Shown here: positions 1 to 34,907 of the stretch, in pieces
Position numbering within the stretch: the stretch's first letter is position 1
Layout of the letters: each line of letters opens with the position of its first letter
NCBI GenBank assembly: GCA_015066845.1
Contig: SVNO01000019.1
Span: 1 to 34,907 of the forward strand
DNA: 34,907 nucleotides
Direction: 5' to 3'
From: Ruminococcus sp.
Lineage (GTDB): Bacteria; Bacillota; Clostridia; Oscillospirales; Ruminococcaceae
Program-made: the position numbers and the translations under genes
Notes under the pieces: model-generated
What the model saw: only the letters and a program-made list of their open reading frames with translations
Database searches by the model: none
What the model was told of the DNA's origin: nothing

Positions 1-10
1 CTTCCGATCT
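1..10. other. Probable Illumina adapter remnant
   Basis: The first ten bases, CTTCCGATCT, equal the 3' end of the common Illumina adapter; read on the minus strand they are AGATCGGAAG. The birA reading frame matches its family up to position 11 and then runs into this sequence. They are best treated as a read-through artefact and not as genomic DNA. Confidence 0.85.
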
Positions 11-247
11 TGGGCGCAAGAGCACGGAAAGGTATAATCCCCCCTCCGGCGAATGAAAGCTTTTGCCCATTCTGCCGCGTCCGGCAGTCTGGCGGTCGGC
101 AAGCAATACCGTACCGGATGGCGCACCTTGCGCAGCAAGCTCCTTGGCAAGGCGATTGGTCGAATCAATTTCGCGAAAATGCAGAATCTCGCAGCCGATA
201 CTGCAATCCGGCGGCAAAAAACTGCGGATTTCGTCCTGAATTGTCAT
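11..247 (-). CDS. birA: Biotin--[acetyl-CoA-carboxylase] ligase BirA, N-terminal part (cut by contig start)
   Basis: This enzyme activates biotin with ATP and transfers it to the lysine of biotin carboxyl carrier proteins. Only 79 codons are present. They show the typical start of the catalytic domain: an EIDSTN motif near residue 30, then AD.QTAGRGRMGKSFHSP and GLYLSVLLRP at the cut edge; the GRGRMGK stretch is the biotin/ATP-binding loop. No N-terminal helix-turn-helix precedes the catalytic domain, so this is the shorter, non-repressor form. The ATG at 247 is preferred over ATGs at 256 and 253 because AGGAGA then lies about 8 nt upstream. The gene is divergent from feoB. The C-terminal two thirds lie outside the contig. 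Confidence 0.9.
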
Positions 248-267
248 ATACATCATCTCCTGCAAGT

Positions 268-296
268 ATTATACCACAAAACTGCAAAGATTGCAA
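268..296 (-). promoter_or_regulatory. Sigma-A-type promoter of birA
   Basis: On the minus strand TTGCAA (291-296) is followed after 17 nt by TATAAT (268-273), about 20 nt before the birA start codon. The spacing and both hexamers fit a housekeeping promoter. Confidence 0.75.
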
Positions 297-310
297 GTAT
301 GGTATGGGAC

Positions 311-326
311 ATGCGCGTACGCGCAT
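311..326. promoter_or_regulatory. Perfect 16-bp palindrome upstream of feoB, candidate operator
   Basis: ATGCGCGTACGCGCAT is a perfect palindrome whose last base overlaps a possible feoB -10 box, TACAAT at 326-331. No good -35 box is visible at the matching distance. The position suggests a repressor or activator site for feoB. The sequence is GC-rich and does not resemble the AT-rich Fur consensus, so the regulator is unknown. Confidence 0.45.
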
Positions 327-362
327 ACAATATAGGAAGAACAGTATGAAAGGGGCGATTTT

Positions 363-2447
363 ATGGGAAAAAACGCGCAGGAGGAAATGCAGCAGATGCC
401 GGAAACCTACCGCGTTGCGCTTGCAGGCAACCCGAATGTGGGCAAATCCACGGTGTTCAACGCGCTCACCGGATTGCACCAGCACACGGGAAACTGGGCA
501 GGAAAGACCGTGACAAATGCCGAGGGAACGGCTGAATTTCGGGAAAAACACTACGTTCTTTACGATTTGCCGGGTACATATTCGCTGCGCGCAAATTCTG
601 CCGAGGAGGAGGCTGCACGGGATTTTCTCTGCAAGGGAGCGTATGACGCGGCAATTGTCGTCTGCGATGCCTGCTGTCTGGAACGCAATCTGAACCTTGT
701 ATTGCAGGTCATGGAGCTTTCGCCGCGCGTCCTTGTCTGCGTCAATCTCCTTGATGAAGCCGAAAAACGCGGAATTTCGGTGGATTTTGCGCATCTTGAA
801 AAGCTCCTTGGTGCGCCGGTGGTCGGCATGAGTGCGCGAAGCGGCAGCGGACTTACACAAATGCTCGAACGTCTGGAGAATTTGCTCCAAGCTCCTGCAC
901 CTGCCCATTTTCAGCCGGATTATGGGGAAATCCTCGAACCGCAGCTGAAAATTCTCACCGATTTACTCGCAGGATCCACGGATCTGCCGCCGCGCTGGGC
1001 TGCGCTCCGGCTTCTGGAGGGGGATGCAAGCGTCCGGCAATGGATACCGGCGCAGCGGCTTCTCCCCTGCTTTCCAGAGCATTTTGTGGAAATTCAGCAG
1101 CAGCTTGCCTCGCAGGGACTTTCTGAAGAACGGGTGCAGGATGCTGTAATTGCTGCCCTCGTCCGGCAGGCAGAATCCATCGCCGCGCAGACGGTATCCA
1201 CCGTCACGCCGGAAACGGATGCGCGTGACCGCCGGATCGACAGCGTCCTGACAAGCCGGAAATTCGGCATTCCAGTGATGCTCCTGCTGCTTCTTGGCAT
1301 CCTCTGGCTGACGATGGCAGGGGCAAATTACCCCTCCGCACTCCTCTCAAAATGGCTGTTTTCCGTGGAAACAGCCGCAAGCGAAGCACTGCAGTCCGCC
1401 GGTGCGCCCGAATGGGTGGAGGGACTGTTCATCCATGGCATGTTCCGGACGCTCTCGTGGGTGGTTTCCGTCATGCTCCCTCCGATGGCAATTTTCTTCC
1501 CCCTGTTCACGCTGCTCGAAGATGCCGGCTACCTGCCGCGCGTTGCCTTTAACCTCGACAACCGTTTCCGCAAATGCGGTGCATGTGGAAAACAGGCACT
1601 GACCATGTGCATGGGCTTCGGCTGCAATGCCGTGGGCGTGACCGGATGCCGCATCATTGACGCGCCGCGTGAACGCTGCATTGCAATGCTCACCAATTCC
1701 CTCGTCCCCTGTAACGGCAGATTTCCCCTGTTTATCTCCCTCATCAGTATGTTTTTCCTCACCGGAATTGGCGCGGTTGATTCGTTCCTTTCCGCTTTTT
1801 GCCTGTTTTGCGTCATTCTTCTCGGTGTCGGGATGACTTTCCTGCTCTCGTTCATCCTCTCGCGCACCGTGCTTCGGGGGATGCCCTCGTCCTTTACACT
1901 GGAACTCCCCCCCTACCGCCGTCCGCAATTTGGCAAGGTGATCGTGCGTTCCGTCCTCGACCGCACGCTCCATGTTCTTGGTCGTGCCTGCATTACCGCC
2001 GCGCCGACCGGACTTGTGCTCTGGCTGCTGGCAAACTGCCATGTGGAAAACCTCTCGCTTCTCCAGCACATTTCCGCATTCCTTGACCCGTTCGCGCACT
2101 GCTTCGGGCTTGACGGCGTAATCCTGCTCGCGTTCATTCTTGCCTTCCCTGCGAATGAAATCGTCATTCCCATTATTATTATGACCTATCTTGCACAGGG
2201 CAGCCTGACGGAAGTGCCGGAGCTTTCCACATTACACAGCCTTCTTGTGGAAAACGGCTGGACAATGACCACCGCGCTGTGCACCATGCTGTTCTCCCTC
2301 TTTCACTTTCCGTGCGCAACCACGGTTTTGACCATCCGGAAAGAAACAAACAGCTGGAAATGGGCATTTTTCGCCATGCTCCTCCCCACTGCCACAGGTC
2401 TTTGCCTGTGCTTTCTGGTCAATCTTGCCGCAACCCTGCTGGCATAA
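363..2447 (+). CDS. feoB: Ferrous iron transport protein B (FeoB)
   Basis: FeoB is the membrane permease for Fe(II) uptake, with an N-terminal GTPase domain. The 694-aa product has G1 GNPNVGKST at residues 22-30, G3 DLPGTYSL at 68-75 and a G4-like NLLD at 128-131. The hydrophobic half starts near residue 300 and holds the Gate motifs, including KCGACGKQALTMCMGFGCN and later NSLVPCNGRFP, typical of clostridial FeoB. AGGGGCG about 6 nt upstream supports the ATG at 363. No feoA is fused or adjacent, so the partner must be elsewhere or absent. A hairpin terminator follows directly. Length is at the short end of the usual range. Fe(II) fits an anaerobe; Mn(II) cannot be excluded from sequence. Confidence 0.95.
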   Translation: MGKNAQEEMQQMPETYRVALAGNPNVGKSTVFNALTGLHQHTGNWAGKTVTNAEGTAEFREKHYVLYDLPGTYSLRANSAEEEAARDFLCKGAYDAAIVVCDACCLERNLNLVLQVMELSPRVLVCVNLLDEAEKRGISVDFAHLEKLLGAPVVGMSARSGSGLTQMLERLENLLQAPAPAHFQPDYGEILEPQLKILTDLLAGSTDLPPRWAALRLLEGDASVRQWIPAQRLLPCFPEHFVEIQQQLASQGLSEERVQDAVIAALVRQAESIAAQTVSTVTPETDARDRRIDSVLTSRKFGIPVMLLLLLGILWLTMAGANYPSALLSKWLFSVETAASEALQSAGAPEWVEGLFIHGMFRTLSWVVSVMLPPMAIFFPLFTLLEDAGYLPRVAFNLDNRFRKCGACGKQALTMCMGFGCNAVGVTGCRIIDAPRERCIAMLTNSLVPCNGRFPLFISLISMFFLTGIGAVDSFLSAFCLFCVILLGVGMTFLLSFILSRTVLRGMPSSFTLELPPYRRPQFGKVIVRSVLDRTLHVLGRACITAAPTGLVLWLLANCHVENLSLLQHISAFLDPFAHCFGLDGVILLAFILAFPANEIVIPIIIMTYLAQGSLTEVPELSTLHSLLVENGWTMTTALCTMLFSLFHFPCATTVLTIRKETNSWKWAFFAMLLPTATGLCLCFLVNLAATLLA

Positions 2448-2453
2448 AAAAAT

Positions 2454-2479
2454 CCCCCTGTTTCGGCAAAAACAGGGGG
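2454..2479. terminator. Bidirectional terminator between feoB and metY
   Basis: A perfect 10-bp stem, CCCCCTGTTT (2454-2463) with AAACAGGGGG (2470-2479), has a 6-nt loop. It is followed by TTTT on the plus strand and preceded by an A-run that gives U residues on the minus strand. It sits between the convergent ends of feoB and metY and can serve both. Confidence 0.85.
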
Positions 2480-2499
2480 TTTTATGTGTAAAGAGAAAA

Positions 2500-3765
2500 T
2501 TACATCGAAGCTGCAAATGCCTGCGCAATATCCGCAATAATATCCTCCACATTCTCCAGACCAACGGAGAAACGAATCATGCCTGCGTCAATACCAGCAG
2601 CCACGAGCTGTTCATCGGTGAGCTGACGGTGCGTCATGCTTGCCGGATGCAGCACACAGGTGCGAATATCAGCCACATGCACCTCACGGGATGCAAGCTT
2701 GAGCGCATCCATGAACTTTGTTGCTGCTTCTCTGCCGCCCTTGATGTTGAAGGAAATGACACCGCTGCAGCCATTGGGCAGGTACTTCTGTGCGCGCTCG
2801 TAGTACTTGTCGCTCTCAAGTCCCGGATAGCTGATGCTTGCCACATGCGCAGAGGCTTCGAGGTATTTTGCAACCTCCAGCGCATTCTTGCAGTAACGCT
2901 CCATTCTCACAGCCAGTGTTTCCAGACCGAGGTTGAGCAGGAATGCGGAATTTGCAGCCGGATAGCAGCCAAAGTCGCGCATCAGCTGCATTCTTGCCTT
3001 GATGATATATGCCATATTGCCGAAATCACGCGTATAAACAACGCCGTGGTAGCTCTCGTCCGGCTCTGTGAATTCGGGGAAATTGCCGTTTGTCCAGTCA
3101 AAATTACCGCTGTCCACAATGACGCCGCCGCCCTGTACTGCATGTCCATCCATGTACTTGGTTGTGGAATGCACAACAATATCCGCGCCGAATTCAAACG
3201 GACGGCAGAGGATGGGGGTGGGGAATGTATTGTCCACGATCAGCGGAATGCCGTGCTTATGGGCAAATGCTGCAAAACGCTCGATGTCGAACACATTCAG
3301 TGCCGGATTTGCAAGTGTTTCGCCGAATACCAGACGGGTATTGGGCTTGATGGCAGCTTCAAGTTCTTCCTCGGTTGCCTCAGGGTCTACGAAAATGCAC
3401 TCAATACCGAGCTTTTTGAGGGTAACTGCAAAGAGGTTGACAGTACCGCCATAAATCGCGCTGACTGCAAGGAAGCTGTCGCCGGCATTGCAGAGATTGA
3501 GCACGGAGAGCAGGGACGCTGCCTGACCGCTGGAAGTGCACATTGCACCAACGCCGCCCTCAAGTGCAGCAATTTTCTTTTCCACTGCGTCAACAGTGGG
3601 ATTTGCAAAACGGGAATACATGCACTCTGTCGGCATATCGAACAGGTCAGCAATGTGCTGCGTGCTGTCAAAAACGTAGGTAGTACTCTGCACGATCGGC
3701 AGTGCACCGGGCGCGCCGTTGGTACGCTCGTAGCCTTCGTGCAGGCATTTGGTTTCAATTTTCAT
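2500..3765 (-). CDS. metY: O-acetylhomoserine sulfhydrylase (Cys/Met metabolism PLP enzyme)
   Basis: This PLP enzyme makes homocysteine from O-acetylhomoserine and sulfide. The 421-aa product starts with the family signature ETKCLHEGY and has YSRFANPT near 50-57, the IVDNTF stretch with Asp178, which binds the pyridine nitrogen, and the Schiff-base lysine Lys203 in HSTTKYMDGH. The length and the insert around 215-240 match MetY and not the shorter cystathionine gamma-synthase/MetB. AAGGAT lies about 10 nt before the ATG at 3765. It is a single-gene unit with its own promoter. It could feed homocysteine to MetH encoded at 26356-28713. No SAM riboswitch or T-box was seen in the short leader. 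Confidence 0.93.
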   Translation of the reverse strand: MKIETKCLHEGYERTNGAPGALPIVQSTTYVFDSTQHIADLFDMPTECMYSRFANPTVDAVEKKIAALEGGVGAMCTSSGQAASLLSVLNLCNAGDSFLAVSAIYGGTVNLFAVTLKKLGIECIFVDPEATEEELEAAIKPNTRLVFGETLANPALNVFDIERFAAFAHKHGIPLIVDNTFPTPILCRPFEFGADIVVHSTTKYMDGHAVQGGGVIVDSGNFDWTNGNFPEFTEPDESYHGVVYTRDFGNMAYIIKARMQLMRDFGCYPAANSAFLLNLGLETLAVRMERYCKNALEVAKYLEASAHVASISYPGLESDKYYERAQKYLPNGCSGVISFNIKGGREAATKFMDALKLASREVHVADIRTCVLHPASMTHRQLTDEQLVAAGIDAGMIRFSVGLENVEDIIADIAQAFAASM

Positions 3766-3810
3766 GGAACATACATCCTTTCGGTAAAATTACGGAATAT
3801 CCGTGGTTCT

Positions 3811-3839
3811 ATTATACCACATCTGTGGGGGAAATGCAA
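3811..3839 (-). promoter_or_regulatory. Sigma-A-type promoter of metY
   Basis: On the minus strand TTGCAT (3834-3839) and TATAAT (3811-3816) are separated by 17 nt. The leader to the metY start is about 40 nt. Confidence 0.75.
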
Positions 3840-3936
3840 TATATTTTTTTTGGGAGGGCAACTCAAAAAACCTCCCTCACGGCAGAATTTCTACTCGCAG
3901 CAACATCTGCTGTGTCAGAAAACCTTGCAATACATC

Positions 3937-4102
3937 CAATGTCGTCAACTTTAGGAAAGTTGTGCAAAAATCGCCCACCCCCCTGCCCCCCTCCCAGAGG
4001 GAGGGGGGATTAAATCGGGGGCTGCGCCCCCGATCCCCGCTTCCGCCTGCGGCGGTTTTTTGGGGCTACCGCCCCTTACCCCCGCTTAAGTTGATGACAT
4101 TG
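3937..4102 (+). mobile_element. Repeat family A, copy 1: 166-bp MITE-like element with 10-bp target duplication
   Basis: The element begins CAATGTCGTCAACTT and ends AAGTTGATGACATTG, a 15-bp terminal inverted repeat with one mismatch. It is flanked on both sides by the 10-bp direct repeat GCAATACATC (3927-3936 and 4103-4112), a clear target-site duplication. Inside are a subterminal hairpin CAACTTT-AGG-AAAGTTG at one end only, a C-run/G-run hairpin, GGGGGCTGCGCCCCC, and CCGCCTGCGGCGG followed by TTTTTT, which would act as a terminator on the plus strand. There is no coding capacity, so a transposase elsewhere must have moved it. It lies between metY and the ATPase gene. Confidence 0.85.
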
Positions 4103-4320
4103 GCAATACATCAAGTATTCCTGCGGTTTTCTTCCTTGCAGCTGTTACTGCTCGTGTACGAAATTCTGCTCGTGTTCCGGTTTTTAGAGATGCCCAGGAG
4201 GGATTTTCCACATTTGAATGTGAGAGTGTGGAAAGTAAGGGAATGTGCATCTTTGCAGGAAACGGCTGTGTTCTGGGGAGCGTTCCCCTGCAACTGCACC
4301 CATCACCTGCAAACTGCAAA
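4103..4320. other. Intergenic stretch with a disrupted small ORF on the minus strand
   Basis: Between element A1 and the ATPase terminator no known gene was recognised. On the minus strand an ATG at 4319 opens 77 codons that stop inside the element's terminal repeat. If the element and one target duplication are removed, the frame continues for about 16 more codons to a TGA at 3878-3880, giving about 88 aa. A hairpin TTTCCACA/TGTGGAAA (about 4204-4232) and a direct repeat CTGCTCGTGT lie within it. The ORF has no recognisable domain or good ribosome-binding site and may be non-coding. Confidence 0.3.
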
Positions 4321-4350
4321 ACTCCCCCTCGCCAAAATGCAAGGGGGAGT
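4321..4350 (-). terminator. Terminator of the P-type ATPase gene
   Basis: A perfect 9-bp stem, ACTCCCCCT (4321-4329) with AGGGGGAGT (4342-4350), is followed on the minus strand by TTTTGC. It lies 38 nt after the ATPase stop codon. Confidence 0.75.
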
Positions 4351-4387
4351 ATTCATTCACAATGGATTTTGCCGTTTTCCAATTCTC

Positions 4388-6994
4388 TTATCCACGCGAA
4401 ATATTTGTGCGGATTCCGTGTGTCAGGGAACTGATTACCGGCACGGCAAATGCAAAACCAAGAGCCTGCCAGAGAATATTGCCGTACAATCCGGCTGTAC
4501 CAAAAATCACCTGCGCCTGCGGCAGCCAGATGGTCAGGGCGGTAAGGGCTGCGGAAAGAATGACTGCACCAATCAGCTTCCAGTTGGACAAATACCGTAC
4601 CGTCAGCAGCGTTCCGTGCTCCGATTTGCACTCAAATACATGGATCAGCTGCGACACGATCAACGTCAGCAATGCCGCTGTACGCGCCTGCGGAAGTTCT
4701 GCGCCAAACCGCAGTGCCGTGCTGAAAGAACCAAGCGTACACAAACCAATGAAAATACCGCGCATCACAATGCGGCTGAGCAGCCCGTCTGCAAAAAAAC
4801 TCTCGTCCTGCCTGCGCGGCGGATGCTTCATCGTGTCTGGCTCCGGCGGCTCAAGTCCAAGTGCGATCGCCGGCAAGCCGTCCGTTGCAAGATTGACCAG
4901 AAGCAGCTGCACCGGCAGAAGTACGACCGGCATTCCCATGAGAATGCCAAGGAACATCGTGATAACCTCGCCGATGTTGCATGAGAGCAGATAGCGCACA
5001 AACTTGCGGATATTCGCGTAAATGCACCGCCCCTGTTCCACTGCCTTCACAAGCGTGGCAAGGTTATCGTCCATCAGAATCACATCCGCCGCCTGCTTGG
5101 CAACATCCGTACCGCTTGCGCCCATTGCTACGCCAACATCCGCCTCCTTGATGGCAGGTGCATCGTTGACACCATCGCCAGTCATGGTCACAATGCATCC
5201 GCTGCGCTTGAATGCACGGACAAGACGGAGCTTGTGGGCAGGCGTTACACGCGCAAATACGCTGATTTTCGGGAGTCGGCGGTCAAGCTCATCATCCGTC
5301 ATCAGGTCGAGCGCATCCCCCGTGACAACCTCGCCGCCGCGCAGAAGTCCTGCCTGTCGGGCAATTGCCGCCGCGGTTTTCTTGTGGTCGCCGGTAATCA
5401 TCACCGTGCGCACGGACGCAGCTGCACAGGTGCGGATGGCTTCCTTTGCCTCGGCTCTCGGCGGGTCGAGCATTCCGGTCAGTCCGAGAAAGACCATGCC
5501 GGATTCACAGTCGGAAAGTGTCGAAACATCGGATTTTTCTGCAAATGCCAGCACACGCAGCGCACGGTCGGAGAGCTGTTCGACATGGACAAGCACCTCG
5601 GCACGTCTGGCGGCAGTCAGGGGAACAACGCCGTTTTTCGTGCGCAGAAAACTGCATTTTTCCAGAATGACATCCGCCGCGCCCTTGGCATAGCCGGAAC
5701 GGGAATTGCCATGTTTTGCCAGAACAAGCATGTATCGGGTGTCGCTGTCAAAGGGTTCTTCCGCACAGCGGACATGGGAGGAGAGGGATTTTGCCGAAAT
5801 ACCGCCTTTTGCAGCGGCAACGAGGAGGGCGGTTTCCGTGGGGTCGCCGATGGCATTCCAACCGTCCGCGGCATCGGGGGAGAGCTGTGCATTATTACAG
5901 AGCACGGCGCACTGGAGCAGGTGGGAAAGCACCGGAAACTGCTGCAAATTCACGCGCGTACCGGATTCGAGAATTGCCCCCTCACGGCGCAGAGCCGAGC
6001 CGCTGAGGGTGAATGTATTGTCGGCGGTGTGAATGTCGGTGACAGTCATGCGGTTTTCGGTGATCGTTCCGGTTTTGTCGGAGCAGATGACCGCGGTACA
6101 GCCGAGAGTTTCCACACTGTGCAGGCGATTGACGAGGGCGCGGTGCTTCATCATACGGCTGACGGCGAGGGCAAGGGCGATGGTGACAGTTGCCGGCAAG
6201 CCTTCGGGGATGGCGGCAATGGCGATGGAAATACCGGTCATGAGCATATCGAACACAGGCTCACCGCGCAGAACGCCGGCAGCAAATACGGCAATGCAAA
6301 CGCCGATGCAGATGATGGCAAGGGTTTTGCCAAGTTCGCCGAGTCGTTTCTGCAAGGGTGTTTCGGAGCGTTCGATGGAGGTCAGCATACCGGAAATCTG
6401 TCCCATCTGCGTATTTTTTCCGGTTGCAACGACAGTTGCAATACCACTGCCGCGCGTGATGGCAGTACCGGCATAGAGCAGGTAGGGACGATGGAGTCCT
6501 GTGCAGTCCTGCGTCATTGTACCGCATTGTTTTGCGACAGCCTGTGCTTCACCAGTGAGGACGGATTCATTGGCATAGACGCGGTTTCCCTCGGTGAGCA
6601 GGCAATCTGCCGGTACACAGTCACCGGCTTCGATGGAGATGCAATCGCCCTGTACAAGCAAGCTTGCCGGAAGCTCCTGCAATATGCCATCGCGATAGAC
6701 GCGCGCGGTTGGTGCGGTCATATTGCGCAGTGCTTCGAGGGTTTTTTCGGTACGGTATTCCTGCACAAAGCCAAGGATGGCATTGAGCAGAACGATAACG
6801 ATGATGGTGATCGCATCGGTCCATTCACCGAGCAGGGCAGAAATTCCGGTAGCGGCGAGCAGGATGAGCACCATGGCGTCATGGAACTGCCCGAAAAAAA
6901 TCCGCACAGGATGTGGCGGTTTCACAGTTGCGAGGACATTTTCCCCATTTTCTTTCAGACGCGCCTGCGCCTGTTCCTGCGTAAGTCCTTTCAT
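4388..6994 (-). CDS. Cation-transporting P-type ATPase, Ca2+ type (P2A)
   Basis: This membrane pump exports cations, most likely Ca2+, driven by ATP. The 868-aa product has the N-terminal cation ATPase region, the phosphorylation motif CSDKTGT with Asp306, the nucleotide-domain KGAAD near 437-441, TGDGVNDAP near 605-613, the M4 Ca2+-site motif IPEGLP (262-267) and the M6 motif NLATDGLP (701-708). Asn701, Thr704 and Asp705 correspond to SERCA Ca2+ ligands. The actuator loop reads LTGEA at 146-150, whereas the family consensus is TGES; the catalytic Glu is kept but the Ser is Ala. GGAGG lies 10 nt before the ATG at 6994. It is transcribed alone, between the yabR terminator and its own terminator. 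PMCA-like and SERCA-like subtypes cannot be separated here. Confidence 0.92.
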   Translation of the reverse strand: MKGLTQEQAQARLKENGENVLATVKPPHPVRIFFGQFHDAMVLILLAATGISALLGEWTDAITIIVIVLLNAILGFVQEYRTEKTLEALRNMTAPTARVYRDGILQELPASLLVQGDCISIEAGDCVPADCLLTEGNRVYANESVLTGEAQAVAKQCGTMTQDCTGLHRPYLLYAGTAITRGSGIATVVATGKNTQMGQISGMLTSIERSETPLQKRLGELGKTLAIICIGVCIAVFAAGVLRGEPVFDMLMTGISIAIAAIPEGLPATVTIALALAVSRMMKHRALVNRLHSVETLGCTAVICSDKTGTITENRMTVTDIHTADNTFTLSGSALRREGAILESGTRVNLQQFPVLSHLLQCAVLCNNAQLSPDAADGWNAIGDPTETALLVAAAKGGISAKSLSSHVRCAEEPFDSDTRYMLVLAKHGNSRSGYAKGAADVILEKCSFLRTKNGVVPLTAARRAEVLVHVEQLSDRALRVLAFAEKSDVSTLSDCESGMVFLGLTGMLDPPRAEAKEAIRTCAAASVRTVMITGDHKKTAAAIARQAGLLRGGEVVTGDALDLMTDDELDRRLPKISVFARVTPAHKLRLVRAFKRSGCIVTMTGDGVNDAPAIKEADVGVAMGASGTDVAKQAADVILMDDNLATLVKAVEQGRCIYANIRKFVRYLLSCNIGEVITMFLGILMGMPVVLLPVQLLLVNLATDGLPAIALGLEPPEPDTMKHPPRRQDESFFADGLLSRIVMRGIFIGLCTLGSFSTALRFGAELPQARTAALLTLIVSQLIHVFECKSEHGTLLTVRYLSNWKLIGAVILSAALTALTIWLPQAQVIFGTAGLYGNILWQALGFAFAVPVISSLTHGIRTNISRG

Positions 6995-7102
6995 AGGGCA
7001 TCAACCTCCGAATCTGATGTACTATGGAACTATATGCAGGGTTTTTAATAAATATACTGTTCATTTTCAGAATTCTTCCAATACAGCCCCTCCCCCAAAA
7101 GC

Positions 7103-7133
7103 AAAAAAATCAGGACAGTCCCCCTGCCCTGAT
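7103..7133 (-). terminator. Terminator of the yabP-yabQ-divIC-yabR unit
   Basis: On the minus strand ATCAGGGCAG pairs with CTGTCCTGAT (7109-7118 with 7124-7133; one G-U pair), followed by a run of seven T. It begins 7 nt after the yabR stop codon. Confidence 0.85.
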
Positions 7134-7139
7134 ATTCTC

Positions 7140-7607
7140 TTACTTGGAACGTCTGCGACTTCCATTCTTGCGGTCTGTGTTCCGCTTAATGTCACACATG
7201 CGCTCCTCACTGTTCTGCTTGAATTTGCTCATCATGTCCTCAAATGTCATCTCGGACTGCGGCTTCTGCGGCTTCGGCTCCCATACGATCCCACGCTCAC
7301 GCTCCGGTCTGCGCGGACGCTGTGCGGGCTTGTGCTGGTTTCTCTGCTGCGGCTTCTCCTCCGGCATCGCCTTCTTGATGGACATACTTACCTTGCCTTG
7401 CTCATTTACCTGCATTACCTTGACTTTGACTTCCGCACCTTCCGTCAGAAATTCACGGATGTCATTGACATAGGTGTTGGCAACCTCCGAAATATGTACC
7501 ATGCCCGTCACAGGCTTGCCGCCCTCTACGGGTACTTCTACAAAAGCACCATAATTCGTGATTCCTGTTACCTTGCCATCATAAATTTTACCGATCTCCA
7601 GCTGCAT
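7140..7607 (-). CDS. yabR: S1 RNA-binding domain protein (YabR/GSP13-like)
   Basis: The 155-aa product has one S1 domain (residues 1-77: GKIYDGKVTGITNYGAFVEV, then GMVHISEVA, then KVKVMQVN and KVSMSIKKA), followed by a basic, Pro/Gln-rich tail. It probably binds RNA or ribosomes in the cytoplasm; B. subtilis YabR and GSP13 are the nearest family names. In Bacillus yabR follows divIC, and the same order is seen here, with a gap of 39 nt. That context is the reason for the symbol. The tail is longer than in Bacillus. The exact function is not known. Confidence 0.85.
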   Translation of the reverse strand: MQLEIGKIYDGKVTGITNYGAFVEVPVEGGKPVTGMVHISEVANTYVNDIREFLTEGAEVKVKVMQVNEQGKVSMSIKKAMPEEKPQQRNQHKPAQRPRRPERERGIVWEPKPQKPQSEMTFEDMMSKFKQNSEERMCDIKRNTDRKNGSRRRSK

Positions 7608-7646
7608 ACAGTGAATGCCCCCTGCTTCTTAATTTTCAACCGTGCA

Positions 7647-7955
7647 TCAGTCACGGGATGTGTCATAATACCTGCGTTCGTCCGGATATGCATACGAAGT
7701 ACTGCTGTTTTCTACCGCAAGACGCTCCATATACCGTCCAATATCATCGGAATCAATGATATCCTGCAACTCCTCGTTCTCCATCTTCATAATTTCAATG
7801 TCTTCCTCAATCTGTGCAAGCTCATGCTCACTCTCAGCAATGTTGCTCTGCACGGAAATGATGGAATATACACAGAAAACGACAAATAATATGCCTGCAA
7901 TCCGCAGAAGTATGCGGAATCCTACGCTGCTCTCCTGTTTCTTTAACTTTGCCAT
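7647..7955 (-). CDS. divIC: Septum formation initiator DivIC/FtsB family
   Basis: This 102-aa bitopic membrane protein has a short basic N-terminus, one transmembrane segment (about residues 13-32) and an extracellular coiled coil (about 35-65) rich in Glu/Leu/Ile heptads. That is the architecture of DivIC/FtsB, which joins FtsL and DivIB at the division septum and recruits later divisome proteins. The sequence after the coiled coil contains IGRYMERLA, matching the family's ...EE.AR..LG region only loosely. GGAG about 7 nt upstream supports the ATG at 7955. A housekeeping promoter inside the end of yabQ allows vegetative expression apart from the sporulation genes. Confidence 0.85.
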   Translation of the reverse strand: MAKLKKQESSVGFRILLRIAGILFVVFCVYSIISVQSNIAESEHELAQIEEDIEIMKMENEELQDIIDSDDIGRYMERLAVENSSTSYAYPDERRYYDTSRD

Positions 7956-8069
7956 GCTGCTCCCACCTTTTCAGAACAATGTCCTGCATTGTCCATCTTT
8001 TTATCTGCTGCAATTCCTGCGCAATAGGTTCCTCGTCCATGCGCAGTATTGCCCTAAGTTCTCATTATT

Positions 8070-8099
8070 ATTATACACTATTTAAGGGGGGGAGTGCAA
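8070..8099 (-). promoter_or_regulatory. Vegetative promoter for divIC-yabR at the 3' end of yabQ
   Basis: On the minus strand TTGCAC (8094-8099) is followed after 18 nt by TATAAT (8070-8075). The yabQ stop codon (8082-8084) lies in the spacer. This separates expression of the division gene from that of yabP-yabQ and fits the need for DivIC in growing cells. Confidence 0.6.
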
Positions 8100-8552
8100 G
8101 GGATTTTGCGCATTTTTTTGCTCTCTTTTTGTTTTTTTGGAAGTTCCTACAAATATACAGAGCACTTTTCGACAAAAACTTCTAAAGCCCCATCCCAAAA
8201 TCCGCAAAGGAGCGCGTACAACTGCACAAAATGCCGTACCAATACACAGCACAAGCCTGCCGAGGGTGCATTCATAGAGCACAAAGCCAGTGAGCATCCC
8301 AATGACGTAATACAGCCGGAAATCCCCCTTGGCAAAGGCGGTGGTATAGCCTGTGAGGAGAATGCCCCAGAGTACGGGCGTGAGCATATCCTCCGCTGCA
8401 ACTGCTGCCGGATGGTGGGGGATGAGCCGCCGCAGCAGACGGAATACATCAAACAGCAGACCACAGGGAATCCCCAGCAGGCAGGAACCACCGAACAGTG
8501 CAAGCTGCTGTTCAGGGCTGAGAAAGGTTTCCGGTATGACCTGCGCCATCAT
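8082..8552 (-). CDS. yabQ: Spore cortex biosynthesis protein YabQ
   Basis: YabQ is a multi-pass protein of the forespore outer membrane needed for spore cortex formation. The product of about 156 aa has several hydrophobic segments (near residues 17-32, 50-70 and 78-112) and the family motif CGLLFDVFRLLRR near 26-38, followed by a basic cytoplasmic tail. The start is placed at the ATG at 8552, which overlaps the yabP stop as ATGA; the next codon is also ATG (8549). The open frame continues upstream to 8636, but that part overlaps yabP and lacks a ribosome-binding site. The order yabP-yabQ-divIC-yabR is the conserved Bacillus/Clostridia order. Confidence 0.87.
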   Translation of the reverse strand: MMAQVIPETFLSPEQQLALFGGSCLLGIPCGLLFDVFRLLRRLIPHHPAAVAAEDMLTPVLWGILLTGYTTAFAKGDFRLYYVIGMLTGFVLYECTLGRLVLCIGTAFCAVVRAPLRILGWGFRSFCRKVLCIFVGTSKKTKREQKNAQNPLHSPP

Positions 8553-8818
8553 CGCAGTAATCTCCCAAAGAGATTGAGGGGACTGCGGCGGTCGCGGTCG
8601 CCGTACTGCACTGACCAGATGTCGCCTGTGATGCACATCGCGCCTGTTTCGATGCTCATGGACGTGATGTGCAGGTCTTTGCCGCTGATGGTCAGTTCTC
8701 CCTGTGCGGTAAAGAGAATCATTTCGCGCTCGTCAAAGCTGTCCACATCGGTGACACCGGAAAGTGACAGATTCCGGCGGTTTTCGAGTATTAAGCCATG
8801 GGTTTTCTGTTCCTGCAT
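8549..8818 (-). CDS. yabP: Sporulation protein YabP
   Basis: YabP is a small protein needed for spore formation, related to YqfC. The 89-aa product shows the family pattern: ILENRRNLSLSGVTDVDSFD near the N-terminus, then GELTISGKDLHI and IETG...ITGDIWSVQY. GGAGG lies 8 nt before the ATG at 8818. It is the first gene of the four-gene minus-strand unit; the S4-domain gene (yabO/rqcP) that often precedes it is missing here. No clear sigma-A promoter was found upstream; a sigma-E promoter is expected from Bacillus but could not be placed with confidence. Confidence 0.9.
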   Translation of the reverse strand: MQEQKTHGLILENRRNLSLSGVTDVDSFDEREMILFTAQGELTISGKDLHITSMSIETGAMCITGDIWSVQYGDRDRRSPLNLFGRLLR

Positions 8819-8993
8819 GGTGCTGCCTCCTATGTTGGTGATGGTCTATTCTATGCGGAAACGGGTGGGGGTATGCGTGGAGCATTTACAGCTGTATCGG
8901 TAAACGGCGACAGTACACTTCCCCCAGTATTCTACAAAATCACCCATATTTTTACATCACGAAAAAAATAACATGAAAACGACAAAATTCGCC

Positions 8994-9022
8994 TTGACAG
9001 TATGCATGGAGCATGGTATACT
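8994..9022 (+). promoter_or_regulatory. Strong sigma-A-type promoter for a short RNA
   Basis: A consensus TTGACA (8994-8999) and TATACT (9017-9022) are separated by 17 nt. No start codon with a ribosome-binding site follows before a terminator about 65-100 nt downstream. Confidence 0.75.
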
Positions 9023-9028
9023 ATACAT

Positions 9029-9126
9029 GGGTTCGGGAATTCCCATTCCTGAATACTACTATAAAAGAACTCTACTACACCGTATGCCCTCTCCCTTTCT
9101 TTCGGGGAGAGGGTTTGGTGTTTTTT
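9029..9126 (+). ncRNA. Candidate small RNA of about 100 nt
   Basis: The stretch lies between a consensus promoter and a hairpin terminator. It holds a 9-bp stem (TTCGGGAAT 9032-9040 with ATTCCTGAA 9045-9053, one G-U pair, loop TCCC), then an unpaired A/C/T-rich segment that could be a seed region, then the terminator. No ORF with a ribosome-binding site is present. It could be a trans-acting small RNA, a leader left without its gene, or an unrecognised family. The 5' end is estimated from the -10 box. Confidence 0.5.
9087..9126 (+). terminator. Terminator of the candidate small RNA
   Basis: A 9-bp stem, CCCTCTCCC (9087-9095) with GGGAGAGGG (9105-9113), is followed by TTTGGTG and TTTTTT (9121-9126). 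Confidence 0.7.
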
Positions 9127-9177
9127 CGGGTGCAGCATCCTGTCACAGGCACACCCCACCGCCAAAGAACCGCCGCC

Positions 9178-9206
9178 TTGTTTTTCTCCCACAAATATGC
9201 TATAAT
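9178..9206 (+). promoter_or_regulatory. Sigma-A-type promoter upstream of a structured region
   Basis: TTGTTT (9178-9183) and TATAAT (9201-9206) are 17 nt apart. Transcription would start near 9213 and read through element A2 towards the hairpin at 9541-9579. Confidence 0.65.
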
Positions 9207-9258
9207 GAATAGGACAATCCTGCGCAGTCTCCGAAAAATAGTCCCTCCCCCGTTGGGG

Positions 9259-9408
9259 CAATGTCATCAACTTAAGCGGGGGCAAGGGAGCGATAGCCCC
9301 CAAGCAGGGTTCCAAGGGGCGCAGCCGCCTCCCATAATCCCCCTCCCTTTGGGAGGGGGCAGGGGGTGGGACAATCTTTGCACAACTTTCCTAAAGTTGA
9401 TGACATTG
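9259..9408 (-). mobile_element. Repeat family A, copy 2: 150-bp MITE-like element with 10-bp target duplication
   Basis: The element is in reverse orientation to copy 1. Both ends carry CAATGTCATCAACTT as a perfect 15-bp terminal inverted repeat. The 10-bp direct repeat CCCGTTGGGG flanks it (9249-9258 and 9409-9418). The subterminal AAAGTT/AACTTT hairpin and the C/G-run hairpin are kept, while the middle differs from copy 1, so the copies are of different age or subtype. The target was the loop of a GC-rich hairpin. It sits between promoter 9178-9206 and the following structured region. Confidence 0.87.
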
Positions 9409-9540
9409 CCCGTTGGGGGAGGGGCTGGGTGCCTGAGTCAGGATGCTGCTTGAGAGCGACGGTATGCCGCAATAGGATTTCACTGCGGCTGTGGGGGCAG
9501 TTACAGGGGTGCTAACCTCTGAAAAAGACTTTTTCGACAA

Positions 9541-9579
9541 GCTGAGCGATTGCCATAAGGCAATACCGCAGCATTTTTT
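9541..9579 (+). terminator. Probable terminator upstream of the sigma gene
   Basis: GCTG/CAGC and ATTGCC/GGCAAT form an imperfect stem with an ATAA loop (9541-9572), followed by TTTTTT (9574-9579). Confidence 0.5.
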
Positions 9580-9589
9580 CTAAAAAACT

Positions 9590-9615
9590 TGTAACGAACT
9601 GCCCAAAGTAACGTC
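9590..9615 (+). promoter_or_regulatory. ECF-type promoter, probably autoregulated by the downstream sigma factor
   Basis: TGTAAC (9590-9595) and CGTC (9612-9615, continuing as CGTCTAAC) are 16 nt apart. The AAC-type -35 box with a CGTC -10 box is the known pattern for ECF sigma factors of Firmicutes, and it stands just before an ECF sigma gene, where autoregulation is usual. The start codon follows within about 25 nt of the -10 box. Confidence 0.65.
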
Positions 9616-9640
9616 TAACAAAGTGAAAGGGGGGAAAATG

Positions 9641-10159
9641 ATGGCAAAAATGGATCTGGAAAGCGTTTATGCAGACCACGCGAGGGAGGTTTACCACTTC
9701 CTTCTCAAGCTCTGCGGTGACGCGCATCTGGCAGAGGACCTTTTGCAGGATACTTTTCTGAAAGCCATAGAAAAGAGCGAAAGCTTTGATTATCGCTGTA
9801 AATTGACCTCATGGCTTTGCCAGATTGCCAAGAATACTTACTACGATTACCTCAGAAAACAAAAACGCCATCCGGTTTCCCCTTTACCAGAGGAGGATTT
9901 GCCCGATACGCGTGATTCCTTTGAAGAACGCCTGATGGACGCGGAAATAGCAAGGCTCATCCGCCTGCACGTTCACCAGCTGCCCGAACCGTACAAGGAA
10001 GTGTTTCTGCTGCGTGTGTATGCGGAAATTTCCTACAAGGAAATCGGGCAGATGTTCGGAAAATCGGAGGTATGGGGGCGCGTCACATTCCTGCGCAGCA
10101 AGGATATGGTATTGCAGAGAATGGACGAATCCAAAGAACAGACGGAACGAAAGGAATGA
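9641..10159 (+). CDS. ECF-type RNA polymerase sigma factor
   Basis: This small sigma-70 family factor directs transcription of a stress or envelope regulon. The 172-aa product has region 2 (residues about 8-75, with AEDLLQDTFLKAIEK and LTSWLCQIAKNTYYDYLR) and region 4 (about 110-160, with LPEPYKEVFLLRVYAEISYK and IGQMFGKSE), with no region 1 or 3. The ATG at 9641 is chosen because GGGG then lies 6 nt upstream; ATG 9638 is adjacent, and a GTG at 9623 would overlap the ribosome-binding site. The next gene is the anti-sigma factor, and an ECF-like promoter precedes this gene. The regulon cannot be told from the window; the exact ECF group was not assigned. Confidence 0.92.
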   Translation: MAKMDLESVYADHAREVYHFLLKLCGDAHLAEDLLQDTFLKAIEKSESFDYRCKLTSWLCQIAKNTYYDYLRKQKRHPVSPLPEEDLPDTRDSFEERLMDAEIARLIRLHVHQLPEPYKEVFLLRVYAEISYKEIGQMFGKSEVWGRVTFLRSKDMVLQRMDESKEQTERKE

Positions 10160-10164
10160 TATTG

Positions 10165-11343
10165 ATGAAATGTGAAATTGCCAAGGATTTGCTGGCATTG
10201 TATGCCGATGGGCTGTGCAGTGAGGAAACTGTACGGGAGCTTGAAGCGCATCTTGCCGAATGCAGCACATGTGAGAATCGTCTTGCGCATTACCGCACGA
10301 ATCTCTCAACGCAACAGAATACGGAGGAGGACGCTGCCATCCGTCCGATGAAAAAAGTCCGCAGAAAACTGCTTCGCCACAAATGGCAGATCGTCCTGAC
10401 AAGTACCATTCTTGCACTTTTGCTCGGCTGTGTGGGCGTACTGACTGTCGGGGAAATCAGGGGGAGCGTTGTGAGCTTTTCCACTTGCAGTGACATCATC
10501 CGCCTTAATCACGTCACCAAGCAGATGGCAAAGGGAAATACACAGGCTCTCATGGACGCACTTGCCTTCCGTTGGGAGGATGTGTATGCGATAAAAACGA
10601 CGGATTTGACGGATTTCAGCGAGTACAAGAACTATCTCCAGCAGCAGATGGACAAAGCCTATCTGCATTATTTTGACGGAAAGCGTGTGAATGTGAAATT
10701 CGGCGGTGTGGAGAATACCTACACTTCAACCTATGCCGACATCAACCGCAGCCCCGTTTCCATTACGGATAACAAAATGTACACCTACCATTTCTACGAG
10801 GGGGATACGCTGCTGACGACGATATATTTTTACAGCCGGAACGGAAAATACTTCGTGCAGCAGTTCTCGGAGGGAAATGAACTTTGCCATGGTGATTATT
10901 CTTTCGGGACAAATGTACTGCCGATGGACAATCTGGTAATGGAAATTGTCCGGTATGCAACCGAGGAGAGGTATGAGAATTTCGCAGAAACGGGGGAAAT
11001 CAAGGACAGCACACCGCTGAGAATGCTGTACCGTCAGTCGGAAATGGAAGGCTTGAATCCGGAGCTTCGTGATAAGGTCAAGCAGCTCAATGAAAAGGGC
11101 TTTGGGGTGAAGGATTTCTTGTACGGTGTGGAGAATTTTGACACAGAAAAAAGCCGCTGGATTTACAAGGTCTGGTTTGTGATCGAAAATCCGGAAACGG
11201 GTGCAAGCTGTATGATGGAGCAGGAATTTATGTATTATGACTGTCATTTTTACGCCGACGAGGATGCACCTGCGGTCATTCTTACCGAGTCGGGTGACAT
11301 ACCGGAGGACATCAGGGAAAGCGTACTGCAGCTCTTTTTCTGA
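10165..11343 (+). CDS. Anti-sigma factor with N-terminal zinc finger and one transmembrane segment
   Basis: The 392-aa product begins with a zf-HC2-type domain: CEIAKDLLALYADGLCSEE near residues 3-21, then HLAECSTC, the HxxxCxxC zinc motif that binds the cognate ECF sigma factor. A basic stretch and a single membrane helix (about 71-93) follow, then an extracellular domain of about 300 aa that I do not recognise and that may sense the signal. The ATG at 10165 is 5 nt after the sigma stop and has AAAGGA 9 nt upstream; an ATG at 10156 overlaps the sigma end. Release of the sigma factor may need proteolysis or zinc-site change, but the sequence does not show which. Confidence 0.87.
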   Translation: MKCEIAKDLLALYADGLCSEETVRELEAHLAECSTCENRLAHYRTNLSTQQNTEEDAAIRPMKKVRRKLLRHKWQIVLTSTILALLLGCVGVLTVGEIRGSVVSFSTCSDIIRLNHVTKQMAKGNTQALMDALAFRWEDVYAIKTTDLTDFSEYKNYLQQQMDKAYLHYFDGKRVNVKFGGVENTYTSTYADINRSPVSITDNKMYTYHFYEGDTLLTTIYFYSRNGKYFVQQFSEGNELCHGDYSFGTNVLPMDNLVMEIVRYATEERYENFAETGEIKDSTPLRMLYRQSEMEGLNPELRDKVKQLNEKGFGVKDFLYGVENFDTEKSRWIYKVWFVIENPETGASCMMEQEFMYYDCHFYADEDAPAVILTESGDIPEDIRESVLQLFF

Positions 11344-11356
11344 TGCATGAAAAAAA

Positions 11357-11378
11357 CCACGCAGAATGCGTGGTTTTT
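11357..11378 (+). terminator. Terminator of the sigma/anti-sigma operon
   Basis: CCACGCA (11357-11363) pairs with TGCGTGG (11367-11373), with an A-run before it and TTTTT after it. It starts 14 nt after the anti-sigma stop codon. Confidence 0.85.
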
Positions 11379-11402
11379 CTCATATTTTCCAGTTTTCAAC
11401 AC

Positions 11403-11462
11403 CATCAATAGCCATGACGCTCTGCTTGCAAGCGTCATGCGATAAACCGCACCGTTCCGCGA
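11403..11462 (+). repeat. Repeat family C, partial copy
   Basis: About 60 bp match the left part of the repeats at 19546 and 19744: CAATAGCxATGACGC, a stem ATGACGCT/AGCGTCAT, then ACCGCACC and a CCGCG end. The GC-rich right half present at 19.6-19.9 kb is missing here. It lies between two terminators. Confidence 0.6.
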
Positions 11463-11468
11463 AAAAGA

Positions 11469-11494
11469 AAAGCTTCTCTAAAAAGAGAAGCTTT
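11469..11494 (-). terminator. Terminator of tRNA-Pro
   Basis: AAAGCTTCTCT (11469-11479) pairs perfectly with AGAGAAGCTTT (11484-11494); on the minus strand TCTTTTTC follows. It lies about 30 nt after the tRNA 3' end. Confidence 0.8.
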
Positions 11495-11525
11495 CATACG
11501 CGTCTGCCCTGTGCGGGCACGCACC

Positions 11526-11602
11526 TGGTCGAGGTGACAGGATTTGAACCTGCGGCCCCTACGTCCCGAACGTAGTGCTCTACCAAACTGAGCCACACCT
11601 CG
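11526..11602 (-). tRNA. tRNA-Pro (anticodon CGG), CCA encoded
   Basis: A 77-nt cloverleaf is visible on the minus strand: acceptor CGAGGTG/CACCTCG, D arm GCTC/GAGC, anticodon stem CTACG/CGTAG around loop TTCGGGA giving anticodon CGG, T arm GCAGG/CCTGT with loop TTCAAAT, discriminator A and an encoded CCA. It reads CCG proline codons. It has its own promoter and terminator. Confidence 0.95.
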
Positions 11603-11615
11603 AACGACCTTATAT

Positions 11616-11644
11616 ATTATATCACATTTCATTTCCTTTGTAAA
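11616..11644 (-). promoter_or_regulatory. Promoter of tRNA-Pro
   Basis: On the minus strand TTTACA (11639-11644) and TATAAT (11616-11621) are 17 nt apart, 13 nt before the tRNA 5' end. Confidence 0.8.
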
Positions 11645-11688
11645 GAGGAAAAATAAATAAATTTTGATAAATATTTTTTGCTTTTTTG

Positions 11689-11717
11689 TTGACTTTACCG
11701 CAAATTCATGTTATAAT
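11689..11717 (+). promoter_or_regulatory. Promoter of citrate synthase
   Basis: TTGACT (11689-11694) and TATAAT (11712-11717) are separated by 17 nt. The start codon is about 180 nt downstream, so the transcript has a long leader. The leader contains two small hairpins (ATCCTG/CAGGAT near 11728-11747 and GGTAC-TTC-GGTAC near 11810-11822) and no recognised riboswitch. Confidence 0.8.
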
Positions 11718-11905
11718 ATAGTGTGTATCCTGCATTCTGTTACAGGATTTTTCATTTACATGATGCACTTCTGCGTTTTAGTGTACTGCTGTTTCCGGAA
11801 TGCAGGCGCGGTACTTCGGTACTGCCCTTACCTGTTGATTTCCACCATGGAATGAACAAAAGCTCTGATACATTGGTATCTCACAAACAAGAAAGGACTT
11901 ATGAT

Positions 11906-13273
11906 ATGGCTCGTTATGACTACGCCTCTGCCGGCTGCCCCCTGATTGATGACCTGGCAAACCGCTGCTGTGCAGAATTCCCCATCGACCCGTCACTGTA
12001 TACAAAATTTGACGTAAAACGCGGTCTGCGCGACCTCAATGGTAAGGGTGTGCTTGCCGGTCTGACACACATCGGCAATGTAGTTGCCTCTAAAACTGTG
12101 AACGGTGAAAGTGTTCCCTGTGAGGGAAAGCTCTACTACCGCGGCTATGATGTCGAGGACCTCGTGGCAGGTTTTGTCAAGGATGACCGCCTCGGTTTTG
12201 AAGAAACCACCTATCTGCTGCTGTTCGGCAAGCTCCCGACTCCGGCACAGCTTGCGGAATTTTCCAAGCTCATGGCAGAGCTGCGGTTTCTGCCGGCAGT
12301 GTTCACGCGCGATGTAATTATGAAAGCACCGAGCGACAACATGATGAACACGCTTGCAAAATGCGTTCTGACGCTGTATTCCTACGATAACAAGGCAAAT
12401 GACATCAGCATTCCCAACGTGCTGCGCCAGAGCCTTTCCCTGATCAGCCTGTTCCCGTTGATTTCCGTCTATGGCTATCAGGCATACAATTTCAAGGCAG
12501 GGGAGGATTTGGTACTCCACCAGCCCAATCCCAATCTTTCGCTTGCGGAGAATATTCTGCACATGCTGCGGCCGGACAGCAAATTCACACCGCTGGAAGC
12601 AAAGCTGCTTGACTTGGCATTGGTACTTCATGCAGAGCATGGCGGCGGCAACAACTCCACATTTACAGTGCATGTGGTATCTTCTTCCGGCACGGATACA
12701 TATTCTGCGATCGCGGCTGCACTTGGTTCACTGAAAGGCCCGAAGCATGGCGGTGCGAACATCAAGGTCGTACAGATGTTTGATGATTTGATGGCGAATA
12801 TCAAGGACTGGGAGGATGAAGAAGAGCTGAAGTGCTATCTGCGCAAGCTGCTGCACAAGGAAGCATTTGACCATGCCGGACTGATTTACGGTATGGGACA
12901 TGCGGTATATTCGATTTCCGACCCGCGCGCGAAAGTATTCAAGGGCTTTGTACAGAAGCTTTCCGTAGAAAAGGGCAGAGAAAAGGAATTTGCATTGTAT
13001 GACCGTGTAGAACGTCTGGCAGCGCAGGTAATTGGCGAAGAACGGCGCATTTACAAGGGCGTTTGTGCAAATGTAGATTTCTACAGCGGTTTTGTATACA
13101 GAATGCTTGGTTTGCCGTCCGAGCTGTACACGCCGATTTTTGCAATTGCGAGAATTGCAGGCTGGTCGGCGCACCGCATTGAGGAACTGATCAACTCGAA
13201 CAAGATTATTCGTCCGGCGTATAAGGCGATTGATGAGGAGAGAGTATATCAGGCACTTTCTGAGCGAAACTGA
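11906..13273 (+). CDS. gltA: Citrate synthase
   Basis: This enzyme condenses acetyl-CoA and oxaloacetate to citrate, the entry of the oxidative branch to 2-oxoglutarate and glutamate. The 455-aa product carries the catalytic triad expected by alignment to the E. coli enzyme: His281 in GPKHGGAN, His332 in GMGHAVY and Asp391 in NVDFYSG; LHAEHGGGNN (241-250) and SDPRA (338-342) are also typical. The ATG at 11906 has GAAAGGA 8 nt upstream; the open frame reaches further upstream to near the promoter without a ribosome-binding site. In clostridia a Re-type enzyme is often used instead; this is the Si/GltA fold. It is a single-gene unit with its own promoter and terminator. Confidence 0.95.
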   Translation: MARYDYASAGCPLIDDLANRCCAEFPIDPSLYTKFDVKRGLRDLNGKGVLAGLTHIGNVVASKTVNGESVPCEGKLYYRGYDVEDLVAGFVKDDRLGFEETTYLLLFGKLPTPAQLAEFSKLMAELRFLPAVFTRDVIMKAPSDNMMNTLAKCVLTLYSYDNKANDISIPNVLRQSLSLISLFPLISVYGYQAYNFKAGEDLVLHQPNPNLSLAENILHMLRPDSKFTPLEAKLLDLALVLHAEHGGGNNSTFTVHVVSSSGTDTYSAIAAALGSLKGPKHGGANIKVVQMFDDLMANIKDWEDEEELKCYLRKLLHKEAFDHAGLIYGMGHAVYSISDPRAKVFKGFVQKLSVEKGREKEFALYDRVERLAAQVIGEERRIYKGVCANVDFYSGFVYRMLGLPSELYTPIFAIARIAGWSAHRIEELINSNKIIRPAYKAIDEERVYQALSERN

Positions 13274-13301
13274 ATTGATTGGGGGAACGTTGTTCCCCTT
13301 T

Positions 13302-13327
13302 GCCCCCTTTGCTAAGGGGGCTTTTTT
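13302..13327 (+). terminator. Terminator of citrate synthase
   Basis: GCCCCC (13302-13307) pairs with GGGGGC (13316-13321), followed by TTTTTT. A second hairpin, GGGGAAC/GTTCCCC, lies just before it (13282-13299). Confidence 0.85.
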
Positions 13328-13370
13328 GTGGAGTGCCTGTTTTGATTTGGAAAAATCCCCCCTCCAGCAC

Positions 13371-13391
13371 CCAAAAATTTACCAAAAATTT
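13371..13391 (+). promoter_or_regulatory. Direct repeats upstream of agrD, candidate regulator site
   Basis: CCAAAAATTT occurs twice (13371-13380 and 13382-13391) with an 11-bp period, 30 bp before the agrD -35 box. The position suits an activator such as the LytTR regulator encoded downstream. The period differs from the roughly 21-bp period known for S. aureus AgrA sites, so the link is tentative. Confidence 0.3.
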
Positions 13392-13420
13392 CCACGATTT
13401 ATGTCGTTCGTGCCAATTGC

Positions 13421-13449
13421 TTGACATTTGAATTTAAATATGATAGAGT
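13421..13449 (+). promoter_or_regulatory. Promoter of agrD
   Basis: A consensus TTGACA (13421-13426) and a weaker TAGAGT (13444-13449) are 17 nt apart. The weak -10 box would leave room for activation. Confidence 0.65.
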
Positions 13450-13541
13450 AGAAGTAGGGACTGCGGAAAATTCTGGAAAGAAAGCGCAGACCTGTGCAGA
13501 AAGGGGCATTGAACATGCCTGCAAACGAGGAGGTGAACTAC

Positions 13542-13667
13542 ATGAACAAGATTGCAAAGGCACTGGCAAACCTGACACGCAAAATCGCAGTGTCTGCTAA
13601 TGGTGCAGCATCCACAATGGGCACATATCAGCCCAAGGAGCCGAAAATGCTCAAGAATGAAAAGTAA
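13542..13667 (+). CDS. agrD: AgrD-like cyclic lactone autoinducer pro-peptide
   Basis: This 41-aa precursor has the three parts of AgrD: an amphipathic basic helix (residues 1-17), a short core, and a charged tail YQPKEPK from Tyr29 that matches the conserved tail of clostridial AgrD (for example HQPEEPK in C. perfringens, from memory). Aligned on that tail, the five-residue ring is Ser24-Thr-Met-Gly-Thr28. The usual Cys is Ser, so a lactone is predicted instead of a thiolactone, as in the Staphylococcus intermedius signal. There is no Cys in the whole peptide. AGGAGG lies 6-7 nt before the ATG at 13542; an in-frame ATG at 13515 would add nine residues. AgrB at 16204 is the expected processing enzyme. 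It is encoded apart, with its own promoter and terminator. Confidence 0.82.
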   Translation: MNKIAKALANLTRKIAVSANGAASTMGTYQPKEPKMLKNEK

Positions 13668-13800
13668 GGATTGTTTGGGGAGAATTTGCGGGTAGGACGT
13701 ACAATTTGCACAATCATCCACCAAACACGGACACGACCGACTCATTGACGAATATCCGTCAAAAACTTTCAAAACGATATTTGAATAATACTGATTACTG

Positions 13801-13847
13801 AGCCAGCACCCTCTTGAAACGGAATAAGAGGGGGCTGGCTGCTTTTT
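13801..13847 (+). terminator. Terminator of agrD
   Basis: AGCCAGC plus CCCTCTT (13801-13815) pair with AAGAGGG plus GCTGGCT (13826-13840) with one A/G mismatch, followed by TTTTT (13843-13847). It isolates agrD from the following genes. Confidence 0.85.
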
Positions 13848-13917
13848 AGGGCATGGAAAGCCGGAATTCCGGAGAAAAGGGGCAGCGTGGAATCCGCGCA
13901 GAATTGCGGTTCTCCCC

Positions 13918-13946
13918 TTGATTTCCCCCGAAAAACATGCTATAAT
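13918..13946 (+). promoter_or_regulatory. Promoter of the response regulator-kinase-agrB operon
   Basis: TTGATT (13918-13923) and TATAAT (13941-13946) are 17 nt apart, 30 nt before the 53-aa ORF. Confidence 0.75.
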
Positions 13947-13976
13947 ATACATAAGTACGCAGAAAGGAGCATACAA

Positions 13977-14138
13977 ATGGGAATCTATCTCAATCCCGAC
14001 AACGCGGCATTCACAAAAGCAGTATGTGCAATGCCTGAAGGATCATACGGGGGTGGGGGTAAGCTGCGGCAGGAACGCGGAAAAAACAGCATACAAGCGC
14101 GATGGAATGCGTGGAAAAATGATGGGTGCAGCATATGA
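13977..14138 (+). CDS. 53-aa ORF, possible remnant of a PF09820 AAA-ATPase-like gene
   Basis: The ORF starts MGIYLNPDNAAFTKAV, which resembles the N-terminus of the AAA-ATPase-like family PF09820, common in gut Clostridia; that family continues with a Y.DKT/S motif after about 20 residues, which is missing here. The rest, Gly- and Arg-rich, matches nothing I know. AAAGGAG lies 8 nt upstream and a good promoter precedes it. Its TGA overlaps the next start as ATGA, so translating it may carry ribosomes to the regulator gene, which lacks a strong site of its own. It could be a decayed gene kept as a leader cistron, or a real small protein. Confidence 0.5.
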   Translation: MGIYLNPDNAAFTKAVCAMPEGSYGGGGKLRQERGKNSIQARWNAWKNDGCSI

Positions 14139-14863
14139 TCAGAATTGCAATTGTAGACGATGAGCCGAATGAACGTGGCAATATTTCAAAATATGTTGAA
14201 AATGGGATAGCAATGCTGCGCCTGCGGTGCGATGTGCAGGTCTTTACCTGCGCGAAGGACTTTTTGCAGGCGAACCAAACCAGTCCCTTTCACGTCGTTT
14301 TTCTCGATATTTTCATGCCGGAAATGGACGGCTTCGCGCTCTCCAAGCTCCTGCGCGAAAAACGGCAGGAAATCCTGATTGTCTATATCACCACCAACGA
14401 GCATCTTGTGTTCGATTCCTTTGATTACCAGCCGTTCCAATTCCTGCGCAAACGCGAGCCGGACGCGCTGCAAGCGGACATCATCCAGACATTGCAGAAA
14501 ATCCAAAGATACCTTACGCAGTCTAAGGTGCTTACCCTCATGCTCCCCTACGACAAGCATATGACGATCCCCTTACAGGATGTGGAATCCATTGCCAGTG
14601 AGCTGCATTACCTGCTCTATACGCTCAAGGATGGTACGGAGCTGAAATGCCGCGGAAATCTGGCAGAAATTGAATCGGAGATGGAAAACTACGATTTCAT
14701 CCGTGTGCACCGCAGCTATCTTGTGAATCTCCAGAATGTCACGCAGTTTATTACACAGAAACGTATCGTAAAACTGCGCAGCGGCAGAATACTGAGTGTC
14801 GGGCGAAAGTATGAGCACGACGCGCTGAAACAATATAAATCCTACCTGAGGACGTTAGTATGA
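14135..14863 (+). CDS. agrA: LytTR-family response regulator (AgrA-like)
   Basis: The 242-aa product has a receiver domain (residues 1-120) with Asp8/Asp9, phospho-acceptor Asp58 in FLDIFMPEMDG, Thr86 and Lys106, and a LytTR DNA-binding domain (about 135-240, with VESIASELHYL, FIRVHRSYLVNL and LRSGRILSVGRKY). AgrA of staphylococci has the same plan and activates the agr promoters once its kinase sees the peptide. The ATG at 14135 overlaps the stop of the 53-aa ORF; the kinase start overlaps its own stop as ATGA. The symbol is given from family and context; its targets, possibly the agrD promoter, are inferred. Confidence 0.87.
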   Translation: MIRIAIVDDEPNERGNISKYVENGIAMLRLRCDVQVFTCAKDFLQANQTSPFHVVFLDIFMPEMDGFALSKLLREKRQEILIVYITTNEHLVFDSFDYQPFQFLRKREPDALQADIIQTLQKIQRYLTQSKVLTLMLPYDKHMTIPLQDVESIASELHYLLYTLKDGTELKCRGNLAEIESEMENYDFIRVHRSYLVNLQNVTQFITQKRIVKLRSGRILSVGRKYEHDALKQYKSYLRTLV

Positions 14864-16188
14864 TGAACATTGCATGGAACTTGTTTGAGCTTGCCGTGAA
14901 CGTCTGGGAATCCGGATTGATTATGGCTTTTGTCTTTCACTTTCTTGATGCGCCGCCACGAGAAGCGGAAAATCGTTGGAAATTCGTGCTTGGATGGGCA
15001 GGCTACTTTACCATTGTGACAGTGATGAACCATATCACCGTGTACGAGGGACTTGCCGGTTTTGTCTATGTTGCGTATCTTTTCCTGTTTTCGCTGATAC
15101 TCGAAGGCAGCCTGCTCAAAAAATTGATGGCATCCGCCATGACGCTTGCCTGTGTGATCCTGATTTCCTCCACCGTCACGAATACCGTGTCCGTGCTTGC
15201 GGATGTGCCGTTGGAATTTATCTATACCACGGGGAATTTCTACCGGCTTCTGTCGATCCTTGCCGTACAGCTGATGCTTGTGTACTGCTTCCAGATGCTT
15301 GTAAAAATTTTCCAGAGAAACGGCGTGAACTTCCAGAAAACGGAATGGCTTGTGATTATTTCCGTGCTCGTTCTCTCGCTTCTGGTCATGGTATTCCTGC
15401 ACATTCTGGCAATGGAAACCCACCTTGCGGATGCACAGGCGCGTTTGCTGGTACTGGCAAATCTCTGCATCATTGCCATGAACCTGCTGCTGTTCTACCT
15501 TGTCAACCGCCTGAGCCTGAACAACCACAGAATCCGCACAATGCAGGAACAGCAGCAGCTTTTGCTGCGTGAGAATCACTACGCGGAAAGCATTCAGCAG
15601 CAGGCGGACACGCTCCAGAGAATGCGCCATGACTGGAAGCAGCATCTGAGCGTGGTGCAGACAATGCTGAAGGGCGGCGAAACCGAACGTGCGCTCGCCT
15701 ATCTGCAAACCTATCAGGAGCACGAAATTACAGCCAATCTCACTGGCTTGCAGGTGAATTCCAATAACCGCTACCTTGACGCGCTGCTCCATGTGAAATT
15801 CACGATGGCAAAGGAATGCAATATTCAGGTGGAATGCAATTGTCAGGCAGAATTTGAATGCTACTCCGATGTCAAGCTGTGCAACCTCATCGGCAACCTG
15901 ATGGACAATGCCATTGAAGCCTGCCAGCGCATCGAGGAGGGCAGGCGGTATATCCGGCTGACCATCCGCGGCAACAGTGAACGGATGATTATTGAAACGG
16001 CGAACACCGTCAATGCACCTGTGACGGAAACCAATCCGCACATGGAAACCAACAAATACAACGGCACTACGCATGGCTACGGAATGCAGACCATCCGTTC
16101 CATCGCCAGACAGTACAACGGTGATCTGGATTATTACGACCAGGATGGTATCTTCCATATGCAGGTGGTGCTCTACGGTACATCATAA
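14860..16188 (+). CDS. agrC: GHKL-type sensor histidine kinase (AgrC-like)
   Basis: The 442-aa product has about six hydrophobic segments in residues 1-215, a linker helix, the H-box RHDWKQHLSVV with His257, the N-box NLIGNLMDNAIEA (342-354) and the G-box GYGMQTI (406-412). The degenerate ATPase lacking a classical D/F box is typical of the HATPase_c_5/GHKL kinases that pair with LytTR regulators. The polytopic sensor fits recognition of a cyclic peptide at the cell surface. Its start, ATG 14860, overlaps the regulator's stop; ATG 14863 follows immediately. agrB begins 15 nt after its stop. Confidence 0.88.
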   Translation: MMNIAWNLFELAVNVWESGLIMAFVFHFLDAPPREAENRWKFVLGWAGYFTIVTVMNHITVYEGLAGFVYVAYLFLFSLILEGSLLKKLMASAMTLACVILISSTVTNTVSVLADVPLEFIYTTGNFYRLLSILAVQLMLVYCFQMLVKIFQRNGVNFQKTEWLVIISVLVLSLLVMVFLHILAMETHLADAQARLLVLANLCIIAMNLLLFYLVNRLSLNNHRIRTMQEQQQLLLRENHYAESIQQQADTLQRMRHDWKQHLSVVQTMLKGGETERALAYLQTYQEHEITANLTGLQVNSNNRYLDALLHVKFTMAKECNIQVECNCQAEFECYSDVKLCNLIGNLMDNAIEACQRIEEGRRYIRLTIRGNSERMIIETANTVNAPVTETNPHMETNKYNGTTHGYGMQTIRSIARQYNGDLDYYDQDGIFHMQVVLYGTS

Positions 16189-16203
16189 CGGGAGGGCAGT
16201 GCG

Positions 16204-16791
16204 ATGCTTGAAACAATTGCAAAGAAAATCGTGGAATTCTATGTGCGCAGCGGTGCAGTTCCCGATGATGAGGACCATCGGGAGCTTTACCAGTACGGCG
16301 TGGAAATTTTCCTGTCCAGTGCAGGCAATCTCCTGATCATCGCGCTGCTCGGACTCCTGTTTGGTTCGCTCACGGCAAGTGTGCTGTTCCTGCTCGTGTT
16401 CCTGCTCATCCGCAGGCACAGCGGCGGCTATCATGCCGACACCTATTTGCGGTGCAATGTGGTGTTCGGCTGTGTATTTCTTGCCGTGCTCCTGCTGGCA
16501 AAGCTCTGTGCGCATATCCCGTTCCTGTGCATCCCTCTTGCCGTGCTGACTGCATCGGGAATGATCGTGGTGTGGAAGTACGCGCCCGTACCCAATCCCC
16601 ACAAAACGCTCAACGACCGGCAAAAACGCAATGCCCATCGTTTTGCCATCCTCGGCTACACGCTGACGACCCTTGCCGGCATCGCGCTTGCATGGTATGA
16701 CGATTTTCTGGGCGCGGTCGTTCTGGGAACGCTGACTGCGATCGTGGTGCTGATGGTTGTCGGGCATTGTTCAGCGGTACGCAATGCATGA
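16204..16791 (+). CDS. agrB: Accessory gene regulator protein B (AgrB)
   Basis: AgrB is a membrane cysteine endopeptidase that cuts the tail of AgrD and closes the (thio)lactone ring. The 195-aa product has the catalytic motif RRHSGGYHA with His77 and then Cys84 in YLRCN, the same positions as in the S. aureus enzyme. It also has the PHKTL motif and four to six membrane segments. GGAG lies about 8 nt before the ATG. It is the last gene of the regulator-kinase-agrB operon; the peptide gene is 2.5 kb upstream, so the order differs from the classical agrBDCA. No clear terminator follows. Confidence 0.92.
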   Translation: MLETIAKKIVEFYVRSGAVPDDEDHRELYQYGVEIFLSSAGNLLIIALLGLLFGSLTASVLFLLVFLLIRRHSGGYHADTYLRCNVVFGCVFLAVLLLAKLCAHIPFLCIPLAVLTASGMIVVWKYAPVPNPHKTLNDRQKRNAHRFAILGYTLTTLAGIALAWYDDFLGAVVLGTLTAIVVLMVVGHCSAVRNA

Positions 16792-16850
16792 AGCGGAGCG
16801 TGGCAGTATCGGAAAAATGTGTGCACTTTCTGAAAATTCCCCCGTTCCTC

Positions 16851-16878
16851 TTGCAAAACACAAAAAATGTGGTATAAT
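16851..16878 (+). promoter_or_regulatory. Promoter upstream of the RING/zinc-ribbon gene
   Basis: TTGCAA (16851-16856) and TATAAT (16873-16878) are 16 nt apart. The leader to the start at 17075 is about 190 nt and contains repeat B. Confidence 0.65.
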
Positions 16879-16892
16879 AGAACTAATACTAT

Positions 16893-17010
16893 GTAAGTTC
16901 TAAATCTTGAAAAAAAGCGGGACTTGGGGGTGCAACCCCCGTATGTCCCTCCCCCGCTTTGCGGCGGAGGGGGCAGCTCAAGTTAAGAAGCATCATCAAG
17001 TTTTAGCTTA
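16893..17010 (+). repeat. Repeat family B, copy 1
   Basis: The left part (AGTTCTAAATCTTGA, A-run, AGCGGGACTTGGG) recurs at 34724-34761 with a few differences. It is followed by hairpins GGGGG/CCCCC (16926-16940) and CCCTCCCCCGC with a G-rich partner (16947-16974). Towards the right, AGCATCATCAAGTTTTAGCTT resembles the inverse of the left end only weakly. It forms most of the leader of the next gene. Ends are approximate. Confidence 0.5.
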
Positions 17011-17074
17011 ATAGAGCCGCAGTGCCGTATTGCTGCACTGCCAGAGAATCCACAGAAGTTCAGAGGAGAGATCT

Positions 17075-18043
17075 ATGCCAAAATATACAGGCTTTCAATG
17101 CATTGTCTGCCAGAATACCTTTCAGGACAATGACGATATTGTTGTATGCCCCGACTGCGGAACACCCTACCACCGCAGCTGCTATGCGGCAAAGGGGGAA
17201 TGCATCAATGCCATGCTCCATGCAGAGGGCAAAAGCTGGCAGGAACTGCACCGCAAAACCATTGAAGGACGGGAATGTCCCAACTGCCACCATAATAATG
17301 AACCGGACGCAGTGCGCTGCGAAGTCTGCCATGCACCCATGCAGGAAATGCACGACATCCGTATTGTTCTCCCCGATGGCAGAACCATGCACTACGATCC
17401 GAATGACCCTTGCTGCGGTATGAATCCGGAGGAGGAGCTGGAGGGCGAGCGTCTGGGAGATATTGCCGAATTTGTGGGAAATAATACGATGTACTATCTC
17501 CCTTTGTTCATGCGTTTCAAGGAAACGGGCAAGAAGCTTTCGCTGAATCTGCCGGCACTGCTGTTTCCGCATCTTTATTTTGCCAACCGCAAAATGTGGC
17601 TGATGTGTCTGCTCACCATCCTTGCCATGACCATCTGCGGCATCCCCTCACTGCTGACCACACTCGGCTCAGTACTCAGTGAAAAAAGCACACTGGAAAC
17701 GTATGCGGAATATGGGTTTGACGCAGAAACGATGTTTGCGCCGCTGATCGCCTTTGTCAAGGCAAACAAGGGACTGCTCAATTCACTGGACATGATATTC
17801 TATGCCGTCCAGATGACGCTGCGTGTATTGCTGTGTGTCTTTGCCAACTGGCTGTATTATCGCCATACATTGAAAAAGGTGGCAAATATCCGCAAAACAC
17901 AGGTATCCGTCCAGACGCGCAAAACACTTTTGCGCACGGATGGCGGTACAAGTTTCCTGAACATGCTCGGTGCAATCGGCATTACTGCCGTAATGTTTTT
18001 CCTCAGCTACATGGCAGTTGTAATGCCATTCGTGGCAATGTAA
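17075..18043 (+). CDS. Membrane protein with N-terminal prokaryotic RING finger and zinc ribbon
   Basis: The 322-aa product starts with a Prok-RING-like zinc site (Cys9, Cys12, Cys25, Cys28, His33, Cys36), then a second zinc ribbon (Cys68, Cys71, Cys82, Cys85). The rest holds three or four hydrophobic segments (about 170-210, 240-275 and 300-322). The region LFANRKMWL-like (FANRKMWLMCLLTIL) recalls DUF2628-type small membrane proteins. AGAGGAGAG lies 4-5 nt before the ATG at 17075. The function is unknown; family members are called RING-finger proteins without proven ligase activity. It is transcribed alone and ends before the rpsF promoter. Confidence 0.8.
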   Translation: MPKYTGFQCIVCQNTFQDNDDIVVCPDCGTPYHRSCYAAKGECINAMLHAEGKSWQELHRKTIEGRECPNCHHNNEPDAVRCEVCHAPMQEMHDIRIVLPDGRTMHYDPNDPCCGMNPEEELEGERLGDIAEFVGNNTMYYLPLFMRFKETGKKLSLNLPALLFPHLYFANRKMWLMCLLTILAMTICGIPSLLTTLGSVLSEKSTLETYAEYGFDAETMFAPLIAFVKANKGLLNSLDMIFYAVQMTLRVLLCVFANWLYYRHTLKKVANIRKTQVSVQTRKTLLRTDGGTSFLNMLGAIGITAVMFFLSYMAVVMPFVAM

Positions 18044-18090
18044 GAGCGCGGAGTCATTCCCCTTTTTGTAAAAATATACAAAATTCACGA

Positions 18091-18114
18091 AATCCCCTTG
18101 ACAAGGGGATTTTT
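18091..18114 (+). terminator. Terminator of the RING-protein gene, overlapping the rpsF promoter
   Basis: AATCCCCTT (18091-18099) pairs perfectly with AAGGGGATT (18103-18111), followed by TTT. The rpsF -35 box lies in the loop and inner stem. Confidence 0.75.
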
Positions 18115-18126
18115 CTGTGCTATAAT
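18098..18126 (+). promoter_or_regulatory. Promoter of rpsF-ssb-rpsR
   Basis: TTGACA (18098-18103) and TATAAT (18121-18126) match consensus with a 17-nt spacer. It is one of the best promoters in the window, as expected for ribosomal protein genes. Confidence 0.88.
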
Positions 18127-18131
18127 ATATG

Positions 18132-18181
18132 GGATTGCTTATGATGTACAAGCAGTCCAATCCTTGCCCGTGAAAGCGGGC
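18132..18181 (+). promoter_or_regulatory. Structured rpsF leader, candidate S6:S18 autoregulatory site
   Basis: Two helices precede the start codon: GGATTGCTT/AAGCAGTCC (18132-18140 with 18150-18158) and GCCCG/CGGGC (18166-18170 with 18177-18181), with CCG exposed at the base of the second loop. Leaders of rpsF that bind the S6:S18 complex through a CCG element are widespread in bacteria. The exact consensus fold was not verified. Confidence 0.4.
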
Positions 18182-18206
18182 GAAATCCAGAAGGAGGTGC
18201 AGCGAA

Positions 18207-18500
18207 ATGGCAAAGCTGAACGAAACTTATGAGGCAATGGTAGTATTCAGCCTCAAGAACGGCGAGGAAGGCGTAAAGGCTCTCGTTGAAAAGTTTAAGA
18301 ATCTCATCGAGAAGAACGGCACACTGACCGAGGAAGTGAACGAGTGGGGCAAGCGTAAGCTGGCATACCCGATCAATTACGAGGTTGACGGATACTATGT
18401 ACTGTATACATTCACATCCGCGCCTGATTTCCCGGCAGAGTTCGGTCGTGTTATGAACATTACCGACGGCGTTCTGCGTTCTATGATTACTACTAAGTAA
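18207..18500 (+). CDS. rpsF: 30S ribosomal protein S6
   Basis: S6 binds S18 and the central domain of 16S rRNA in the small subunit. The 97-aa product has the family pattern YEAMVVF near the start, WGKRKLAYPINYEVDGYYVL in the middle and the end ITDGVLRSMIT. AGAAGGAGGTG lies 7 nt before the ATG. The order rpsF-ssb-rpsR is the conserved bacterial arrangement. Length is usual. Confidence 0.97.
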   Translation: MAKLNETYEAMVVFSLKNGEEGVKALVEKFKNLIEKNGTLTEEVNEWGKRKLAYPINYEVDGYYVLYTFTSAPDFPAEFGRVMNITDGVLRSMITTK

Positions 18501-18554
18501 GACTATAACGCAAATCGAATTTCTGATAAATTTCCAAAGTGGGGAGGTACTGAG

Positions 18555-19100
18555 ATGTATAACAGAGTCATTTTGATGGGCAGACTGGTGGCAGATCCCG
18601 AACTGCGCCAGACACAGAGCGGTATTGCCATGTGCAGACTGCGTATTGCTGTGGACAGGGGCTTTGCAAAACAGGGCGAAGAACGTCAGTCCGATTTTAT
18701 CAATGTTACCTGCTGGAGACAGACTGCTGAATTTGTCAGCCGTTACTTCTCAAAAGGTCGTATGATCCATGTAGAAGGCAGACTCCAGAACAATGATTAT
18801 ACCGATCAGAATGGTGTGAAGCATTACAGTATGGATGTTGTTGCGGACAATGTGACCTTCTGCGGCGACAAGCGTCAGGATAACGGCGGCAATGCCGGTT
18901 ATTCCGCACCGTCCCAGTACCAGAATCAGTACAACAACCAGTACGGCGGCAATGAGGCGCAGTACGCAACATCCCCCCGTCAATACGGTCAGCCCGCACC
19001 TGCACCGCAGGCAGCGGTAAACCGTGCGCCGCAGCCGATTGAGCTGGGCAATCTGGAAGATTTTGAAGAAGTTCTGAGTGACGGCGAAGTACCGTTTTAA
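18555..19100 (+). CDS. ssb: Single-stranded DNA-binding protein
   Basis: SSB coats single-stranded DNA in replication, recombination and repair and recruits partners through its C-terminal tip. The 181-aa product has the OB-fold (residues 1-105: NRVILMGRLVADPELR, FINVTCWRQTAEF, VEGRLQ), a flexible Gln/Asn/Gly/Pro-rich linker with many NQY repeats, and the acidic tip DGEVPF. GGGGAGG lies about 7 nt before the ATG. It is the middle gene of the rpsF operon, 54 nt after rpsF and 25 nt before rpsR. Confidence 0.96.
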   Translation: MYNRVILMGRLVADPELRQTQSGIAMCRLRIAVDRGFAKQGEERQSDFINVTCWRQTAEFVSRYFSKGRMIHVEGRLQNNDYTDQNGVKHYSMDVVADNVTFCGDKRQDNGGNAGYSAPSQYQNQYNNQYGGNEAQYATSPRQYGQPAPAPQAAVNRAPQPIELGNLEDFEEVLSDGEVPF

Positions 19101-19125
19101 TCTATAGAAAAGGAGATTGTTAAGT

Positions 19126-19368
19126 ATGGAACGTGAAAGAAATTCCCGTCCTTCCAAGCGTCCGCGCAAGAAGGTTTGCATGTTCTGCGTTGATCGCGTA
19201 GAGAAGATTGACTACAAGGATATTACTAAGCTCAAGAAGTGCATGACGGAAAGATCCAAGATCCTGCCCAGAAGAGTAACTGGCAACTGTGCATTCCATC
19301 AGCGTGAGCTGACAGCAGCAATCAAGAGAGCAAGACACATTGCTCTGCTGCCTTATGTAAGCGACTAA
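19126..19368 (+). CDS. rpsR: 30S ribosomal protein S18
   Basis: S18 forms a heterodimer with S6 in the 30S platform. The 80-aa product has KVCMFC near residues 19-24, [21 protein letters not shown] and an end LLPYVSD, typical of S18. The Cys residues CxxC, Cys near 42 and Cys near 59 suggest the zinc-binding form of the protein. AAAAGGAG lies 9 nt before the ATG at 19126, so the upstream TTG at 19117 is unlikely as start. Confidence 0.96.
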
Positions 19369-19379
19369 GTAGTTCATAT

Positions 19380-19417
19380 GCTCCGGTTCCCGAATGGGAA
19401 CTGGGGCATTGTTTTTT
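19380..19417 (+). terminator. Terminator of the rpsF-ssb-rpsR operon
   Basis: GCTCCGGTTCCC (19380-19391) pairs with GGGAACTGGGGC (19396-19407) including G-U/T-G pairs, loop GAAT, followed by ATTG and TTTTTT (19412-19417). Confidence 0.85.
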
Positions 19418-19545
19418 AGTCGCTTTATGGGAATCGATTGGCAGTGCGGTATTGTCTTAAGGGGGACAATTACTATCAATAGCTTTGTGCCGCTGGTTGA
19501 GGTGAGCTGATTTAGATCAAATGACTTTCGGTTTTAAAAAACCAC

Positions 19546-19696
19546 CAATAGCGATGACGCTTTGCGCAGCAAGCGTCATGCGGTACACCGCACCCTCGCC
19601 GCGAGTAGTATACTTTTCTTTCCGGTGTACTTCCCCACGCGAAATGCCGGCGCGGGCTCCGCGCCGCGAAATGCCAGCGCGGGCTCCGCGCCGCTG
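19546..19696 (+). repeat. Repeat family C, tandem copy 1 with internal 27-bp duplication
   Basis: The unit begins CAATAGCGATGACGC, forms a stem ATGACGCT/AGCGTCAT, then GCGGTACACCGC, then a G+C-rich end. Within it a 27-bp segment starting GCGAAATGCC is present twice in tandem (19639-19665 and 19666-19692) with one difference. No transposase or clear target duplication is seen. The minus strand is open for 129 codons across both units, which follows from the repeat's composition. Confidence 0.75.
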
Positions 19697-19743
19697 TAAA
19701 GGTGTGAGAAAACAGATGACACAGTTTTCAGTTTCCAAACTAT

Positions 19744-19870
19744 CAATAGCGATGACGCTCTGCGCAGCAAGCGTCATGCGGTACACCGCACCCTCGCCGC
19801 GAGTAGTGCACTTTCCTTTCCGGTGTACTTCCCCACGCGAAATGCCAGCGCGGGCTCCGCGCCTCCGCGC
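19744..19870 (+). repeat. Repeat family C, tandem copy 2
   Basis: This copy follows copy 1 at a distance of 198 bp and is nearly identical over the shared part, but carries the 27-bp segment only once (about 19838-19864). It ends shortly before the promoter of the phenylacetate-CoA ligase gene. The 585-nt stretch 19369-19953 holds only the rpsR terminator, these repeats and that promoter. Confidence 0.75.
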
Positions 19871-19887
19871 CAAATTTGCAGGAACTC

Positions 19888-19917
19888 TTGACAAAAAGAA
19901 TCCCAATGTGGTATAAT
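19888..19917 (+). promoter_or_regulatory. Promoter of the phenylacetate-CoA ligase gene
   Basis: TTGACA (19888-19893) and TATAAT (19912-19917) are 18 nt apart, 36 nt before the start codon. Confidence 0.8.
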
Positions 19918-19953
19918 TCTAACAGTAATCGTTTGAAAAGGAGTGTTTTTCCG

Positions 19954-21264
19954 ATGAAAGAACATAAAATATACAATCCTGAGATGGAGTGTATGGACAT
20001 TGAAAGCCGCCGTAAGCTGCAGGGCGAACGCCTCCGCGCAACAGTGGAACATGTTTATAACAATGTCCCCCTCTACCGTGAACGTATGGACGCAAAAGGC
20101 GTAAAGCCTGAGGATATCAAAACTGTTGACGATATCCGCCTGCTGCCGTTTACCGAAAAAACTGACCTGCGTGATACATTCCCCTTCGGTCTGTTCGCTG
20201 TGCCCAATGAGGAAATTGTCCGCATTCAGGGCTCTTCCGGTACAACCGGTAAGCCCATCGTTTCCGGCTATACCAAAGAGGACGTGGATGTCTGGACTGA
20301 AATGGTCGCTCGTTCCATGACCGCCGTCGGCGCAGGTAAGGACGATGTGGTGCAGGTCTGCTATGGCTACGGTCTGTTCACCGGCGGTCTGGGTGCGCAT
20401 CAGGGCGCAAATGAAGTCGGCGCAATGGTTATCCCTATGTCCAGTGGTAATACACAGCGTCAGATTATGATGATGCGTGAACTCGGCTCTACCATCCTCT
20501 GCTGTACCCCCTCCTATGCAACCTATCTTGGCGAGGCAATCCACGATATGGGTATCGACCCGTCCGAGCTGAAACTCAAGGCAGGTCTGTTCGGTGCAGA
20601 ACCGTGGACTCAGGAAATGCGCCTGAAAATTGAGGAACTCCTCGGTATTGACGCTTGCGATATTTACGGTCTGACCGAAATTGCAGGCCCCGGCGTTGCC
20701 TTTGAATGTCTGGAAAAGAACGGCTCCCATGTTAATGAGGACCATGTGATTGCCGAAATCATCAACCCCGAAACAGGCGAACCGCTGCCCTATGGTCAGG
20801 CAGGTGAGCTGGTATTTACCACCATTACGAAAAAAGGTATGCCCATGCTGCGTTACAGAACGCATGACATCTGCACACTCAATCCCGAAAAGTGCGCATG
20901 TGGCAGAACAACTGTCCGTATGGGCAGAATTACCGGCAGAACGGATGATATGATTATCATTCGCGGTGTCAATGTATTCCCGTCCCAGATCGAAACCGTG
21001 CTCGTCAGAATTGATGGCGTTGCACCGCATTACCTGCTTGTGGTTGACCGTGTGAATAATGCGGATACACTGGAAGTACAGGTGGAAATGACAGAAGAAG
21101 CATTCACCGACAGCCTTGCAAATATGCAAAGACTTCAGAAAGAAATTGCAATGGAAATCAAGTCCGTTGTCGGCGTAATGGCAAAGGTGACGATCTGTCC
21201 GCCCAAGAGCCTGCCGCGTTCTGAAGGCAAGGCAAAGCGCGTGATCGACAATCGCAAGCTGTAA
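19954..21264 (+). CDS. paaK: Phenylacetate--CoA ligase family protein
   Basis: This AMP-forming enzyme activates an aryl acid, in the named case phenylacetate, to its CoA ester. The 436-aa product has the ATP-binding loop SSGTTGKP (94-101), YGLTEIAGPG in the middle, LRYRTHD and the C-terminal-domain motif GRTDDMIIIRGVNVFPSQIE. Length matches PaaK (about 430-440). AAAAGGAG lies 10 nt before the ATG at 19954. Human-gut and rumen Clostridia often carry such ligases beside indolepyruvate ferredoxin oxidoreductase, where they may yield aryl-CoA and ATP from amino acid fermentation; no oxidoreductase gene is next to it here. Substrate is therefore open. Confidence 0.9.
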   Translation: MKEHKIYNPEMECMDIESRRKLQGERLRATVEHVYNNVPLYRERMDAKGVKPEDIKTVDDIRLLPFTEKTDLRDTFPFGLFAVPNEEIVRIQGSSGTTGKPIVSGYTKEDVDVWTEMVARSMTAVGAGKDDVVQVCYGYGLFTGGLGAHQGANEVGAMVIPMSSGNTQRQIMMMRELGSTILCCTPSYATYLGEAIHDMGIDPSELKLKAGLFGAEPWTQEMRLKIEELLGIDACDIYGLTEIAGPGVAFECLEKNGSHVNEDHVIAEIINPETGEPLPYGQAGELVFTTITKKGMPMLRYRTHDICTLNPEKCACGRTTVRMGRITGRTDDMIIIRGVNVFPSQIETVLVRIDGVAPHYLLVVDRVNNADTLEVQVEMTEEAFTDSLANMQRLQKEIAMEIKSVVGVMAKVTICPPKSLPRSEGKAKRVIDNRKL

Positions 21265-21359
21265 TTGAACGATACGGCTCTACCGCACAATGCCATCCAT
21301 GGCTTTGTGTGGTATTGCTATGTACCCATCTCATTCTGTCAGGATTGGAAAGGAGCGTC

Positions 21360-22514
21360 ATGAGCGATACACAAGAAAATATGTCCGGCGGCATGGACTC
21401 CGGTCTGAATGCCGGAATGCCTGCACAGCAGACGGTGCATGACCCATATGCCGAGCGCACGGAGGAGGGTGTCAACCAGTACATCTGCCCGAACTGCGCA
21501 GCCGGTCTGCATTTCGACCCCAGAAAACAGGGCTTCAGCTGCGCCTATTGTATGAGCTTTTTCACGCCGGAGGAATGCAAGGCGGCGAATGAAAAGATAG
21601 AGGAAGAACAGGTGCAGGAAGCTCCCCAGAAAGAGGAGTTCGAGGAAAATGTGCAGCTTTACAGCTGCCCGTCCTGCGGTGCGGAATTGATTACCGACCA
21701 GAATACTTCCGCAACAGAGTGCTATTACTGTCACAATCCGGTGGTATTGCAGGGACGATTGTCCGGCGATTACCGCCCGTCCAAGGTCATTCCGTTCAAG
21801 ATCGACCGACAGGGTGCACACAATATTTTCAAGACATGGTGCAGCCGCCGTAAATTCCTGCCCAAAAGCTTTACAGCGGACAGCCAATTGCTGCATATGC
21901 AGGGCGTTTATGTTCCGTTCTGGGTGGCAAACTGTGATGTGCATGGACAAATGCAGGCAGTGGGCAAAAAAATCCGTTCATGGCGGTCGGGTAATTATCG
22001 GTATACGGAAACCAAGGAATTTGACGTATACCGTGACGCATCCATCCAGTTCGTCGGCATTCCGGCGGATGGCGCAAGCAAAATTGAGGACGCATTGATG
22101 GAAGCCATTGAACCGTTCAATTATGATGACGCGGTGGATTTTGAGATGGTCTATCTCAGCGGCTTCCTTTCGGATAAATATGATGTGAACAAATCGCAGG
22201 TTTTTCCGCGCGTGAGAAACCGTGCAGTCAACGGCAGCGACCAGCTCATCCGTTCGACCATGGGCGGCTACAGTACCTTGCGTGTGACGCGTTCGGATAT
22301 GCACATTCTCAGCACAAAATGGGAGTATATGCTCCTTCCTGTGTGGTTTATGACCTACCAGTACAAGGATAAGCAGTACGCGTTTGCCATCAATGGACAG
22401 ACCGGCAAGCAGGCAGGCACACCGCCGCTGGATACGAAAAAACTGGTATGGCTGTGCGTCCTGATTCTCCTTGGCTGCATTGCTGTCGGAGCGATAGGAG
22501 GGTTTTTCATATGA
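21360..22514 (+). CDS. Double zinc-ribbon (TFIIB-type) protein with C-terminal membrane anchor
   Basis: The 384-aa product has two CxxC-CxxC zinc ribbons (Cys43, Cys46, Cys61, Cys64 and Cys103, Cys106, Cys121, Cys124) separated by a Glu-rich linker, a central domain with PFKI near the start and VPFWVANCDV in the middle, and one membrane helix at the C-terminus (about 362-382). Many Firmicutes have such 'TFIIB-type zinc ribbon-containing' proteins of unknown role. GGAGCG 3-8 nt before the ATG at 21360 defines the start. Its stop overlaps the start of the next gene as ATGA, so the two are made together; no separate promoter was recognised in the 95 nt before it. Confidence 0.82.
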   Translation: MSDTQENMSGGMDSGLNAGMPAQQTVHDPYAERTEEGVNQYICPNCAAGLHFDPRKQGFSCAYCMSFFTPEECKAANEKIEEEQVQEAPQKEEFEENVQLYSCPSCGAELITDQNTSATECYYCHNPVVLQGRLSGDYRPSKVIPFKIDRQGAHNIFKTWCSRRKFLPKSFTADSQLLHMQGVYVPFWVANCDVHGQMQAVGKKIRSWRSGNYRYTETKEFDVYRDASIQFVGIPADGASKIEDALMEAIEPFNYDDAVDFEMVYLSGFLSDKYDVNKSQVFPRVRNRAVNGSDQLIRSTMGGYSTLRVTRSDMHILSTKWEYMLLPVWFMTYQYKDKQYAFAINGQTGKQAGTPPLDTKKLVWLCVLILLGCIAVGAIGGFFI

Positions 22515-23989
22515 GTCGATTTTTGAAATATCTCCTCTGTTCCGCGGCAGCATTCTGTCTGTTCCAGCCGTTGACAGCAGGTGCAGCGGATGCGAAAGTT
22601 TACAGCCCTGGTCAGGCGATCACTGATTCTGAAAAGAGTGAATATTCCAGTATTTTGAATGAAACGGCAGAAGCCATCGACATGAATATTCTGGTCATCG
22701 TCGGCAATGATACATTTCCGGAAGGAGCCGGTCGTGATACGCTTGAGGTTGCCTACGAGCAGCAATACGGTACACAGGACGGCATTGGACTGTATCTGGA
22801 CGCGCGCGAAGAAAACCCGATGCACTATATCATGACGCGCGGACGTGCGAGCCAGTATTACATGCATATACCGGAAGACCGTATCAGTACGATGTTCGAT
22901 GAAATGGAGTGCTTCCTCTATCCGCCGCTTGACGCATCGGGCGCAATAGATATTTTCAAGATCAATCTTGAGTACTACTATGAGATAGGCACGGCTGGTG
23001 ATGGGAACAATCCCGATGTCAGCAGCTGGTATTTTTATCAGGATGATGTGCTCCAGGTCTGCCCGATGGATGCTAACGGAGAAATGATTACATTTCCGGA
23101 ATCCACCGAAGAACCGGAGGAAACAGAGCCGGAAGAATCAGAAGCGGAATCCGAAGAACCTGTCAAGGCAGAAACCGGAAACGGCGGTGCAGTATCCCTG
23201 TATGATGAATCGTCATGGCTGACGCAGGATGAATACAACCAGTGCATGGTGTATCTGAAGGATGCAGCCGAGCAGACGGGCATGAATGTGGGCATGGTAC
23301 TTGGTTCACAGGTGCGCTCGGATTATACCATCCAATCCCTTGCGGACGCAAGCTATGACGAGCTGTTCGGGCATGGCACGGATGGTCTGCTTTACTACAT
23401 GGACCTCAGCGGTCAGTCATCCCCCTACGACTACATTTCCACCAGCGGCATGGGGCAGATGTACTACACCAATGCCAGTGATAATAACCGTATCGACCGG
23501 ATCTTTGATAATGTATTCCCCTATCTCAAGCCAGCCGGCAGTGAAGATGTCGTTGGTGCGATCCAGGCATTTTCCGAGGAAGTGATCTGGTATTACGAGA
23601 TGGGTGTACCGGACCGATACTATGTGTACGATGATGTCTATGATGAGTATTATTACGTCAAGGACGGTGCACTTGCCACATCGAAATCAAGACCGTACAT
23701 CAGGCAGGAAGCAGTCGGGTCGGGTATTTTTGTTGGGTTTGTGGTTGGTCTGATTGCCGCATTGGTGACATTCTTCGTGATCAAGAGCCATTACAAATTC
23801 AAGTCCGCGCTTGCGCCGACGGCATATGTCAACCGCAGAACTCTGGAATTCCACCAGCAGTATGACCGGTTTGTACGCCAGTACACAACCAAAGTCAGAG
23901 TCGAGTCGTCCAGCGGCGGCAGAAGCGGCGGTGGCGGAGGCGGCGGCAGCAGCTCCGGCGGTCACGGCGGCGGCGGAAGACATCGCTAA
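22511..23989 (+). CDS. Secreted/membrane TPM-like protein with two repeat domains and Gly-rich tail
   Basis: The 492-aa product has a signal peptide (about 1-26, ending AGA-A), two related extracellular domains (about 30-180 and 230-395; both carry DGxxLYxD/M and YxxxMxR-like segments), an acidic Glu/Pro linker between them (about 200-218), one membrane helix (about 403-426) and a Ser/Gly/His-rich tail. This resembles TPM (TLP18.3/Psb32/MOLO-1) proteins, which often end in Gly-rich tails, but the match is by general pattern only. GGAGGG lies 8-9 nt before the ATG. It is coupled to the zinc-ribbon gene. The function is unknown, perhaps envelope maintenance. Confidence 0.7.
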   Translation: MSRFLKYLLCSAAAFCLFQPLTAGAADAKVYSPGQAITDSEKSEYSSILNETAEAIDMNILVIVGNDTFPEGAGRDTLEVAYEQQYGTQDGIGLYLDAREENPMHYIMTRGRASQYYMHIPEDRISTMFDEMECFLYPPLDASGAIDIFKINLEYYYEIGTAGDGNNPDVSSWYFYQDDVLQVCPMDANGEMITFPESTEEPEETEPEESEAESEEPVKAETGNGGAVSLYDESSWLTQDEYNQCMVYLKDAAEQTGMNVGMVLGSQVRSDYTIQSLADASYDELFGHGTDGLLYYMDLSGQSSPYDYISTSGMGQMYYTNASDNNRIDRIFDNVFPYLKPAGSEDVVGAIQAFSEEVIWYYEMGVPDRYYVYDDVYDEYYYVKDGALATSKSRPYIRQEAVGSGIFVGFVVGLIAALVTFFVIKSHYKFKSALAPTAYVNRRTLEFHQQYDRFVRQYTTKVRVESSSGGRSGGGGGGGSSSGGHGGGGRHR

Positions 23990-23996
23990 TATGACA

Positions 23997-24036
23997 CAAC
24001 ACCGTCAGTTCGTTGGAATGACGGTGTTGATTTTTT
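23997..24036 (+). terminator. Terminator of the zinc-ribbon/TPM pair
   Basis: CAACACCGTCA (23997-24007) pairs perfectly with TGACGGTGTTG (24019-24029), then A and TTTTTT (24031-24036). Confidence 0.9.
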
Positions 24037-24086
24037 GCAGGAAGTAAACCGCTTGCAGAACACGCTGTATTATCGTAAAAAGCCCC

Positions 24087-24115
24087 TTGTAATTTTTCTC
24101 CATTTGTGCTATAAT
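24087..24115 (+). promoter_or_regulatory. Promoter of the ung-metF-metH directon
   Basis: TTGTAA (24087-24092) and TATAAT (24110-24115) are 17 nt apart, 32 nt before the ung start. No other clear promoter was seen before 34705, though internal ones may have been missed. Confidence 0.75.
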
Positions 24116-24147
24116 AATAAGTAAATATACCCTATAGGAGCAAAAAC

Positions 24148-24819
24148 ATGGTACACTTTGAAAATGAATGGGATACCCTGCTGTGTGATGAGCTGGAAAA
24201 GCCTTATTATCAGGAATTGCGCAGTTTTCTGACAGCAGAATACCGCACGGCAACCGTCTATCCCAACCAATATGACATCTTCAATGCCCTGAAATATACC
24301 AGCTACAGCAACGTGCGCGTAGTCATTCTCGGACAGGACCCCTACCATGGACCGAATCAGGCACATGGACTGAGCTTTTCTGTCAAAAAAGGCGTTCAGC
24401 CGCCGCCCTCCCTTGTCAATATCTATAAGGAGATCCGCGAGGATCTGGGCATTGACAACCTCGGACAGCATGGCGAGCTGACCGACTGGGCACGGCAGGG
24501 CGTGCTCCTGCTCAATACCGTGCTGACCGTCCGTGACGGCGAGGCAGCAAGCCACCGCGGCAAGGGCTGGGAGCAGTTCACCGACAGCATCATTCGCCTG
24601 CTCAATCTCCGCGAAGACCCCATTGTCTTTCTCCTCTGGGGTGCACATGCGGCGAAAAAACAGGAGCTTATCACCAATCCCTGCCACCTCATTCTCAAAG
24701 CTGCCCATCCAAGTCCGCTTTCCGCGACAAAAGGATTTTTCGGGTGCAGACATTTTTCACAGACCAATGCATTCCTCCGCAGCCACGGCTTTGCGGAGAT
24801 CGACTGGACGATTCGCTGA
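24148..24819 (+). CDS. ung: Uracil-DNA glycosylase (family 1)
   Basis: Ung removes uracil from DNA, the first step of base excision repair. The 223-aa product has the water-activating loop GQDPYHG (62-68, catalytic Asp64), [15 protein letters not shown] with the uracil-specific Asn, and the intercalation loop HPSPLSA near 186-192. Length and motifs are typical. AGGAGC lies 8 nt before the ATG. metF starts 20 nt after its stop. Confidence 0.96.
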
Positions 24820-24839
24820 CAACAAAAGGATGTGTTTTT

Positions 24840-25694
24840 ATGGAAAAGAAGCCAATTTATTCATTTGAAATATTCCCGCCCAAGCCTACCTCCCCCGTTG
24901 CAAGCATCGAAAAAGCATTTGCAGAGCTTGCTGCACTGCGCCCCGATTTCATCAGTGTGACCTATGGTGCAGGCGGTGGACTCAACGGCGGTGCACTCAC
25001 CTGCCAGCTTTGTGCAAAGCTTTTGCACGAATATGGTGTCAAGCCCGTGGCGCACCTGCCCTGCATTTCCTACACGAAAGAGGAAATTTCCGCAGTACTG
25101 CGCGATTTTAAGGAAAACGGCATCACCGATATCCTTGCACTGCGCGGCGATAAAAGCCCCGAACGTCCGGAAAAGAACGATTTCCGGTATGCTTCCGATT
25201 TGATTGCATTCATCCGCCGCGAAGGCGATTTCAATATTTCTGCTGCCTGCTATCCGGAAGTGCATCCGGAGGCGCGTACAGCAGCCGATGACCTGCGCCA
25301 CCTCAAAGAAAAGGTTGACAAGGGCGCGTCCCATCTGATTTCACAGCTCTTTTTTGACAATGAGCATTTCTATGATTTCCGCGAAAAATGCGACATTATC
25401 GGCATCAATGTCCCCATCGAGGCAGGTATCATGCCCGTGGTCAATGCCGCGCAGATCAACCGCATGGTCAGCCTTTGCGGTGCAAGCCTGCCGCGCAAAT
25501 TCACCGTAATGATGCAGCGGTTCGGGCATCATCCGGAAGCTATGCGCGATGCCGGCATTGCCTATGCCGTTGACCAGATCGTGGACCTCGTTGCCAACGG
25601 CGTGGACGGCATTCACCTGTATACCATGAATAATCCGTATGTCGCAAAACGTATCACCGAGGCAGTGTCCGGTATCCTCGGCAGAAGTCTGTGA
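24840..25694 (+). CDS. metF: 5,10-methylenetetrahydrofolate reductase
   Basis: This flavoenzyme reduces methylene-THF to methyl-THF, the methyl donor for MetH. The 284-aa product has SFEIFPPK (8-15, with the acidic residue Glu10), FISVTYGAGG, DILALRGD and the FAD-binding region up to IHLYTMN near 262-268. The ATG at 24840 is used; the open frame extends upstream into ung without a ribosome-binding site, and AAAAGGA lies 8 nt before this ATG. It is directly coupled (GTGA) to the gene for the MetH activation domain, so the cluster works as one methyl-transfer module. Confidence 0.95.
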   Translation: MEKKPIYSFEIFPPKPTSPVASIEKAFAELAALRPDFISVTYGAGGGLNGGALTCQLCAKLLHEYGVKPVAHLPCISYTKEEISAVLRDFKENGITDILALRGDKSPERPEKNDFRYASDLIAFIRREGDFNISAACYPEVHPEARTAADDLRHLKEKVDKGASHLISQLFFDNEHFYDFREKCDIIGINVPIEAGIMPVVNAAQINRMVSLCGASLPRKFTVMMQRFGHHPEAMRDAGIAYAVDQIVDLVANGVDGIHLYTMNNPYVAKRITEAVSGILGRSL

Positions 25695-26359
25695 TCTCGC
25701 TGTCTGCCATCGACCGTGCACAGGCGTTCCGTTATGCCGGAATGCCTACAGTGCCGGACGGACATCTGTCCACACTTGCTGATACCTGCGAAAAACGGCT
25801 GCTCTCTGCGATTTCTCCGCGCTATTGTGAACGCGTTTATCCCCTGTCCCGTACACCGGAGGGTATCCTCTGCACGGGCACTTCCCTGCTGCTGACGGGC
25901 AGGGACATTGCCGCGCACCTTGCCGGATGCAGCTGCGCACTGCTGTTCTGTGCAACGCTCTCACAGGGGGCAGATTTTGCCATCCGTGCCGCACAGGCAG
26001 AGGACGTGACAGCAGGACTGCTCACCGATGCAATGGCAAGCGCGGCAGTTGAGCAGGTCTGCGATATGGCAGAAGCGGAAATGCTCGCAAAATTGCCGGA
26101 ATTTCACGCGACTTGGCGGTACAGTGCCGGTTACGGCGACCTGCCGCTGCAAATTCAGGGAGATTTTCTCGCTGCTGTGGACGCACCGCGCCGCGTGGGT
26201 GTCTGCGTGAGCGAAAGCGGTCTGCTTGTGCCGCGCAAATCAGTGACGGCAATTATCGGGCTTTCAAAAGAACCCGTCGAACGGCACAAAAAGGGCTGTA
26301 CTTCGTGTAATGCAGCCGAAACCTGCCCCTATCGGGCGAAAGGAGCACATTGCAAATGA
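25691..26359 (+). CDS. Separate methionine synthase activation-domain protein
   Basis: The 222-aa product resembles the vitamin B12-dependent methionine synthase activation domain, which is the fourth domain of classical MetH and rebinds S-adenosylmethionine to re-methylate oxidised cob(II)alamin. Here it is its own gene between metF and metH, and MetH lacks that domain. The C-terminus has a Cys motif (CTSC, then CPYR) not found in E. coli MetH; it may hold a metal or FeS centre, as inferred only from spacing. Start is GTG at 25691, overlapping the metF stop as GTGA; the metH start overlaps its stop. Confidence 0.8.
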   Translation: MISLSAIDRAQAFRYAGMPTVPDGHLSTLADTCEKRLLSAISPRYCERVYPLSRTPEGILCTGTSLLLTGRDIAAHLAGCSCALLFCATLSQGADFAIRAAQAEDVTAGLLTDAMASAAVEQVCDMAEAEMLAKLPEFHATWRYSAGYGDLPLQIQGDFLAAVDAPRRVGVCVSESGLLVPRKSVTAIIGLSKEPVERHKKGCTSCNAAETCPYRAKGAHCK

Positions 26360-28713
26360 CAGTTACAACACTTCTTGGAGAGGGATTCCTCATGCTCGAT
26401 GGCGGCATGGGTACAATGCTGCAAGCCAATGGACTGAAGATGGGCGGCATTCCGGAATTGCTGAATTTCACCCATCCGCAGCAGATCGCCGACATCCACC
26501 GCGCCTACATTGACGCAGGCGCAAACGTTGTCTATACCAATACATTCGGGGCAAATCGCCTGAAAATGGCGAAAACCGGACATTCCGTGCAGGAAATCAT
26601 CACCGCAGCCATTGCCAATGCCAGAGCTGCCGCACAGGAACGTGCACTCGTTGCCCTCGACATCGGGCCGATCGGTCAGCTGCTTGAACCGACAGGAACG
26701 CTGAAATTTGAAGAAGCCTACGATATTTTCCGCGAACAGGTGGAAGCCGGCAAGGACGCGGATCTGTATATTTTTGAAACCATGACGGACTTGTCAGAAG
26801 TCCGTGCAGGTGTGCTTGCTGCGAAGGAATATGGCGATGGCAAGCCGATTTTCGTTACCATGAGCTTTGAAGAAAACGGCAGGACCTTCACCGGCTGCGA
26901 AATTTCTGCCATGGCTCTGACGCTGGAAGGACTGGGCGTGGACGCTGTCGGCGTGAATTGCTCCCTCGGTCCGGAGGAGCTTGTGCCCATCGTGCAGGAG
27001 CTTTGCCGCTGGACAACGCTCCCCGTGATCGTCAAGCCCAACGCAGGACTCCCCGACCCCATAACCGGTGTGCATCGCTTTGCCCCCGAACGCTTCGGGG
27101 AATGCATGAAACCCTATGTGCAGATGGGTGTGCGGATTTTCGGCGGCTGCTGCGGCACTACCCCCGACCATATCCGTGCAGCGGCGCAGTGCTTGCAGAA
27201 TCTGACACCGGTGCAGCTTGAAGTTTCCATCCCCGCTGCCGTGTGTTCCGCAAACACAACGGTCATTCTCGATATGCCGCGCATCATCGGCGAGAGAATC
27301 AATCCGACCGGTAAAAAACGCTTCAAACAGGCACTTGTGGAGCATGATGTAGACTATATCCTCGGTCAGGCAATTGCACAGGTGCAGGCAGGCGCGGACA
27401 TTCTCGATGTGAATGTCGGATTGCCGGACATTGACGAGGTGGAGATGATGCGCACCTGCGTCAAGGCAATTCAGAGCATTACCAGCACCCCCTTGCAGCT
27501 CGACACCACAAAGCCGGACGCACTCGAAGCCGGACTGCGCGTGTACAATGGCAAGCCCATTGTCAATTCCGTCAACGGCGAGGAAGAATCCCTGAATACC
27601 GTACTTCCGCTTGTGAAGAAATACGGTGCAGCCGTGGTGGGACTGACGCTTGACAAGGACGGCATCCCGAAAACGGCAGAGGGCAGATTTGCCATTGCCA
27701 AGCGCATTCTTGACCGCGCACTGGAACTGGGCATCCGCCGCGAGGATGTGTACATCGACTGTCTGACGCTGACTGCCTCCGCAGAACAGGAGGGTGTCAT
27801 GGAAACGCTCAAGGCACTCACGCGCGTCAAGCAGGAACTTGGTTTGCAGACAGTACTGGGCGTGTCGAATATTTCGTTCGGTCTGCCCAACCGCGAACTG
27901 GTCAACAAGACATTTCTGACCATGGCACTCCATGCAGGACTCACGCTGCCCATCCTCAACCCGAATACGGAGAGCATGACAGCAGCCGTGCGCACCTATC
28001 GCCTGCTTGCGAACCATGACAGGAACGCTGTGGAATATATCGCGCATTATGGCGGTGAAACGCCTGCCGCACCCAAGGCGGCTGCGCAGAGCATGACGCT
28101 GCCCGAAGCAATTGCGGCAGGTCTGAAAACGGAGGCTGCCGCCCTGACATCCGCACTGCTTGCAGAGCAGTCCCCCATGGATGTGGTCAATGGGCAGCTC
28201 ATTCCGGCACTCGACAAAGCCGGCGCGGCATTTGAAGCCGGTACGATTTTCCTGCCCCAGCTCATTTCCTCCGCGTCCGCGGCACAGAGCGCGTTTGAGG
28301 TCATCAAAACTGCCATTGCACAGGCAGGCACGGACAGCGTGAGCCGCGGCACGATCGTGATTGCAACTGTCAAGGGTGATATTCACGACATCGGCAAGAA
28401 CATCGTGAAAGTACTGCTGGAAAACTACGGATATACCGTCATTGACCTTGGCAAGGATGTACTCTGTGAAGCTGTCGTGCAGGCAGCAGTACAGGAACAT
28501 GCACCCCTTGTCGGGCTTTCCGCATTGATGACAACCACGCTCCCGTCCATGGAAGAAACCATCCGCCAGCTGCGCGAAGCATTGCCGGAGGTACGCATCA
28601 TGGTCGGCGGTGCGGTGCTGACAGCGGATTATGCGGAGAAAATCGGTGCAGATTTCTACGCAAAGGATGCCAAGGAGGCGGTGGACATCGCCAAGCAGGT
28701 ATTTGATGTATGA
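26356..28713 (+). CDS. metH: Cobalamin-dependent methionine synthase, without activation domain
   Basis: MetH transfers methyl from methyl-THF through cobalamin to homocysteine. The 785-aa product has the homocysteine domain (1-~290; zinc ligands Cys202 in GVNCSLG and Cys265/Cys266 in GGCCGTTP), the pterin domain (~300-560; IIGERINPTG, DVNVG, NSVNGE), the cobalamin cap (~580-660) and the B12 domain with the lower axial ligand His677 in GDIHDIGKN. The fourth, activation domain of about 350 residues is absent and encoded by the gene before. Start ATG 26356 overlaps that gene's stop; a TTG at 26350 is less likely. B12 must be imported or made elsewhere; no B12 riboswitch was seen. Confidence 0.95.
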   Translation: MTVTTLLGEGFLMLDGGMGTMLQANGLKMGGIPELLNFTHPQQIADIHRAYIDAGANVVYTNTFGANRLKMAKTGHSVQEIITAAIANARAAAQERALVALDIGPIGQLLEPTGTLKFEEAYDIFREQVEAGKDADLYIFETMTDLSEVRAGVLAAKEYGDGKPIFVTMSFEENGRTFTGCEISAMALTLEGLGVDAVGVNCSLGPEELVPIVQELCRWTTLPVIVKPNAGLPDPITGVHRFAPERFGECMKPYVQMGVRIFGGCCGTTPDHIRAAAQCLQNLTPVQLEVSIPAAVCSANTTVILDMPRIIGERINPTGKKRFKQALVEHDVDYILGQAIAQVQAGADILDVNVGLPDIDEVEMMRTCVKAIQSITSTPLQLDTTKPDALEAGLRVYNGKPIVNSVNGEEESLNTVLPLVKKYGAAVVGLTLDKDGIPKTAEGRFAIAKRILDRALELGIRREDVYIDCLTLTASAEQEGVMETLKALTRVKQELGLQTVLGVSNISFGLPNRELVNKTFLTMALHAGLTLPILNPNTESMTAAVRTYRLLANHDRNAVEYIAHYGGETPAAPKAAAQSMTLPEAIAAGLKTEAAALTSALLAEQSPMDVVNGQLIPALDKAGAAFEAGTIFLPQLISSASAAQSAFEVIKTAIAQAGTDSVSRGTIVIATVKGDIHDIGKNIVKVLLENYGYTVIDLGKDVLCEAVVQAAVQEHAPLVGLSALMTTTLPSMEETIRQLREALPEVRIMVGGAVLTADYAEKIGADFYAKDAKEAVDIAKQVFDV

Positions 28714-28729
28714 CTGAGGAGGACAAGCT

Positions 28730-30898
28730 ATGAAGAAAGGCGCAGTTGCGGGCGTTTGCACAGCAATGCTGCTCGCGGCAGCGGGCTGCTCCGGCGGCAC
28801 AGCGCAGGTGGACTATGCGTGGAGCAATGTGGCGATCGGCGGCGGCGGTTACGTCACCGGCATGGTCTACAGTGAAGCGCAGGAGCATCTGGTCTATGCG
28901 CGCACGGACATTGGCGGCGCGTATCGCTGGACGCAGGATGTGCAGCGATGGGTACCGCTGACCGACCATCTCGGTGCGGAGCAGTGGAATCTCATCGGCA
29001 TTGAAAGCATCGCCGCAGACCCCGTGGAAGCCAACCGCGTGTACCTGCTCTGCGGCACATATATGAATACAAACGGCGCAGTGCTTGCCTCGGAGGATTA
29101 CGGCGCAACATGGGCGCAGGTGGATATGCCCTTTTCATGCGGCGGCAACTGCTCCGGTCGGGGCGTTGGAGAACGCATGATGGTCAATCCCCAGAACAAC
29201 AGCGAGATCTGGCTGGGAACGCGCAATGCCGGACTCTGGAAATCGGAGGATTACGGCAGGACATGGAATGTTGTTGCACAGTTTCCGGTCAAGGGCGATT
29301 ATGTGCAGGAAAACAATGCCATCGGCATTATGTGGGTGGAATTTTCACCGGAAAACGGCGCGGTCTATGTCGGCGTTGCACAGACAAACGGCGAATGCAT
29401 TTACCGTTCCATGGACGGCGGCGAAAACTGGGAGGCTCTGCCCGTCTTTGCACAGGGTTTGTATCCGCTGCAAGCGGATTTCTCCACCGATGGAACGCTG
29501 TACCTGAGCTATGCCGATAACTGCGGCGCGAATCTGAGTGCCTGTCAGCAAGGCGCAGTGGCAAAATTCCGTGACGGACATTTCACCGACATCACACCGC
29601 AGTGCGATGACGGCAGATATGGCGGATTCAGCGGCATTTCCGTTGACCGCAGCCATCCCGAAACCGTGGTCGTCACGACCATGTTCTACTGGTCGCCGCA
29701 GGGTGACAATATCTATCGCTCCACGGATGGGGGCGAAAGCTGGACGGGTATGTTCAATGGCAGTACGGGCGAAAAGCGGTATGTGATGGATGTGCAGAAT
29801 GCGGACTGGCTGAGATGGGGACTTGAAGAAGCCAAACTCGGCTGGTGGATGACGGACATCAACATTAACCCCTTCAATTCCGATGAAGTGATGTACGGCA
29901 CGGGCGCGACCATCTACACCACACAGAATATGACTGCGCTCGGCAGCAAAACGCCTGTCACAGTGGCATTCCATGCACAGGGCTTGGAGGAAACGGCAGT
30001 CACACAGCTGCAATCTCCCCAATATCAGGACGAACAGCCCCAGCTCTATTCCATCATGGGCGATTTGACGGGCTTTGCGCATCTGGATGTGACGCAGCCG
30101 CCGGACAACGACCATTTTATGGGAGCTGTCTGCAATGCGGCACCGGCTGCACTGGATACAGCCTATCAGAATGCCGCGTGTGCGGTCTTTACCGTTTATC
30201 AGGACGCTTCCCCCGTCTGGTTTACCATGGACGGCGGAAAGAGCTGGCAGGATGCCGGCGCACCGGAGCATGTGGGCGGCGGTACAGTCGCCATGGCAGC
30301 CGATGGCAGCCGTTTTCTCTGGATGCCGCAGGGTTCTGGAAAGGTCTACCTCTATGACGCAGCACAAGCCGGCTGGTTCTATGCAAAGGGCTTGGGCATG
30401 GGCGCGAAAGTGGCAGCGGATAGAGTCGATCCGCAGAAATTCTATGCAAATTACAACGGTCTGCTCCACATCTCCGAGGATGGCGGCGCAAGTTTCCACT
30501 CCACGGGCACTTTGCTTTCGGAGGATGCGGAGCTTTGCACAGTCATGAACAAGGAGGGGCATCTCTGGATTCGCAGCGGCACATTGCTCATGCGTTCCGA
30601 GGATGGCGGCAGTACCTTTACCAAGATAGAGGGCACGGCATTCAGCGCGATTGGATTCGGTGCTCCGCAAAAGGAGGGCGATGAACCTGTTGTCTATGCA
30701 ATGGGAAGTGCCGGTGAACAGGGCAGCGGCATTTATCGTTCCACGGACAAGGGCGCGTCATGGGTTCGCCTCAATGACGACAAGCACCTGTTCGGCAACC
30801 TTTCACCAGCCATTACCGGTGACGGCAGAGTATACGGCAGGGTTTACTTTGCAACCAATGGCAGAGGTATCGTCATGGGCGATATTCAGGAGGATTGA
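28730..30898 (+). CDS. GH74 xyloglucanase-type glycoside hydrolase, lipoprotein
   Basis: The 722-aa product is a GH74 enzyme, which cuts the beta-1,4-glucan backbone of xyloglucan. The N-terminus is a lipoprotein signal (LLAAAGC, Cys20), so it is probably anchored outside the cell. The two acids expected for GH74 are Asp60 in RTDIGGAYRW and Asp445 in GDLTGFAH. Asp-box turns of the two beta-propellers are frequent (SEDYGATW, SMDGGENW, STDGGESW, SEDGGSTF). There is no dockerin or carbohydrate-binding module at the C-terminus. GAGGAGG lies about 7 nt before the ATG. It follows metH by 16 nt and overlaps the GH25 gene by one base. Confidence 0.9.
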   Translation: MKKGAVAGVCTAMLLAAAGCSGGTAQVDYAWSNVAIGGGGYVTGMVYSEAQEHLVYARTDIGGAYRWTQDVQRWVPLTDHLGAEQWNLIGIESIAADPVEANRVYLLCGTYMNTNGAVLASEDYGATWAQVDMPFSCGGNCSGRGVGERMMVNPQNNSEIWLGTRNAGLWKSEDYGRTWNVVAQFPVKGDYVQENNAIGIMWVEFSPENGAVYVGVAQTNGECIYRSMDGGENWEALPVFAQGLYPLQADFSTDGTLYLSYADNCGANLSACQQGAVAKFRDGHFTDITPQCDDGRYGGFSGISVDRSHPETVVVTTMFYWSPQGDNIYRSTDGGESWTGMFNGSTGEKRYVMDVQNADWLRWGLEEAKLGWWMTDININPFNSDEVMYGTGATIYTTQNMTALGSKTPVTVAFHAQGLEETAVTQLQSPQYQDEQPQLYSIMGDLTGFAHLDVTQPPDNDHFMGAVCNAAPAALDTAYQNAACAVFTVYQDASPVWFTMDGGKSWQDAGAPEHVGGGTVAMAADGSRFLWMPQGSGKVYLYDAAQAGWFYAKGLGMGAKVAADRVDPQKFYANYNGLLHISEDGGASFHSTGTLLSEDAELCTVMNKEGHLWIRSGTLLMRSEDGGSTFTKIEGTAFSAIGFGAPQKEGDEPVVYAMGSAGEQGSGIYRSTDKGASWVRLNDDKHLFGNLSPAITGDGRVYGRVYFATNGRGIVMGDIQED

Positions 30899-31686
30899 TG
30901 AAGAAACGACGAATTGCCTACCGTAGAATTATCGGCGCACTGCTTCTGGTGGCAGTGCTGATAACCTGTATTATCTCCGGCATTACTGCCTACCGCGTCT
31001 ATACCGGAGAGCTTGTGCTCAATGTCCCCGACCCTGACAAATACCCCGTCAATGGTGTGGATGTTTCACGCTATCAGGGGGAGATCCAGTGGGATGTGAT
31101 TGCACAGCAGAATATTACCTTTGCCTTTATCAAGGCAACGGAGGGAAGCTCCTACAAAGACCCCTGCTTTGCTGTCAACTGGGAAGAATCCCGAAAAAAC
31201 GGCATTTTTGCAGGAGCATACCATTTCTTCAGTTTTGAAAGCAGCGGTGAAACGCAGGCGCAGAACTTCATTTCCACTGTCGGTGCGCTTGACAACGCGC
31301 TGCCGCCCGTGGTGGATCTGGAATTCTACGGCGGTTATGCGGAAAATCCCCTTTCCAAGACGGAAACGCGCCGGATCCTTGACGCGCTGCTCCAATCTCT
31401 GGAGGATTATTACGGTGTCAAACCGATTATTTACACCACCCCAAAGGCATACTATCAATATCTGCTCGGCGGCGGTTATGGCAGCTATCCACTCTGGATG
31501 CGCAATACCTATTATGAGCCGAAAATGAACTGGACGTTCTGGCAGTATTCCGATAAGGGAGAGCTGGAGGGCTATGACGGCAGACAGGAGGACAATCTGG
31601 AAGCATACATCGACCTGAATGTCTACCATGGTACTGCTGAAGAATTTCTGGAGGAATTCGCACTGACAAAGGAGGAAGCACAATGA
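30898..31686 (+). CDS. GH25 lysozyme-type muramidase with N-terminal membrane anchor
   Basis: GH25 enzymes cut the N-acetylmuramic acid-N-acetylglucosamine bond of peptidoglycan. The 262-aa product has a basic N-terminus and one membrane segment (about 11-33) without a clear cleavage site, then the catalytic barrel: DVSRYQG with Asp55, FIKATEG, and VVDLEFYG with Asp140 and Glu142, the expected acidic residues. The end is short, with no cell-wall-binding repeats. The ATG at 30898 shares its A with the stop of the GH74 gene (TGATG). It may remodel the cell's own wall. The manA start overlaps its stop as ATGA. Confidence 0.92.
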   Translation: MKKRRIAYRRIIGALLLVAVLITCIISGITAYRVYTGELVLNVPDPDKYPVNGVDVSRYQGEIQWDVIAQQNITFAFIKATEGSSYKDPCFAVNWEESRKNGIFAGAYHFFSFESSGETQAQNFISTVGALDNALPPVVDLEFYGGYAENPLSKTETRRILDALLQSLEDYYGVKPIIYTTPKAYYQYLLGGGYGSYPLWMRNTYYEPKMNWTFWQYSDKGELEGYDGRQEDNLEAYIDLNVYHGTAEEFLEEFALTKEEAQ

Positions 31687-32624
31687 CACCATTCCGACTC
31701 AAAGCTCCGTGCAAGGACTATCTCTGGGGCGGCGAAAAACTCCGTGCATACGGGAAAATCTCCGATGCCGACCGCATTGCCGAAAGCTGGGAGCTTTCCT
31801 GCCATCCGGACGGTGAAAGCATTGTCATGGACGGGGAATCTGCCGGACGGACATTATCCGCAGTACTGGCAGAGCATCCGGAAGCCATGGGGGAACATTG
31901 CCGGAAATTTGACAGATTCCCCGTACTGGTCAAGCTCATTGATGCAAAGGACGATCTCTCCGTGCAGGTGCATCCGGATGATGCCTATGCACTTGCCCAT
32001 GAGGGGGAATACGGCAAAACGGAAATGTGGTACATTGTGGAGGCTGCTCCTGACGCGGAGCTGATTTACGGCTTTCGGGAAAATATCACCAAGGAAGAAT
32101 TTCGCCGTGCCATCGAGGAAAACAGTTTTCTTGACAAGGTCAACCGCGTTCCCGTGCAAAAGGGGGATGTGTTCTTCATCGAAGCCGGCACACTCCATGC
32201 CATCGGCAAGGGCATTCTCATTGCGGAAATTCAGCAGAATTCCAACACCACCTACCGCGTCTATGATTACGGCAGAGTGGGGGCGGATGGCAAGCCGCGG
32301 GATCTGCACATTGAAAAGGCACTGGATGTGACCACACTCACACCGGCAAAGCAGCAGGTACGCCTGCCGCAGACGGGCAGCACACAGCTGCTTGCACAGT
32401 GCCGGTATTTCTGCGCAGTCTGCATGGAGGTCGAAACCTTCACCCAGATGCGCACGGACAGCACGTCCTTTCTGCACATGCTCGTGCTTGAGGGAAATGC
32501 TGTGCTGAAGCTTGGAGATTTCCAGCTTCCGCTGCAAAAAGGTACAAGCGTGTTCGTTCCGGCTGGAACGGGTGCGTTCCGAATCATCGGTAAATGCAAA
32601 TTTATCAGTACAACCATACAATAA
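31683..32624 (+). CDS. manA: Mannose-6-phosphate isomerase, class I
   Basis: This zinc enzyme interconverts mannose 6-phosphate and fructose 6-phosphate. The 313-aa product has the short class I form common in Firmicutes: DYLWGG near 12-17, WELSCHPDGES, zinc ligands Gln95 and His97 in VQVHPDD, Glu114 in KTEMWYI and His172 in AGTLHAIG, and the active-site Arg in TTYRVYDYGR. The C-terminal part is a small beta domain. AGGAGG lies 8 nt before the ATG. With the ROK kinase that follows, it channels hexoses from polysaccharide breakdown to glycolysis. Confidence 0.93.
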   Translation: MTPFRLKAPCKDYLWGGEKLRAYGKISDADRIAESWELSCHPDGESIVMDGESAGRTLSAVLAEHPEAMGEHCRKFDRFPVLVKLIDAKDDLSVQVHPDDAYALAHEGEYGKTEMWYIVEAAPDAELIYGFRENITKEEFRRAIEENSFLDKVNRVPVQKGDVFFIEAGTLHAIGKGILIAEIQQNSNTTYRVYDYGRVGADGKPRDLHIEKALDVTTLTPAKQQVRLPQTGSTQLLAQCRYFCAVCMEVETFTQMRTDSTSFLHMLVLEGNAVLKLGDFQLPLQKGTSVFVPAGTGAFRIIGKCKFISTTIQ

Positions 32625-32636
32625 GGAGGAACAATT

Positions 32637-33596
32637 ATGAAGTATTACATTGGAATTGACTTGGGCGGCACAAACATTGTCGCAGGTGTGGTGGATGAAA
32701 ACTACAACATCATCAGCAAGGCAAGCACACGCACAAACTGCCCCCGTCCTGCACAGGAAATTGCAGACGACATGGCGGCAATGGCAATCAAGGCAGTCGA
32801 GGATGCAGGTCTGACGATGGAGCAGATCGAATGGGTGGGTATCGGTACGCCCGGTATTGCCAACAGTGCAACAGGCATCATCGAGTATTCCAACAATCTC
32901 GGCTTTGAGAATACCCCCATGGTGGAGTATATCCAGAAGCACATCAACAAGCCCGTATACATTGAAAATGACGCAAATGCGGCAGCATACGGTGAATATG
33001 TGGCAGGTGCGGCAAAGGGTGCAAACAATGCAGTCTGCATCACCCTCGGCACAGGTGTCGGCGGCGGCATCATCATTGACGGCAAAATCTATTCCGGCTC
33101 CAATTTTGCCGGCGCGGAAATCGGACATACTGTGATTTCCGTGGATGGCCCGCAGTGCTCCTGCGGCAGAAAGGGCTGCTTTGAGGTATTTTCCTCCGCA
33201 ACCGGTCTTGTACGCATGACCAAGGAAAGAATGGCAGAATGCCCCGATTCCGCAATGCATACCCTCACCGAGGAGCGCGGCGGCAAAGTTTCCGCAAGAA
33301 CTGCATTTGACGCAATGCGCATGGGTGATGCAGCAGCAAAGGAAGTTGTAGATTTCTATATCAAGTGCCTCGCAGCCGGCATTACCAATACCATCAACAT
33401 TTTCCAGCCCGATGTCCTCTGCATTGGCGGCGGTGTGTGCAATGAGGGCGACCCGCTGCTCCTGCCGATGAAGGCAATCGTTGCAAAGGAAGTGTACACC
33501 AGAAATTCCCCGAAGAATACGGAAATTGTCATTGCAAAGCTCGGCAACGACGCAGGTCTGATCGGTGCAGCATTTCTTGGCGCAGCGGTAAAGTAA
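32637..33596 (+). CDS. ROK family sugar kinase (probable glucokinase)
   Basis: The 319-aa product phosphorylates a hexose, most likely glucose, with ATP. It has the phosphate-binding loop DLGGTN (8-13), the catalytic Asp112 in ENDANAA, TLGTGVGGG (135-142) and the ROK zinc site His162 with Cys172, Cys174 and Cys179 (EIGH and CSCGRKGC). There is no helix-turn-helix, so it is an enzyme and not a ROK repressor. Mannose or fructose could also be substrates given the manA neighbour. AAGGAGG lies about 8 nt before the ATG, 12 nt after manA. Confidence 0.9.
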   Translation: MKYYIGIDLGGTNIVAGVVDENYNIISKASTRTNCPRPAQEIADDMAAMAIKAVEDAGLTMEQIEWVGIGTPGIANSATGIIEYSNNLGFENTPMVEYIQKHINKPVYIENDANAAAYGEYVAGAAKGANNAVCITLGTGVGGGIIIDGKIYSGSNFAGAEIGHTVISVDGPQCSCGRKGCFEVFSSATGLVRMTKERMAECPDSAMHTLTEERGGKVSARTAFDAMRMGDAAAKEVVDFYIKCLAAGITNTINIFQPDVLCIGGGVCNEGDPLLLPMKAIVAKEVYTRNSPKNTEIVIAKLGNDAGLIGAAFLGAAVK

Positions 33597-34421
33597 GTGC
33601 GCTGTCAGACAAAATACCCCATCCTGCTCCTGCATGGCATGGGATTCCATGACCGACTGCCGATACATGCGTACTGGGGAAGAATTCCCCATCTTCTGCG
33701 AAAAAACGGTGCAGCTGTGTATTTCGGCAATCAGGATGGCAATGCTACCACGCAGAGCAATGCGCGGATCCTCGCCGGTGTTGTCCGTCATATTCTGGCA
33801 GAAACCGGCGCGGAAAAGCTCAACATCATTGCACATTCCAAAGGCGGACTGGAGGCACGGTATCTTGTGTCCTCGATGGGGATGGGGGATGTCATTGCCT
33901 CCATCACCACCCTGTCCACGCCCCACAACGGCTCTGTGACAGTGGATAAGCTGCTCAGCCGCTTTCCCACCATCATCCGTGCCGGTTCTGCGGTCACTGA
34001 CCTTGGCAGACGGCTGCTGGGCGACCGCAACCCCCATACCTACTGGACGATCTGTCAGTTCACCACGGATTATATGCGCCGTTTCAACCTGCGCAATCCC
34101 GATGATCCGCGTGTTTTCTACCAGTCCTATGCATTCGTCATGCAATCCCCCATGAGCGACCCTGTGATGGCAATTCCCAACTGGATCGTCAGTCTGTTTG
34201 AGGGAGAGAATGACGGTCTGCTTACCCCGAAAAATGCAGAATGGACGAATTTCCGCGGTATTTATACCGGAACGACGCAGCGCGGCATTTCCCATCCGGA
34301 CGAAACAGATTATCGTCGTTTTCGTTTTACGAAGCAAGAGCCTGTCGGTGAACGTGAAATTTCCGACATGGCACAATTCTACCTTTGTATTGCAGAGGAT
34401 TTGAAAAGGAGAGGATTCTGA
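33597..34421 (+). CDS. Lipase-like alpha/beta hydrolase
   Basis: The 274-aa product has the oxyanion strand PILLLHG (8-14), the nucleophile motif AHSKGG with Ser81, and likely partners Asp206 (GENDGLL) and His233 (GISHPDE), as in bacterial triacylglycerol lipases and PGAP1-like esterases. There is no signal peptide, so it probably acts inside the cell. The start is GTG at 33597, immediately after the stop of the kinase gene and without a strong ribosome-binding site; later ATG codons would lose the oxyanion strand. Translation is presumably coupled to the gene before. The substrate is unknown. Confidence 0.8.
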   Translation: MRCQTKYPILLLHGMGFHDRLPIHAYWGRIPHLLRKNGAAVYFGNQDGNATTQSNARILAGVVRHILAETGAEKLNIIAHSKGGLEARYLVSSMGMGDVIASITTLSTPHNGSVTVDKLLSRFPTIIRAGSAVTDLGRRLLGDRNPHTYWTICQFTTDYMRRFNLRNPDDPRVFYQSYAFVMQSPMSDPVMAIPNWIVSLFEGENDGLLTPKNAEWTNFRGIYTGTTQRGISHPDETDYRRFRFTKQEPVGEREISDMAQFYLCIAEDLKRRGF

Positions 34422-34705
34422 TGCAAACCATTCTGTTGATCGTTCTTGCAGCTTACGCAGTCATTAGCCTGGTTGCGTTCGCGTTCTATGCATCCGACAA
34501 GAAAAAGGCAAAACAGGGTGCATGGCGCGTACCGGAAAAGGTGCTGCTCGGACTTGGTTTTCTCGGCGGCAGTATTGGTGCGCTGCTTGCCATGAAATTT
34601 CTCCGCCACAAAACAAAGCACTGGTATTTCTGGGCAGTCAATATCGCCGGTCTTGTCTGGCAGGTCGGGCTGGTGGTGTTTTTGCTGATTCAAATTGTAA
34701 AATAA
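34421..34705 (+). CDS. DUF1294 family membrane protein
   Basis: The 94-aa product has an N-terminal membrane segment (1-22), the DUF1294 core WRVPEKVLL, GFLGGSIGALLAM and FLRHKTKHWYF (about 35-70), and a second segment (about 70-92). The family is a small inner-membrane protein of unknown function, sometimes fused to cold-shock domains. The ATG at 34421 shares its A with the preceding stop (TGATG); GGAGAGG lies 7 nt upstream. It is the last gene of the directon. No hairpin follows until the repeats; the CCGCC/GGCGG-T6 hairpin inside element A3 could end the transcript. Confidence 0.85.
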   Translation: MQTILLIVLAAYAVISLVAFAFYASDKKKAKQGAWRVPEKVLLGLGFLGGSIGALLAMKFLRHKTKHWYFWAVNIAGLVWQVGLVVFLLIQIVK

Positions 34706-34721
34706 GAATCACACTGCTACG

Positions 34722-34780
34722 ATGTAAAATCTAAATCTTGAATGAAAAAGCGGGATTCGGGTGACTCCCCGCGGGGCGGG
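34722..34780 (+). repeat. Repeat family B, copy 2 (left part)
   Basis: The sequence TCTAAATCTTGAA, an A-rich step and AAAGCGGGATTCGGG matches 16896-16930. It then runs through CCCCGCGGGG to the junction with element A3 at 34781; the right part is not seen, either because A3 was inserted in it or because the contig ends. Confidence 0.5.
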
Positions 34781-34907
34781 CAATGTCGTCAACTTTAGGA
34801 AAGTTGTGCAAAAATCGCCCACCCCCCTGCCCCCCTCCCAGAGGGAGGGGGGATTAAATCGGGGGCTGCGCCCCCGATCCCCGCTTCCGCCTGCGGCGGT
34901 TTTTTGG
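34781..34907 (+). mobile_element. Repeat family A, copy 3 (truncated by contig end)
   Basis: The 127 bases appear identical to the first 127 bases of copy 1, including the CAATGTCGTCAACTT end, the subterminal hairpin and the CCGCCTGCGGCGG-T6 terminator-like hairpin. The right end and target duplication are beyond the contig. Since assemblers break at repeats and may extend into them with reads of another copy, the inner sequence of this copy is less certain than its left junction. In this orientation its hairpin could terminate the ten-gene directon. Confidence 0.8.

Follow-up and report, generated by a model that had tools for sequence, protein, structure and literature searches.

How would an agr quorum-sensing locus operate when its signal precursor has no cysteine and is encoded apart from the enzyme expected to mature it? 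The question is raised by a Ruminococcus sp. contig, a stretch of 34,907 nucleotides referred to below as the window. In the agrBDCA system of Staphylococcus aureus, which includes RNAIII, agrD lies within the operon and specifies a Cys thiolactone; the roles of AgrB, AgrD, AgrC and AgrA and the layout of the AgrD tail are alike in the window. We consider it likely that the window carries a Ser-type agr quorum-sensing locus with agrD as a transcription unit of its own, that the signal is a lactone of STMGT, and that AgrA feedback would act on agrD and not on agrB.

The agr locus and its AgrD

AgrD reads MNKIAKALANLTRKIAVSANGAASTMGTYQPKEPKMLKNEK, with Ser24-Thr28 as core and YQPKEPK as tail; none of its 41 residues is Cys, the ring residue of a thiolactone. 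It scores 38.8 bits (E 6.9e-10) against the NCBIfam model TIGR04223 quorum_AgrD, about twice the cut-off of 19, and for this reason we rejected the reading of agrD as a chance ORF. A Pfam search of AgrD gave no match. Since a curated NCBI model recognises it, the suggestion that such genes are often missed by annotation is doubtful. Ser24 stands at the position of the ring nucleophile, five residues ahead of the conserved tail [YH]Q.K.P, and the equivalent position holds Cys, Ser or Thr in 63 of 64 AgrDs sampled across the order.

The window AgrB matches PF04647 with 135.7 bits (cut-off 23), and its His77 and Cys84 are intact, both being conserved in 93/93 aligned AgrBs; a GHKL sensor kinase and a LytTR response regulator adjoin it (Table 1). 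Together with TIGR04223, these matches bear out the identification of an agr locus made in the initial annotation, and its description of the Cys-free 41-residue ORF, core, tail, His77/Cys84 pair and gap of about 0.5 kb agrees with ours; agrA starts at 14135, 467 nt past the agrD stop. That annotation had also staked its proposal on conservation in related strains. The comparison reaches distant relatives only: a search of 61 genomes found no close orthologue of the window AgrD, and matches at E <= 0.001 are found in five of them, its own genome counted, the others being 45-56% identical. Searches of AgrB against PDB sequences gave no match up to E 1, and in an Rfam scan of 11000-19000 only a tRNA exceeded its gathering score.

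Table 1. Features of the agr locus, in window coordinates
Feature	Position	Strand	Basis and remarks
Candidate AgrA (LytTR-type) operator half-site TTCGTGCCA	13407..13415	+	Half-site matrix, consensus match
agrD promoter TTGACA-17-TAGAGT	13421..13449	+	Consensus scan; 5 nt past half-site
Ribosome-binding site AGGAGG	13528..13533	+	Upstream of agrD, read from sequence
agrD	13542..13667	+	ATG 13542, stop 13667, 41 aa; leader, codons 1-23; STMGT ring core, 13611-13625; tail YQPKEPKMLKNEK from 13626
Terminator-like hairpin and T run, 3' of agrD	13801..13848	+	15-nt arms, 93% complementary; -26 kcal/mol, z -4.25
Promoter-like TTGATT-17-TATAAT, candidate agrACB promoter	13918..13946	+	Consensus scan; class at chance level
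agrA, response regulator with LytTR domain	14135..14863	+	ORF and domain search; alternative GTG start 14126
agrC, GHKL sensor kinase	14860..16188	+	ORF and domain search
agrB, AgrD-processing membrane protease, His77/Cys84	16204..16791	+	ORF, PF04647, alignment, tree

Serine at the ring position and AgrB ancestry

The absence of a ring Cys had been presented as exceptional, a view that the wider sample does not sustain. In 64 distinct AgrDs sampled order-wide, the ring position is Cys in 35 and Ser in 25. Within the genus, 6 of the 10 distinct AgrDs have Ser at ring position 1; among loci retrieved via the window AgrB, 29 of 32 have it, or 25 of 28 when L073, L076, L080 and L081, which repeat genus loci, are subtracted. 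One row, L193, was dropped from these ring counts because its core was unreadable. The four repeats were left out of the AgrB tree, the Gly4 counts, the gene-order and repeat analyses and the nearest-match comparison. Ser-type AgrD is thus common in this bacterial order.

In the AgrB tree, the window falls within a set of 10 (99% SH-aLRT), all of which are Ser-type. The Ser label requires eight changes on this tree against a shuffled mean of 27.7, and none of 500 shuffles was as low. An agrD was assigned to an AgrB within 1.5 kb in relatives and 3 kb in the window, which leaves nine AgrBs without one: five with no agrD in the retrieved stretch and four (L177, L095, L099, L183) beyond the limit. 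Gly at ring position 4 occurs in 10/10 of the window's AgrB set, in 11/37 other Ser-type and in 0/30 Cys-type AgrDs. By these sequence comparisons, Ser at the ring position goes with AgrB ancestry in this clostridial order. A recent single switch from Cys was considered and rejected on the order-wide counts and the tree.

The closest published parallel is Clostridium thermocellum Clo1313_2818, an AgrD-type precursor of a Ser25-Phe29 lactone pentapeptide (PMC5322536). Both are clostridial AgrDs with a ring Ser and a five-residue ring in the same register, a Tyr directly past the ring, a conserved Pro five residues on, a predicted cut directly ahead of Ser, and a gene that is not beside agrB; however, the available text of that report identifies no AgrB, AgrC or AgrA partner, whereas agrA, agrC and agrB lie 0.5 kb downstream in the window (PMC5322536). 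This lactone and the homologues together support the register, Ser24 and ring STMGT, originally proposed. In Staphylococcus intermedius/pseudintermedius Ser likewise replaces Cys, giving a lactone, but this AIP is a nonamer, hence with a tail outside the ring, and an exception among Cys-using staphylococci; S. aureus AgrB is described as failing to process a Ser AgrD, in agreement with Ser tracking AgrB type (PMC3673130, PMC10482373).

A detached agrD and a candidate AgrA operator

The layout, rather than the Ser ring, is the unusual part of this locus. Although agrD usually, if not strictly, adjoins or overlaps agrB, here agrA and agrC stand between the two and agrD is 2.5 kb upstream; agrB itself follows closely on agrC. 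Among 43 Ser-type four-gene loci, 26 read A-C-B-D and only two, the window and L177, D-A-C-B, in keeping with the gene order first remarked on; L188 reads D-A before its contig ends, and no other locus retrieved from the genus has the D-A-C-B order. The gap between agrD and agrA could be an assembly error, the source genome being an incomplete draft (93%, 106 contigs). Apart from itself, it has one match in its own genome (35 nt, 83%). It also carries, at 13977, a fragment reminiscent of another gene's start, for which a Pfam scan gave no match.

The reported region begins at 13421, with the first base of agrD's promoter-like -35 hexamer; the consensus scan found 6 promoter sites against 4.6 expected from shuffles. 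The hairpin past agrD is missing from the consensus scan, which admitted only loops of 3-8 nt. On this arrangement agrD is probably monocistronic. The operator-like half-site, the terminator and the regulatory meaning of the split layout are additions to the initial annotation.

A half-site matrix built from the regions before agrB of nine relatives, window letters excluded, ranks 13407-13415 first of 69,798 positions. The site scores 9/9 against TTYGTGCCW, a score equalled in 4/1000 shuffles of the 200-nt region; this consensus was derived from the same relatives once the window motif was known, so that the operator tests are not fully blind. LytTR binding sites are normally paired. Of 150 upstream regions, 37 hold LytTR-like tandem repeats at a spacing of 21; every other spacing between 12 and 35 accounts for 2-16. 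A tandem TTYGTGCCW pair (20 nt) precedes agrB in 8/8 testable clade relatives versus 6/81 others. In the same clade the pair scores only 10-13 of 18 ahead of agrA (6/9 testable) and agrD (9/9). The clade member L168 is a misfit (12 of 18), its upstream stretch too short for the 8/8 tally and its row dropped; L141 was left out of both the spacing and the pair counts. In the window, the good half-site stands ahead of agrD and not of agrA or agrB, and no good partner was found at 20-21 nt. A similar repeat, 21 nt apart, precedes agrD in L177 and L188. The half-site lies 5 nt from the -35 element in the window and 6 nt in eight relatives (TTGAC in four, TAGAC in four).

A direct-repeat search inside the window's own upstream regions gave nothing useful, and a search for tandem operators elsewhere in the genome returned one match with two mismatches, within a coding frame, which we took as chance. 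The exact pattern TTCGTGCCA-N5/6-TTGACA has one genome match and, having been taken from the window itself, constitutes no test. AgrA may recognise another sequence, since the best-scoring counterparts of AgrA, AgrC and AgrB in the sample share only 32, 30 and 37% identity, respectively. With the half-site ahead of agrD's own -35 and agrB tight behind agrC, positive feedback probably acts on the precursor alone. The loci of Ruminococcus bicirculans 80/3 (L074, L075) share with the window the AgrB clade, a Ser ring whose fourth residue is Gly (SMYGG, SAYGG) and a TTYGTGCCW-type repeat, but read A-C-B-D: there the repeat precedes agrB and agrBD thus form one unit behind it, whereas in the window agrD alone stands behind the half-site.

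The predicted mature signal, its proposed circuit and what they would mean

AgrB is predicted to process AgrD into a cyclic peptide: Cys84 would cut after Thr28, and the Ser24 hydroxyl would release the acyl-enzyme as the five-residue lactone STMGT, its Ser ester being predicted from register only. The leader would be removed, most likely after Ala23. The mature signal is therefore probably the tail-free ring, an exotail-free pentapeptide with a calculated [M+H]+ of 478.197. AgrC would sense this lactone and AgrA would bind 13407-13415, raising agrD transcription; with agrA, agrC and agrB presumably co-transcribed, feedback would increase the precursor and not its processing enzyme. More tentatively, the AgrA feedback switch, which lies before agrBD in relatives, may have moved with agrD alone, so that the precursor is autoinduced while the protease remains at sensor-operon level and the circuit has its ceiling built in; a second AgrB locus lacks agrD, and one precursor may feed two circuits.

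Three other readings bear on this scheme. The final signal might be head-to-tail cyclo(STMGT), formed through an O to N shift in which the free Ser24 amine of the exotail-free lactone captures the acyl group. Small GAA residues ahead of Ser would suit a tail-free cut. Exotail-free pentameric AIPs of Listeria do convert into homodetic peptides: after 22 h at pH 7.0 and 37 C, 48% of a lactone analogue had rearranged and 36% had been hydrolysed; however, the homodetic form is described as active only at high concentration (PMC11297923). For C. thermocellum, the presence of the proposed lactone in the supernatant and its structure are reported from comparison with a synthetic standard, exclusion of the homodetic form not being stated in the available text (PMC5322536), and we find the rearranged signal rather unlikely here. 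The water-loss mass is the same for the lactone and the head-to-tail cyclic peptide; mass alone cannot separate them.

It appears less probable still that agrD serves the second AgrB, encoded on contig C73 in an A-C-B locus without agrD, or both AgrBs. The genome does hold two AgrBs and one AgrD above cut-off, and L066, the tree sister of the C73 AgrB, lies at a locus with a Ser-type AgrD of its own. The C73 gap ahead of agrB contains one 8/9 match to TTYGTGCCW, but this has no partner, the region does not figure in the set with scores of at least 14, and the gap contains ATTATCCCA, the half-site present twice in L066. Furthermore, Gly4 of the window ring fits the window's AgrB clade, and the best match among 103 compared AgrDs is the clade member L065, with non-clade AgrDs close behind. 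C73, L022 and L023 have long agrB frames, but an agrD hidden within these was rejected by eye, their sequences lacking the AgrD tail motif. That agrD is a stranded relic, expressed yet outside any working circuit, would account for its detachment from agrB, the gene-start-like fragment in the gap and an operator half-site that is absent or degraded; we regard this as very improbable, given that leader, ring register, tail, ribosome site, promoter and terminator all appear intact and that the AgrA, AgrC and AgrB frames are open, with domains or motifs.

For the Ser-type lactone locus that we favor, the wider meaning is that Ser-based AgrD signals are a major form in this clostridial order and not a staphylococcal oddity. 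Because they cluster with AgrB ancestry, AgrB pairs of the Ser and Cys kinds may be compared for what lets a cysteine protease pass an acyl group to a hydroxyl. A sequence search for agr regulons in little-studied bacteria would become feasible with the clade-specific repeat. The less usual part seems to be a signal gene with its own feedback switch, apart from the maturing enzyme; this split layout would offer a natural test of feedback on a precursor without feedback on the enzyme that processes it.

The locus and its candidate transcription signals

The gene features that the initial annotation claimed for the locus were all found (see table), in a draft genome of 2.2 Mb and 106 contigs of which the window is C81; ranked by AgrB score, the top named records are mainly from Ruminococcus. 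The window AgrD matches TIGR04223 with 38.8 bits against a cut-off of 19. Its gene is most likely a one-gene transcript, because it has its own ribosome site, a promoter-like site (TTGACA-17-TAGAGT, from a consensus scan) and, downstream, a strong hairpin with a T run (13801-13848, z -4.25). Promoter-like and terminator-like sites are, as classes, at chance level in the window region; the fold of this hairpin is above chance.

Coordinates of the agr genes of the window and of the second agr set of the same genome
Feature	Position	Remark
agrD	13542-13667	
agrA	14135-14863	
agrC	14860-16188	four-base overlap with agrA
agrB	16204-16791	starts 15 nt past the agrC stop
second agr set, A-C-B	L015 (contig C73), about 5798-8732; L001 561-1481	

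Between agrD and agrA lies an ORF of 53 aa (13977-14138) whose first 16 residues, MGIYLNPDNAAFTKAV, match a frame in the fetched locus L077 at 11 of 16 positions; that frame we take to be AAA-ATPase-like. A Pfam scan of the ORF gave no match, and it is possibly a gene remnant, or a captured promoter and start ahead of agrACB. The stretch past agrB (16851-17010) combines a promoter-like site with GC-rich, folded sequence (z -2.5). It may hold a small RNA or form a terminator region; an Rfam search of it with E up to 1 gave no match.

Serine rings and AgrB ancestry

AgrB matches occur in 10 of the 38 genomes of the genus, and AgrDs over the cut-off in 9. No close orthologue of the window AgrD was found among 61 genomes searched: five, its own included, have matches at E <= 0.001, the others being 45-56% identical. 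For the rumen, the available text of PMC13289728 counts 75 TIGR04223-rule hits in isolates, and that of PMC10838665 notes agrA/agrB genes in 199 genomes.

AgrDs, limited to TIGR04223 finds, were gathered from the genus, from loci fetched with the window AgrB, and from the order, evenly sampled: of 394 genomes, 48 had a match at E <= 1e-4, and 63 loci were fetched. A Ser ring is not unusual: ring position 1 is Ser in 6 and Cys in 4 of the 10 distinct AgrDs of the genus, and order-wide (n=64) we counted 35 Cys, 25 Ser, 3 Thr and 1 other. The set fetched with the window AgrB (n=32; 29 Ser, 2 Cys, 1 other) is biased towards the window's kin, and four of its Ser AgrDs repeat genus loci. Eight of the 25 order-wide Ser AgrDs also contain a Cys at another ring position, and some (NST-SC type) may be Cys rings shifted one residue on. 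In the AgrDs of L157, L166, L190 and L191 the ring starts with NST-SC, NST-TC or NRT-SC, the Cys standing one residue later than usual; these rings may have four residues, or include Tyr. Another locus, L161 (G376:C42), has the order B-D-D-A-C, with two tandem agrDs (rings SEWDV and SEWNA).

We built a quick tree of 93 AgrBs, 84 of them with an assigned AgrD (47 Ser, 30 Cys, 6 SC type, 1 other); as 41 of its 90 inner branches are weak, only clustering and well-supported sets were relied on. The Ser label requires 8 changes, versus 27.7 in shuffles, none of 500 being as low; judged from these sequences, the Ser ring tracks AgrB ancestry. The window AgrB falls in a set of ten (99%), all Ser-type, which includes both loci of R. 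bicirculans 80/3, and for this clade a Ser ring is ordinary. The best match by score of the window AgrA, AgrC, AgrB and AgrD is in each case a clade member (32, 30, 37 and 56% identity, respectively). Gly occupies ring position 4 in 10/10 AgrDs of the clade, in 11 of 37 other Ser AgrDs and in none of 30 Cys AgrDs; this distribution supports the proposed ring STMGT, though agrD stands elsewhere in the window. Gly74, Gly75, His77 and Cys84 are conserved in all 93 AgrBs.

The genome of L140/L141 (G173:C4), which has four AgrB matches, carries agrD-agrB twice, in near-identical copies separated by about 6 kb. In L165 (G196:C12, 3577-4123), an agrD with ring SYYGT lies beside an ATPase-like start joined to the C-terminal half only of AgrB, the sole PF04647 match in that genome. 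The AgrB frame of L023 (G019:C84, 2995-3921) runs in frame into a stretch that by eye is dockerin-like, as if the end of agrB had fused to the downstream gene.

A Ser lactone has a precedent in C. thermocellum. According to the available text of PMC5322536, an AgrD with Ser25 there yields a lactone pentapeptide, which targeted LC-MS/MS detected in the supernatant, with a synthetic standard for comparison; the linear version had no effect, and agrD lies outside any apparent agr operon. The cut (A24|S25), the last ring residue (F29), Y30 and P35 are laid out there just as predicted for the window AgrD (A23|S24, T28, Y29 and P34). Exotail-free pentameric rings, including a lactone analogue, are described as rearranging to head-to-tail cyclic peptides of the same mass (PMC11297923, available text), and a Ser AgrD as not processed by S. 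aureus AgrB1 or AgrB2 (PMC10482373, likewise). Our searches of the open-licence literature gave no description of Ruminococcus AgrD signals, nor of an agrD with its own operator away from agrB.

A candidate operator ahead of agrD

LytTR sites are usually spaced 21 nt apart. Of 150 regions ahead of agr genes, 37 contain tandem 11-mers at this spacing (some divergent promoters enter twice, once per side); each other spacing from 12 to 35 is found in 2-16. The clade of the window AgrB has TTYGTGCCW as its paired motif, 20 nt apart, and this pair precedes agrB in 8 of 9 relatives with 14-18 of 18 positions matched; the clade relative L168 scores 12 there. Regions upstream of agrA (testable in 6 of 9 relatives) and agrD (9/9) reach best scores of 10-13. 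All eight relatives testable by shuffling score at least 14 before agrB, each score being equalled by no more than 4 of 300 shuffles, in a test that was not blind, the consensus coming from the tested regions themselves with the window's motif already known. Outside the clade, 6 of 81 loci reach 14.

With a matrix built from the relatives' half-sites, window letters excluded, position 13407 of the window ranks first of 69,798. Among the 200 best positions it alone is followed at 4-7 nt by a perfect TTGACA; four weaker positions match 5 of 6 letters. The distance to this TTGACA is 5 nt; among relatives, four have TTGAC and four TAGAC, at a distance of 6 nt. Nothing similar to the pair precedes the window agrB (10 of 18), and the second half-site is missing in the window, the weak point of the operator reading. 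The feedback operator has probably shifted to agrD alone.

The second agr set and gene order

Contig C73 of the window's genome carries an A-C-B locus in which agrD was not found. Its agrC-agrB gap carries ATTATCCCA, the half-site repeated in the relative's locus L066, and a single lone 8/9 match to TTYGTGCCW, with no pair; by regulation, the window agrD would for this reason more likely belong to the window's set than to that of C73. AgrD processing could be common to both AgrBs. The C73 agrB overlaps the frame of a secreted 306-aa protein, cohesin/dockerin-like by eye.

The unusual gene order is borne out. The 43 Ser-type four-gene loci comprise 26 A-C-B-D, 6 B-D-A-C, 2 D-A-C-B (the window and L177 only) and 9 other orders, and in the genus a D-first order was seen in the window alone. 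L188, from the genus group of L177, reads D-A up to the contig end; the Cys-type L146 reads D-A-C, agrB not being found within the fetched stretch. The window locus is a real agr system, and the D-first order probably has more than one origin, since L177 is from a different family (f2) and its AgrB, on a long branch, falls outside the clade of the window AgrB.
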